This document shows positions 1 through 64,000 of a stretch of 64,000 nucleotides of DNA, piece by piece. The translations under genes and the position numbers were made by a program. Origin of the DNA: Tritrichomonas musculus (lineage: Eukaryota; Parabasalia; Tritrichomonadida; Tritrichomonadidae); the NCBI GenBank assembly GCA_039105265.1, contig JAPFFF010000062.1, positions 310,001 to 374,000 on the forward strand, written 5' to 3'. The notes beneath the pieces were generated by a model, which searched no databases, had not been told where the DNA came from, and worked only from the letters and a program-made list of their open reading frames with translations. Numbering within the stretch: the stretch's first letter is position 1; each line of letters begins with the position of its first letter.

Positions 1-1
1 T

Positions 2-454
2 TTCAATGGGACAAGATTGAATGAAGTTGTTTTGCAAGCTGATGATGTCACTGTTGGCAATGAAGCTTTCAAAAATTGTATGGAAATTACTTCAGTTTCA
101 TTGCCTTCTTCAAATGTGGCAAGGTTCGAATATTCTTGCTTTGAAGGCTGCAAAAATATTCAAACAATCGATGTTAGAGCAAATCAAGAAATTTCAGCTG
201 GAAAGAATTGCTTCTATCAGAATGAAAAACTTCAAAGCGCAACTTTTGAATGTGTAAAGGTATATTTTGGTGAATTTTGCTTTAATTGTTGCAAGGAACT
301 TAATGAAATATTGGTTCAAGAAGCAAAACATATTACATATTGTACAAATTCATTCCGCAATTGTCCGAAAAATATGCTTTTAAGGCATAATGATAATGCT
401 GATATAAATATATATGAACCAGAACAAAAACATGGAATATGTTCTATCTTTTAA
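2..454 (+). CDS. BspA-like leucine-rich-repeat protein, 3' end only
   Basis: The frame is open from the first bases of the window, so the gene starts upstream; about 150 residues are visible and the stop is TAA at 452-454. The sequence shows degenerate TpLRR/BspA-type repeats of about 23 residues with the usual pattern of a small strand (SVSLPSS, TIDVRA), then F..C and a cysteine-rich turn (AFKNCMEI, CFEGCKNI, CFYQNEKL, CFNCCKEL, SFRNCPKN). In trichomonads this family is very large and is thought to include surface or secreted adhesins. The repeats here are less regular than those of the LRR gene near 59 kb. The protein ends in GICSIF, which has the form of a CaaX prenylation box; no transmembrane segment is seen in the visible part. 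The family call is firm, the location in the cell is not known. Confidence 0.75.
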   Translation, partial: FNGTRLNEVVLQADDVTVGNEAFKNCMEITSVSLPSSNVARFEYSCFEGCKNIQTIDVRANQEISAGKNCFYQNEKLQSATFECVKVYFGEFCFNCCKELNEILVQEAKHITYCTNSFRNCPKNMLLRHNDNADINIYEPEQKHGICSIF

Positions 455-1652
455 TAAATCTAAATAGACCATATTAAGGTTGAACAAAAGCAGTATATGA
501 TATCATATTGTAATATAATAAAATATATGATGACATCAATTTATTTACTAAATATAATGGTAAAATTAACGTAAAATATAAAAATAAATTAATTTTTCTT
601 TTTGAATGAAAATTTTACAATTTGATAAGTTTAGAAAAAAAAATGATGTTTTGTATAAATATCATAGCAAATATGAGGAAAATGCAATTTTAAATATAAG
701 ATATATTTTTTAGTTAATTTATTAAATTGAATTAAATTTTTATGAAATATTTGAATCATAAGAAAATTGAGATCAATTCTATGAAATTATTATATACTTC
801 AGAATATTGTGCATTTTTATAAGAAATAATTGTGAGATTGTAAGATATAAACAATTGAATAATTGTGAGAAAATAAAGATTTCTGAAAAGTAAAAATATG
901 TAAAGTATTCAAAGTAAAAATCTATCCAAAATAAAGTCCCCAGCGTCGGAATTTTTGATTTTTTAAAATAATTCTTTTCAAAATCAAAAAATATGTCCAA
1001 TTTTTCAAATTTTAACTCAGGTTGAAAAGATTAGCTGAGTGATTATTTATGAAATTATCTCTACTTTTAGCAAGATATAGAATAATTTAAATATATTATA
1101 TAATGATATTATTTTTTTATGAATATTTAATATAAAAAATTAAAATTTATTATGATATTTTTCGCAAAATTTGTATTTTTGTTGTCACTTTTTGAATACT
1201 ACAAAATTGAATGAATACCTTAATAGGGTCTATCTAAATTAATATTTCTTTAAACATTTTCTATAAAGTTTTTTTTTTTTTTTTTTTTTTATAAAGACCG
1301 TATCAAAAATTATTGATTTTAGATTTGCTGCATTCTCAGTATATGGTGATATAGTAAGAAAATAATTAAATTCTATTATCATGCATTTTGGTTTCTAACT
1401 GTTTGCCGATCCAATTTATAGAATTATTGTTTTAATATTCAAAATATTAACTATTAATAAATTTTTAAAATTTTTTTGTATTATGTTATCAAACTATCTT
1501 TAAGATTGAAATTGTTCATGCAAAAAAAAAAAAAAAAACTTTTAGTTCGTTTGGATTTAATTGAAAAAAGAGTAAAATACATTTGGTTAGCAAGATATGA
1601 TATGTCATAAACATTTTAAATTGATAGATTATAATAAATTCAAAAAAATATC
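455..1652. other. Intergenic region without a recognisable gene
   Basis: AT-rich sequence with stops in all frames. It holds a run of 22 T (1269-1290) and a run of A near 1520-1537. A 73-codon open frame on the minus strand (779-1000) is low-complexity Phe/Ile/Tyr and is not supported as a gene. Confidence 0.6.
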
Positions 1653-1723
1653 TCCGGCGCGGGGAGTCGAACCCCGCTCCCATGGATGAGAACCATGTAT
1701 CCTAACCGATGAACGACGCCGGA
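1653..1723 (-). tRNA. tRNA-Glu (anticodon CTC)
   Basis: On the minus strand the 71-nt sequence folds as a cloverleaf. The acceptor stem pairs TCCGGCG with CGCCGGA. The anticodon stem pairs CATGG with CCATG around the loop TTCTCAT, giving anticodon CTC. The T arm is CGGGG/CCCCG around TTCGACT. No intron is present. The overall sequence resembles eukaryotic tRNA-Glu. Confidence 0.93.
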
Positions 1724-2168
1724 AACACATTAGTTGAAAAAATTATCTTTTAATAAACAATAAAAAAGTTGATGTTTGTAATTTTCTCACTATAAAGCGA
1801 AGAGAAAAGAGTAACGAGTTGTTAGGTGATTATAAATCTCCAACTTAATTTTTACTTCAAATTTTGTTTTAATATTGGGTAAAAGTGTGAAAATAAAAGA
1901 TAATTGTTATTTAGCATCTAATTAAAAATATTAAATTAAAAATAAAAAAAAAAAAGTGAGTTATTGACTTTTGTTTTAAAAGGGGATTTGATATTTAATT
2001 AAAAAGGAATGAAAATTATTGGTTGATCAAATTTGATTTGTTGATAGCATTTTATTTTTTCAATAGTTTGACCATGGTTATTGAAAGATTATTGAATTAT
2101 TTTGAATAATTTCATTCAATAAATCTTCTCAAAAGTTTCTGAGTATTTCCAGATAATATACAAAATAA

Positions 2169-3038
2169 ATGTTACAAATTGTACCTGAAACACAACTAAA
2201 TCAGTATATTATCATAACTCAAATTAGTACTTATGCGAGAAATTCGGTTTTTAAGGCCTATATTCCAACCCCGGGCGAAGAATTTAACGAGAATACCAAA
2301 TGCTATATTATCAAAGCAATTCCCTTTGAAACGAAAGAGGAAATTGAATGTTACAATCATCAAGCAGAAATACTTAATTTATTTAAAGATATTCCAACAA
2401 TTGTTCAATTTAAAGAAACTTTTATTTTAAATAATCAAATTACAGGAGGAAAACAATATCTCTTTGGGGTAATGGATTTTTGCTCCTATATAGACCTTTT
2501 TGATTTTTATTCTGAACGCGAAAATGAAGAAATTTCTCCAGATCAAATACGATCAATTGCATATCAATCATTAAAAATTTTAGATATCATCCATAAAGAG
2601 AAAGTTGTACATCATGATATAAAGCCTGCCAATTTTTTAATTGAATCAATACGGCCCTTAATGATTAAAATTACAGATTTCGAATTTTCTGTTAGGCTCA
2701 AAAGTAGTGATGATTTAACCGATCAGCCTTATGGTACATGCTTTTACATGGCGCCAGAAATATTAAATTGCCAGCCACATGGAATGGGAGTTGATATATG
2801 GGCTCTCGGAATAATGCTTTATGAGCTTAATGCTAAAAAAATGCCATTTAATCTCAGAGAAGAGCAATCGCAGAGATGTGTTATTCGAGCGAGAATTAAA
2901 ATTAATCAACTTTCATTTGATGATAGTTTTAAAGATCCAAATCAAATCGATTTACTAAGCAAAATGCTTGAAAAAGATCCATCTAAAAGAATATCATCAG
3001 CTGAAGCTCTTAAACATCCTTATTTTAACGGATTATAA
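2169..3038 (+). CDS. Small Ser/Thr protein kinase, kinase domain only
   Basis: This 289-residue protein is almost entirely a protein-kinase domain. Visible motifs are the ATP lysine K49 (YIIKAI), the helix-C region near E60-E67, the catalytic loop HHDIKPAN at 148-155 (HHD in place of HRD), the metal site DFE at 170-172 (in place of DFG), YMAPE at 193-197, the F-helix VDIWALGIMLYEL, and the terminal arginine motif DPSKRIS at 270-276. The glycine-rich loop is degenerate (ISTYARNSVFKAY). The catalytic Asp, metal Asp and Lys are kept, so activity is possible. The fold suggests a CAMK/NEK-like group, but I cannot place it in a subfamily. The start is the first ATG; the stop TAAAAAA carries the UAAA tetranucleotide that serves as the trichomonad poly(A) signal. 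Confidence 0.88.
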   Translation: MLQIVPETQLNQYIIITQISTYARNSVFKAYIPTPGEEFNENTKCYIIKAIPFETKEEIECYNHQAEILNLFKDIPTIVQFKETFILNNQITGGKQYLFGVMDFCSYIDLFDFYSERENEEISPDQIRSIAYQSLKILDIIHKEKVVHHDIKPANFLIESIRPLMIKITDFEFSVRLKSSDDLTDQPYGTCFYMAPEILNCQPHGMGVDIWALGIMLYELNAKKMPFNLREEQSQRCVIRARIKINQLSFDDSFKDPNQIDLLSKMLEKDPSKRISSAEALKHPYFNGL

Positions 3039-3343
3039 AAAAGATCTTTAAAATTTGAAGTTGTTTTAAATGGAAGAGAAAAGGAAGCAAATATATATTC
3101 TATAAAATATTTTTTTACCTAACTCATCTTGCTTATTTATTTTAGGATATCAAGATACCATAACAAAGCAGCCATTTTAATGTTTCATTTTATGATAAAT
3201 TTAGTTAAAGACAAATGAATTTTTTCTAACAATGTTTTATTAGTCAATGAATTATAATATCTCAATGAATCCTTATAAGAATAAGATATGATATTTTGAT
3301 TTTTATACAGTATATATATTCATTAATATTTTAAGAATTGGAA

Positions 3344-3416
3344 AGTCTCGTAGCTCAGTGGTTAGAGCATGGTCCTTATGAGGCCAGGGTCGCGGGTTCG
3401 ATACCCGTCGGGACTA
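3344..3416 (+). tRNA. tRNA-Ile (anticodon TAT)
   Basis: The 73-nt sequence folds as a cloverleaf. The acceptor is AGTCTCG/CGGGACT with discriminator A. The anticodon stem is TGGTC/GGCCA (one G.T pair) around loop CTTATGA, giving anticodon TAT, which reads AUA. The T arm is GCGGG/CCCGT around TTCGATA. No intron is seen. Confidence 0.9.
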
Positions 3417-3434
3417 TTTTTCTTTTTTCTTCTT
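3417..3434 (+). terminator. RNA polymerase III terminator of tRNA-Ile
   Basis: Runs of T (T5, then T6) follow the discriminator base directly, the normal Pol III stop signal. Confidence 0.6.
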
Positions 3435-4380
3435 AAAAAAAAAAGAGCTTCACAGGAAAAGTTTGATTTATTTTTGTAATACAAATGGATTGACCAGTTT
3501 TTCACTTTAATTATTTTGAATAAACTGATTTACTGAGTCATTTCTAACTTCTCCACTTATTTCTGCTGATTAGCTGTGTTTATTGAAAACTAAAATAAAA
3601 ATGATAACAATCACAATGATAACAATTCTAGCAATCAAACCAGTTCTCAATTTCTTACCTTTTGAAGTTGAACTTTTGTCTCCTCAGCTGAAAATTGATT
3701 TTGTAAAAATGAAAAAAAATTAATATATCTTAATAAAATAATAAGCAATGGTTTTAAATATATCTTATTAATATTATTTAATATGTATAAATATGAAAAA
3801 TGAAAAAATAAAAAAAAAACTAATAGATTTTTATTTAAAAATATTTTTTTAAGAATAATTAAACAAAAAAATTGATATTACTAATGTGTATGCATTTAAT
3901 ATTTGATAAAAATGATTTTTTAAAGCCAAATTATTCTTAAAATTCAAAATATTTAGTATTTAGCCAAATGATCATCACAATTTTTTTGATCTAGCATACT
4001 TATTGAAATACAAATATTTCGCTTATGTATCAAAGACAAGATAAAGAAGTACTGTCAGAAGAGTTTTGATTTTTATTTTCAATCATATTATCTCCAAATA
4101 TCTGTGAATTTATTATTTGTAAAAGCAAAAATAATCAATCATACATTTTTTTCGAGACCAACACAATCTTGTTCAAGTCTAATTTTAATGTTTTAAAAAA
4201 TGAATGATCGTGAAAAAAGCAACTTTTTACCTCCGATGAAAAAATGTAAACGGTTTCCGCGGGGGGGTTTTATTTAAATGGATAAAAATTTCTTTTATCT
4301 ATAACCATCACTGTTAAAAACCAAAAAAAAATATGATTTTTAATAAGATTTAATGCTCTTCCCTAAAAGTTGTTAACTTT
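3435..4380. other. Intergenic region
   Basis: AT-rich DNA with no supported gene. A G7 tract at about 4261-4267 stands out in this background. Confidence 0.5.
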
Positions 4381-4607
4381 GTGTTCCCTTCATCATTAAA
4401 ATCAATAGGTTATTTTTCATTTAAATGCAAAGCGCTCAAAAAAATATCAATACCACCATCAGTTGAGTGTATTGCCAAAGAGGCATTCTATAAATGTGTA
4501 AATCACTCACACAAATATCAATTCAATCATCTTTAACTGAAATCGGTTATGCTGCTTTCAGAAATTGCACATCACTAGAACAAATATCAATTCCTTCATT
4601 TATTTAA
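4381..4607 (+). pseudogene. Decayed BspA-like LRR fragment
   Basis: Translation from 4381 gives an unmistakable BspA-type repeat run: SLKSIGYFSFKCKALKKISI, then PPSVECIAKEAFYKC, after which the frame is lost near 4500-4510. The adjacent frame continues the pattern with LTEIGYAAFRNCTSLEQISI and then stops. There is no start and one clear frameshift, so this is a remnant of roughly three repeats, probably left by duplication or recombination within the LRR family. Its repeat consensus is closer to the LRR gene near 59 kb than to the fragment at the window start. Confidence 0.8.
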
Positions 4608-4707
4608 AATGCACATCAATCATAATTTAGTACATTTGATGTTGTATTTAAACTGAACATAGGAATTTCATTGATACAAATATATAGGTAATAATAAATA
4701 AAATACA

Positions 4708-7700
4708 TTAAATTACGATGCCAAAACCTTCATAAAACAATGACGTGATATTTTTAATGTTTTGATTATTTGGTTGATATCGATATTTACTGTCTGTAAT
4801 CATCGTAGATCTAATAATTGTTTTCGAACTTGTGTATATAAAATCTATTGATTGATAATACAGATATTCTTCATTAAAAGAATCATTAAGGATCCATTTA
4901 TTGATAATTTCGACAATTTTAAGTGAAAGTTCATTTGATATATTATGATCATCAAGTATATTTTGAATATTTAACAGATTATCCTCAACTTTTTTAATTA
5001 ACGCCAAACATAAAATATATATTGATTGTGAAAATCCTCTTTTTAATGATTTGATCAACAATTCAATTGACTTGTCAATAAATCCTTCAATTGGATCTTC
5101 ATATAAGTACAAATGGGCTAAATTATACATGCTAACAATATCATTTTTTTGTTTGATTGCTTCTTTAAAATATTCAATAGCCAGACCAATTCGTTTTTGG
5201 ATTTTATTATCAAATCCATGCTTGTAAATTATTCCAAGATTATTTTTTGAGTAATTATGGTTTAATGAAGATGCTTCTTTGTAATAATGAATGGATTGAT
5301 CGATATCTCGATCTACATATTTGCCTTCATGATATATAAATCCCAAGACAAAATGTGCAGTTTTCTTTCGATTAATAGAAGCTAATTTTAAAAAATAAAT
5401 TCCTTTTTTAATATTATGTTGAACATTGTTCTCCTTTATATAAATCATCCCCAAATGGTATTGTGCATTTTTATCATTTTGATAGGCTGCCTTTAAATAA
5501 TAATCAATTGCTTTATTGATGTCACAAGGTACATATCTTCCAGTTTCATATAAATATCCAAGCATGTATTGTCCATATACATAATTTTGATTAGCTGCAA
5601 GAGTAAAATAATAAAGCATTTTATTGATATTCTGAGGAACCAATTCACCATTTTCATATAAAACACCCAAAATTAATTGAGCATTTGCATTATTTTGATT
5701 TGCAGCAAGCTGTAAATAATGAAGCATTTTTGGTACATCTTGAGGAACATATTCATTTGATCCATATATAATTCCAAGATTGTTTAGTGCTTCTACACAG
5801 TTTTGATTTGCAGCAAGCATAAAGTAATGAATTGAACTTGTAATATCTCGAGTAACCCAAATTCCATCATGATATATACATCCAAGATTAAATTGCGCGT
5901 CTGCATGATTTTGATTTGCAGCAAGAGTTAAATAATAAATTGATTTTTTGACATCACGAGGAACATATTCTTCTAATAAATAAATTACACCAAGATAAAA
6001 TTGCGCTTTTGCATGATTTTGATTTGCAGCCTGAATTAAATAATGAACAGCTTTGTTAATATCCTGAGGAACACATTCATTTAAAATATAAATGCAGCCA
6101 AGTAAAAATTGAGATTCTGGATGATATTTATTTGCAGCAAGTGTTAAATAATTGATTCCTTTATAAATATCCTGAGGGACATATTCGCCTGCTACATAAA
6201 TGCAACCAAGAAAAAACTGAGCCTTTAAATTATCTTGATTTGCAGAAAGAGTATAATAATAAATTCCCTTTTCTATATTTTTTAAAATGTATTTACCAAA
6301 ATAATATATAGTGCCAAGTAGACATTGAGCATCTGCATGACCTTGATTAGCAGCAAGTGAATAATAATAAATAGCTTTTTCAATATCTCGAGGAACATCT
6401 TCACCTAATTCATATTTTATACCAAGCTGATATTGAGCATCTGCATGACCTTGATTAGCAGCAAGTGAATAATAATAAATAGCTTTTTCAATATCTCGAG
6501 GAACATCTTCACCTAATTCATATTTTATACCAAGCTGATATTGAGCATCTGCATGACCTTGATTAGCAGCAAGTGAATAATAATAAATAGCTTTTTCAAT
6601 ATCTCGAGGAACATCTTTGCCTAAGTCATATTTCAAGCCAAGCTGATATTGTTCATATTCATTGTTTTGACTAGCAGCTAGTAATCTATAATGCATTTCC
6701 ATATCATGATCAGCATATTTACCTGATTCATATATTGAAATAAGACGAATTACTGATAGATGGAAATCTTGATTAGCAGCGAGTGAATGATAATGTATTG
6801 CTTTTTCCATATCATGCTTATCTGAACTTTTTTCATAGATTAAACCTAGACAATATTGAGCAAAAACATTATTTTGATTTGCAGCTAGGGTGTAATAATG
6901 AATTGCTTGGCTTATATTTTTCTTACCATATTCATCAGAATCATAAATACACCCAAGATGAAACTGTGCACCAGCATGATTTTTATTTGCAGCTAGCGTA
7001 AAATAATGAATTGCCTTCTCTATATTTATCGCATCATCTATATAAAAATCATAAATACACCCAAGATTGAATTGCGCTTCAACATGATTTTGATCTGCAG
7101 CAAGTGTAAAATAATGAATTGCTTTATTTATATTTTTCTTACCATATTCATTTGATTCATAAATGCACCCAAGATTAAATTGTGCATCAGCGTGATTTTG
7201 ATCTGCAGCTAGCGTAAAATAATGAATTGCTTTTTGTATATCATGTTCAAAATATTCACCTTTTAAATAAATAATGCCAAGTTTAAACTGTGCTTTTAAA
7301 TTATTTTGATCAGAAGCAAGTGAATAATAACAAATTGCTTTTTCCATATCCATTGGAACATATTTATTACTTTCATATATTAAACCTAGAAAAAATTGAG
7401 CTTTTGAATAATTTTGTTTTGAAGCAAGAGTTAAAAAACTAATTGCTTTTTCTATATCTTGAGAAACTTCTTTCCCCTCAATATACATGACACCATAATT
7501 ATATAGCATTTCTGGGTTATTTAATTTCATATTGAACGGTTGATTATATTTGTGCCGATTATATATATCAATGTTAACAAACTTTTGAAATGAACTGATA
7601 TATTCATTTAATATATCTGATATAGAAGGTCTTTTTTCTGGCTTTTCATTGATGCATAAATTGATAATTTCCTTGATTTTGGATATATCAAAGTTTGTCT

Positions 7701-8865
7701 TTGTCTTTTTTATTATAAATTCTATCACTTTTCCTAATGAATAAATGTCGCTTTTGAAAGAATACTTTTTTGTAACATTAACTTCAGGAGCCAAATAAAT
7801 AATTGGAAATTCGAGTGTAAAATCCGTGTCCATATCATATGGATTGACAATAACTCGATCTAAATCAATCATAACAGTATTTTTTTGATTATCGATCATA
7901 ATATTATCAGGTTTCAAATCACGAATAAAATATTCATTTATATGAAAATATTCTATGATCAACATTAATTCAAAAATAATTTTAATTATTTCTTTATCAT
8001 CTAGTTGAATTTTTTCAATGTTTGATAATGTGTGACCATTTATGAATTCAATTATGAAATAATTGCTATTTTCAACTTTACCATAATATTTAGATATAAA
8101 AGGATGTCTAATTATTTGATAATTTTTTATTTCTCGGTTAAATAATTTTGTTTGCTCGCCATTTGTTCCATTAAGCATTTTAATTGCCATTAACTCACCA
8201 GTTGGTATGAAATATATTAATTTAACAATGGAAACACTACCAGGTCCAAGTGTTCGTAATTCAACATAATCTTCTTTACTTATATCTTCTTTTATTTCTT
8301 TGCTATTATCAAAATTTTTGATTCTTTCATAGCTGATTTGCATATAACTTTTTTTAATCAAATAAGCTAATATACATGGAGAAAAATAAAGCCAAAATCG
8401 TCTCATTTGCGAGTCTTCTGTTTTCAATATAAATTCTGCTTTAAAACTTGAAATTTCTTGTTCGAATAAAATATCAAATTTAATTTCCTTATTTCGAATT
8501 TCAATTTCTTGTAAAATATCTTTGATATCATACAAAAAACAAATATACAAATTTGTATTTGAAGATAAAAGTGTTTGTAAAAAGGAGATTGCGGATTGTT
8601 CAAGAAAAATGATGGTTTTTTCAAAGCAAATTATTAAATTGTTCTCTCTTATTTTTCGGTTGTAATCTTTGTCGTTATAAATTGAAATTACTCTTGAATC
8701 TTTGATGTTTTCATCAATATGATTTTTAGTATCTTGTTCGAGAGATTTATCATTAGAAATGTATATTAATTTATACTGGAGAATAATATTATTTAATTTT
8801 TTATTTGTGAAAGATATTTTATCGTTCGATAAAAGAAAATAAAAACTATTGATAATTTCGTTCAT
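4708..8865 (-). CDS. Protein kinase with about 23 C-terminal Sel1 repeats
   Basis: This 1385-residue protein has three parts. Residues 1 to about 195 have no domain I recognise. A kinase domain covers about 200-425, with glycine loop LGPGSVS 206-212, ATP lysine K229, helix-C glutamate E245, catalytic loop IRDLKPDN 314-321 (IRD for HRD), metal site DLD 334-336 (for DFG) and LAPE 358-361. From about 455 to 1270 run some 23 Sel1-like repeats of 36 residues with the pattern A.AQ..LG.IY..G..V..D..KAI.YY.LAA.Q. Catalytic Asp and Lys are kept, so it may be active. Sel1 repeats form a superhelical scaffold that binds partner proteins; kinase-Sel1 fusions form a large family in trichomonads. Repeats near residues 750-850 are nearly identical at DNA level, showing recent internal expansion. 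ATG at 8865 is preferred because an initiator-like TCATTT lies just upstream. Confidence 0.92.
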   Translation of the reverse strand: MNEIINSFYFLLSNDKISFTNKKLNNIILQYKLIYISNDKSLEQDTKNHIDENIKDSRVISIYNDKDYNRKIRENNLIICFEKTIIFLEQSAISFLQTLLSSNTNLYICFLYDIKDILQEIEIRNKEIKFDILFEQEISSFKAEFILKTEDSQMRRFWLYFSPCILAYLIKKSYMQISYERIKNFDNSKEIKEDISKEDYVELRTLGPGSVSIVKLIYFIPTGELMAIKMLNGTNGEQTKLFNREIKNYQIIRHPFISKYYGKVENSNYFIIEFINGHTLSNIEKIQLDDKEIIKIIFELMLIIEYFHINEYFIRDLKPDNIMIDNQKNTVMIDLDRVIVNPYDMDTDFTLEFPIIYLAPEVNVTKKYSFKSDIYSLGKVIEFIIKKTKTNFDISKIKEIINLCINEKPEKRPSISDILNEYISSFQKFVNIDIYNRHKYNQPFNMKLNNPEMLYNYGVMYIEGKEVSQDIEKAISFLTLASKQNYSKAQFFLGLIYESNKYVPMDMEKAICYYSLASDQNNLKAQFKLGIIYLKGEYFEHDIQKAIHYFTLAADQNHADAQFNLGCIYESNEYGKKNINKAIHYFTLAADQNHVEAQFNLGCIYDFYIDDAINIEKAIHYFTLAANKNHAGAQFHLGCIYDSDEYGKKNISQAIHYYTLAANQNNVFAQYCLGLIYEKSSDKHDMEKAIHYHSLAANQDFHLSVIRLISIYESGKYADHDMEMHYRLLAASQNNEYEQYQLGLKYDLGKDVPRDIEKAIYYYSLAANQGHADAQYQLGIKYELGEDVPRDIEKAIYYYSLAANQGHADAQYQLGIKYELGEDVPRDIEKAIYYYSLAANQGHADAQCLLGTIYYFGKYILKNIEKGIYYYTLSANQDNLKAQFFLGCIYVAGEYVPQDIYKGINYLTLAANKYHPESQFLLGCIYILNECVPQDINKAVHYLIQAANQNHAKAQFYLGVIYLLEEYVPRDVKKSIYYLTLAANQNHADAQFNLGCIYHDGIWVTRDITSSIHYFMLAANQNCVEALNNLGIIYGSNEYVPQDVPKMLHYLQLAANQNNANAQLILGVLYENGELVPQNINKMLYYFTLAANQNYVYGQYMLGYLYETGRYVPCDINKAIDYYLKAAYQNDKNAQYHLGMIYIKENNVQHNIKKGIYFLKLASINRKKTAHFVLGFIYHEGKYVDRDIDQSIHYYKEASSLNHNYSKNNLGIIYKHGFDNKIQKRIGLAIEYFKEAIKQKNDIVSMYNLAHLYLYEDPIEGFIDKSIELLIKSLKRGFSQSIYILCLALIKKVEDNLLNIQNILDDHNISNELSLKIVEIINKWILNDSFNEEYLYYQSIDFIYTSSKTIIRSTMITDSKYRYQPNNQNIKNITSLFYEGFGIVI
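6330..6617 (-). repeat. 108-bp tandem repeat inside the Sel1 region
   Basis: Copies begin at 6330, 6438 and 6546, exactly 108 bp apart. Each encodes one 36-residue Sel1 repeat. The first two copies are identical and the third matches for about its first 70 bp before diverging. This preserves the reading frame and points to a recent unequal exchange. Confidence 0.9.
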
Positions 8866-8867
8866 CT

Positions 8868-8873
8868 AAATGA
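8868..8873 (-). promoter_or_regulatory. Initiator-like element of the Sel1 kinase gene
   Basis: On the minus strand TCATTT lies a few bases before the ATG at 8865. It matches the trichomonad initiator core TCA-Py-T/A, which normally overlaps the transcription start and lies within about 20 nt of the start codon. Such short motifs also occur by chance in this DNA. Confidence 0.35.
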
Positions 8874-9251
8874 AACTTTTTGAATTGCCCTATGTTTTTT
8901 TTATTCAATTTTTCATAGTATTTGAAATATACGAAATGTGATATAAAAAAATACATAAAATAAACAATAAATGTTTAGTTTCAGAAAAAACGCATGTTAA
9001 GAACATTAAACCATCCAATTCTCTCATAAACTTATTTTGTTTGAAATTTAATTCAAATAATTCATATAAAAAGTTTTGGTTTAATGTTATTTCTCAGAAA
9101 TATATTGAATAATTTGAATTTTAGGTTTTCCTATATTTTTATTAATATATTTTATGAAAACATAAATAAAATTGATATATTATTTATCTATTTGGAAATA
9201 TAATATAAAATATTATCATTTAAATATTTAATCATTTTAAAAATAGAACTA

Positions 9252-9303
9252 CCCTATTCTCACGTAACTTCGCCCAAATGTGGTTACATTAAATTACCCT
9301 TTT
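9252..9303 (+). repeat. Left TIR of pogo-like transposon
   Basis: Begins CCCTATTCTCACGTAACTTC and ends in CCCTTTT. It is the inverse of 13113-13164 with one mismatch. Confidence 0.93.
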
Positions 9304-9366
9304 ATTCAATTTTAAATTTTAAATTATCTTATAGAAAAAGTTATAATTGTTTGGCCATACATTTCA

Positions 9367-10536
9367 ATGAATGTAAGTATGCTTCCAAGAGTCTATAAAA
9401 GGCCAGCATATCATCACCATAATGAAAAACCAGAAAAGATTGCTCCTGTTCTAAATGCTCTTAAGAACTGTAAAAGGGGAGAAATGAGAAAAATAGAAAA
9501 GCAAACTTTGATTAGTTATAATACTTTAAAAGACTGGAGAAGAAAACTTCAAAAAGATCCGAGTTATGATCCAACAAAAAAGCAAATAAGAGAATCAACA
9601 AGAATTTTTATGCCAGATGAAGAAGATAATATTGCAGAATTTATAAAAGATTATATCATTAAGCCAGGTTACTTTTTTACAGATGATGATTTCAGAGAAC
9701 TTATCATATCTGAATATTTAAGAAAATACAAAAATTCCGAAGATATAAAGAAATTTAATGCGTCGGATGGTTATATTTTTAATTTCAAAGAAAAGCATAG
9801 AATCTCGAGTCGCAAATGCCATATAAGAAGAAGACCTGAAAATGGAACTTTTGAAGAAGAGTTTGTAAATCAAGTAGAAAATTTAAAACAAACAAATGAT
9901 AATGATTTTATTATAAACATTGATGAGACAAGCTGGGAACTATTCCCTAACAATCTTTTGGTTTGGCAATGTAAAAATGAAGATCATGCAGTATGTTATA
10001 TGAACAAGGCCAATCCAAAAGATTGCATGACTGTTATTGCTGGCGTTACTGCTTCGGGAACAAAACTTCCACTCATGTTTATTGCAAAGGGAACAACAGA
10101 AAGGTGTGAAAACTCACAAATTGGAGATGTCTCCCCACATTGGAGTTATCACTCCGAGACAGGATGGGTAACTGAAGAGGTTTTTTTACATTATTTGAAA
10201 ATATTGAGAGAACACTATGGAGGTGTTGATGGTCCAAAATTGCATTTAATCCTTGATGTCTATCCGTCACACAGGACTGAAGACATCAAGAATTTTGCAG
10301 TTGGTCTAAATATGGATCTTTTGTTTGTGCCTGCTGGTAGAACAGACGAGTTTCAACCCTTAGACAGAGCAGTTTTTGGTTCTTTGAAGTCCATGGCCCG
10401 TAGACTATTTAGACTTCGAGTGAGCCAAGATAGAAATGTCATTAGAAAAAAGAGCGATGCAGTGGAAGATATGATCTGCGCCTGGGAACGACTCCCTACT
10501 CATGTTATTGAAAAAGGTTGGACATTTAATGAATAA
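9367..10536 (+). CDS. Pogo-like DDE_1 transposase, intact
   Basis: The 389-residue protein has an N-terminal helix-turn-helix-like part (about 25-65, with LISYNTLKDWRRKLQ resembling the psq/CENP-B type DNA-binding fold) and a DDE_1 catalytic domain. The catalytic triad is visible: D186 in INIDETSW, D297 in LILDVYPSHRT and D333 in FQPLDRAVFG. The third acid is Asp, as in pogo/Tigger elements, and D297 and D333 are 36 apart. No stop or frameshift breaks it. It would cut and join the 52-bp TIRs that flank it. ATG at 9367 lies 63 bp inside the left TIR; an alternative downstream ATG at codon 5 is possible. A relative, heavily decayed, lies at 26.3-27.8 kb. Confidence 0.93.
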   Translation: MNVSMLPRVYKRPAYHHHNEKPEKIAPVLNALKNCKRGEMRKIEKQTLISYNTLKDWRRKLQKDPSYDPTKKQIRESTRIFMPDEEDNIAEFIKDYIIKPGYFFTDDDFRELIISEYLRKYKNSEDIKKFNASDGYIFNFKEKHRISSRKCHIRRRPENGTFEEEFVNQVENLKQTNDNDFIINIDETSWELFPNNLLVWQCKNEDHAVCYMNKANPKDCMTVIAGVTASGTKLPLMFIAKGTTERCENSQIGDVSPHWSYHSETGWVTEEVFLHYLKILREHYGGVDGPKLHLILDVYPSHRTEDIKNFAVGLNMDLLFVPAGRTDEFQPLDRAVFGSLKSMARRLFRLRVSQDRNVIRKKSDAVEDMICAWERLPTHVIEKGWTFNE

Positions 10537-10550
10537 TCTTTCACTACATC

Positions 10551-11231
10551 CAAGAATGATGTTATTCTTTTTCTTTGTTTTGGTTATCAAATTTGATATC
10601 GTTATAAGATGATGCACAACAAGTTACTGCTGCAACTTTATCAGGTGTGAATATTGTTACTCTTTTGTATTCAAGAATGATGTTATTCTTTTCCTTCTTT
10701 GTTTTGGTTATCAAATTTGATATCGTTATAAGATGATGCACAACAAGTTACTGCTGCAACTTTATCAGGTGTGAATATTGTTACTCTTTTGTATTCAAGA
10801 ATGATGTTATTCTTTTCATTCTTTGTTTTGGTTATCAAATTTGATATCGTTATAAGATGATGCACAACAAGTTACTGCTGCAACTTTATCAGGTGTGAAT
10901 ATTGCTACTCTTTTGTATTCAAGAATGATGTTATTCTTTTCATTCTTTGTTTTGGTTATCAAATTTGATATCGTTATAAGATGATGCACAACAAGTTACT
11001 GCTGCAACTTTATCAGGTGTGAATATTGTTACTCTTTTGTATTCAAGAATGATGTTATTCTTTTCATTCTTTGTTTTGGTTATCAAATTTGATATCGTTA
11101 TAAGATGATGCACAACAAGTTACTGCTGCAACATTATCAGGTGTGAATATTGTTACTCTTTTGTATTCAAGAATGATGTTATTCTTTTCATTCTTTGTTT
11201 TGGTTATCAAATTTGATATCGTTATAAGATA
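10551..11231 (+). repeat. 124-bp tandem repeat in the transposon, 5.5 copies
   Basis: Units starting with CAAGAATGATGTTATTCTTT begin at 10551, 10672, 10796, 10920, 11044 and 11168. The first unit is 121 bp, the rest 124 bp, and the last is truncated near 11231. Units are almost identical. Short open frames on the minus strand here (60-70 codons) are products of the repeat and not genes. Confidence 0.95.
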
Positions 11232-11302
11232 TTGCGTTCCAATAAATTATCGATCCAAACTCTTCCCATCAATAATATATTAGTTTTATTATTATTATTA
11301 TT

Positions 11303-11330
11303 GTTAAAATGATTCAAAAATCATTTTAAC
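11303..11330. other. Perfect 12-bp stem hairpin
   Basis: GTTAAAATGATT (11303-11314) is followed by a 4-nt loop and its exact complement (11319-11330). It lies directly after the 124-bp repeats within the transposon, and may be a termination or recombination structure. Confidence 0.6.
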
Positions 11331-11802
11331 TTAATGATGTGGAGATATTGTCATTCTATCAAATTAAAATTTTTGTATCAAAATTATTGGCTTCAGACAA
11401 TAGATTTTTTTGAGACGATTTTTGTCAATAGACTAACAATAGCATTCAAAAACCAATTTATCGCTAAAAACTTAAGTTTTTACATTGAAAAGCATTATTT
11501 TTTACTGATTATGATTTATGTTTTCCAATGAAACATATATTTTTACCTTGTTAAAAAATTGAAATAATGATGATTTGATTTGATTACTGTTGAAAGGCAA
11601 AAATAATTTCGTGCTCAATTTTAATAAAAATTCAAATGCAGAAACAATTTCGTTCTCTTTTTATAAATAATTTATCATGAATATTTTATAAACGCCAAAA
11701 TTTAAAATAGATCCCAACAACTAAATGTAAATATTGAATAATTTTGTCTTAAATGTCATCCAAATTTAGAATCAATTTTATTCATAATTATTATTCATCA
11801 AT

Positions 11803-12173
11803 TAAAATTCATACGATAAAAATTCAATGCAAATGATAAATTTCTTTATGATTAGACAAATTCATACGATAAAAATTCAATGCAAATGATAAATTTCTTT
11901 ATGATTAGACAAATTCATACGATAAAAATTCAATGCAAATGATAAATTTCTTTATGATTAGACAAATTCATACGATAAAAATTCAATGCAAATGATAAAT
12001 TTCTTTATGATTAGACAAATTCATACGATAAAAATTCAATGCAAATGATAAATTTCTTTATGATTAGACAAATTCATACGATAAAAATTCAATGCAAATG
12101 ATAAATTTCTTTATGATTAGACAAATTCATACGATAAAAATTCAATGCAAATGATAAATTTCTTTATGATTAG
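11803..12173 (+). repeat. 53-bp tandem repeat, 7 copies
   Basis: Seven copies of a 53-bp unit (starting ACAAATTCATACGATAAAAA, ending TTTATGATTAG) run head to tail. All but the first few bases of copy one are identical. It lies inside the pogo-like transposon. Confidence 0.95.
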
Positions 12174-13112
12174 TAATTTGATTCCATAAGAAACTGTTTG
12201 AATTTTTCTTTATTACAAAAGATCGCTGTTTTCTGCTTTTTTTCGATTTCAAAGAAGTATTTTATCTTTATTGTCGGATTTTATGCAATATATGTTCATC
12301 TTAATAATTATTTAAATTAAGTGAACTTAATTTTGGAAAATACAAAGTTAAAACGCGCATTTTTAATAATTATTTAGTCTTATTAATATTCATTTTTTCA
12401 GAAAAGTTTGATTATGTCCAATTTTAATTATTTAATTATCTTCTTTAGATTTAAGTAATCTTTAAATTGTGCATAATATTTCAGCATTCTGATCATTATT
12501 ACAATTTTAATGTTTACTCATTTTCAATTTAATAGTAAAAATCTCATTTCGCAAATGCAAAAAATCAATCAAAATCCAAATCATTGTTGAATCGATTTAT
12601 ACTTTTATACTGAAAACAAATGCATATAAAATTAAGTTCTACGTTCATTTGTTTCGTCATAATTTTTGAAATTATATGCAATTTTATCCAACATTTATCA
12701 GAATCAGTATTTCTCAACCAAACATTTTAATCTACAATTAAATAAACTTTTTATAACCACAGAAAATTTACTTGAAAAATTAACAAGTAGCGCAATATGA
12801 ACATTATATTTTGAATGAAAAAACAAAGTGAACCGTAAAAAATAAATAAATGATGAGTAATGACAAATGTTAAAAAAATTGCATATAAAGAATTTCGATA
12901 GCTTTTACCTTTTTAGAATATAATAAAATAATTAAATATTTACCATCTTCCTTTTTATTCATATTTTAATTATTAATAAAGCCTTAGATGTTATTAATAT
13001 TTTTTTATTTATTTGTAGAAATTTCTTTTTATTCTTTAAATAAAACGAATTTTTTATAAAAAGCTATATAAACTTTTTAAAATAGCTCATAGAATTCTTC
13101 TCAAATTTTATG

Positions 13113-13164
13113 AAAAGGGTAATTTAATGTAACCACATTTGGGCGAAGTTACGTGAGAATTGGG
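13113..13164 (-). repeat. Right TIR of pogo-like transposon
   Basis: Inverse of 9252-9303 with one mismatch; followed by the TA duplication at 13165-13166. Confidence 0.93.
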
Positions 13165-13166
13165 TA

Positions 13167-14585
13167 CACAAAAGATATTTTTTTTTTTATGGATTAATAT
13201 TTCTCTATATACTACATTTATTGTCTGCTCTAATTGTATATAAGAATTATAATGATTCACGCTACAAATTTGAAGACTTTTAGAAATTTTGCTTGAATAT
13301 CAAAATTAATATTATTTGCATAAGTTTTTAAAAGAAAAATATAAATACAATTTCTAATATAGTTTTCTATATTATTTTGGAGATATAAATGGCTTTAAAA
13401 ATGTATTTTTATACAAATATGCCAGTTTTATTGTAATAATTCCATGAATCTCAAAAACTGTAGAACAGATTTTTATTATAATATAAAATTATATCATTAA
13501 GATTTATTTTAAAAAGATATTTTAATATAATTTAAAAATTTTCAGGAAACTAGGAAGATATTTATAAATTAAAGCAATTTTTGTGATATAAAAATACAAA
13601 GGAAAAATATTTCATAAATATTTTGGCTAGCAATCAATATTTCATATATAATTTCATTTTAAAATATGCATTGTAATGTATTGTTAAAATGTATATTTCC
13701 TAGTCCAGTATAATCTTCAAAGTTTAAGAAAAAACATGAAAAAATATCAAAAAAAATATAGATTATCAAAGCTATTTCAACTTTTTTTTAATATTAAAAT
13801 AATAAAAAGAGTTTAATATGATTTATATATCTTATGTAAAATATTATATATTTATAAATATTATTTCATTATGGAAATAACATATAAATATTAAGATATA
13901 AACAGATTAAAAATTAAATTTGATGTTTTTTTGATGTTTTATAAAACTTAATATAAGGTTTATTTTATGCTTGGCGAATCTTAATCAGCATAACTAATTT
14001 TATTTAAATGCATATAAATTATATATTATTTTTGAAAAATTAAAAGAGCAAGGGGCAGTAAGGTGATGAAGTTACATTTCAAATTAGATAATAAAAACTG
14101 ACACTTTTTCTGTTTTGTTATTAAAGAAGAAAAATAAACTAAAGTCTAAGAATTATATTTGTACAGTATATGATTTTAAATTAAATTTCTAAGGAATAAA
14201 TTAGAAATAATGGCCACATATCTCAACAAAGCCCATCAAAAATGAAAATTGTGAACTGTCTTTTTCGATGTATGATGATAACTAGAAAGCAATATTTTAT
14301 ATTTGAATATAACATCTACTAATTCAATAATATTTTATATTTATAATGACGGAATTTTATTTTTTATAAATTTCGACACCTCTAGATTGATTAAAATATG
14401 AGCATTATATTCCTCTATTCAAAAGGCATAAATAATTATTCCAATTTCAAAAAAGAAAAAATGTAATATATTAAATTTAATCTTAATACACTTAATTTCA
14501 TAATTATTTATATAAAGTACATCTAATCACACCTATTTTAATGAATAAAAATATTTAAATCCTTGAAAAATAAATCAATGAATTA
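13167..14585. other. Intergenic region
   Basis: AT-rich, stops in all frames; no gene, RNA or repeat could be supported. Confidence 0.5.
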
Positions 14586-14593
14586 GTGTATAT

Positions 14594-15648
14594 CAGGGTT
14601 GTCGATCGATGATGATAAATATCGATTATCGGCTCATTATCGATAGTCCGATAATATCGATAAAAATTTGTTCGATAACCAATAATTATCGATAAATACG
14701 TTAAGCAAAACCGCCGATATTTGGTCACTATCGGACGGTTACGGTTCGATATTCTCCGATATTTTATAATAAAATTTCCATACTTTTTTTTTACATTTTT
14801 GATTAAAATTTGGAATTTTATATTTTTAATTGTACTTCAATAGTGCATGCTGAAATAAGCGAAATAAGGTCAGAGTGCATTATATGTCCAATATAATAAT
14901 GAGAAGCTAAAAAATCAGGTTTTTGATTAATACATAAAAAGATTATTTTCAAAATTTTTAAAAAAGAACCAATTGGCCAACAAAAAAAGATTATGATTAA
15001 GAACAAAGTTATAAGACGATAATTTCCTCATATCTTCTCAGTATTAAATTATTTCCATATTTGCAAATTAACGAATCTTAATATGTAATGAAATATTAAT
15101 GCAATGCTACTAAAATAATTTGCGTTTTTTTTTATTAAAAGAATATCAAGTCTAAAAATATTTAGAGAAATGGAGAGAATTTTATTAATTTACAAAAAGT
15201 TATCGTGTTCACTTTTTGATAAATTTAATTTTTTAGCCAAAATAAAATTATCTTTATTGATTTTAAATTTCATACTTAAATATTATTAGAATTATAATAT
15301 ATTACTTATCTTTTATTATAATAAAAGTTAATTTCCTATGAAATATAAAAAATCTTTTTTAATAATTTGATCATTTGTACATACAAGCTTTTTTATATGT
15401 CATTACTTGAAAAAATAACTTTTATATAATTATATAACAATTAAATAGCCATAATTTCTAGTAAATATCTTTTCTTTACCTTAAAAAAGTTAAAAATATC
15501 GGTCATTATTGGCCATGATAAAAACCGTTTTTATCGATAATGATATTTATTATCGGATAGTATCGGTTATTCTACTCTACTCCCGATAATATCGATAATA
15601 TTGGCAACGTATTTAACCGTTATCGGACACTATCGATAAACATCCCTG
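14594..15648. mobile_element. Non-autonomous hAT-like element, 1055 bp
   Basis: The element begins CAGGGTTGTCGATCGATGAT and ends with the inverse of CAGGGATGTTTATCGATAGT, so both ends share the hAT-style CAGGG terminus and a TATCGATA-rich subterminal zone (14615-14765 and 15495-15640). It is flanked by an exact 8-bp direct duplication, GTGTATAT, at 14586-14593 and 15649-15656, the hallmark of hAT insertion. The interior has no coding potential; a 62-codon frame at 14818-15006 is not supported. It must be moved by a transposase encoded elsewhere. Its ends differ from those of the hAT at 31.5-37.9 kb, so that enzyme is probably not its partner. Confidence 0.88.
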
Positions 15649-15656
15649 GTGTATAT

Positions 15657-16218
15657 ACTAAAAATGTGGTATTATGCTAATTCAAATTTGTTTTTGAATC
15701 ATATATGCGTAAAATTGTTTTAGAATTTAAGATATAAAAATTATGAATATTTATTGATACATTTCAAAAATTGAATTCAATCAAAATCACTTTGAGAGAT
15801 AAATTGAAAATTTGATAAACGCATATATAAAAGAATAACTATGAAATCATATTGATATATAATAACAGTAATAATAATTGTATTATATTTAAAAAAAATC
15901 GATTATTTTATCAAATAACAATAGATAAAGCTAATTCAATTTTTCAAAGCATTCAAAAATTTTTTATTCAGTCGATAATTGATAAATAAAAAATAATCAT
16001 TGGATTTTATTCAATATGATAATCAAGATGCAAATTAATGTACATCAAATATTTAATCGAAAATAATTGAAATAAAACTATAGAAATTTTTCAATTAATA
16101 ATATTCAAAATTCACGATAATTTAATCATTCAAATACTATCAATATATTTGAATGAATCCGATGAATATTATTTAAAAAATTCAATGGATATTGAATTTA
16201 TAATCGAGTTTTTTATTT
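15657..16218. other. Intergenic region
   Basis: AT-rich DNA without a supported gene or repeat. Confidence 0.5.
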
Positions 16219-16220
16219 TA

Positions 16221-16529
16221 ACGTTCTATCAATAGATCCACAGCATTTCATTAGATCCAGAGCAGGTTCAATTTAGCATAAATTTGCAATAGTTTGATCG
16301 TTTTTATATAAAAAGAAAACCAAATATGATCAGAAATATTTTTATCAAATATTTTTTAATTTCCACTATTTTACTAATATCTCCAAATAAAAAAGTAAAA
16401 CTAAAAATGTACAATAATAATTTTTATTATTAAATAATTAATAAAATAATTAAATTGTATGAAAAATAACATAATTTTAATTTAGTGCTATGGATCTATT
16501 GAAATGGTATGGATCAAATGAAAGCACGT
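16221..16529. mobile_element. Small TA-flanked MITE, 309 bp
   Basis: The ends are imperfect inverted repeats of about 45 bp sharing the core ATTTCA(A/T)TAGATCCA and terminal ACGT.CT.TCA. Both sides are flanked by TA (16219-16220, 16530-16531), as for mariner-type MITEs. About one base in five differs between the ends, suggesting an old insertion. No coding capacity. Confidence 0.65.
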
Positions 16530-16531
16530 TA

Positions 16532-16865
16532 TCATAATATGTTTAAAATTCTGATATGATATCATTTATAATTTTCATGATGAAAAGCTTTTAATAACGT
16601 TTCAATAAAATAAGAAATATCTGGTCGATGATTCAATTTACAAGTAAAGCATATTCACTTTTTCAATTAATAAAGTTGTTTTAATTCTTTAAAAAAAAAG
16701 AAAAGTATCTGATCTCCTGAATTCAATTAACTTTTTAAATGAGTTTATTCAAATATTTGATAAAAAAATAACGAATCTCGCAATTTCTCACATAGCAAAG
16801 TCAACTTAAAAATGATATATCAAAAATATTAATTGTATCACAATAGCGGTTGATTTTTTTAATTG

Positions 16866-16927
<62 letters not shown>

Positions 16928-17386
16928 TGACGAAAAATCGTATATAATTAGATGGGCTTTTAATTAAGGTATGAATTTACGGGGTTTAACAATTTTTTAA
17001 TTAAACTAAATTAAGTGTGTTCATATGCTCGTTTCAAATAAAAGTGATTTAAGTGCAAAAAAAGAATAAAATATTTTGGTTCGTCATAGGATTTAACCTA
17101 TATTAAAAAAGCTTCATATGATATTATAAATGAGTCAAAGTCAGTTGTGTCACTAGTTTCAAAGATTTGTTGCAAATATAAACAAAAAATTGGTCAAATT
17201 AATTTTACAATATTTCAAAATTTAATTGATTTTTTTTTAGTTATAAAAAAGGTTGTTTCAAGTAAATTCTAATTGATTTGATGGATATATTATATATTAA
17301 TATTTTTAATCAAATCAAATAAACAAGAGCCAATATATATGTATTGATCTAATTGAACCAAATAAAAAAATATGTTTGATATATAT
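16532..17386. other. Intergenic region with a 58-T tract
   Basis: Apart from the homopolymer at 16867-16924 no feature is supported. The sequence is AT-rich with frequent stops. Confidence 0.5.
16867..16924. repeat. Poly(dT) tract of 58 bases
   Basis: Uninterrupted T run, the longest homopolymer in the window. It could be slippage or an old poly(A) tail of a minus-strand insertion, but no retroelement ORF lies beside it. Confidence 0.9.
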
Positions 17387-17726
17387 TTATTCCGAATTTT
17401 CTGTGACGACAGTAAAATTATCAGGTTTTATACCTTGTTCTGACATAATTTTTGAAAATTCTTCATCTGATAATTGTATCATTTCCTTAAAATTACCTTT
17501 CTCATCAAATACATACTTTATTTTGTCAATACTAATGCAATATGCCATTTCTCCATTGGTATAATAACATTTATCACATATTTTTTCTTTGCTTGGTAAT
17601 TCCACTTGTTTTAAATCTCGGTTGATATTATTATCTGCGATATTAGAAATAGAATTATTGTTTTCTTCTTTTTTTTTCAGGAGGATTATCTTTATTCTTA
17701 ACTCTCTTTGAAGAGGAACAACCCAT
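17387..17726 (-). pseudogene. Short acidic protein with N-terminal acylation motif, frameshifted
   Basis: An ATG at 17726 begins MGCSSSKRVKNKDNPPEKK, a classic pattern for N-myristoylation at Gly2 plus palmitoylation at Cys3, with nearby basic residues. The frame breaks in a run of nine A. One base less in the run would join it to a second open frame that continues to 17387 through ELPSKEKICDKCYYTNGEMA and ends in NFTVVTENSE, giving a protein of about 110 residues with a CxxC pair. That second frame is open further upstream only without an ATG, so the MGCSSS start is the likely original. Either a homopolymer sequencing error or a real pseudogene would explain it. I do not recognise the family; the predicted place is the inner face of a membrane. 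Confidence 0.6.
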
Positions 17727-17797
17727 ATATTATCAAATAATAAATTTTTAAGAACATAATTGGTCATTTGAAAAACTCTGACCAAAAAAACTAACAA

Positions 17798-20610
17798 TTT
17801 TTTTAACTACATTTTCTCATAATGAAATACAATATTGCAAGTTATGGAAATGTGATTTTTCTTTATTAACCGATTTTTAATGTACATGTGCAAAAACTTT
17901 TATTAACAAAAAAGTAATTATGATGTTAGATAAATAATCTGATACAAATAAGGAAAAATTTAAAAAATCTTTCTATTAGTTTGTTTGTTTATTTAATGAA
18001 ATATTAAATTTACAATAAGACATTTATTTTTCTAGTTTGGGTATTTCTCAATTTTGCTTTTATCAATTGAATTTTTGTGAGACAAAAAAGATTTATTTTG
18101 CCTTGATTAAAAAGTTATTCCGAAATTAATTGATTTATTTAAATTGCTAACATTCTATATTATTTATACAAAAAATCTTTTTGATTAAATCTTTTTTGAT
18201 GTTTTACTTTAATTCAATTTAAACAAGTGCTTTTTTGAGATCCTCCTTCTTAAAAAGTGGTTGTTGGCTATTTAAAGGCTAATTTATAAATATTAATATT
18301 AATATTTATTAAATTACATATAAATATATAAAAGTGCATGTTTTAATTTAGAAAATAAAAGCACAAAACCGATTTTCAATTTCATAAGCATTTGTTGCTT
18401 TGTAATAAACCAAATTGAAGCTCACTTTTTCTCTTCATCTTAGTTTGTGAAATTTTTAAAGTGGACCATTTGCAATGAGAAAACAGCGAATGCAATGATT
18501 CTGATCAAAACTAAAAGGAACAGAAAGATGCAGATTCCAATTCATTCATCCTCAAATAAACTTTGCCATTTCTGTCAGATTCAAGAACAAAAAGCTGGTT
18601 CTCTGCAATACAATGCAATCAATGATTTACAGAAATATTGAAAGCATTTAGAATGTTGACTGTACTATTATATATTTTTTGTACACAATCTCAAGTTTAC
18701 TAAAATAATTGAAATATAACATGTATTTAATTAACAATACAAATCAAAAGAATTTCTTTTCAGTGCAAGGTTTTATGAATCTTTTTTGCATTCTTAAAGA
18801 TGAATTAATCTCCTGAATTATCTATATATTTGTGTTTTAAAGTTAAATTATTTAACTGAATTTGATTGAATGAAACCAAAAAAATTTTCATATTATGATC
18901 TTTTATTCAATCAACTCGATTGATTCAAATGTATAACAAAAAAGAGTTCTTTCTTTTTATATTATTAAATAGATTGTATAACAAAAGCACTAATAATAAA
19001 AAAGAGTGATTCAGCTTATTAATTTGTCTAAAGAATGCAAATATAAAAAGTTCTGTTATAATGTAACTCTTTGATATTGTTTAAATCAATCTATAAAAGA
19101 ATCATTTAAACAAAGAAAAAGAATTGCAAGATGTAATTAATAAGAATAAATAAAGGAAATGATGCAGGAGCTGATAAATATCTGTTTTATCTTGGAATGG
19201 CTTGACAAATGATTAATGTGAAAGTGTTGAATAATTGCAAATGAAAACTCAAAAAGATAGAAAGAGCTTTTCAATTTTTTTTACAAAGGTTATCAACAAA
19301 AAGGTTAAATGGCAATAAATTGATTCAATTTTGTAAGGATAGGGAATTTTGATTCAATTTAATCTATAAAAAAAATACAATATATAAATATATTTAATTA
19401 ATATAATATTTAAATTAAATTATGATCCTAATTACTTAATTTTACTTGTAAGGGTATATCTGAATGATAAATTATCACTTTTTTTTATTTAATTATAATA
19501 TGAATGTTTTTTTTTTTTTGACAATAAATACATAGAGAATAAAAATTATGTAATCTCTTTATTAACAATGCTGAGGTATTCATTATTTAATGTATATTAT
19601 TTATATTATTTAAATGTAAAAAATAAAAAATTTTTATTATATATTTAAATTAATAAATAATAATAATGTCATGCATTTTCATTATATTATAAGATATAGA
19701 ATGATTAAAATCATTAATATCTATATTTTTTATATTTTTATATAAATTTGAAGAACTTTTTTTTGTTAAATGCTTAAATTCTGAAATATTTTTTTAATAT
19801 TTTGGGTATTGTTTAATAAATTGCAACTTTCATTGAGTTTTGTAGAATCAGCATTTTTTAACGAGCTGGCACGTTATATGTAAAAACGAGAAAGCTCGTT
19901 ATTTTATTATCACAAATTTTTTAACGTTTTTTTGGTTATAAGATGTTTTTAAGCTCAAATATATAGAATATTGGAAGAAAATAATAAATAAATTAAAAAC
20001 AGTATTTGAATTAAAATTGAGAGTAACCATTGAATTTGAATGAAAACTCTCAAATTCAGATTATTTTTTAAATGGACGTTGGAATCTGATTTGACTAGAA
20101 TTTGATATCAAATAACTTAACAAAAAAGCAAAAATTAAAAAAATGAATATATAGAAGTTTTTCGCACTGAGTAACCTTTTTAATATATTCATTAAAATGG
20201 CGAATAAATAAAAACATATTATTATTTTTATAAAAAAAAAGGATGATATACAAAGAGCATGTTAATTCTATATAGATATATAATATCAGCGAGCAATTAT
20301 TCATTATATTTATATATATTTATTAAAATATTTTATTTTATATTATGTTTTTAAGATATTAAGAGATATAAGTCAAAGATTTGTCAAAAAAAGGGAACTA
20401 GTGGAAGTATTATAAAAGTGTTTGATATTATTTCATAATTTCATTACAATTCAAACAAATTAAAAGCCCGTTGCTTACAAAACAATTGAATAAATTTTCT
20501 GAAGAAAAAATTCATAGTTGAATAATTGTGAAATGCTTTTTGATTTAACAATAACATGCTATAGTAATAAAACATTTGCTCCATTTTTGCTATATTAAAA
20601 CAACAAATTA
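17798..20610. other. Long intergenic region
   Basis: No gene could be supported over about 2.8 kb. A 64-codon frame at 18447-18641 lacks an ATG start and any recognisable domain; minus-strand frames at 20095-20304 and 20444-20635 are Phe/Ile/Leu-rich low complexity. An 8-bp inverted repeat at 19860-19900 is listed separately. Confidence 0.5.
19860..19900. other. Inverted repeat, possible hairpin
   Basis: AACGAGCT (19860-19867) and AGCTCGTT (19893-19900) can pair across a 25-nt loop, in an otherwise AT-only region. Function unknown. Confidence 0.4.
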
Positions 20611-21852
20611 CTAGAAAAACGATGGACCATCGCAAAACAAATTAATATGATCATCATTTTCGCCAATAGGAATATCCCAGCCAAAATTCCAACTGAAGTC
20701 GTTCATCAAACTCTCACCGCTTGATTTCAATTTCTGATTATTTTTATTCATGGATGAATTATGAATAATATTATTAACAAAATAATCATTTTTTTGTCTT
20801 TCAATGCATGTTTCTTGATTCAAAACTGTTCCTTTGGATGGCAATAAGGCAGAATGATTATCCGCAATTTCTCCTTCATTAATAGATGTAAAATTGCCCA
20901 AAAATCTCCTTGAATTGAAAGACGACAACGAATTCAAATTTGTTGAATTATCAGTTTGGAAAATAAATGATTGATTGTTTGGAAAAATTGGCAAATTTTC
21001 AACTTTTTGTGGTGCCGAAAACTTTTCTTGACTGTTATTTTGGCCCAATTGAAAAGAATTGCTCAATTTTGGTTCTGGCGAGTTGTTTAAAGAGCCGTTA
21101 TCTGAGGAAATAAATAGAGAAGGAGCAGGGATTCTTTTATTGGAAGAAATTGGAGCTTTTGAAGTTATATCCTGGCTCATTTTTTGCTCATAAAAAATAA
21201 ACTTATCTTCATCAATTTCTTCAGAGTCATCGTCATAATTGTAAATATGTTTTTTGTCTCTTTTTCGAATTGTCATCATTGTTCTATGACTCGGTGCCTC
21301 TGAATCTTTTATATTTTTCTTTTTTAAATTTCTTTTTTTAGTATTATTTTTATTTTTGGATATTATTATATTATTTTCTTTTATTGTATTTAACGTGTTG
21401 CGATCAAACGGGGATGCATTTCCTGAACTATTGTTGTTGGAAATATTATCTGAACTTATTTTATTGATGATGGTATTTTCATCTGCACTTTGAATATTTT
21501 TACCTTTCATCTTCATATCTTTTCGATTTAGAATAGCCCACCTGCATTTAATGCTGATGTCTGTTCTGTTTGCAAAGAATTTGGATATTTTGACCCATTT
21601 TGGTCCAATTTCGAGATACTTTTGTCTCAGAAGATCATCCTCTTCTTGGCTATAAGGACCATTATTTATCGTTGGAGATAGGTACGATGTGTACCTGTCT
21701 TTGCATTGACGTGCATTTCTTTTCTCCATATATGATGCAATCGTTCCCCAAGCATTCTTTCCGTATTGTGCAACAAGATTTATAAGGTGATAATCTTCAT
21801 CTGGAGTGAAGCCGGATCTTGGATGCGACCTGCCATGCCTTTGCGATTTCAT
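20611..21852 (-). CDS. Two-repeat Myb DNA-binding protein
   Basis: The 413-residue protein begins with two Myb/SANT repeats. Repeat one covers about 13-59 (SGFTPDEDYHLINLVAQYG, AWGTIASYM, QCKDRYTSYL), with the first tryptophan replaced by Phe15 and the third by Tyr54. Repeat two covers about 64-111 (GPYSQEEDDLLRQKYLEIG, KWVKISKFF, IKCRWAILN), with W86 and W105 kept and Tyr67 at the first position. The rest is a long Ser/Asn-rich, probably disordered tail with a basic stretch near 165-205 (KNNTKKRNLKKKN) that could act as nuclear localisation signal. It should be a nuclear sequence-specific transcription factor. R2R3-type Myb proteins are abundant in trichomonads, where some bind promoters of host-interaction genes. 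Start is the first ATG. Confidence 0.92.
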   Translation of the reverse strand: MKSQRHGRSHPRSGFTPDEDYHLINLVAQYGKNAWGTIASYMEKRNARQCKDRYTSYLSPTINNGPYSQEEDDLLRQKYLEIGPKWVKISKFFANRTDISIKCRWAILNRKDMKMKGKNIQSADENTIINKISSDNISNNNSSGNASPFDRNTLNTIKENNIIISKNKNNTKKRNLKKKNIKDSEAPSHRTMMTIRKRDKKHIYNYDDDSEEIDEDKFIFYEQKMSQDITSKAPISSNKRIPAPSLFISSDNGSLNNSPEPKLSNSFQLGQNNSQEKFSAPQKVENLPIFPNNQSFIFQTDNSTNLNSLSSFNSRRFLGNFTSINEGEIADNHSALLPSKGTVLNQETCIERQKNDYFVNNIIHNSSMNKNNQKLKSSGESLMNDFSWNFGWDIPIGENDDHINLFCDGPSFF

Positions 21853-22393
21853 TCAGAAATATTGTTTAGATCCACTTTTTGATATAATTTTTTTTGGACT
21901 TTTTCTCTCAATTTTTTAAACTTTTGAGTCCGAAGTTGCGAATATTTTGAATGGGCAAGAGATGGATTATTCTTTTCAATTCTATTCAAAAAATTAATAT
22001 AAACAAATTTTCAATTGTTTGCAGATAAATGTTTTTTTTTTTCCAACTGATATAAAAAAAAATTATATTATTCTCTATTTATGGGAATATGGATATTTAA
22101 ATTGCTTTTAAAAGCAATATAATGATGAACTTTTTAAAAGCACTTTTCATTATATCCGTTATTTGAGTTAAAACTAAATTTTCAATCATTTTATTAATTT
22201 AAATAATTCCATTCCTTAGATCTTTTATTTTCATATTCTAGTAAAGTTTATACTATTTTGAAAAAGTTCTATGGTACATACAATTTATTGGCCATCAATT
22301 GGCCCAAAATATTTTATATTAAACTTATACAAAATTGAATAATTAGGTAATCAAAATTTTAAATTAACAAATTTGAATAATAAGAGAAAAAAT

Positions 22394-22443
<50 letters not shown>

Positions 22444-24885
22444 GATTGAAATTATTGTGCATAAATGTATAAAATAAAGAACAGGAGTTTTTCGATTTGA
22501 AAAAGTTTTCCTTTTGATAAACAATCTTTATGAATACGTTTAAATTTGAATTAGATAATGAATTTCACCTCACACTCATTGAAAATCAATTTAAAAATTG
22601 TTATTTCATTTTACACTAGCCTAAAATAATTGTTTGATGAAGTATTTCAATGATTGTCTGCTGATAATTTTGTTGTGCAAATTATTTTTTTTTTAATTTT
22701 GCAAATTTGAAATCAGATGATTCAAATGCTATAAAAATATCACTAAATTGGTATTCAATTTAGAAAAATAAAAAATATCTCTTAAATTATTACTGATTTT
22801 GAAATATAATAAAAGTTATTTTTCAAAAAATTAATAAAAAATGATTTTTTTTTATTGAATCTGACTTAACAAAATTGTTTTCTTTTGATTAACTAATGCT
22901 TTATTGCAAAAAATAATTTTAAATTATTTAATATTTAGTAATTAGCAAGATAAAGCTCTTTTATTTGGTTAGAAACTTTTTGTTAGGCTTTCAGTAAACT
23001 ACACTAAAATAAAGTTTTTTCGTCAAAAATTTGTCTGAACCTATATTTTAAAAAAGAATTAGATTATAAAAATAATTAAATTGAACCCTGTTCATTGAAT
23101 TTTCAACCATTTGAATTGAGCTTTTCAATTATATTGAAAATTGAAAAAAATACGATACATTATATTCGTTATTTCAATTTTCTTTTAAAAATTGTATTAT
23201 ATTCGTTATTAGATTTTTATATAAAATTGCGGTTTACCTCAATTTTGAATTCTCCCTTGAAAATCAAATTCAGTTTTTTCTGATAAAAGTACCGATTTCG
23301 AGATCAATAAATAAAATCATTAAAATCGATATGCGCCATTATATTATATATCATCAAACATGATTAGTTTACTGATTTATTTTGAGTCCTAGAAAGACTA
23401 GTTAGATTATTTTTTACATATAGTTTATTTTTTTAAACTTTTGTTTTTGGTTTGAAATATGATAATAATATTGAAATTGCTAATTTTTAAATGTTTTTGG
23501 GTGTCTAGCATGAATTTTTTAGTTTTCTACTTATCTTATTTGATATCTTTTACCAGATAATCAAGTTCATTAAAATAGTAAAAGAAAAAAGATCTTTCTG
23601 ATATTTGTTAAATTTATGTATACATAAATTAGCACTAATAACTGAAATTTTAGATAAGTTTTTGACATTTGAAAATTATAGTTTTCTAATCGAAAATACA
23701 AATATGATTATATTTATTATCATTCATAATGGTTTATACAATACGTAACATTTGATTTGAAAGTTTTTGAATATAGATAACTAATCAATAATTTGGAATA
23801 ATTGAAAAATATTCATAATTAAATATTGATAATTAGTTAATAACTTTGGTAAATATTATATTTAATAAATTAAAATCATATAGATGATTTAAATGTTGAG
23901 ATAAATAAAAAACAAAGATTAACATATTAAATAGTTTACACATAATGTTTTCTGAGTATAAAAACCCTATTCGTTATATCAAGATTTTAAAGTAACCATT
24001 TTTCTATTAAAAATGTAAAGAGAGAGTTTAATCTATTTTTTAAAGATCTTCAATCAGAAATGAAATTTACTTTAAGAAAATGGAATAAATTATCTTCATA
24101 AGATTTTATTTCAATCTTATTTTGCCAATTAAAAAAAAACTAGACGATGCAGTCACGTTAAGATAAAACTAATATTGTGAAATAATAAAAAAAAATAATA
24201 AAGTGATTTAGCTGCCATGATGTTGATTATTTAACGTGAATGCCAAATTTTTGCTGTCACCAAATTGTTTTATTAAAAAAATAAATGAATCTAAATCAAA
24301 ATAATAATACAGCTAAACGATTCATAATGATAATAAAGCAACTTATAAAATAATTTAGCTGTCACGAAGTTGTATCTAAATGTAAAATAAATAATAAAGT
24401 CAATATTGATAGAAAATATATTACTAATTATGGAAACATTTTCTAAATATTTTAAATATTTATTTGTTTATTTAAATATAAGACACAATTACAAAATATT
24501 ATTAGATATTTAGATAAAAAAAAATTGAATGGATTAAAAACACGTTGATTTAAATCAATTCAAATTTATAACAAAATAATTGAATGTAATGCACAAAAAG
24601 TTATAAGGACAGTTAATTTTTAAATAAGTATAACTTTATATTTTTATTAGGTAGAATATTATTTTATATTATTAATATATTAAGATACTATTATAAATTA
24701 AAATAAAATAATAAAATGGCATTAACTATTAGATGATGAGAAAATTATTTTTAGATCTCCAAATTAATTTCATATTTTTTTTTATTTTTAATTTTGATAT
24801 TTCATATTGGACATATATATACTTAAAAAAACATATTTTTAAATTGTAAAAGTAAGTGTATTACAGTAATTCAAAAATTTTTACA
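21853..24885. other. Long intergenic region with a 43-T tract
   Basis: About 3 kb of AT-rich sequence without a supported gene. It includes the T43 run at 22397-22439. A short imperfect direct similarity (AATAAAG..TTAGCTG.CA) occurs near 24200 and 24345. A 62-codon frame at 23095-23283 is not supported. Confidence 0.5.
22397..22439. repeat. Poly(dT) tract of 43 bases
   Basis: Uninterrupted T run upstream of the Myb gene; no accompanying element is visible. Confidence 0.9.
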
Positions 24886-24893
24886 ATAATTAA

Positions 24894-26190
24894 AGAGGTA
24901 TTCATGTAGAGAAATTGACGAAATATTGTAATATTGATCATATTTTCTTTATTTTTATTTTGAAACTAAGAAAGAACTTTAATGGATAAGAATTTTATAC
25001 TCCTATTTTTGAGATATTTCTATTTTTATTTTTCTGAATAAGAATCGTTTTATAATTGAGAGGCTATATAATTTTTTTTATATAAAAATTGATGAAATAT
25101 AAATATATATATAATTTTGTTTTATTAATTATTATAGTATATATATATTGATAACTTATTAATACTTATATGTTTAAAAAATATTTATTTTCTAGAGATA
25201 CACTCGTTTATATTTTTTTTATTTTTTATAAATTTTTAACTTTTTCAGTTATTATATTTTTTATATTGAAATAATAAACATTTTTTATCCTAGTAGTATT
25301 TTTATTAAAACATTATTTTATTTTATATATATAATATATATTATATTTTATATACTATTAAAATTTTATATTTAAGTTTTACATAATATATTAAATAGAT
25401 AAATTAACAAAAAAAAATGAAAAATTCAATTAAACGATGATTTTTAATTGAATTTCTAAAATAATATGTTGCTTTGTATTGTGATTATTTTTTGGTTTTC
25501 AATATATTAAATATTAAAGTTATTTTTATAATATAGTAATTAATAATTTTACTTTATTAAAAATATTTTTAATAATATTTTTAAGAAGATGAGGAAATTT
25601 ATATTTTTCAATAATCACTTCACTATTAACTTCACTTCACCGAAAATAATCATCTCACGTCACTAAAAAATAATAACGTACCAAAATACGATGAAAAATA
25701 ATTCAAAATAATGCAAAATATAAAATTACATTTTTCTTTAAAATGAGAGTATAGAGTAACTTATTTACATAATAAAATTTATTTAATTATTTATTATTAT
25801 TATATTGTACAATTAGTATATAATTATTTCGTAAATCAATTGAGAAATAAGTCATTTTCTTAATTTTTTAATGTAAATTTGCATTTAAATTTATATATGG
25901 CTAATAAATTGGATATATAACAGATAATATATTTTATAAATCAAATATAAAATATTATTATTGATTTAAAATTCATAAATATTTTATTAGACTCGAGATA
26001 TAGATGAAACATTATTTTTTAAATTGTTTTTAAATTCTCAACATCCATTAAAACCAATTATGGCAAATGTCAGTATTGGATATATAGAAGTAAATAATCT
26101 TAATATTTTTTCATAAGATAAAATATTCATTCAATTAAAGTAAAAATAAAAAAATCAAATAACGAGTTTTCACTTCACATGAATACCTCT
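24894..26190. mobile_element. Non-autonomous hAT-like element, 1297 bp
   Basis: The left end AGAGGTATTCATGT is the exact inverse of the right end ACATGAATACCTCT. An exact 8-bp direct duplication, ATAATTAA, flanks it at 24886-24893 and 26191-26198. The interior is AT-rich and non-coding, with several CACTTCAC-like motifs near 25615-25675 and 26171 that resemble subterminal transposase sites. The 8-bp TSD and short TIR fit the hAT superfamily. The flanking duplication is AT-only, so it is somewhat weaker evidence than that of the element at 14.6 kb. Confidence 0.75.
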
Positions 26191-26342
26191 ATAATTAATA
26201 AATATAAAGATAATAATTTCAATTTCTAAAGTTTAGACTTTGAAACCATATTTAAATTTAGTCATCATTTTTTTGATAAAGTCGGTCAAAAAAATAGTAA
26301 ACAAAAGACGTTTAAAACCGTTTATTTTTTAAAAAAAAATAG

Positions 26343-27812
26343 ATGTCTTCTCGTTCTACAATTGCAAAAAAAATATGCATATTTTTTTGATTTCGATGTT
26401 TTACCAGAGGATTTACGAGATGAAGCAAAGAGATTAGTACAAATGTGGCAAATTGATGATATTAAAAAAAAATCAGATAGGATTCGAAAAGTCTTAAATT
26501 TGGATTTAGTAGGATAATTTAAAAGTTTATCCGATCAAAAGCAAAGTTCTTTTTTAAAATGCTCGAAAGCTTACTTTTCCCTAATAAAAAATTGCTTAAT
26601 TGAACCAAATTTAAAGCAAGGCAGACCGACAAAGCTCCTTTCAGAAGGTGAGCAAAAAGTTAGAAAATGGCTAGAGTAGCAAAGTAAAAATAATATTTTT
26701 CCAGCAAAGAAAGAATTTAAAGAAATTTGTGTGTCTTTTTTGGAAGAACAAAAATAAGACGGAAGTTGGTCCAAAAATTATTTTAATGTTTTAATTAATA
26801 GGATTGCCCAAAATTTCGAAACGCATATTGTTCAAGCCCTTGATAACAAAAAAGGAGATCTAAAGGAAGAAGATTTGATGAATTTTTTTCAAATTTTGAA
26901 AAATTTATTAATTGATCAAATTAATTCAAAACTAATAATTAACCTGGACGAAACTGGTTTCGGTGGTTCTAAAGCTGTTAAAAAAAGAAGAAAGAAAGTT
27001 CTTGTAAAAAAAGTTACACTGGAAAATGATTTTATCAAGCTAAAAAAAAAGTTAATTTAATTTCAGCATTAATTGCTGTAACGGCCTCTGGTGAAATGGT
27101 TACACCTTGTTGTATCGTCCAGCGGGGAACAGAAAATCCAGATGAAGCAAAATGTCTATTTTATAACAAAATGAAAGTGTTTACTACACCAAACGCTTTT
27201 ATTACGAGATCAGTTTTCGAAAAATATTTGAATGAATATGTTATCAAGCATATTAAAAAAGTTCGCACTGAAATTGGGGATTCAAGTGCACCAGCACTAA
27301 TTATTTATGATCGCCGTAAAGCACATCTTTCACAGGTTTTATTTACAAGCTGTGCATAAAAAAATATACATGAGGTAATTATTCCTCCTCATTCTTCTCA
27401 AATTGTCCAAAAATTGGACCACGGAATTTTAAGGTCAATGAAGAATGATTATGCTTCAATATCTAATTGGCCTGATGTTTCAAAAATTTCACAGAGATTA
27501 CAAAGAATATTTACTGTAATAGAAAGATCTCAAAATCATCAGCTAATTCTGTGAAGCTGAGCCAAAGTTAACATCTTGCCAATTATTAAAAATGGCGATG
27601 TTCATCAAGTTGAGCTATTTGAAAATGCAGTTTTGAGGAACGAATCAGTTTTAAACATATTATCCAACAAAGTGAATGAAAAAGAACGTGGAAAAAAGAA
27701 TGATAAAGCTGACTGGGGCTTAATGAATGAAGAACAAATAAACGGCGTAAACAAAGGATTGTCCCTTTTGGTGGAACGAAACTGTCTCAATAATGTGCTG
27801 AAAAAGCAATAA
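26343..27812 (+). pseudogene. Decayed pogo-like DDE_1 transposase
   Basis: Starting at ATG 26343, fragments in different frames give a recognisable transposase: FDVLPEDLRDEAKRLVQMW, then GRPTKLLSEGEQKVRKWLE, LIINLDETGFGGSKA (first acid), ALIAVTASGEMVTPCCIVQR, APALIIYDRRKAHLSQ (second acid), and IPPHSSQIVQKLDHGILRSM (third acid). At least three in-frame stops (near 26516, 26679, 26756) and frameshifts near 26390 and 27050 inactivate it. All three catalytic acids survive in separate frames. The stretch 27576-27812 reads as the C-terminal part. It is only distantly similar to the intact transposase at 9.4 kb; no TIRs could be matched around it. Confidence 0.85.
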
Positions 27813-27972
27813 ACATATATAAACAAAAAATAATCTTTTTTTTTTTTTAATTTTTGAAAAATTAAATTCGATACATATTATTTTTCTTTTTTTGAAACAA
27901 ATTTGAAAAATTTGTACTTATTTTTCCGACAATTTTTTTTAAATAAAATAAGAATACAAGCCAAAAAAAAAC

Positions 27973-28194
27973 TCATCTAAAGATTCGGACGCGAATTTTA
28001 AAATAGGTGTGTCTCTGGATTTCGTATTAAAAGATCTTCTTTCAGCATTCAAGTCATATTCATGCTTCACTTTTGTTATGCCGAAAGGTGATGTCGTAGT
28101 ATACACTGAACATATAGCTCTAGGACTTTACTTACTAAGGGTCAATAATATTTCTGTTGGCTCAATCAATGTGGTTGAAACAAAGCTCTTTTAA
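27973..28194 (+). pseudogene. Unidentified coding fragment
   Basis: An open frame of about 73 codons, without ATG at its beginning, gives a protein-like sequence (SLDFVLKDLLSAFKSYSCFT and VVYTEHIALGLYLLRVNNIS). Composition is like host proteins rather than random AT-rich translation. It is probably the remains of a gene; I do not recognise a family. Confidence 0.4.
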
Positions 28195-28579
28195 AAGCCT
28201 TCTCGTTCATTTGACCTGATTCTCTGAGAAATCAGCTAATTCAAAATATTTTGATTTCTAAATACTTCTAACACAAAAGTAAAAATAAGCAGATGAATAA
28301 ACAAATCATGTATATGATTAAGAATGGGGGAATGTAAATGTGCACAATCTAATATATACTACTACACAATATGTCAAAATAATTTATTTAACAATTTGAA
28401 TTGAATTGAATTGAAATTACTTTACCTTTTTGTTTGAACCTCTTCTATTTAAAAAATGAAGACTTGGAAAATATATTTTTTTTTTTTTTTAAGACCAAGA
28501 CCAAAATAAGCAGCACAATATGTTTTTTAAATGATATCATGAAATAAATACTACACAATGTAGTTTGTGTTATGTAAAT

Positions 28580-28916
28580 TCTGAATGGTTCATCTCCGAA
28601 ATAAAAATTAGACAATTATTATTCAAGGATAATTTTATCGTTAACTGTCAGGCTACTAAAGAAGACATTTCATTTGGCGAAAACTCCATCATTTATCAGA
28701 CTATTGATAGGGAATAAAATTGAGCCCATTATATAAAAGTCATTTGGTGAAATCATTGATACAATGAATAAAGATATTCACATGCTTGTACCAGATAAAT
28801 TCAATATTTTAATGAAAAATGGTCAGTGCTTTGCCCTTCATTGTACAAGTGTTTATGAAAAAATACAAATATATCTGGATACTAATTTAAAAACCATTTT
28901 GAAAGAACAAGAATAA
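28580..28916 (+). pseudogene. Unidentified decayed coding fragment
   Basis: One frame reads WFISEIKIRQLLFKDNFIVN to IIYQTIDRE and stops at 28713-28715. A second frame continues SFGEIIDTMNKDIHMLVPDK, FNILMKNGQCFALHCTSVYE and stops at 28914-28916. The pieces look like one protein broken by a stop and a frameshift. No family recognised; it may belong with the fragment just upstream. Confidence 0.45.
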
Positions 28917-29016
28917 GAAGAATTCAATAACCTGACATGTTATATAAAAATATTTATAGGATAATTAAGTCATTTAATATTATCCAAAAAGAGTTATAAG
29001 AAGAATGAAATTATGT

Positions 29017-30222
29017 TTATAAAAATAATTCATTTCCACCTTCTCTATTTTTAGGAGTTGGGATGAAGTACATTCCGAAAAATATTGCAATAAAATCGAA
29101 TATAGCACATAATACCACAGAACCAATATCATCAAATTTTTTCTGAATTGCTTGTTCAATGTAAGTATAAACTATAGTAAACACTTGATTTGTAATAAGA
29201 GTAATTGCTCCAGCTTCAATTCTTAATGATTCACCAAATAATTCACCTCCATAATACCAAGCTATTGGCCCCACACCTAATCCATAAAACAAATAAAACA
29301 AAAATGCTCCCAAAGTTCCCACCCAATTTGGTAGATTATCTGTAACTAACGTTAATGCGAATAAAAAGAGGCCAATTACGAGACCAAAAGAAGAAATGCA
29401 CCACATTATTTTCCTTGGTACTGAATAAGTAATAAATGAACCTATGAAATTTGACAAAAATCCCACAAAATCCATAAAAACATATTGCAAAGTCGTCTCC
29501 ATATCCAAACCAATTCCTGCAAGCATTAATGGAACTTTTCTGAGAACAATATTTATTCCACAAAATTGCTGAAAAACCATTAACATGACAGTGACAAATA
29601 AATTATGTAAATTGTGACGTTGAAAGATATAATCATGAGTAATACTTTTTGATGGGACCTTGAGTTCTGGTACTAAGAAAATCACACCAGCTAAAATCAA
29701 ATCTTGAATGGCAAAAATAATTGCAATCGTTTTATATCCCAAGAATGTAAATAAGAGATAAACTAGAGCCAGGGACAAAAACATAACAGTTTGAATAAAG
29801 TAGCCGTAAAATCCAACGTATTCATGAGTAACAAAACAAAATAAATATGATATCGCTACACTGTGAAAAATTGCAGTTGATATACCATTGCATATGCGGA
29901 GAGCAATGGCTAACCAAAAATGTTTTTCATCAAATTCTAAATATACCAGCCAGACTATCGCATTTAGTCCAAAACATATCGAGATAAATAAACGGATCTT
30001 CTTTATTTTATAATATATTAATATTGCAATAATTGAACCTACAGTACATGCTACAAAAAATATTTTTTCTGCTGCTTCTGTTTGAGAAACTGGAATTTTA
30101 AAATCTATTGATTTGGATTTGATATTTTCTAATGCTTGCAAATAAAAATCATGTAAAAATTGAAATTGAAACGGAAGGAAAAGAACTACAATGATATGTG
30201 TAAATTCTCTGTTACATATCAT
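29017..30222 (-). CDS. MFS sugar-transporter-like membrane protein
   Basis: The 401-residue protein is strongly hydrophobic with about ten to twelve membrane segments, typical for the major facilitator superfamily. Sugar-transporter signatures are visible: FQQFCGIN, equivalent to the QQxxGxN motif at the start of the second half, and YGLGVGPIAWYYGGELF, equivalent to the GPxxW motif near helix 10. Between the halves is a short loop with PELKVPSKS, close to the family's PESPR signature. The RxGRR loop motif after helix 2 is degenerate (YYKIKKIR). At 401 residues it is shorter than most sugar porters (450-550), mainly in the tails. It probably carries a hexose or similar solute across the plasma membrane; the substrate cannot be told from sequence. 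Start is the ATG at 30222 with an initiator-like motif just upstream. Confidence 0.88.
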   Translation of the reverse strand: MICNREFTHIIVVLFLPFQFQFLHDFYLQALENIKSKSIDFKIPVSQTEAAEKIFFVACTVGSIIAILIYYKIKKIRLFISICFGLNAIVWLVYLEFDEKHFWLAIALRICNGISTAIFHSVAISYLFCFVTHEYVGFYGYFIQTVMFLSLALVYLLFTFLGYKTIAIIFAIQDLILAGVIFLVPELKVPSKSITHDYIFQRHNLHNLFVTVMLMVFQQFCGINIVLRKVPLMLAGIGLDMETTLQYVFMDFVGFLSNFIGSFITYSVPRKIMWCISSFGLVIGLFLFALTLVTDNLPNWVGTLGAFLFYLFYGLGVGPIAWYYGGELFGESLRIEAGAITLITNQVFTIVYTYIEQAIQKKFDDIGSVVLCAIFDFIAIFFGMYFIPTPKNREGGNELFL

Positions 30223-30229
30223 CGATTAT

Positions 30230-30235
30230 TAATGA
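30230..30235 (-). promoter_or_regulatory. Initiator-like element of the MFS gene
   Basis: TCATTA on the minus strand, starting 13 nt before the ATG, fits the trichomonad TCA-Py-T/A initiator in sequence and spacing. Confidence 0.4.
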
Positions 30236-31289
30236 TTTTATAAATTCAATAGTAAATAAAAATTTATTTCAATTTTTGTTGGTAGAACATTGAATTTTTG
30301 TATTGGTATGGAAAATTGAATGCATAATTAAATAGTTTCTACTCACCAAATCAATTTTTTTTAAGCTATATTTTCAGTTTTTCTTTCAATATTAGAAAAA
30401 AAATCAAATAATATTCCAATTTAAAATTCTTATAAATATAACAATACTTTTAAATTAATTATAATGCTAAAATATTCAAGATTATTATAGATATTAGCAA
30501 ATTTTGCTTTAATACTTTTCAGAAAGAATATTTTTACCAACAATGCTTTTTTATAGCTTATATTATTTCTAATAAATCGTTTTATAAGTATATGCTAATC
30601 AAAAGATGAAATAAAAACGTTTATGCTTCATTTGATATAAACTCAAAAAGTTGTTATAACAAAAAAATTTTTTTAAACAAAATACTTGAAAATTAATATA
30701 TTATTTTTAAATTCAACATTTTTTCTTCTAACATCAAATGTAAAAATTGAATACTTTACATATGAAAACACTCACAAATTTTCTGATGATTTTATTTTTA
30801 CATTAAAATGTATGATTGTTCAGACAAAAATCATATATTTTCTTATAACTAATATAATATTTATATCCTTTCCTCCTTAATTTTTCAGCACATTTTCAAG
30901 ATCATTTCTTTTTTAAAAATATATGAAATTATTCATATTTTTTAGCATGATATAAAAATTGGCACTTCATTGCATCATGAATTTCCAATAAACTATTAAA
31001 TAACATATATTTTTAAGAACATTAATCAAATATTATCAAAGTTTTAAATTATTGTTTTAAGCATCATTAAATTCCCATATAATTCTAAGAAAGAAAATAG
31101 TAAATGGACGAAAATAAAAACAATAAAATAGAAATAACAATGATTTCTACATTTTTATAATTATCCCAAATTTGGGATAACTATTAAATCAAGAAAAATA
31201 CTAATAAAATGTTTGAATATGATTCATGATATGTTTTTAGAAGGACTTTTTATATTTTTGCTTTTATGCAATTTTGCGGAAATTTCCTC
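30236..31289. other. Intergenic region
   Basis: AT-rich sequence between the MFS gene and the large Mutator-like element; no gene supported. Confidence 0.5.
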
Positions 31290-31298
31290 AAATTTGGT

Positions 31299-31484
31299 GG
31301 GACAATATCAAAATTTCCACTTTTTCTCTGGCCAGTATCAAAATTTTCAATTAAAAAAAAATAAGTATCATTTTTTAATAGAAAAAAAAATTCTAGTATC
31401 ATATTTTAATAGAAAAACATTTCATGAGTATCACTTTTTTTTATCAATTTTTTTATCTTTTGCAACAAGTGCACAGGAAAAATC
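31299..31484 (+). repeat. Outermost part of left MULE TIR
   Basis: This is the inverse of 53587-53772 with only two base differences, both in the first ten positions. The repeat is broken at 31484/31485 by the nested hAT element and resumes at 37916. Confidence 0.92.
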
Positions 31485-31729
31485 TAAAGGTCTCTTCCCG
31501 AGCTAAAAATCCTATTTTGGGACGGGAAGTATTCAAATTTCGGGAATTGAACTTTTTGATAAGAAGTCAATTTTAATATGAAAAATTAAAGGTCTCTTCC
31601 AGAGCTAAAATCCAAAAAAAAATATATATTTTAATAAAAAGCTATTTGTTTAATATTGTAACATATATGCAATATAAATCAATTTATAAAAGAGAAAATT
31701 AAAATTAAAAAAAATAAAAATAAATGGTA

Positions 31730-33311
31730 GAGTATATGGAAAAAAAAAAATTATGAGACAAAATAATATTAATCACCATTTCACATAAATAGAAAAGATT
31801 TAGAAATCTGAGATTTTGCAGTTTTATTTATCATTATAATTGATGTAGTATCATCGTATTTTTGCTTATTTTTATAAAGGTAAATTCTCAATATAATTAA
31901 TCTACATTTTTTTAAATAATGATTAATTTTGAATTTTTTAATGGTATTTTATTTTCAAACACATAATATATTATTTCCTTATAGAAAAATTTAATATATA
32001 AGGCGTATTACATGATATATTTTAATATATGATATCATATCGAACTTATCAAAAAGTTGATAAAAAAAAGAATTAACAAAAAACTATCATTTCTTAATAA
32101 TATTTGAAATTATTTGGGTATTTGATATTAAATAGATATTTTTATTTCATATATATCAAAAACTAATAAAAATATTAATTTTTCACAAAATATCAATATG
32201 ATTATTTGATTTTCATTTTTCGGTTTTTACCCTGTTATTATAATGTTAAAGATGTCCACAATGGAATTCCAGAGTTTCAGTTTTGTAACTTTATGGTACA
32301 TGATTTTTTTCTTACAGAAAAGAGAAAAAAATTTTTTTTGGTAAAAAAATATAATAATGCACATTAAACCTCAAGCTAAAAAAAATTACTTCCGCAAATT
32401 AATTAAGTGCATCTTATACATTTATTATTTATAATTGATGAATTGAAATATTTCATATATAATGAATTGAAAATGATTCAATTTTTTTTCAAAAAATACC
32501 AATTATTTTCAGAATGCAATGAACTTATTTCAATTTATCAATATATTCATAATATATGATTGTATATAAATTCGTTTTCCATATCATATTCTTTTGTAAT
32601 CATTTTTTTCTTGTGAAAACCTAGATATAAAATATTTTTAATTTTTAATTTTTTCAATTCATCAAACATAATAAATTGACAAAACCAATTAGAAATCAAT
32701 AAACACATAATATATATTTTAATGAGAAATGACGTTCATTTGAAATTGTTTGTCTAATAGAGTTTTTTGCATTTTTTTTAAGAAGAATGTGATATTCATA
32801 ATTCAACAAATATATTTGATTCAAAACATTATCTTAGATATTTACAACGCATATATGATATATATTATTTTCCCCAAAATTGGTAAGAATCTATTAAGGA
32901 TATGTTAGGATGACCCCAAAAGTGAAGTGAAAATTATGTACAAATTATTTGTAATTTTTTTTCTGTTTGTAGTAGGCTTTAGGAATTGATAATAATAAGA
33001 AACAATTAAAATCATATTACATTAATAATTATTACTTATAATACAAAAGATAATTATTATTTCAGAGAATATGCTTAAATTATTTTTTTTTTTACAATAT
33101 TTTTTTAGTTTATTATTTGTTTCACATCTAACTGAGAAAATGCATTTTCATTTGGATATAAAATTAGAAATTATATGAAAAACATTTATTACTTATTATT
33201 ATTAGAAAAGCTCTTATATTTTGAGAAAATTTATTTATTTTTTTATCCGACCAAATATAAATTGACCATTAATTTTTTTTTGTCCATTAATTTTTTTTTT
33301 CCCATATACTC
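31730..33311. mobile_element. TA-flanked insertion inside the hAT, 1.6 kb
   Basis: GAGTATATGGAAAAAAAAAA at 31730 is mirrored by the inverse of GAGTATATGGGAAAAAAAAA ending at 33311; both are flanked by TA (31728-31729, 33312-33313). The ends pair over roughly 25-30 bp, but a large share is A-run. The interior shows no gene. It is best read as a mariner-type non-autonomous element nested within the hAT. Confidence 0.5.
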
Positions 33312-33313
33312 TA

Positions 33314-34585
33314 TATCGAACCTGAAACATATTACAAAATTTATCCATTGAATTAAATAATAAATATCGGCATTTAATTATAATATTTGATATATAATTT
33401 AATTTAGTTTTTTAGTAATCAATCTATCAAATTCTTATAAATATTAATTAAATAATAATTAATTACCAATATTTTTACTATTAAGACAAAAATATAATAT
33501 ATTAGAACAACTTTATCTTCAGTTTATAAAATGATATAAATTATCTGCAATCAGTTTATTCAAAAATACCTTTGTTATCAGTTTGTAAAATGAGATAAAC
33601 AAGCAAACTATTGATTATTTGAAACAATCAAACAAAAAAATGTATTTTTAAATAAACAAATAATTCGTATCAAATAATCAATGAACATTACGAAAACTAT
33701 ATATTTAATCCCAACTTTATTCATTCAGCATAGGAACAAAATGAATTTTAGTCTCTTGCTGCTATTTATATCAAGCTAAGCTTCCTTTGATTCAATATTA
33801 AATATAGTTAATTTGACTTATTAAGTGCATGTACTAGTTCATTTATCCCCAACAATGGTTATTATTTATATTATTAATTAATATTCAACAATTACACCTC
33901 TTGATATATTATAATTTAACTTTTATAAAATTGATCGCACTGAATAGAAAGTATAGAGTAATCAGCCCTGATTCAAATTTACATTGCATTTCTTAAATTA
34001 TAAATATTGTTGAATTTTTTTTCATCTGATGATTTGATTGATAATCAATTCATTAATTCAATTATACGAGAAAATTGATTGGAGCAAAAAGGAATTAAAG
34101 TGATAAAATAGATTCCAAAGTCAAATTCTTCGCCAAATGGTTTTATGATAATTTAAATGAAAGAAGGACTTTGAAAGAAAACAACACAATAATTGTAAGA
34201 ATTATCACGAATGCATTAAAAGAGAATGTAGAATTGCATGAGTAAGTCACGAAAGAAATGAATGAAGGCTTAAACAGAGAATTCAATTCATTTGACAAAT
34301 TAAGTTGAATGACAAATTAAATGAAAACATTGCTTTGAATATAGAAGAATGACAAATTAAATGATCACTTTGAGCGATAACTTCATTTAAAATGCGTCAT
34401 TAGATAGAAAAGCGAGTATACTTAATTAATAATGCCAATTATTTTATAATAATTAAAATTTGTTGATTTTTTTATGGTGTTGGTTTTGCCATCAGTTCTT
34501 TTTAAATCTTATGATGAATCAATGTGATTCATGAATTTAATTTAAATAAAAAATATCAATGTTTTAAATAATATATAAAGAGTTT
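33314..34585. other. Non-coding part of the hAT element
   Basis: AT-rich sequence between the nested insertion and the transposase gene; no further gene seen. Confidence 0.5.
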
Positions 34586-36631
34586 TTATTTATTATTTTG
34601 TAGATGAATTAATCTTGCATTTTGTAAATCTGGTTTTGATTTCTGAGAACGATCTTTAGCTATAAAACCTTGTAAAGAAATTGCTCTTTCACAATTCGTC
34701 TCTGTTGCGGCAATCGAATCGAGTCTTAATGCTATATCTGCAAGAACCTTCCATTTTGTAACTTCTTCTGTTTGAGCTTTAATTATTTCTTCCCAAAATG
34801 CCATTGGATTTTCTTTCTCACCAATTAGTTCATAAAAAGGGATATCGTTGTGAGCTAAATTTAACCATTCATGCAATCTTTTATATAAATTTTGTTGTTC
34901 AAAAACACTTATTTTCAAATATTTGATTAATTTTCCTATAGCTTCCCGGCATTTTTCATAAGCAGATCCTTTTTCATTTTGTTGTTCTAATTCAGCATCA
35001 TCATCCTTTTTTTTAAAAAATTCTATGTCATCTGTTTGCGTTTGTTCTTCGGTTACCAAATCTAAAAGAGCTTCTATATTGGTTTCATCATTTTTTTTCT
35101 CAGCAGATTGGTTTAATAAAAGATCTGGAAGTTGAAGATTTTTGAATGTAGTATAAATCTCTTCATTTTCAGGATGACGATGGTTTTCCATTTGGTAAAT
35201 TGCTGATCTTCCTTGTGGAGTTAATACGTAGGCCAATAGGATCAATGATTGCTGAGGAGATGTTGTTGTGTAGTACTTAACGTTGACTATTAAAGTATTT
35301 ATAATTTGAAGATAATCTTTTTCTTTACAATTTTCTTTAAGCTTTTCATACTGATTTATAACTTCTGTGATTATCGGATAAACATCACCTAATGAACATC
35401 TGTTATCACTTAAAAGTAAAGTTGCTGATCTCAATGGATGCAAAATTTTAATAAAAAAATCAAGATCAAAATCTATATTGTATGTTTCTGTTTCTTGAGA
35501 AGAAATTATATCTTTAATACATTCAATATTTTGCGATAAAAAGATACTTATATTGAAAATATACTGCCATCTAGTTACTATAGGTTCTGGACAGATCTTT
35601 TTCAAAGTTTTAACTTGTGCGGGTTTGCGTAAAAAAATTGCCAATTTATTTATATTATTCACAATGTTTTTAAACAATTTCATTTCTCTATATGTTTTTT
35701 TGAAAGAATTTTGTAGTCTATGATTAAAACATGGCGAGAACATTATTTTTGAAAAGTTGCCAATGCCTTTCTTGTGTTGAAATGCTTCGCTTGATTCAGG
35801 ATCTAAGCCAGCTACTTGAGCACGAAGTCCATCACCGATGAAACATGTTATTTTATCTTTAAGAGTTGACAAACGATCATGATTTAAGCATTCCAAGGCC
35901 AAATGTGCGTATCCTTCGGCTGTTAAACTTTCAGTGTCTTTTATGAAAACTGAAAATGATTTTTTTCTGGACCATACGACAAAATTTATAAAATGCCTTG
36001 CTCCAGTTTGGCCTCCATCTAAACATATTGAAATATATCTGGAATATTGCATATGTGAAATGGCTTGATTTAATATTTTGTCAGCTGTTTCAATCATAAT
36101 TTCTCTTATTTTTTCAGGTCCAATTTTTGGAATGATTTCTTCTGTTGGAGTTTTAGAATATTGTTGATAATTTTTTCTGTAAAAGTTAAGTGATGCATAT
36201 ATAATTTGGAATAAATCATCTGAGCATCCTTTATTTAGCGACAAATTTGCAGTAGCTGTGAAATGAGCCATTTTTGAGTAAATATCATATCTTGTGTTGA
36301 TATGCGTAGTAGATCGTCTAATATGCTTATCCAAAGGACCAAAAATATCTGGATTTTTGGTTTTATGCACGTGAACCCCTGCATAAGATCGATGGTGGTC
36401 TGCTCGTTGATCGTAATAGCACCAAAAAATTTCATTATTTGAATTTCTTTCATAATATCCACACTGATAATAATTTTTTGAATTAATAGTATGCTTCCAA
36501 AAGCCATAATCAGTTCCACTTCCAACTTTGAAATTTAAATCACCTAATTCTTTTGTATAACCAGGTCCTGGAGAAATTGCAACTTCAGCATTGTTATAGT
36601 TGCCATTATGTTCGGTTTCTTCTTGTTCCAT
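34586..36631 (-). CDS. hAT-family transposase, intact
   Basis: The 681-residue protein has the marks of a hAT transposase. A Cys/His-rich region near 57-90 (C57, C71, H79, H80, H87, H89) may be a BED-type DNA-binding finger. The RNase H-like core follows, with D205 in CLDGGQTG, D267 in CFIGDGLR, the conserved Cys-His pair in SPCFNHRLQ (301-304) and the TRW motif at 353-355. A long helical insertion comes next, then the C-terminal dimerisation block FWEEIIKAQTEEVTKWKVLA and LRLDSIAATETNCERAISLQ, equivalent to the hAT signature with the final catalytic Glu. It is not broken by stops. It is the only gene of the 6.4-kb element whose 8-bp TSD fits this family. ATG at 36631 is the first in frame. 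Confidence 0.87.
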   Translation of the reverse strand: MEQEETEHNGNYNNAEVAISPGPGYTKELGDLNFKVGSGTDYGFWKHTINSKNYYQCGYYERNSNNEIFWCYYDQRADHHRSYAGVHVHKTKNPDIFGPLDKHIRRSTTHINTRYDIYSKMAHFTATANLSLNKGCSDDLFQIIYASLNFYRKNYQQYSKTPTEEIIPKIGPEKIREIMIETADKILNQAISHMQYSRYISICLDGGQTGARHFINFVVWSRKKSFSVFIKDTESLTAEGYAHLALECLNHDRLSTLKDKITCFIGDGLRAQVAGLDPESSEAFQHKKGIGNFSKIMFSPCFNHRLQNSFKKTYREMKLFKNIVNNINKLAIFLRKPAQVKTLKKICPEPIVTRWQYIFNISIFLSQNIECIKDIISSQETETYNIDFDLDFFIKILHPLRSATLLLSDNRCSLGDVYPIITEVINQYEKLKENCKEKDYLQIINTLIVNVKYYTTTSPQQSLILLAYVLTPQGRSAIYQMENHRHPENEEIYTTFKNLQLPDLLLNQSAEKKNDETNIEALLDLVTEEQTQTDDIEFFKKKDDDAELEQQNEKGSAYEKCREAIGKLIKYLKISVFEQQNLYKRLHEWLNLAHNDIPFYELIGEKENPMAFWEEIIKAQTEEVTKWKVLADIALRLDSIAATETNCERAISLQGFIAKDRSQKSKPDLQNARLIHLQNNK

Positions 36632-37915
36632 TAATATTTAAGAGCAAATATAAAGAAGATATAATCGAAAATTTTAAAAAATTTTTATATGGCCATCAAA
36701 AAAATATAAATATTTTCGTTAATATGTTGAAATAATTATTTTAAAAAGAATATTTATTTGTTCTATTTTTTATATTAAATATTATAAAAGTTTGGCATAA
36801 ATTTATGAAATATTCCTAAAAAAGTAATATTCATATTTTATGACAAATGAAAAATTTGGAAATCGGCTCATTAAATATCTTTTTAATCAAACATAAATTA
36901 TTATATAGAAATTTATAAGATTGAAGTTTAAGGTATAAGATACTCTATGAAAAATAAAGGTTGCATAAAGACTTTAGATATTGAGAAAAATGTGAAAAAA
37001 AGAAATATTTCAAGTCTTTATATAGTCCATTTAATAAATCACAATGTTTACAAATCGATTTAATTGGAGTTATAGTTTTTATGAAGATAAAATAACTATT
37101 TTTCATATTGAAGATGGCTGATTATCCATAATTCCAGATAATTTTTTATCTATAACTTCATATAGAAGAATAATCTAAATACAACAAAAGACATTTGATG
37201 CAAATTCTCAGTCAATTATAAACTTTCGTTTATAATCATATAATTGATTTTGTTGATTTATCATTTTAAATCATTTTTTCAAGAACAATATATCATTGTT
37301 GGTATATTATCCAAATTTTCGTTTACTATTTTCTATGCTAAATGGTGTATATTTAATTGAACTAATAGATATTTTTTTTTTGGTTCAAATATAAATAACT
37401 GATAATTTGCATCAAATATCTTCTGATTTGGGTATATGAATTGATCGTATAGGGTGCTTAATAATTCCAAATTTAGTTTATATGAGAATATGAGTTTTGG
37501 CAACTTAATCCCACAATCTAAATTTTGTTTTATAATTGAAAAAGTTTCAATTTTTCAATACTTCCCGATTTCCCGAATTCCCGAATTCCCGAAAATCGGG
37601 AAGTATTCAATTTTTTATGAAAAAGTTTAACTTTTTGTATTTAAAAATGGTTCGGGAACTCGGGAAGTATAGAAAAAGTTAAAATTTTATTTTTAAGGCA
37701 TTTAATTTTTGAGGAAAAAAAAGAAAGTAAAGTATTTAATTTTTCAATAATTTTTTAATTATATTAATATAATTTTCACAGCTATTTTGGTCAAATAATT
37801 TCGATTTTTTTTCGACAATTTTTAATTTTTCTTTCAATTTAATCTCTTCCCGGGAATTTTTTTTATCATTTGGGCCGGGAATTTCCCTTCTCAATTTTTC
37901 GGGAAGAGACCTTTA
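36632..37915. other. Right subterminal region of the hAT
   Basis: Non-coding. Between 37554 and 37680 and again at 37840-37910 it holds many GGGAA/TTCCCG motifs in both orientations, probably transposase-binding sites or small palindromes. Confidence 0.5.
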
Positions 37916-40900
37916 GAAAAATCTAAAAAAAAATATATCTCGAATCAGCTACAGGAGAACGTTCAAATGATAGTATTTTTATGCAAAAGTAAACAAGTCG
38001 CTCGACATATTAAAATTTATTTCACCAAGAATCATTCGAAAAAAAGTATTTAACGCTGGTTTATTGTAGAAAAACAAGTTTAACATAATTTTTCTCAGCA
38101 ACATGAGCTCAAACCCAGTTTTTCAAATCGATGTCTAATTACGAATAATCAATTTTTTTACTGGTCTACTTATGTACCAAGTTTTACTGCTTCAATTAAT
38201 ATTCTTTATCATTTTTTACATATATTCATGACTACAAATACTATGTAATTCGCTTTCTATTTTTGAAAATTCTCATGAATATTCAAAAAATTATTCAAAA
38301 AACAGAGACAAAAATATGTTATATCTACACTATATATAGCATAACTTTAAAATATAGTAGTATTGTTTCTTTATTTTCTTTTTTATGTCTAAAAACTTAA
38401 TAATTTTGCAAAATTGTAAACGAATAATAAACGTTCTTCTTTTTCATTTATTTTTCTTTTCATCAAATTATAAATTCTTTGAGCCTTTTTCTAATGAAAA
38501 TTTAACATTTTAAAAATATTTAGAAATAAATTATTGTAATTTAATGAAAATGATTAAATATTATAATCAAATGAAAAATATCCAATTAATATGATTGAAT
38601 GTACTTGATTGTTTATAATAATTCGATATTTATAAAAAATGCAATTGTATGAATGTGATTATTTAGAAGATTTGATTTGTTTAGAAGAATGTGATTGATT
38701 AATAATTCTATTTGAATCAATTATATTCAATTATAAATAGGTAATACTTTCATTCTTTTAATCGCTTTAATTCAATCACTTTTACTCATTCAATTACATG
38801 CATTCATTCAATCACTTTCATTCATTCAATCACTTTCATTCATTCAATTACATTCATTCATTCAATTACTTTCATTCATTCAATCTCTTTCATTCATTCA
38901 ATCACTTTCATTCATTCAATCACTTTCATTCATTCAATCACTTTCATTCATTCAATTACATTCATTCATTCAATTACATTCATTCATTCAATTACTTTCA
39001 TTCATTCAATCTCTTTCATTCATTCAATCACTTTCATTCATTCAATCACTTTCATTCATTCAATTACATTCATTCATTCAATTACATTCATTCATTCAAT
39101 TACATTCATTCATTCAATTACATTCATTCATTCAATCACTTTCATTCATTCGATTACTTTCATTCAATCAATTACATTCATTCATTCGATTACATTCATT
39201 CATTCAATTACTTTCATTCATTCAATCACTTTCATTCATTCAATCACTTTCATTCATTCAATTACATTCATTCATTCAATTACATTCATTCATTCAATTA
39301 CATTCATTCATTCAATTACATTCATTCATTCAATCACTTTCATTCATTCGATTACTTTCATTCATTCAATTACATTCATTCATTCAATTACATTCATTCA
39401 TTCAATTACATTCATTCATTCATCACTTTCATTCATTCAATTACTTTCATTCATTCAATTACATTCATTCATTCAATTACATTCATTCATTCAATCACTT
39501 TCATTCATTCATCACTTTCATTCATTCATCACTTTCATTCATTCAATTACTTTCATTCATTCAATTACATTCATTCATTCAATTACTTTCATTTATTCAA
39601 TTACTTTCATTCATTCAATTACATTCATTCATTCATCACTTTCATTCATTCGATTACATTCATTCATTCAATTACATTCATTCATTCAATCACTTTCATT
39701 CATTCGATTACTTTCATTCATTCAATTACATTCATTCATTCAATTACATTCATTCATTCAATTACATTCATTCATTCATCACTTTCATTCATTCAATTAC
39801 TTTCATTCATTCAATTACATTCATTCATTCAATTACTTTCATTCATTCAATTACATTCATTCATTCAATTACATTCATTCATTCGATTACATTCATTCAT
39901 TCAATCACTTTCATTCATTTGATTACATTCATTCATTCATCACTTTCATTCATTCGATTACATTTATTCATTCAATTACATTTATTCATTCAATTACATT
40001 CATTCATTCAATTACTTTCATTCATTCGATTACATTCATTCATTCAATCACTTTCATTCATTTGATTACATTCATTCATTCATCACTTTCATTCATTCGA
40101 TTACATTTATTCATTCAATTACATTTATTCATTCAATTACATTCATTCATTCAATTACTTTCATTCATTCGATTACATTCATTCATTCAATTACATTCAT
40201 TCATTCAATTACATTCATTCATTCATCACTTTCATTCATTCAATTACATTCATTCATTCAATTACATTCATTCATTCGATTACATTCATTCATTCATCAC
40301 TTTCATTCATTCGATTACATTTATTCATTCAATTACATTCATTCATTCAATTACTTTCATTCATTCAATTACATTCATTCATTCAATTACTTTCATTCAT
40401 TCAATTACATTCATTCATTCAATTACTTTCATTCATTCAATTACATTCATTCATTCATCACTTTCATTCATTCGATTACATTTATTCATTCAATTACTTT
40501 CATTCATTCAATTACATTCATTCATTCATCACTTTCATTCATTCATCACTTTCATTCATTCGATTACATTCATTCAATCAATTACTTTCATTCATTCAAT
40601 TACATTCATTCATTCGATTACATTTATTCATTCAATTACATTCATTCATTCAATTACATTCATTCATTCATTCACTTTCATTCATTCGATTACATTCATT
40701 CATTCATCACTTTCATTCATTCAATTAATTTCATTCATTCATTCATCACTTTCATTCATTCAATTACATTCATTCATTCATCACTTTCATTCATTCAATT
40801 ACATTCATTCATTCAATTACATTCATTCATTCAATTACATTCATTCATTCAATTACATTCATTCATTCAATCACTTTCATTCATTCGATTACTTTCATTC

Positions 40901-42407
40901 AATCAATTACATTCATTCATTCAATTACATTCATTCATTCAATTACATTCATTCATTCATCACTTTCATTCATTCAATTACTTTCATTCATTCAATTACA
41001 TTCATTCATTCAATTACATTCATTCATTCAATCACTTTCATTCATTCATCACTTTCATTCATTCAATTACTTTCATTCATTCAATTACATTCATTCATTC
41101 AATTACTTTCATTTATTCAATTACTTTCATTCATTCAATTACATTCATTCATTCATCACTTTCATTCATTCGATTACATTCATTCATTCAATTACATTCA
41201 TTCATTCAATCACTTTCATTCATTCGATTACTTTCATTCAATCAATTACATTCATTCATTCAATTACATTCATTCATTCAATTACATTCATTCATTCATC
41301 ACTTTCATTCATTCAATTACTTTCATTCATTCAATTACATTCATTCATTCAATTACTTTCATTCATTCAATTACATTCATTCATTCAATTACATTCATTC
41401 ATTCGATTACATTCATTCATTCAATCACTTTCATTCATTTGATTACATTCATTCATTCATCACTTTCATTCATTCGATTACATTTATTCATTCAATTACA
41501 TTTATTCATTCAATTACATTCATTCATTCAATTACTTTCATTCATTCGATTACATTCATTCATTCAATCACTTTCATTCATTTGATTACATTCATTCATT
41601 CATCACTTTCATTCATTCGATTACATTTATTCATTCAATTACATTTATTCATTCAATTACATTCATTCATTCAATTACTTTCATTCATTCAATTACATTC
41701 ATTCATTCAATCACTTTCATTCATTCATCACTTTCATTCATTCGATTACATTCATTCAATCAATTACATTCATTCATTCAATTACATTCATTCATTCGAT
41801 TACATTCATTCATTCATCACTTTCATTCATTCGATTACATTTATTCATTCAATTACATTCATTCATTCAATTACTTTCATTCATTCAATTACATTCATTC
41901 ATTCAATTACTTTCATTCATTCAATTACATTCATTCATTCAATTACTTTCATTCATTCAATTACATTCATTCATTCATCACTTTCATTCATTCGATTACA
42001 TTTATTCATTCAATTACTTTCATTCATTCAATTACATTCATTCATTCATCACTTTCATTCATTCATCACTTTCATTCATTCGATTACATTCATTCAATCA
42101 ATTACTTTCATTCATTCAATTACATTCATTCATTCGATTACATTTATTCATTCAATTACATTCATTCATTCAATTACATTCATTCATTCATTCACTTTCA
42201 TTCATTCGATTACATTCATTCATTCATCACTTTCATTCATTCAATTAATTTCATTCATTCATTCATCACTTTCATTCATTCAATTACATTCATTCATTCA
42301 TCACTTTCATTCATTCAATTACATTCATTCATTCGATTACATTCATTCATTCATCACTTTCATTCATTCAATTACATTCATTCATTTAATTACAGTCATT
42401 CATTCAC
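37916..42407 (+). repeat. Left MULE TIR, main part
   Basis: Bases 37924-38790 are the inverse of about 52720-53586 with essentially no differences. From 38790 inwards the arm becomes the 18-bp minisatellite. The arm ends at 42407, where unique sequence begins. Confidence 0.9.
38790..42407 (+). repeat. 18-bp minisatellite of the left MULE arm, about 200 units
   Basis: The basic unit is TTCATTCATTCAATTACA with common variants ending in ATTACT, ATCACT or GATTACA, and a 17-bp variant lacking one base (TTCATTCATTCATCACT). The unit length is a multiple of three and has no stop in any frame of this strand, so open frames of 285-507 codons appear in all three frames, encoding periodic His/Ser/Phe/Ile/Asn (HSFNYI, FIHSIT, SFIQLH). 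The 17-bp units shift between them. Nothing suggests that these are genes. Larger duplications of 143 bp and 1520 bp lie on top of the short unit. Confidence 0.95.
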
Positions 42408-43379
42408 TATGCCAATTTTTTGTTGAGGAAAAATATTAAATCTTAACAATCTTTTTCAATTTTATAATGTCTTAAAACTCTATGAAATTTCTTTAATCTA
42501 TCTTTTAAGTAAACTAGTTATTTTGAGAATCGATATCAAAAACGTCACTTTTTTACATCTGATACTCGATTATCAGTTTAGAAATCTGATATCGAGATTA
42601 TCGATTATCAAGATATCAGGTATGAAATGTGATATAAAAATAATTGTAAACTTGATATTAATTACCGAGATCTCGAGATCTCAAACAGATTTATCTTTTT
42701 TTATAATTGGTATTCGTGATTTTATAATATTTAAAAACATATAATATAATGTATTGATGTTTATTTTAAGTTTAAAATCAAAAAATACATTCTTTTTTTA
42801 TGAAATACTTGAGATTAAAATACGATCATATTTTTATCAAAAAGTTTAATTGAAAATTCTGATATCAAAAGCTGAGAAAAAAATTCTCGATCTCTGAAAT
42901 CGATCTCGAGAAACTGTGTATATTTATGTATCGATATCAAAAAGTCAATCAATTATCGATCTCGAGAATCGGAGAATAACAAGTCTACTCTTAAGACTGT
43001 TTTTAAGTATGATTAAATTGAATAGAAAATGTTCGTTCCTATTTTGTGTCCAAAAAATTCTAATCTATTTCCAAAACTGCTGTACTCAATTTAAAAATCA
43101 GCGAGCTTTCTAAAGTAATAATAGAATATTAAAATAAGAGGATTTATGGAATGTTATCATGAAAAAGTTATTAAGGGCGTACATTCCAAAAATGCTGTAA
43201 ACTTTTCAGCATTGAATAAACTCATAGAATATATCTTTCAATACTTCCAAATGATGAAAAAGTTTAGGTCAAAAATGATGATATTTGTCCTAAATAATTA
43301 AAAATTTACGAAAAATATTTCGATCGAAAACAGTGTTTTCTAGTATAGGGGTCACATATGAAATTCGTTAAAAGTGGTT
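42408..43379. other. MULE interior, no gene; GATATC/CTCGAG-rich patch
   Basis: Bases 42520-42980 carry many ATCGATATC, GATATC and CTCGAG motifs at both ends of the patch, reminiscent of subterminal repeats of a small decayed transposon; no clean TIR or TSD was found. The rest is unassigned. Confidence 0.35.
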
Positions 43380-44238
43380 TAAGTTGGTATTGGTTAATGC
43401 TGTCATAAATTTTTTCATTAATGTATTTGTTAATGTGTAATCGTAAATGTATTCGAAAATGAAATTGCAAATGTATTCGTTAATTCATGATCGTTTTTGT
43501 TAATGTAAATGTATTCGATAATGTACTCACTAATTTATTCGTTAATATTATTGTTGTTAATGCATTTCATAGTTTTCGATAGATCGAGTATTATCCAAAA
43601 ATATGTGTGTATGATCTGTGTTCAGTGTCAATTTATTACTTAACACGAATTTGTTATGTATTTGATAGGGTACTCGATGTGATGTATCTGTAAATGATAT
43701 ATGTAAGTAATGTATTCGATAATAGTAATATTTAATGAAAAAAACCATTTTATCGTTGAGGTTACTAAACAGGATAGATATCGAGGTAGATCTAACCTTT
43801 TCACGTGTCGATTTAGTATTTAGCACAATTTCTTGAAGTACTAGTATATTATTCGAAAAGTTTATCTATATATTTAAATGCTTTCGTATTTGGATCGTAA
43901 TATCTAGATTTATAGGTATCACTCTTTTCTGGTTTGGTATTCTTTCGTGGTACTGTTCAAGATATATTACAGAGCTTGCCATTGCGTTTCGTGAATCGTT
44001 TATTCTTTTAGGGTATATCTTCATTTAAGGATCTAGTAATGTATTTTCTAGCATTAAGATTAAGACATAACTGAGTATTAAAGGTTTTATGGTCGCATTT
44101 AGCAGTTAACTCCGTAATCGCTCTTTTCAGTAATGGTAAATCATCTATAGATTACAACTCTTCTAGACTTGGCTCTGTTGTATTCTTGCTCTTACTATTC
44201 GTAGAAGATATTTCTCTGAAACTCATTTCTGTAGTCAT
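43380..44238 (-). pseudogene. Decayed cargo gene of unknown family
   Basis: From an ATG at 44238 the minus strand reads MTTEMSFREISSTNSKSKNT, SIDDLPLLKRAITELTAKCD, HKTFNTQLCLNLNARKYITR and DTYKSRYYDPNTKAFKYIDK in a single frame, interrupted by TAA and TGA codons. The first stops are where CAA or CGA codons would fit (after SLEEL, after LNEDIP, after KLCNIS). Further downstream coding-like sequence continues with more stops (SEYIIEYIYINKND near 43450). Codon use (ACG, CGA, TCG) and base composition differ from the surrounding DNA. An 89-codon open piece at 43557-43826 belongs to it but starts without ATG. Probably foreign or captured DNA that has decayed. I do not recognise the family. Confidence 0.45.
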
Positions 44239-44596
44239 TTTTTATTTATAAATATTCCATTAAAAAGATATCGTAAATAGGATTTCAGTGAAGTTTTATT
44301 GGCTACTAGAACTTTACTGAAGAACTATCTCATGTGTATCATTAAATCAATAAAGTTCGATCTATCGTTTAGAAACTCGTTGGAAAGCTATATATATAGA
44401 AGGTCATTAAGTGTTCTCGGAGGTCTAAGAAGGTTTTAAAAGCCTGCAGAGTGAGGATACGTCGCACCCCTTATTCTTACTACTCATGCTGAAAATAATA
44501 GAATTGAATTCCATTCGCTCTAGCACGTTATATATTTGCAACACTTGCAATGAGCAAAGGAAAAATTATTGATATTCTTGATCATATTTTTCATAA

Positions 44597-44914
44597 TCAG
44601 AAACAATAAAACCCTGTAGTTCTAGATGATGAAGAACTAAACCTAGAAATTTTTGTTTTGATCTCTTCATAAAATGGACGAAATGTTTTTTTCGATAGCA
44701 AAATCATTAAATATTTTAACATTAAATTATTTTCAAGTCTTTTGATGTTACATTTATCTTCACAATAGCGTTTTTTTGCCGATTTTTTGGTTATATAAAA
44801 TGATTTACATAATAAGCACATAAAAATTAGAAACAAATCATGTGTATTGCATTTGGTAATTATTTTAACAAAGCTAAAAGTAACATCAAATTGATTTATA
44901 AACAAGTCACTCAT
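44597..44914 (-). CDS. Hypothetical 105-residue protein with cysteine pairs
   Basis: ATG at 44914 opens a 105-codon frame. The middle has CLLCKSFYITKKSAKKRYCE followed by DKC, that is Cys-x2-Cys, 13 residues, Cys-x3-Cys, which could bind zinc. The N-terminal part is hydrophobic (FSFVKIITKCNTHDLFLIFM), the C-terminal part basic and serine-rich. It lies inside the MULE, divergent from the DUF3447 gene (132 bp apart). It may be a small element-encoded protein or a chance frame; no family recognised. Confidence 0.35.
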   Translation of the reverse strand: MSDLFINQFDVTFSFVKIITKCNTHDLFLIFMCLLCKSFYITKKSAKKRYCEDKCNIKRLENNLMLKYLMILLSKKTFRPFYEEIKTKISRFSSSSSRTTGFYCF

Positions 44915-45045
44915 ATTAATTGAAATTAAAAAAAAAAAAAAAAATCAGAATAAAAAATAAACTATTGAATTTTCAAAGCTATAAAAAAAATTCTGAGCTT
45001 TGAAACTTTTTGTATATACACTCAGTTTTGATAAAGCAAAACGTA

Positions 45046-46251
45046 ATGGATTGTAAGAAATATATACAGCAAATGAGAATGGTTCAAGCCAATATTCTCT
45101 CCTTTATAAATGAAGATAAAAATACAGAAGAATACTTTCAAATTTTAACCAATTTATTTGATGATCTAAATTATAATAATGATAAGCAAAAATTAAGAAT
45201 TATTCTGAATATGATTGCAAAAATTGTTAATAATCATCATCGTGTATCCGATTTCTTCTGTAAAATAGAGAAAATTTTAATGTTTCTAAAGGATGATATC
45301 ATTAACATCTATTCTAATTCAGAAATTTTCGATATTTTCAAGAGAAACAAACGAATTCTTTTATTTCTCATCCAAGAAAAAATGATAATTGTTGATGAAT
45401 ACATTATTAAAATATTTACAAAAAATCCATATTCAAATAAATATATTTTTGAAAATTATCTTCAATATTTTTCGCCTGAAATTCAGCCTTTAAGAAAACA
45501 AAATTGGTTTCCAAAATTAAAAGGTATATTCGAAGAAAATAATTTTGATGAGGAAATGGGAAAAGAATTACCAGAAAATTTTTATGAAAATAGGAAAGCA
45601 GGAGAAAATCACAATCCTATTTGTAAAATTATACAAAATGACTCAATTGAAGAATTTATTTCATATATTAACCAAAATAATCTCCCATATAATGCAAAAA
45701 TCGAGCCATCAATATATGAAACAAACTCTTTTTTAATTAAAAAGCAAACTGAATCTAAAAGGCGATTTTTATTTGGTTCAAGTACCAATAATTATGGAGT
45801 CTCATTAATTGAATACGCAGCATTTTTTGGTTCGAATAAAATCTTTAAATTTTTGTATGAAAATGGCGCCAAAATATCACATTCATTGATGCTTTTTGTA
45901 ATACATGGAAACAGCGCAGATTTATTTCAATATACTAAAAATGATGTCAATAACTTTTTTCTTTTAGCTATGGAATCAATTAAATGTCATCATAATGAAA
46001 TGTTTAATAATATTCAAAGCAACTATCTTGAAAATGAAAACTTATATTCAAAAGATTTTGTCGCGCAAGGTTTGAAGTATTATAATTATGCGTTTATTGA
46101 GAATAGTTACATCAATAAATCCACTTTTAATGATTTATGTAAGTATAATCATTATACTCTTGTTGATATTCTTTTGAAGAACAAAGATATAGATGTAAAC
46201 GAAATAATTTTATTTGTTGTAATAATTCAATTTTGTGTATTAAAGTGTTAA
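45046..46251 (+). CDS. DUF3447/ankyrin-type protein inside the MULE, 3'-truncated by frameshift
   Basis: The 401 residues match the trichomonad DUF3447 architecture: N-terminal helical region (MDCKKYIQQMRMVQANILSF), then LIEYAAFFGSNKIFKFLYEN, then the AMESIKCHHNEMFNNIQ motif and FNDLCKYNHYTLVDILLKNK, the start of the ankyrin repeats. The closest comparison in the window is the host gene at 59.3-60.4 kb, which has the same blocks (SLIEYAAFFGSIHIFQYLLK, ESVKCHHNELAHYI). The frame ends at 46251 in the ankyrin part; fragments in other frames continue the repeat (next entry), so a frameshift has shortened it. ATG at 45046 is preferred over upstream frame without ATG. Role unknown; ankyrin repeats bind proteins. 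As passenger between the TIRs it looks like a captured host gene. Confidence 0.75.
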   Translation: MDCKKYIQQMRMVQANILSFINEDKNTEEYFQILTNLFDDLNYNNDKQKLRIILNMIAKIVNNHHRVSDFFCKIEKILMFLKDDIINIYSNSEIFDIFKRNKRILLFLIQEKMIIVDEYIIKIFTKNPYSNKYIFENYLQYFSPEIQPLRKQNWFPKLKGIFEENNFDEEMGKELPENFYENRKAGENHNPICKIIQNDSIEEFISYINQNNLPYNAKIEPSIYETNSFLIKKQTESKRRFLFGSSTNNYGVSLIEYAAFFGSNKIFKFLYENGAKISHSLMLFVIHGNSADLFQYTKNDVNNFFLLAMESIKCHHNEMFNNIQSNYLENENLYSKDFVAQGLKYYNYAFIENSYINKSTFNDLCKYNHYTLVDILLKNKDIDVNEIILFVVIIQFCVLKC

Positions 46252-46489
46252 ACATTGCTTAAATCAAGCAATTCAATAATATTGAAAAATACATGTTTTA
46301 AGAGCATTCCAAATTTTTTTTAAATGAAATTTATAACAAAAAATTGAATGAAATTCATATTAACATTAATAAAGCTGCATTAAATTTAGCTGTTGAAAAA
46401 GGAAATATAGAAATAGTCAAGCTTTTAATAGCCACTGAAAAAATAAAAGTTTCTAATATTCCGATTGAAGTTTTTTGATATTGAAGAGG
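46252..46489 (+). pseudogene. Decayed ankyrin repeats linking DUF3447 gene and transposase
   Basis: Beyond the stop at 46251 another frame reads ILCIKVLNIA, and at 46374-46470 there is NKAALNLAVEKGNIEIVKLL, a clear ankyrin repeat, then IATEKIKVSNIPIEVF. After one more frame change near 46470 the sequence DIEEAIQLAQRELNNEIFKL continues the ankyrin pattern in the frame of the transposase ORF. At least three frameshifts or stops lie in between. Confidence 0.7.
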
Positions 46490-48510
46490 CCATTCAACTT
46501 GCACAAAGAGAATTAAATAATGAGATTTTCAAACTTTTGTCTGATGTTATTGACGATAAAAATAAACAAAAAAATAATGCATCTTCAAAAAGAAAGCCTG
46601 GGCGACCAAGAAAATTAGTTGACGATAGTTCTGAAAGCAAAAAGAGTGAGAATAAAAAGCGTGAGAACAAAAAGCATGTTGATAATGAAATGAGATTGCT
46701 AAATTTAGATAATCCTCACCTGAAATCAGGAAATTCATTTGGTAATCATATTCCTTTAAAAGAACAAGTGAATGACGATGAAATAATTGATTTTTATGAA
46801 CAAAATATTTGTAAAGATATCGACTGGAAAAACATAAATGCGGAAAAACTTTTCACGAATGAAACAATTGAAAAAGTGGGAAAAGATGATGTTAAGAATG
46901 ACAACAAACAAGATAAACTTGAAATAGTTACAAGAGACAACATAGAAACAAAATTTGCACCATTTCCAGATCATTATAGTGTTCAAACATATGCTACCGA
47001 AGCAAACAAAGAATACACATTAACTGAAGAAGAAACTAACAATTCAGAATTGATCATATTTAAGTGTAAATCAAAAAAATGCGATTACAAAATTACGTTT
47101 ACTTATGTAAACGATGGTTTTCATGTAACTGAACAAACTAAGCATACTTGCAAAGGTCCCAAAATAATTAAACTAAATGATTTGAAACAAACTATTAAAA
47201 AGCTCGGAAAGCAAGTTGTTGTCGATATAGATTATTATAATTTAGTAAGGAAAGAACTTAATGCCGACAAAGAAACACTTAATAAATTAAGAATAAGAAG
47301 AGTATATAATGATATATTCGAGTTAAATACTAATAAAAGATTGAAATCCTGGGGAAAACTAGAGAGTTTTTTGGATATAATAAGAAGAAATGGAGGATAT
47401 GGAAAAGTGCATAGAAATAAAGATAATCTTGTGGAGTTTGTTGGATTCACACCAAATTATGCTGTCGATTTTATTAATTCAGTGATGTTTTTTCCAGTTG
47501 TACAGATCGACACCCGCTTTCAGACAGGAATTGCAGGGGGTCATCTCTATTGTATGGTAACCCTTTCAGGAAATCGTACTATTATCCCATTAGCTGCTGC
47601 ATGGTCCCCTTCTGAAAGACAAGATTATACAAGAATGCTATTAGAAATGATGGGAAAAGAATTGCATAATATAAAAGTGTGTCAAACAGATGAATCCGGG
47701 GCATTGATAACACCTGTTGAAGAAGTTGGAATTGAAAATCAACTTTGCATCTTTCATATGTCACTTCATTGCAAAGATCTGCATATGTTAATTAAATTAG
47801 CTTCGGCATCAGATTCACATGAATTTGCTGAAACTATGAAAACAATTTCAGATGAATATGATGACTTAAGGAAGTATCTAGAAAATAAAGATCATTTGAA
47901 AAAAGTAAGTCGCTTTGCATCATCTGGTCCAAGAGATCAAAACTTGGCCACAGCAGCAGTAGAATCTTTAAATGCATTTGTTAAAAGACTACACCTCAAA
48001 AATAAAGAACCACTTGAAGTATTTTTGCATTTATATGAATTTGGATTCCTTGCAATCCAGAAAATATGTCTTCAAAAAAGTTATTTTACAACATCAGTTT
48101 CTGAATGGTTAAGCTATGCTTTAGCGATTGCGCATAATTTAACGGTTATTCACACAGATCTAGAATGGGAAAAATATGATGTAAGCAAAGATAATGATCC
48201 TGATACAAATTGCACAGTAATTTTGACTTCAAGTAATGAAGCATCATGCACATGTCTGTTCTATAAAGACTGTGGCATGCCATGCATACATTTATTGGCC
48301 GTAGCTTGTAAAAAACGAATAAATTGGTGCAAATGGATTCATCCACGCTATTATCCGTCAAATTACAGAAAGCATTTTAAGAATCTAACATATCCAGATT
48401 TTAATCAAATAATTCAAAAGACAGATGATTTACCTGTAGAAACTAAATCATTGAAACAAAAAAGCAAAAGAATCCCAAACCCAGGTGAAAAAAAAAGTAA
48501 GAAAAAATAA
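46465..48510 (+). CDS. MULE transposase with zinc finger, DDE core and SWIM finger
   Basis: The frame is open from 46447 to the stop at 48508-48510. The first ATG is at 46690 (606 residues), but an AT-hook, KRKPGRPRK, lies upstream of it, and an in-frame TTG stands at 46465; the true start is uncertain. Numbered from 46465: ankyrin-like tail 5-30; AT-hook 43-50; WRKY/GCM1-type finger C201, C206, H227, C229; MULE core with D349 (VVQIDTRF), D409 (CQTDESG), C428/H431 (CIFHM) and E500 (AAVESLNAF); and SWIM finger C595, C597, C607, H609 (CTCLFYKDCGMPCIHLL). All catalytic residues are present, so it is likely active. It should act on the giant TIRs. The C-terminus is lysine-rich, a probable nuclear signal. 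Confidence 0.92.
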   Translation: MKFFDIEEAIQLAQRELNNEIFKLLSDVIDDKNKQKNNASSKRKPGRPRKLVDDSSESKKSENKKRENKKHVDNEMRLLNLDNPHLKSGNSFGNHIPLKEQVNDDEIIDFYEQNICKDIDWKNINAEKLFTNETIEKVGKDDVKNDNKQDKLEIVTRDNIETKFAPFPDHYSVQTYATEANKEYTLTEEETNNSELIIFKCKSKKCDYKITFTYVNDGFHVTEQTKHTCKGPKIIKLNDLKQTIKKLGKQVVVDIDYYNLVRKELNADKETLNKLRIRRVYNDIFELNTNKRLKSWGKLESFLDIIRRNGGYGKVHRNKDNLVEFVGFTPNYAVDFINSVMFFPVVQIDTRFQTGIAGGHLYCMVTLSGNRTIIPLAAAWSPSERQDYTRMLLEMMGKELHNIKVCQTDESGALITPVEEVGIENQLCIFHMSLHCKDLHMLIKLASASDSHEFAETMKTISDEYDDLRKYLENKDHLKKVSRFASSGPRDQNLATAAVESLNAFVKRLHLKNKEPLEVFLHLYEFGFLAIQKICLQKSYFTTSVSEWLSYALAIAHNLTVIHTDLEWEKYDVSKDNDPDTNCTVILTSSNEASCTCLFYKDCGMPCIHLLAVACKKRINWCKWIHPRYYPSNYRKHFKNLTYPDFNQIIQKTDDLPVETKSLKQKSKRIPNPGEKKSKKK

Positions 48511-48599
48511 TATTTAAATGCTTTCCTATTTTTTAAATAAACCAATTTAAAATATATCATTATTTATTTTTTTTATTTGAATGAAATTGAATAAACATA

Positions 48600-51500
48600 T
48601 ACAAATTGGTTGGAATGAAAATAAATGAGAGTGATTGAATGAATGAAAGTGATTGAATGAATGAAAGTGATTGAATGAATGAAAGTGATTGAATGAATGA
48701 AAGTGATTGAATGAATGAATGTAATTGAATGAATGAAAGTGATGAATGAATGAATGAAAGTGATTGAATGAATGAAATTAATTGAATGAATGAATGTAAT
48801 TGAATGAATGAAAGCGATTGAATGAATGAAAGTGATTGAATGAATGAATGAAAGTGATTGAATGAATGAAAGTGATTGAATGAATGAAAGCGATTGAATG
48901 AATGAAAGTGATTGAATGAATGAATGAAAGTGATTGAATGAATGAAAGTGATTGAATGAATGAAAATGATTGGATGAATGAAAATGATTGAATGAATGAA
49001 TGTAATTGAATGAATGAAAATGATTGAATGAATGAAAGCGATTGAATGAATGAAAGTGATTGAATGAATGAATGAAAGTGATTGAATGAATGAAAGTGAT
49101 TGAATGAATGAATGTAATCGAATGAATGAATGTAATTGAATGAATGAATGTAATTGAATGAATGAAAGTAATTGATTGAATGAATGTAATCGAATGAATG
49201 AATGTAATCGAATGAATGAAAGTGATGAATGAATGAATGTAATTGAATGAATGAAAGTAATTGAATGAATGAATGTAATTGAATGAATGAAAGTAATTGA
49301 ATGAATGAATGTAATCGAATGAATGAATGTAATCGAATGAATGAATGTAATCGAATGAATGAAAGTAATTGAATGAATGAATGTAATTGAATGAATGAAA
49401 GTAATTGAATGAATGAATGTAATCGAATGAATGAATGTAATCGAATGAATGAAAGTGATGAATGAATGAATGTAATTGAATGAATGAAAGTAATTGAATG
49501 AATGAATGTAATTGAATGAATGAATGTAATTGAATGAATGAAAGTAATTGAATGAATGAAAGTGATGAATGAATGAAAGTGATGAATGAATGAAAGTGAT
49601 TGAATGAATGAATGTAATTGAATGAATGAATGTAATTGAATGAATGAAAGTAATTGAATGAATGAAAGTGATGAATGAATGAATGTAATTGAATGAATGA
49701 ATGTAATTGAATGAATGAATGTAATTGAATGAATGAATGTAATTGAATGAATGAAAGTAATTGAATGAATGAATGTAATCGAATGAATGAATGTAATTGA
49801 ATGAATGAAAGTAATTGAATGAATGAATGTAATTGAATGAATGAATGTAATCGAATGAATGAAAGTAATTGAATGAATGAATGTAATTGAATGAATGAAT
49901 GTAATTGAATGAATGAAAGTAATTGAATGAATGAATGTAATTGAATGAATGAATGTAATCGAATGAATGAATGTAATCGAATGAATGAATGTAATCGAAT
50001 GAATGAATGTAATCGAATGAATGAATGTAATTGAATGAATGAAAGTAATTGAATGAATGAATGTAATCGAATGAATGAATGTAATCGAATGAATGAAAGT
50101 GATGAATGAATGAATGTAATTGAATGAATGAATGTAATTGAATGAATGAATGTAATTGAATGAATGAATGTAATTGAATGAATGAAAGTAATTGAATGAA
50201 TGAATGTAATCGAATGAATGAATGTAATCGAATGAATGAAAGTGATGAATGAATGAATGTAATCGAATGAATGAAAGTAATTGAATGAATGAATGCAATT
50301 GAATGAATAAATGTAATCGAATGAATGAATGTAATTGAATGAATGAAAGTAATTGATTGAATGAATGTAATCGAATGAATGAAAGTGATGAATGAATGAA
50401 TGAAATTAATTGAATGAATGAAAGTAATTGAATGAATGAAAGTAATTGAATGAATAAATGTAATCGAATGAATGAATGTAATTGAATGAATAAATGTAAT
50501 CGAATGAATGAAAGTGATGAATGAATGAATGTAATCAAATGAATGAAAGTGATTGAATGAATGAATGTAATCGAATGAATGAATGTAATCGAATGAATGA
50601 ATGTAATTGAATGAATGAATGTAATTGATTGAATGAAAGTAATTGAATAAATGAAAGTGATGAATGAATGAAAGTGATTGAATGAATGAATGTAATTGAA
50701 TGAATGAATGTAATTGAATGAATGAATGTAATTGAATGAATAAATGTAATTGAATGAATAAATGTAATCGAATGAATGAAAGTGATGAATGAATGAATGT
50801 AATCAAATGAATGAAAGTGATTGAATGAATGAATGTAATTGATTGAATGAATGTAATCGAATGAATGAAAGTGATGAATGAATGAAAGTGATTGAATGAA
50901 TGAATGTAATTGAATGAATGAAAGTAATTGAATGAATGAATGTAATTGAATGAATAAATGTAATTGAATGAATAAATGTAATCGAATGAATGAAAGTGAT
51001 GAATGATGAATGTAATCAAATGAATGAAAGTGATTGAATGAATGAATGTAATCGAATGAATGAAAGTAATTGAATGAATGAATGTAATTGAATGAATAAA
51101 TGTAATTGAATGAATAAATGTAATCGAATGAATGAAAGTGATGAATGAATGAATGTAATCAAATGAATGAAAGTGATTGAATGAATGAATGTAATCGAAT
51201 GAATGAATGTAATTGAATGAATGAATGTAATTGAATGAATGAAAGTAATTGAATGAATGAATGTAATTGAATGAATGAAAGTAATTGAATGAATGAAAGT
51301 GATGAATGAATGAATGTAATTGAATGAATGAATGTAATTGAATGAATGAATGTAATTGATTGAATGAAAGTAATCGAATGAATGAAAGTGATTGAATGAA
51401 TGAATGTAATTGAATGAATGAATGTAATCGAATGAATGAAAGTGATGAATGAATGAATGTAATTGAATGAATGAAAGTAATTGAATAAATGAAAGTAATT

Positions 51501-53772
51501 GAATGAATGAATGTAATTGAATGAATGAAAGTAATTGAATGAATGAAAGTGATGAATGAATGAAAGTGATTGAATGAATGAAAGTAATTGAATGAATGAA
51601 TGTAATTGAATGAATGAAAGTAATTGAATGAATGAAAGTGATGAATGAATGAATGTAATTGAATGAATGAATGTAATTGAATGAATGAATGTAATTGATT
51701 GAATGAAAGTAATCGAATGAATGAAAGTGATTGAATGAATGAATGTAATTGAATGAATGAATGTAATTGAATGAATGAATGTAATTGAATGAATGAATGT
51801 AATTGAATGAATGAAAGTGATTGAATGAATGAATGTAATTGAATGAATGAATGTAATCGAATGAATGAAAGTGATGAATGAATGAATGTAATTGAATGAA
51901 TGAAAGTAATTGAATAAATGAAAGTAATTGAATGAATGAATGTAATTGAATGAATGAAAGTAATTGAATGAATGAAAGTGATGAATGAATGAAAGTGATG
52001 AATGAATGAAAGTGATTGAATGAATGAATGTAATTGAATGAATGAATGTAATTGAATGAATGAAAGTAATTGAATGAATGAAAGTGATGAATGAATGAAT
52101 GTAATTGAATGAATGAATGTAATTGAATGAATGAATGTAATTGAATGAATGAAAGTAATCGAATGAATGAAAGTGATTGAATGAATGAATGTAATTGAAT
52201 GAATGAATGTAATTGAATGAATGAATGTAATTGAATGAATGAATGTAATTGAATGAATGAAAGTGATTGAATGAATGAAAGTGATTGAATGAATGAAAGT
52301 AATTGAATGAATGAATGTAATCGAATGAATGAATGTAATTGATTGAATGAAAGTAATCGAATGAATGAAAGTGATTGAATGAATGAATGTAATTGAATGA
52401 ATGAATGTAATTGAATGAATGAATGTAATTGAATGAATGAATGTAATTGAATGAATGAAAGTGATTGAATGAATGAAAGTGATTGAATGAATGAAAGAGA
52501 TTGAATGAATGAAAGTAATTGAATGAATGAATGTAATTGAATGAATGAATGTAATTGAATGAATGAAAGTGATTGAATGAATGAAAGTGATTGAATGAAT
52601 GAAAGTGATTGAATGAATGAAAGAGATTGAATGAATGAAAGTAATTGAATGAATGAATGTAATTGAATGAATGAAAGTGATTGAATGAATGAAAGTGATT
52701 GAATGAATGCATGTAATTGAATGAGTAAAAGTGATTGAATTAAAGCGATTAAAAGAATGAAAGTATTACCTATTTATAATTGAATATAATTGATTCAAAT
52801 AGAATTATTAATCAATCACATTCTTCTAAACAAATCAAATCTTCTAAATAATCACATTCATACAATTGCATTTTTTATAAATATCGAATTATTATAAACA
52901 ATCAAGTACATTCAATCATATTAATTGGATATTTTTCATTTGATTATAATATTTAATCATTTTCATTAAATTACAATAATTTATTTCTAAATATTTTTAA
53001 AATGTTAAATTTTCATTAGAAAAAGGCTCAAAGAATTTATAATTTGATGAAAAGAAAAATAAATGAAAAAGAAGAACGTTTATTATTCGTTTACAATTTT
53101 GCAAAATTATTAAGTTTTTAGACATAAAAAAGAAAATAAAGAAACAATACTACTATATTTTAAAGTTATGCTATATATAGTGTAGATATAACATATTTTT
53201 GTCTCTGTTTTTTGAATAATTTTTTGAATATTCATGAGAATTTTCAAAAATAGAAAGCGAATTACATAGTATTTGTAGTCATGAATATATGTAAAAAATG
53301 ATAAAGAATATTAATTGAAGCAGTAAAACTTGGTACATAAGTAGACCAGTAAAAAAATTGATTATTCGTAATTAGACATCGATTTGAAAAACTGGGTTTG
53401 AGCTCATGTTGCTGAGAAAAATTATGTTAAACTTGTTTTTCTACAATAAACCAGCGTTAAATACTTTTTTTCGAATGATTCTTGGTGAAATAAATTTTAA
53501 TATGTCGAGCGACTTGTTTACTTTTGCATAAAAATACTATCATTTGAACGTTCTCCTGTAGCTGATTCGAGATATATTTTTTTTTAGATTTTTCCTGTGC
53601 ACTTGTTGCAAAAGATAAAAAAATTGATAAAAAAAAGTGATACTCATGAAATGTTTTTCTATTAAAATATGATACTAGAATTTTTTTTTCTATTAAAAAA
53701 TGATACTTATTTTTTTTTAATTGAAAATTTTGATACTGGCCAGAGAAAAAGTGGAAATTTTGATAAAGTCCC
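48600..53772 (-). repeat. Right MULE TIR
   Basis: Inverse of the left arm, about 5.2 kb, and uninterrupted. Its inner end starts at about 48626, only about 115 bp after the transposase stop. The outer 1.06 kb (52715-53772) is unique sequence shared with the left arm. Confidence 0.9.
48626..52715 (-). repeat. 18-bp minisatellite of the right MULE arm, about 225 units
   Basis: Same family of 17/18-bp units as the left arm, read on the minus strand. The outer part (from 52715 to about 51900) has the same order of variants as the left arm; the inner part differs and includes GAAAGCGATTGAATGAAT variants near the inner edge. Minus-strand open frames of 819, 586 and 517 codons here result from the stop-free unit and are not called as genes. 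Confidence 0.95.
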
Positions 53773-53781
53773 AAATTTGGT

Positions 53782-54802
53782 AATTATTATTTATATGGAA
53801 AATTTAGTTATCAAATTCATTCAATTTTTTTTTGGCGAGAATTTTTGCCAAATCGAATAAAGAAAAAATAAGGTATTATTAATAATGTTTTGGCAACAGG
53901 TATTTAAGATATATTAAATGTAATATTCTATATTATATTTGGAAAATATTAATTTATTGAAACGATATTCATATTTGTATAAATTGAAAAATAAAGATTT
54001 TTGTGTAGAAAAAGTTTGTTTTTTATGTTAAAAAGTTCTCTTTAATTAACAATAAATTTTAAATTAAAGAAAGGAATTTTAAGAAAAAGTTACTTGGCAT
54101 TATTAATTTTTTGAAAAAGATTGTTTTGCTTGTATTTTTTAGCAAATTTCATCCTTAAATATCGTTACAATAATATATTTTCTTATATTAATTTTACAAT
54201 TTATCTAACATGCTATTGGTGGTTTTGAGAAACAATTTTCATTTCTTTTGAATTAAAAAAGAAAAACGTATTTCTTATTCATCTTTTAAGATATCTTTTT
54301 ATTTTTATTTTTTTTAATTTTATTTTAATAGTTATTTTTTATCTTAATATAAATATTTTATATATTTATAAAAAAACAAATAAAAATCTATTAAATATAA
54401 AGATATAGAAAATAATATTTAATGATTATTTTTTATTGAAAATATTAAAAATATAAAACAATGTTATAAATATAAATATCTTTTTTTTTAATAAATATAT
54501 CACTTATTAAAATGAAAAATATATCTTAAATACATTTTATTATATGAAATAAAATATCAAAAAATAATAAAATATTAATTTCTAGGTTTTGTTGATTCCT
54601 CAAATATTAACTAAATATTCAAAAAGCAGTCAATTTTTGAAATAGTTTGTTTGAATATTTTTTTTATACATTTAAAATATTTAAGAAGGTTTCACAAAAA
54701 GTTAGTTTATATTAGTCGTTATTATTAAACTAATTTTGTAAAGTTTTGAAACTTCAGAGAGATTTTAATTAATACTTTCATACAAATTTGATCATCATAC
54801 CT
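53782..54802. other. Intergenic region
   Basis: AT-rich, no gene supported. TCATAC at 54778 on the plus strand could be the initiator of the following kinase gene, about 25 nt before its ATG. Confidence 0.5.
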
Positions 54803-56020
54803 ATGGCAATTTCATTATCTAATCAACCAATTCGCATATCTATGCCAGAGCAGCCTCCATCATGCTCTCCAAGATCAAAAAAAGCAAATTCGTTATCACC
54901 AATCATTGAAAATGGACCAATTTCCCCTCAGAAAGCAATTCAAATATATTCTTCTCTTTTAATGTCATATGAAATTGATGAAATTACTGGGTTTGAAGAA
55001 GTATTTTTTCTTGGATATCCAAAATGTAAAAATCCAAATCTTTCAGATTTTTTCAACAAGATTAATCTCAAGGATCATATTTGCTATAGGTATGAAATAC
55101 TTAAAATTCTTGGCTCAGGCAATTATGGTAATGTTGTAGAAGCATATGATTACAAATCGAAGAAAAAGGTTGCCATTAAAATATTAAAAAATAAATTCTA
55201 CAGCCAAAGAGAGGCAACAACACTTGCCATATTAAATCAAAATAATTGCTCAAATACAGTTAAAGGATTAAATTATTTTATTTTTCGATCTTATGCATGC
55301 ATTTCATTTGAGCTTGTAGGCGATAATTTACACCAAATACAAGCTAAAAATAAATTCCAACCCTTAAAAGAATCCCTTATTAAAGAATATGCATTACAAA
55401 TTTTCCAAAGTTTATCAGAATACTCCTCACTGGGTTTAACCCATTGCGATATCAAGCCACAAAACATTTGCCTCTCGTTAGAAGATCCTCAGAAAATCAA
55501 GATTATTGATTTTGGTATTTCATATTTAAACAAAGATGGTATTTTTAAGATAGCTTATGCACAAACCCGCTATTATCGATCTCCCGAGGTAATTTTACAG
55601 TTAGATTACGGCCCCGGAATAGATGTCTGGGGTGCTGCCCTTGTAATTATGGAGTTATTAATAGGAAAACCAGTTTTTCCTGGCAGAAACGAGTTAGAAA
55701 TGCTCAATTTAATGGTAGAATTACTCGGGTCTATTCCCCCATCAATGGTCAGAGCTTCCAAAAAGAAAAAAGTGTTTTTTAATGACAACTCTACATTGAA
55801 ATCACTCAACGGAACCTTGACGAAAAAAAAGCTCACTGTCAGAAATCTGATTGGCAACGAATCTTCTTATTATTTGGTTGATTTCTTGAAAAAATGCTTG
55901 AATTGGAATCCAAAATACAGAATTACTGCTTCGCAGGCTTTGGAGCATCCCTGGCTCAAGCAAAAATTATTTTTTATTCCTACATTTGATCATTCCAATT
56001 TACCTTGTTTGCATGAATAA
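54803..56020 (+). CDS. DYRK-family (class II-like) dual-specificity kinase
   Basis: The 405-residue protein starts at the first ATG (frame open a few codons upstream without ATG). An N-terminal Ser/Pro-rich part is followed at about 40-75 by a DYRK homology box (ISPQKAIQIYSSLLMSYEID, FEEVFFLGYPK), then DHICYRYEILKILGSGNYG with glycine loop 103-109 and ATP lysine K126. The catalytic loop is HCDIKPQN (214-221), the metal site DFG (236-238), and the activation segment YAQTRYYRSPE (252-262), where Y252 aligns with the tyrosine that DYRKs autophosphorylate. DVWGAALVIMELLIGKPVFP and PGRNELEMLNLMVELLGSIP are typical CMGC features. All catalytic residues are intact. Class-II DYRKs act in cell-cycle, cytoskeletal and stress control in other eukaryotes; the substrate here is unknown. 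Confidence 0.93.
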   Translation: MAISLSNQPIRISMPEQPPSCSPRSKKANSLSPIIENGPISPQKAIQIYSSLLMSYEIDEITGFEEVFFLGYPKCKNPNLSDFFNKINLKDHICYRYEILKILGSGNYGNVVEAYDYKSKKKVAIKILKNKFYSQREATTLAILNQNNCSNTVKGLNYFIFRSYACISFELVGDNLHQIQAKNKFQPLKESLIKEYALQIFQSLSEYSSLGLTHCDIKPQNICLSLEDPQKIKIIDFGISYLNKDGIFKIAYAQTRYYRSPEVILQLDYGPGIDVWGAALVIMELLIGKPVFPGRNELEMLNLMVELLGSIPPSMVRASKKKKVFFNDNSTLKSLNGTLTKKKLTVRNLIGNESSYYLVDFLKKCLNWNPKYRITASQALEHPWLKQKLFFIPTFDHSNLPCLHE

Positions 56021-56300
56021 TTTATTTTATATGTATATAAAAAATTTTAGATTTTCAATAAGTATGTACGTTTAACAACCGCTATTTTTTTTTTTTTTTT
56101 TTATGATATCTTCACTATGTTTCGGTGACCATTGATCTAAAATTTACTGTTTTTATATCCTTCATTTTTCTTAGAACTCACAAAATTTTAAAAGAATTCA
56201 AAATTGAACTTTTTCTATACTTTTTTTATTAAATTTTTTTTATATTATCAGGATTACACTATACTACATTTTATATTTATTATTTTAAGGATAGATGTAA

Positions 56301-56373
56301 TTCTCCCTGGTCTAGTGGTTATGACAGCAGACTGTTACTCTGTGTATCGTGTGTTCGAATCACACGGGAGGAG
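56301..56373 (+). tRNA. tRNA-Asn (anticodon GTT)
   Basis: A 73-nt cloverleaf: acceptor TTCTCCC/GGGAGGA (one G.T pair) with discriminator G, D stem GTC/GAC, anticodon stem GCAGA/TCTGT around CTGTTAC (anticodon GTT), T arm GTGTG/CACAC around TTCGAAT. A T7 run follows at once as Pol III terminator. Confidence 0.88.
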
Positions 56374-56685
56374 TTTTTTTGATTTTTTTTTTTTTTTTTA
56401 AATCGATTAATTATTTGAATAATTTTTTATTAAACAACAAAAATAAAATCAAAAATGAAAGGAAACAACAAAATAACAAAATATGTTCAATCAAACAAGA
56501 AGAAGAAATAATTGAAAACAGTATGAAATAAACTGCAGCACAATCATATAACTTCATTATTTTATGCCTAAGTCATTTCTTGCCATATGTACTATGCTAT
56601 CATCAATTATTTCTTCTTTAATTTTTTTCTGCTAGACTTATTTAATATTTGGTCCAAAATTTACTTTACTTCTTTTTATTATTTA
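56374..56685. other. Intergenic region
   Basis: Starts with the T-runs that end tRNA-Asn; otherwise AT-rich and without a supported gene. Confidence 0.5.
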
Positions 56686-56687
56686 TA

Positions 56688-57299
56688 GGGTGTCCAAAAA
56701 GTTCGTAGAATTACTATTTTTTTCTTTGAAAAATGAAATTATCTATTTTTAACTAGTTGATATATATAGTATTAGGTCTATTATATATTATTTATCAATA
56801 GCAAAAAGAATCATAAATGAGATGAAAAATTGGAATGATTTGAAAATTTTTTTGAAATGAAAAAACATTTGAGTTTTCAAATTTGTTAAAAAAAAGTCAA
56901 TAACTCAATCTATAAATGAAATGAATCATTCATTTTCTGTAATATTCACATATAATATTTCAGCTTTCTTACTATATATTCAAAGCTATTCAATTCATTT
57001 ATGTTCGTACGTTATTATCGGTTATTGTACGTTAATTCTAAAAAGTTTAAATTCTCCATATAAACAAAAAGATTCGAATCAGTTAATATATGCAATTGAA
57101 AGATACAATTGCACAGTATATATGTATTCAATATATACAAGTAATAATATTTCCATTTATTTTTATTAATGTTTTTTCGAAAAAATAAGTTTTTTACAAT
57201 ATGTAGGCTTTAGTATAAGGAACATATTTACAAAATAAAATTTAATGAGTTTTATTCGTACATAACCAAAATATCGATTCTACGAATTTTTTGGACACC
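56688..57299. mobile_element. Mariner-like MITE, 612 bp
   Basis: Left end GGGTGTCCAAAAAGTTCGTA and right end inverted GGTGTCCAAAAAATTCGTAG match over about 24 bp with two differences. TA flanks both ends (56686-56687, 57300-57301). The terminal sequence is of the type seen in Tc1/mariner elements. The 82-codon frame inside (56921-57169) is low-complexity and not supported, so the element is non-autonomous. Confidence 0.78.
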
Positions 57300-57587
57300 T
57301 ATAAATTATTTTTTAGTTGATGATGGAATTACTTGAACAAATCAGATGAGATAATAAACTCCTCAATTAAATTAATTTAGTTTGATAACATTCATTCAAT
57401 CTTAGCATTTAATTGATTTTTTTGAAGAATGTTAAGAATGTATAATTTGAAGATTCAACAAAATCTTTTTCCACTCTTAAAATATAATCTCTTAAACTGA
57501 ATGTATGATTAATAATCATAATAATAAAAAGAACATATAAAAATGTTTTAAATAGTAAAAAAAAAAAAAAATTAATAATGAACTTCA

Positions 57588-58166
57588 TTAATGGCTTAAA
57601 ACGTTTGTTTCATTTTTTAAGTTTTCTTCATCCTTTTCGATGGCACGAGCGTCATCTTCCGCTTCATCCTTGTAATTATCTCCTGGCGAAAAGAACTCAG
57701 ACACTTTGTATATAACAATGATGACAGATGAAACCAATCCACAAACCAAAAAAGAAATAAACAATTTACGAGGCTTAGAACATCTTTCGTTATAATATGC
57801 TTCTGATGGGAAATCGCTATATTTAAATGCTATTTTAGCTGCAACATCAGGAGGAAATATCATATGTACAGGATTACAATTTGAAGATCTCGTCGAATGA
57901 ATAATCATGCAATTCACAATAAACGATCCAATTGGTAAAACAATTCCAAATATCCATTGAAGAAGTGCTATAAGCCAAAGATGATCAGTTTGTGAATAAC
58001 CATCATTCCAATATCGCAGCTTTCCCCAATAAACTCCTCCATATATAATTCTTCCAAAAAATGTATATAATTCCATCAAAAAGGCAATTATATAAATAAG
58101 TTTTTTTAAACAACCCATAGGAACACCAAAAACTCTTAGAGTATTTATGCAACTCTCACAAAACAT
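57588..58166 (-). CDS. Three-pass membrane protein of unknown family
   Basis: The 192-residue protein starts at the ATG at 58166 (MFCESCINTLRVFG); the frame is open nine codons further but without ATG. Three hydrophobic segments are visible: about 21-42 (LKKLIYIIAFLMELYTFFGR), 63-89 (LWLIALLQWIFGIVLPIGSF) and 135-155 (LFISFLVCGLVSSVIIVIYK). Between segments two and three is a soluble loop with several cysteines (SSNCNPVH, NERCSKPRK). The C-terminal 30 residues are strongly charged and acidic (KDEAEDDARAIEKDEENLKN), probably cytosolic. I do not recognise the family; the gene is compact and intact and likely real. Confidence 0.72.
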   Translation of the reverse strand: MFCESCINTLRVFGVPMGCLKKLIYIIAFLMELYTFFGRIIYGGVYWGKLRYWNDGYSQTDHLWLIALLQWIFGIVLPIGSFIVNCMIIHSTRSSNCNPVHMIFPPDVAAKIAFKYSDFPSEAYYNERCSKPRKLFISFLVCGLVSSVIIVIYKVSEFFSPGDNYKDEAEDDARAIEKDEENLKNETNVLSH

Positions 58167-58435
58167 GATCGTTAAGAAATAAATCTCACACAATTTGGAA
58201 AAAGTTCAGAAAAAGTTATATTCAACTTAAAAACATTATATACAAACTTTTTCTCATAATAGAAAAGTAATTGGGCCATGAGATTTTTTTTGTAATAAAT
58301 GCATAGCATAGATCTACATGTTGAATGAATTATGAAGGAAAATAAAAATATTTAAATATTTTTTATTCAGATAAATTAATGAGAAAAAGTTGACGTATTT
58401 TCTTTCATAATAATGCTACAAAAAATATATCTTCA

Positions 58436-59284
58436 TTAAATTCTTATAATCTGTACTCCATCTTTTAGACATATATTTTCTATATCAGTTATAGAAGATG
58501 GAATTGAAATTTTCTCTAAATTTGAGCAACCACAAAATGAAAAATCTCCTATTTTTGTCACAGATGACGGAATTGAAATTTCATCAATACAAATGCAATT
58601 ATGAAAAGCATATTTACCAATTTCAGTGACAGAAGAAGGAATCAAAATTTTATTCAACTTTGAACATCCTCTGAACACATAATTATTTATTTTTGTCACC
58701 GAATAAGGAATTTTTATATCGTCCAATAGAGAACACAGACAGAAAGCGTAGTCGCCAATTTCAGTGACTGATGAAGGAATCAAAATTTTGTTCAATTTAG
58801 AGCACAGACAGAAAGCATAGTCACCGATTTCAGTGACGGAAGAAGGGATTTCAATTTTCTTTAGAGAACTGCAAGACTCAAAAGCAGAAATAGGAATTTT
58901 TGTCACTGAAGAAGGAATTGTTATTTCTCTCAATTTTGTGCATTTTGCGAAAATATTCTTTCCTATTTCAGTTACAGATGGAGGAATCGAAATTTTAGTG
59001 AGTGAACAACATCCTGCAAATGAATATCTGCCAATGTAAGTAACTGATGATGGAATCGTTATTTCTGTTAATGATGTACATGAATAAAACGCGAAATCGT
59101 TAATTTTTGTTATAAATGATGGAATGTCAATATCTTTCAAACCATTGTTTCTTTGGAAATAGAAATATTCAATCGAGTTTCCCAATTTCTTCAATAAAAC
59201 ATCAACAACATCTTGATTTTGGCTTTGAACAGCAACACACAAAGGCGAAATATTAAAAAAATATTTAAAAAAAAATTTCATCAT
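58436..59284 (-). CDS. BspA-like LRR protein (3' part of a split DUF3447-LRR gene)
   Basis: The 282-residue frame begins MMKFFFKYFFNISPLCVAVQ, and residues 13-35 are the end of an ankyrin repeat (SPLCVAVQSQNQDVVDVLLK). Ten regular BspA/TpLRR repeats of 23 residues follow from about 50 to 275, with consensus IPSSVTEIGDYAFCGCSSLKKI. The stop is at the end of repeat ten, with no membrane anchor. The ankyrin beginning belongs to the DUF3447 protein encoded just upstream in another frame; the two frames overlap by 20 bp in a T/A-rich stretch. The likely original is one DUF3447-ankyrin-LRR protein. The ATG at 59284 is therefore probably not a natural start. The frameshift may be real or a homopolymer sequencing error. 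Confidence 0.85.
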   Translation of the reverse strand: MMKFFFKYFFNISPLCVAVQSQNQDVVDVLLKKLGNSIEYFYFQRNNGLKDIDIPSFITKINDFAFYSCTSLTEITIPSSVTYIGRYSFAGCCSLTKISIPPSVTEIGKNIFAKCTKLREITIPSSVTKIPISAFESCSSLKKIEIPSSVTEIGDYAFCLCSKLNKILIPSSVTEIGDYAFCLCSLLDDIKIPYSVTKINNYVFRGCSKLNKILIPSSVTEIGKYAFHNCICIDEISIPSSVTKIGDFSFCGCSNLEKISIPSSITDIENICLKDGVQIIRI

Positions 59285-60407
59285 AAAAAAAAATTAAAAC
59301 TTTCATTAATAAAGATTCTTTTAAATTAATTTTTCTTTTTTCTAGAAGAATTTTAACAATTGTCATATAATCGTATTTGCAAGCAAAACTGAAAATTGCC
59401 TCATAATTGTCTTTCAAATCGTTGATGAAGAAATTGAAATTGTAAAATTTCGAAAAATTCATGAAAAAATTACCATCAGTTTCATCTTCGTTATTTGTGT
59501 AAAGATTCATCTTTATGTAATGAGCAAGCTCATTATGATGACATTTAACTGACTCATAAAAACAGCTCCTGAATGACTGATGTTCCGGTTTAATTTCATG
59601 TTTTTCAAGCAAATGAATCACGTCCAAATTCGAACCATGAATTGCATAATTCCAAATTGATGAAGTGAAATTCACATTACTTTTAAGTAGGTATTGAAAA
59701 ATATGAATTGACCCAAAAAAGGCAGCATACTCAATCAATGATGTGACTTTCTTTTTCAATAAAGAATTCGTCTCAAAAAATGATTTCGGAACTATGCTAC
59801 TTAGTGACACTTTTTTCTCTCTGACATATGAAAGAAATTCATTGATGGAATCTTCTCGTATGAGTTGACTAATAGGTGAATCATTTTCACCTTCATGACG
59901 GTTTCTCTCAAAATTGCTATCATGAACTTTCGACGTGGAAACAAGGATGATTTCTCCCCTTTCGCTTTTATGATTTAAAAATGGTTTAAATTCGGTGTAA
60001 AAGTAGTTTGAATCTTCCTTTTTATATTTTTCATAGAGTCGATATATTATATCTTCATCAACTGTAATTATCTTTTGCTCAAAAAGGAAAATAAGTAGTA
60101 GCTTATTGCTTCTGAAAATTCTGTATAAATCTGAATTAGAAAAGCTTTCTTTGATTTGATCAGAAAAGAAAAGAATAGTTTTGTGAACTTTGCTGATAAA
60201 ATTTGGTTGCCTTTTGTGGTGGAAAGAAACTTTGTGTATTATATGTAGTATAGATCTAAGCTCATCAGGATTTTCTCCAAGATTATTAGATTTAATTGTA
60301 GTAACAAATTCATTATAATTATCTGGTGTATCACTACCTCCTTCAACAAATTTGAGAAATAATGAATAAAATAATCTCATACGAGATATATAGCGGGCAA
60401 TTTCCAT
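59265..60407 (-). CDS. DUF3447/ankyrin-type protein (5' part of a split gene)
   Basis: The 380-residue protein starts at ATG 60407 (MEIARYISRMRLFYSLFLKF); five codons upstream are open but lack ATG. It shows the DUF3447 layout: N-terminal helical region, ISQLIREDSINEFLSYVREK, SLIEYAAFFGSIHIFQYLLK, then SVKCHHNELAHYIKMNLYT and FSFACKYDYMTIVKILLEKR, the first ankyrin repeats. The frame ends in LIFFYDEIFF inside a T/A-rich stretch, and the next ankyrin repeat continues in the frame of the LRR gene downstream. Proteins with this domain are numerous in trichomonads; the function is unknown, and ankyrin repeats usually bind protein partners. A homologue travels inside the MULE at 45-46 kb. Confidence 0.85.
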   Translation of the reverse strand: MEIARYISRMRLFYSLFLKFVEGGSDTPDNYNEFVTTIKSNNLGENPDELRSILHIIHKVSFHHKRQPNFISKVHKTILFFSDQIKESFSNSDLYRIFRSNKLLLIFLFEQKIITVDEDIIYRLYEKYKKEDSNYFYTEFKPFLNHKSERGEIILVSTSKVHDSNFERNRHEGENDSPISQLIREDSINEFLSYVREKKVSLSSIVPKSFFETNSLLKKKVTSLIEYAAFFGSIHIFQYLLKSNVNFTSSIWNYAIHGSNLDVIHLLEKHEIKPEHQSFRSCFYESVKCHHNELAHYIKMNLYTNNEDETDGNFFMNFSKFYNFNFFINDLKDNYEAIFSFACKYDYMTIVKILLEKRKINLKESLLMKVLIFFYDEIFF

Positions 60408-60486
60408 TTTTCCCTTCTTCAATTATTCTGAAATGTGATGTAAAAAATAAATAAAAATTGTATTTAAGAAACAAAACACAAAAAAC

Positions 60487-60557
60487 GGGGCAACTGGGAC
60501 TCGAACCCAGATCTCAAGGGGGACAGCCGAGTATCCTGCCAATTGGACTATTGCCTC
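60487..60557 (-). tRNA. tRNA-Asp-like gene, copy A (anticodon GTC, bulged stem)
   Basis: On the minus strand: acceptor GAGGCAA/TTGCCCC with an A.C mismatch at the second pair, D arm GTCC/GGAT, T arm CTGGG/CCCAG around TTCGAGT. The anticodon region CTCGGCTGTCCCCCTTGAG pairs CTCGG with CC-TT-GAG, leaving a TT bulge, with loop CTGTCCC and anticodon GTC. The variable loop is then only two bases. Either an unusual tRNA-Asp or a duplicated tRNA pseudogene. Confidence 0.6.
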
Positions 60558-60720
60558 TTTCTGTTTATAATGCTTGATTTACAAATATATTCGTATCGAA
60601 TTTAAAATAGTTGTACAATTGAAAGAGCCTTCAAAAAGTGGAATTTCTTCAGAAAAAATAATCTAATAACAATGCTAAATAAAATCAAATCTTTTTATAT
60701 TTTTACATATTTTTTACCCA

Positions 60721-60792
60721 GACTACATACCGCCTAGTGGGCGTCGATCGAAGCCGAGACTCCGGGGATGGCTGTAAGAATCGGTATTTTTT
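60721..60792 (+). ncRNA. GC-rich structured RNA candidate
   Basis: A GC-rich island in AT-rich DNA. ATACCG (60727-60732) pairs with CGGTAT (60782-60787), closing a 61-nt domain. Inside, CGCC/GGCG form a small hairpin (about 60731-60743) and AGCC/GGCT another (about 60752-60773), giving a three-way junction. A T6 run follows (60787-60792), as for a Pol III terminator. It is absent from the otherwise similar spacers of the neighbouring duplicated units. I do not recognise it as a known RNA; the strand is inferred from the T run. Confidence 0.4.
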
Positions 60793-61105
60793 CTGAAAAA
60801 ATTCCACTTATTGAATGTCCTTCAGAATTTTACAACTCTTTTAATTTTTTTCATTTTCATGTTTTTCTATTTCAAATTTAATTTAATCACATTTACAAAA
60901 TGTAATCGCGTTGCATATATTTATAAATATAAAAGGATTCAAATAAATAAATAATAAATAAGTTTATGTTTTATAAAAGAATTTATATGAATTTGTAGAT
61001 ATGAATAAACATTTTTATATGATCATGATAAGCTAATTGTATATCATTTGTTGAAATATTCTTAAAAAAAAAAAAAATAAAAAACAAACAAAACACACAA
61101 AAAAC

Positions 61106-61176
61106 GAGGCAACTGGGACTCGAACCCAGATCTCAAGGGGGACAGCCGAGTATCCTGCCAATTGGACTATTGCCTC
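61106..61176 (-). tRNA. tRNA-Asp-like gene, copy B (anticodon GTC, bulged stem)
   Basis: Same sequence as copy A except that the acceptor stem is perfect, GAGGCAA/TTGCCTC. It shares the TT bulge in the anticodon stem. Of the three copies this one is the most likely to be functional. Confidence 0.65.
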
Positions 61177-61493
61177 TTTCTGTTTATAATGCTTGATTTA
61201 CAAATTTATTGTTCAATTTATTATATTATCCATATAAAAAAGAGTATTATTGTATTTTATTTCTTTTCCATTGTTATTTCTTCATTTTCATGTTTTTCTA
61301 TTTCAAATTTAATTTGATCACATCTACAAAATGTAATCGCATCGTCTATATTTATAAATATAAAAATAAATAAATAAATAAAAATAATAAATAAGTTTAT
61401 GTTTTTTAAAAGAATTTATATAATTTTATATGAATTTGTAGATTTGAATTTTGATGACAGTTAACACTGTTAACTTAACACTGTGAATTTGAT

Positions 61494-62816
61494 TCAAGTC
61501 TGTTTCATTTTACCATAAAATTCAATTGACGCAATTGCTACGTAATAACAATTACTCCAGCTTTTTCCTGTTAAACGAAGTCGAATAAATCGATAAAATG
61601 ATTTCTTTTCTTTCGTCCTGAATGTGGCGATCAAATTTGATCCATTCAAACTCGAGTCATTCTCATGCTTGTCAATCTCTTCCCAACTTTGCTGATCGTT
61701 TGAGACCTCAACAACCCAGCTCTTCAAGTTATGACTATTTATTCCCCAACCTACAGATTTCAGTGAGTAACCAGTGACCTGAATTTTTTTGTCTTTGAAA
61801 TCGAAACAAACATGAGAATTCTCTTGATTAGCTGATTCATAATAATTATTGTTTTGGTAGTCAACGATGTTCCTAGGATAATAATAGGAGTAAACAGAAT
61901 TTGATGTAATTTGAATTGTCCCGTTGTCGTGGATGTTTCCACCTGTTTCCTCTGTCAGGTGTCCAATGATACCTTTGAATTCGTCTCCTTCTTTGTGATC
62001 GAAGACTTCTTCTTTCGAGATGTATCGATCACTTCGAACTGGTGAATCGCCTGACTGGACAAGTCGCTGACAAATCGATCTCCATGTTCCAATACTCAAA
62101 TATTCAATGTCAAAATGTTCGATGAATTCTTTCAAACTCGATTTTTTCAAATTATTGAATTCAACGTATTCAAAAAGTACTGAGTATCGTCGGTCTTCTC
62201 CATACAATTCAAGAATCTCGTGCAGAAGAAAGTCTTCATCTTCAAGGCGAAGTTTATCGTTTTTGATGATTTCTTCAAGAAGACAAATGTCAATCATTTT
62301 CAGTTTCTCTTTCGGAAGTTCAGTGAAATGCTCAGATGCGTATTCAACAATCTTGTAGAATTTCCCTGTCTTTTCCGATGTTTCTCTTTCGTTCACTTGT
62401 TTCCCAATCATACTCTTCGTGAATTTTAAACGGTCGATGACATTCGATGGGCTCAAATCTTCAAAATAATCTGGGTGAAGTCGAAGATATTCATCAATGT
62501 TACCAAGCTGTAAGAAATATTCACAAAATCGTTCGCGTTGGATGCTGTCAATTTCTCTTTCATTGAAATTTATTATTTGGAGAAATTCGTGGAAAGAATC
62601 AGCTTCGTTACATTCTGTATTAAGAGTAAATTCATCAAGAGTATCATCGTTATAATGATAACTACAGATCGTTGGAGATAATAAATCTGCAAAAAAACGA
62701 CTTGTCTCATATCGTTCACCATTTACAATAAATGTGAAATCTTTTTGATATTTTTCGAATGGAACTTTTCTAACATTGTCTGTACTGAGAGAATAAAAAG
62801 TTTTACCTTCTGACAT
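61494..62816 (-). CDS. BTB-BACK-discoidin (F5/8 type C) protein
   Basis: The 440-residue protein starts at ATG 62816 (MSEGKTFYSLSTDNVRKVPF). The frame is open 27 codons further upstream, but that stretch is a poly-lysine run from a T-tract and is unlikely to be translated. Residues 20-112 resemble a BTB/POZ domain (KDFTFIVNGERYETSRFFAD), 113-250 a BACK-like helical region, and 283-437 a discoidin/F5/8-type-C-like jelly roll (GTIQITSNSVYSYYYPRNIV, CFDFKDKKIQVTGYSLKSVG, LKSWVVEVSNDQQSWEEID, FYRFIRLRLTGKSWSNCYYV). BTB domains dimerise and can recruit cullin-3; discoidin domains bind ligands. The combination forms a large family in trichomonads. No signal peptide is seen. It is duplicated downstream almost without change. 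Confidence 0.9.
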   Translation of the reverse strand: MSEGKTFYSLSTDNVRKVPFEKYQKDFTFIVNGERYETSRFFADLLSPTICSYHYNDDTLDEFTLNTECNEADSFHEFLQIINFNEREIDSIQRERFCEYFLQLGNIDEYLRLHPDYFEDLSPSNVIDRLKFTKSMIGKQVNERETSEKTGKFYKIVEYASEHFTELPKEKLKMIDICLLEEIIKNDKLRLEDEDFLLHEILELYGEDRRYSVLFEYVEFNNLKKSSLKEFIEHFDIEYLSIGTWRSICQRLVQSGDSPVRSDRYISKEEVFDHKEGDEFKGIIGHLTEETGGNIHDNGTIQITSNSVYSYYYPRNIVDYQNNNYYESANQENSHVCFDFKDKKIQVTGYSLKSVGWGINSHNLKSWVVEVSNDQQSWEEIDKHENDSSLNGSNLIATFRTKEKKSFYRFIRLRLTGKSWSNCYYVAIASIEFYGKMKQT

Positions 62817-63049
62817 TTTATATTTTGGTACGTTTTTTTTTTTTTTTTTTTTCTTGTAAACTTCACAAATCTGATTTTCTTCATAAAAAAGAAACATACA
62901 TAATTTATTATAAAATTAATGAAAATCATATATCAAAACATTTTTATATGATCATGATAAGCTGATTGCATCATCTTAAATTTAAAATTTGTTGAAATAT
63001 TCTTAAAAAAAAAAAAAAAAATAAAAAACAAACAAAACACACAAAAAAC

Positions 63050-63120
63050 GGGGCAACTGGGACTCGAACCCAGATCTCAAGGGGGACAGCCGAGTATCCT
63101 GCCAATTGGACTATTGCCTC
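63050..63120 (-). tRNA. tRNA-Asp-like gene, copy C (anticodon GTC, bulged stem)
   Basis: Identical to copy A, including the A.C mismatch at the second acceptor pair, although its flanks are those of copy B. The mixed pattern suggests gene conversion among the copies. Confidence 0.6.
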
Positions 63121-63437
63121 TTTCTGTTTATAATGCTTGATTTACATATTTATTGTTCAATTTATTATATTATCCATATAAAAAAGAGTATTATTGTATT
63201 TTATTTCTTTTCCATTGTTATTTCTTCATTTTCATGTTTTTCTATTTCAAATTTAATTTGATCACATCTACAAAATGTAATCGCATCGTCTATATTTATA
63301 AATATAAAAATAAATAAATAAATAAAAATAATAAATAAGTTTATGTTTTTTAAAAGAATTTATATAATTTTATATGAATTTGTAGATTTGAATTTTGATG
63401 ACAGTTAACACTGTTAACTTAACACTGTGAATTTGAT

Positions 63438-64000
63438 TCAAGTCTGTTTCATTTTACCATAAAATTCAATTGACGCAATTGCTACGTAATAACAATTACT
63501 CCAGCTTTTTCCTGTTAAACGAAGTCGAATAAATCGATAAAATGATTTCTTTTCTTTCGTCCTGAATGTGGCGATCAAATTTGATCCATTCAAACTCGAG
63601 TCATTCTCATGCTTGTCAATCTCTTCCCAACTTTGCTGATCGTTTGAGACCTCAACAACCCAGCTCTTCAAGTTATGACTATTTATTCCCCAACCTACAG
63701 ATTTCAGTGAGTAACCAGTGACCTGAATTTTTTTGTCTTTGAAATCGAAACAAACATGAGAATTCTCTTGATTAGCTGATTCATAATAATTATTGTTTTG
63801 GTAGTCAACGATGTTCCTAGGATAATAATAGGAGTAAACAGAATTTGATGTAATTTGAATTGTCCCGTTGTCGTGGATGTTTCCACCTGTTTCCTCTGTC
63901 AGGTGTCCAATGATACCTTTGAATTCGTCTCCTTCTTTGTGATCGAAGACTTCTTCTTTCGAGATGTATCGATCACTTCGAACTGGTGAATCACCTGACT
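63438..64000 (-). CDS. BTB-discoidin protein, second copy, 5' part beyond the window
   Basis: The C-terminal 187 or so residues are visible, identical in protein sequence to those encoded at 61494-62056. The only DNA difference noticed is a silent GGC to GGT glycine codon in the SGDSPV region. The frame is open to the last base of the window. This is a fresh paralogue; whether it is complete cannot be seen here. Confidence 0.9.
   Translation of the reverse strand, partial: SGDSPVRSDRYISKEEVFDHKEGDEFKGIIGHLTEETGGNIHDNGTIQITSNSVYSYYYPRNIVDYQNNNYYESANQENSHVCFDFKDKKIQVTGYSLKSVGWGINSHNLKSWVVEVSNDQQSWEEIDKHENDSSLNGSNLIATFRTKEKKSFYRFIRLRLTGKSWSNCYYVAIASIEFYGKMKQT

Follow-up and report, generated by a model that had tools for sequence, protein, structure and literature searches.

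Mutator-like transposons with Foldback-type minisatellite arms in Tritrichomonas musculus

In a 64,000-nucleotide stretch of Tritrichomonas musculus DNA (hereafter the window), the interval 31299–53772 carries long inverted arms, most of both being an 18-bp minisatellite. What sort of element is this, and are the arrays part of it? The original prediction was of a Mutator-like element (MULE) with satellite arms, bordered by an exact 9-bp target-site duplication (TSD). This duplication, AAATTTGGT, is found unchanged on both flanks of the insertion (at 31290..31298 and 53773..53781, without strand), and the inverted GGGAC termini are also present, reading GGGAC(AAT/TTT)ATC... and alike over the outer 190 bp save 2 bp. 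A search with the joined flanks revealed no empty site for the insertion: apart from one weak self-match, it returned nothing but the flanks.

The left arm starts with an outer unique piece (31299..31484, plus strand; terminus GGGACAAT...), matching 53773–53583 at 98.95%, and continues in an inner unique piece (37924..38769, plus strand). Tandem-repeat detection then identifies the left array (38770..42406, plus strand), with ∼203 copies of an 18-bp unit at 89% matches, and the right array (48634..52740, minus strand), with ∼228 copies at 90% matches. The right arm ends in a 1.03-kb unique terminus (52741..53772, minus strand; GGGACTTT...). Positions 37916–42405 match the inverted 53594–49120 at 94.5%, the first 1,790 bp being identical. 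Between the arms lies the core (42407..48633, plus strand), which is 99.9% identical over its 6,227 bp to that of a second copy, on contig C49. Computed from coordinates, the arms measure 4.7 kb (left, nested insert subtracted) and 5.1 kb (right), close to the 4.7 and 5.2 kb first proposed, and their layout, long inverted arms with tandem subrepeats, is that of Foldback elements.

While these borders hold, the 22.5-kb interval is not a single element, since 6,431 bp of it (31485..37915, minus strand) are a separate, hAT-like transposon that sits inside the left arm, to which it is foreign. This insert has 16-bp inverted ends, TAAAGGTCTCTTCCCG, and comparison of its flanks shows the 8-bp duplication expected of hAT elements, GAAAAATC, on both sides (31477..31484 and 37916..37923, without strand), in this single copy only. 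The right arm shows the same target site uninterrupted, and the Mutator-like element proper is therefore ∼16.0 kb. The nested transposon encodes a 681-residue protein (34586..36631, minus strand) with database relatives, which has no Pfam match at E-values up to 10, but whose C-terminus carries a motif that I take to resemble the hAT dimerisation region. The gene is 100% identical at contig C10, which shares the right terminus and lacks the left one at its predicted place.

The core encodes a Mutator-type transposase of 606 amino acids (46690..48510, plus strand), with the catalytic residues D274, D334 and E425 and the SWIM-type residues C520, C522, C532 and H534, that is, a MULE/IS256-type DDE transposase with a SWIM zinc finger, as in the MULE superfamily. 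D274 and D334 are invariant in all seven aligned rows, and E425 and the SWIM CxC...CxH residues are each found, by eye, in 6 of the 6 rows that reach them. The window protein itself scores below the Pfam cut-offs (SWIM, 19.3 vs 19.6; MULE PF10551, 18.5 vs 27.6); its relative P0015 exceeds that for Transposase_mut PF00872 (24.0 vs 21.0), and P0016 that for SWIM PF04434 (24.2 vs 19.6). The frame is open from 46465, and includes, upstream of the transposase, a GRPRK at 46600, presumably an AT-hook-like motif. An ankyrin-type ORF of 401 amino acids (45046..46251, plus strand) matches the N-terminal region of a further relative, P0001, in which ankyrin-type region and transposase form one frame; in the window copy the two are split by a stretch in another frame. 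The transposase described at the outset as intact is thus complete in its catalytic frame, but its ankyrin part is frame-broken relative to P0001. Among 22 matches, full-length transposase DNA was found only in the window copy (C62) and C49, whose cores are the near-identical pair noted above.

The genome holds 48 ends of this family, which pair up as 22 two-ended insertions and leave 4 single. They were counted by a terminal pattern (48 matches) and by a second one that tolerated at most 3 mismatches (again 48, each adjoining an end of the first set), and reversed-pattern controls gave 0 matches. Chance origin of the termini can be dismissed because 22 two-ended copies share these ends. A 14-mer match at C4:5464659 (L001) was rejected as coincidental, since no family terminus follows it and both end searches missed it. 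A tblastn search against phage gave zero matches. Exact duplications of 9–10 bp, within the 9–11 bp typical of MULEs, flank 18 of the 22 paired copies, or 17 of 21 sites if C307 and C32, which have both flanks in common, are counted once; no exact 9–10 bp duplication was seen at C1b, C8 and C31 (none) or C2b (6 bp). At C38 the duplication consists of ten Ts. These counts support the satellite-armed MULE, which is a multi-copy family, most of its sites bearing a duplication of their own. Its borders agree across copies; borders that failed to coincide with 31299 and 53772 had been named as grounds for refutation.

At least one arm of each of the 22 pairs has the array, and in 14 pairs it was read in both arms. 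Across the 11 copies read whole the array spans ∼0.55 to 9.1 kb, or ∼30 to ∼520 units by TRF, and it differs in length between arms and between copies, as in Foldback elements. Apart from the coding pair, the nine copies read whole have retained termini and arrays, together with pieces of the core that are 87–97% identical and in unchanged relative order, but no ORF of 200 amino acids; a 17-bp unit variant is common among them. Unit order differs between elements, and the inner array edges go with the core side. The single arm at C5 joins the inner edge from upstream of the transposase to the TTT terminus, found elsewhere on the downstream side.

The original prediction also invoked array growth. 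Change in length is borne out, but its direction is not visible. The sibling copies C50 and C21b share the right-hand 5,997 bp without a difference, and their left arrays diverge at 2.8 kb. Followed inward from the end, the two arms of the window copy are identical, save 2 bp, for 1,968 bp, and window and C49 arms diverge at 1,144 bp, with 4 differences before that point. Within single elements, arms match strongly in the two coding copies; in 6 of 9 non-coding copies such matching extends only ∼80–120 bp into the array, and in several comparisons no further than between different elements.

Taken as a whole, the explanation that I consider very probable is a cut-and-paste Mutator (MULE/IS256-type DDE) transposon with Foldback-type arms. 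Each arm has its 1.03-kb unique terminus on the outside and the inverted 17/18-bp minisatellite inward of it, and coding copies hold a core with the ankyrin-type ORF and the transposase between the arms. The transposase presumably acts on the 1-kb termini, and the shared ends suggest that it may mobilise the non-coding derivatives in trans. Slippage or unequal exchange would alter the arrays, and gene conversion or gap repair between the mirror-image arms could match their outer parts. The arrays would be mainly passengers, though they may secondarily offer extra sites for protein binding, as reported for Galileo.

Could the arrays instead be the functional part, hundreds of inward repeats being kept by selection as a platform to which the transposase (as proposed for Galileo) or the trichomonad initiator-binding protein binds? 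Beyond the array in every pair, CATTC points inward at all 30 arm loci examined, and TCAYW, which I take to be a trichomonad initiator-like consensus, occurs 121–122 times per kb inward, 0 outward, and 7.1–7.6 per kb elsewhere in the window; any CATTC repeat would however yield a high TCAYW density. Likeness between unit and terminus, which might have pointed to binding sites in common, was rejected, being at shuffle level in the outer 250 and 700 bp (38 and 57 of 60 shuffles reach the observed score); at 700–1000 bp a weak signal is reached by 3 of 60. By eye, one motif is often lost in variant units, and array length varies ∼16-fold among the copies read whole. Although extra THAP sites are reported in Galileo tandem repeats (PMC3688188), I regard functional arrays as unlikely. 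About as unlikely is a giant platform, in which hundreds of same-orientation repeats per arm would dock either protein, arm-to-arm conversion would keep the repeats alike, and the element would carry an inward-facing satellite promoter or synapsis scaffold.

That the inverted arrays are an assembly artefact is very improbable. Some arms do exceed the PacBio read average of 8.9 kb (PMC11978803), and duplicate contigs exist (C307/C32, and C323/C2a, with a common left flank), yet the same design recurs at ∼21 sites, 17 with their own exact duplication, and unit order varies by element while inner edges track the core side. Part of the arm identity could nevertheless stem from assembly or polishing. 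A further reading, to which I give next to no credence, has an ordinary MULE landing in, or lying between, satellite blocks that were already there. In its favour speaks the simple, ATTC-rich nature of the array; the arrays are however internal to the unique 1-kb termini, the duplications flank the whole, and pure array patterns were found only in family members, and this alternative is already refuted at the copies read. Convergence of a separate non-coding family on the same ends is highly improbable and already disfavoured: terminal identity to the coding pair is 97–98%, short of 100%, and the 17-bp variant is common, but the nine whole-read copies keep their core pieces in order.

It has been suggested that satellite DNA can arise from Foldback elements, Tetris being the worked case, and the original prediction held that the present element could seed dispersed satellites. 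Searches with pure array patterns matched only family members, and seeding by this family is therefore not supported. The family comprises two near-identical coding copies and sibling derivatives, its arrays reach 9 kb, and early steps can be followed copy by copy: arrays travel in transposition, vary in length between siblings, and match between arms in coding copies, yet were not found beyond the family. The seeding idea thereby becomes testable. The family also shows a Foldback-type design in a parabasalid, a gut protist of mice; in that host group, literature searches listed no example.

The design is of an already described Mutator/Foldback kind, exemplified by Tm1 and Tetris; this kind went unnamed in the first reading. 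Tm1, a Mutator/Foldback family of root-knot nematodes, likewise has one coding MULE copy plus non-coding copies, 9-bp duplications, short tandem units (∼14 bp) varying in number by arm and copy, asymmetric terminal motifs and nested insertions, but only 1–9 units per arm and 10 bp of terminal motifs where the present family has a 1-kb unique terminus; its transposase is of a Phantom-like FLYWCH type (PMC3169594). Tetris of Drosophila virilis, placed in Mutator by its authors, has an outer flanking domain of up to 866 bp, then an inward tandem array, and 8–10 bp duplications; it differs in its 220-bp unit, TIRs of at most 1,735 bp, the lack of a reported coding copy, and repeats that also form kb-size satellite arrays, not found here (PMC4079207). 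Galileo, of the P superfamily, shares long, sometimes internally repetitive arms that hold other transposable elements, inter-copy exchange, and TIRs that in one copy measure 4,246 and 4,680 bp, but has a P-type transposase, 7-bp target sequences, and tandem repeats of ∼140–210 bp in few copies (PMC4168063, PMC3573991). TvMULE1-4 of Trichomonas vaginalis are parabasalid MULEs too (PMC2725143, in whose text 'tandem' and 'minisatellite' occur 0 times), with TIRs of 20–38 bp (PMC6446971). Rehavkus combines 9-bp duplications with a minisatellite, though with TIRs of 26–400 bp, a PHD finger, and the minisatellite listed as C-terminal (PMC6446971). The arms described here are larger than in the published examples compared, Tm1 and Tetris among them.

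The genome searched was a 193.4-Mb assembly of 746 contigs, in which the window corresponds to C62:310001–374000 (copies are named here after their contig, with a or b for different copies on one contig). The exact 9-bp target-site duplication and inverted termini of the original prediction are both present at 31299–53772, and over their outer 190 bp these termini differ only by AA/TT at positions 6–7. Either end consists of 1.03 kb of unique sequence, with an 18-bp minisatellite inward of each (38770–42406 on the left, 48634–52740 on the right). The proposed size of 22.5 kb is correct as to the borders, but describes a composite of 22,474 bp: 6,431 bp belong to a nested insert, and the element itself is ∼16.0 kb once this is subtracted.

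The nested insert (31485–37915) lies in the left arm, has 16-bp ends that match each other, and is flanked by an 8-bp duplication; opposite it, in the right arm, the pre-insertion site is intact. I call it hAT-like on account of this duplication, of how its ends begin, and of a C-terminal motif of its 681-aa protein that I take to be of hAT type. This protein has no Pfam match, and ten database matches, one of them identical. A 100% identical copy of its gene is found at C10:3371668–3373713, where the right terminus is the same and the left terminus was not found at its predicted place. A Tc1/pogo-like element is also seen in the window, at ∼9252–13164, with inverted ends of ∼62 bp adjoining TA, a DDE_1 ORF between these (9367–10536), and internal minisatellites of 124 bp × 5.5 (10551–11230) and 53 bp × 7, identical (11805–12173).

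The 1-kb terminus matches at least 40 places in the genome (40 of 113 candidates were scored). A terminal pattern identified 48 ends, 24 per strand, and a second pattern, allowing up to three mismatches, also identified 48, every one adjoining an end of the first set; the control gave none for either. These ends represent 22 two-ended insertions and four single ends (C5:1879006, C54:769708, C64:742706 and C323:12120); the C2 copy at 7584300 has the same left flank as the C323 end. Near 1872450 on C5, a lone arm together with 452 bp of core stops abruptly against other sequence. Exact duplications flank 18 of the 22 pairs, the window element included; eight measure 9 bp and ten measure 10 bp, that of C38 being ten Ts. 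The duplication is 6 bp in C2b, and among the 22 pairs no exact one was found for C1b, C8 and C31. C307 and C32 have both flanks in common and are counted once as a site. Leaving aside the composite in the window, pair lengths range from 7,052 bp (C15) to 17,980 bp (C2a).

Eleven pairs, including that of the window, were read whole; for the others, parts of both arms (C4, C5b, C6) or of one arm (eight pairs) were read. An array is present in at least one arm of all 22 pairs, and in both arms of 14. In the 11 pairs read whole, the shortest array is ∼0.55 kb (left arm of C15) and the longest 9.1 kb (left arm of C2a, the longest arm at 10.1 kb), and the larger can be up to ∼6 times its partner (C28). 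C1b, C11 and C13 are all 11,818 bp long, and this shared length suggests that an array may be passed on without change. Counted from the right end, C50 and C21b do not differ for 5,997 bp, and their right arrays are equal, while their left arrays diverge 2.8 kb from the end, with a length difference of 540 bp.

It had been proposed that such an element could seed dispersed satellite DNA, but the matches listed for pure multi-unit patterns revealed no array outside the family. All 207 matches to a dimer typical of coding copies fall in C49, the second coding copy (110), the window (52) and C5 (45); the commonest unit, taken six times in a row, has 76 matches, all inside two-ended copies or the C323 fragment; and the 100 listed of 491 matches to a three-unit run are all inside C1 and C2 copies.

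In the window element, the two arms show no difference between 178 and 1,968 bp from the end, well into the array, and those of C49 stay together to 1,417 bp with two small differences. Although the cores of these two copies are 99.9% identical, the arms of one part from those of the other at 1,144 bp, with four differences before that, three of which (two in the array) set both C49 arms apart from both window arms. The inner array edges, unlike the outer arms, track the side of the core. In non-coding copies read whole, the arms stay together to 1.11–1.15 kb (C1a, C21a, C28, C32, C50, C21b), 1.34 kb (C15), 1.77 kb with 15 small differences (C307), or only 372 bp with four (C2a). Since several of these runs are no longer than those between different elements, matching specific to an element is established for both coding copies, and not for the family in general. 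In the C5 single arm, the inner edge is that of the side upstream of the transposase, but the terminus is the TTT one otherwise found on the downstream side. I read this pattern, mixed arm included, as probable conversion or exchange between arms; it may alternatively be an artefact of polishing.

The transposase frame has 22 DNA matches, and only those in the window and C49 are full length, the other 20 being partial at 65–75% identity. The nine other copies read whole contain no ORF of 200 aa (the longest in C15 is 76 aa). The predicted intact DDE/SWIM transposase is borne out by D274, D334, E425 and a SWIM-type CxC...CxH; its ankyrin-type region, however, is cut off by a stretch in another frame, whereas the database relative P0001 has both in one frame. 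In another relative, P0014, a Methyltransf_4 domain scoring 83.4 bits (cut-off 24) replaces the ankyrin-type region ahead of the same transposase, again in one frame. An AT-hook-like RGRP motif close to the joint is common to these two and a third, P0013. These few sequences suggest that N-terminal host domains may have been captured repeatedly near one joint. The N-terminal region of P0001 that the element's ankyrin-type ORF matches is also matched by an ORF near the element, at 59265–60422, and it is possible that the family of this ORF was the host source of that region. Further along, a ∼1.06-kb direct repeat, 98% identical (61007–62056 and 62936–64000), overlaps or adjoins an F5/8-type-C ORF.

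Long arms may also occur in classic Drosophila FB elements. In the titles and abstract openings listed, a scope mostly outside subscription papers, I found no such element in trichomonads, Tritrichomonas included. In the extracts available, TIRs are 20–38 bp in TvMULEs and 14–500 bp in a MULE survey set (PMC6446971). The portions seen of other sources describe Tm1, a Foldback element with Mutator-type duplications and 1–9 tandem units of ∼14 bp per arm (PMC3169594), and Tetris, also of Foldback type, with Mutator-type duplications, tandem units in its arms and a TIR of up to 1,735 bp (PMC4079207). Arms in this family reach 10.1 kb, compared to 4.2–4.7 kb in one Galileo copy, the longest in the literature seen (PMC4168063). 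Foldback elements combining tandem-unit arms with Mutator-type duplications are thus already known, and what is found here is arms larger than in these sources, and another host group.
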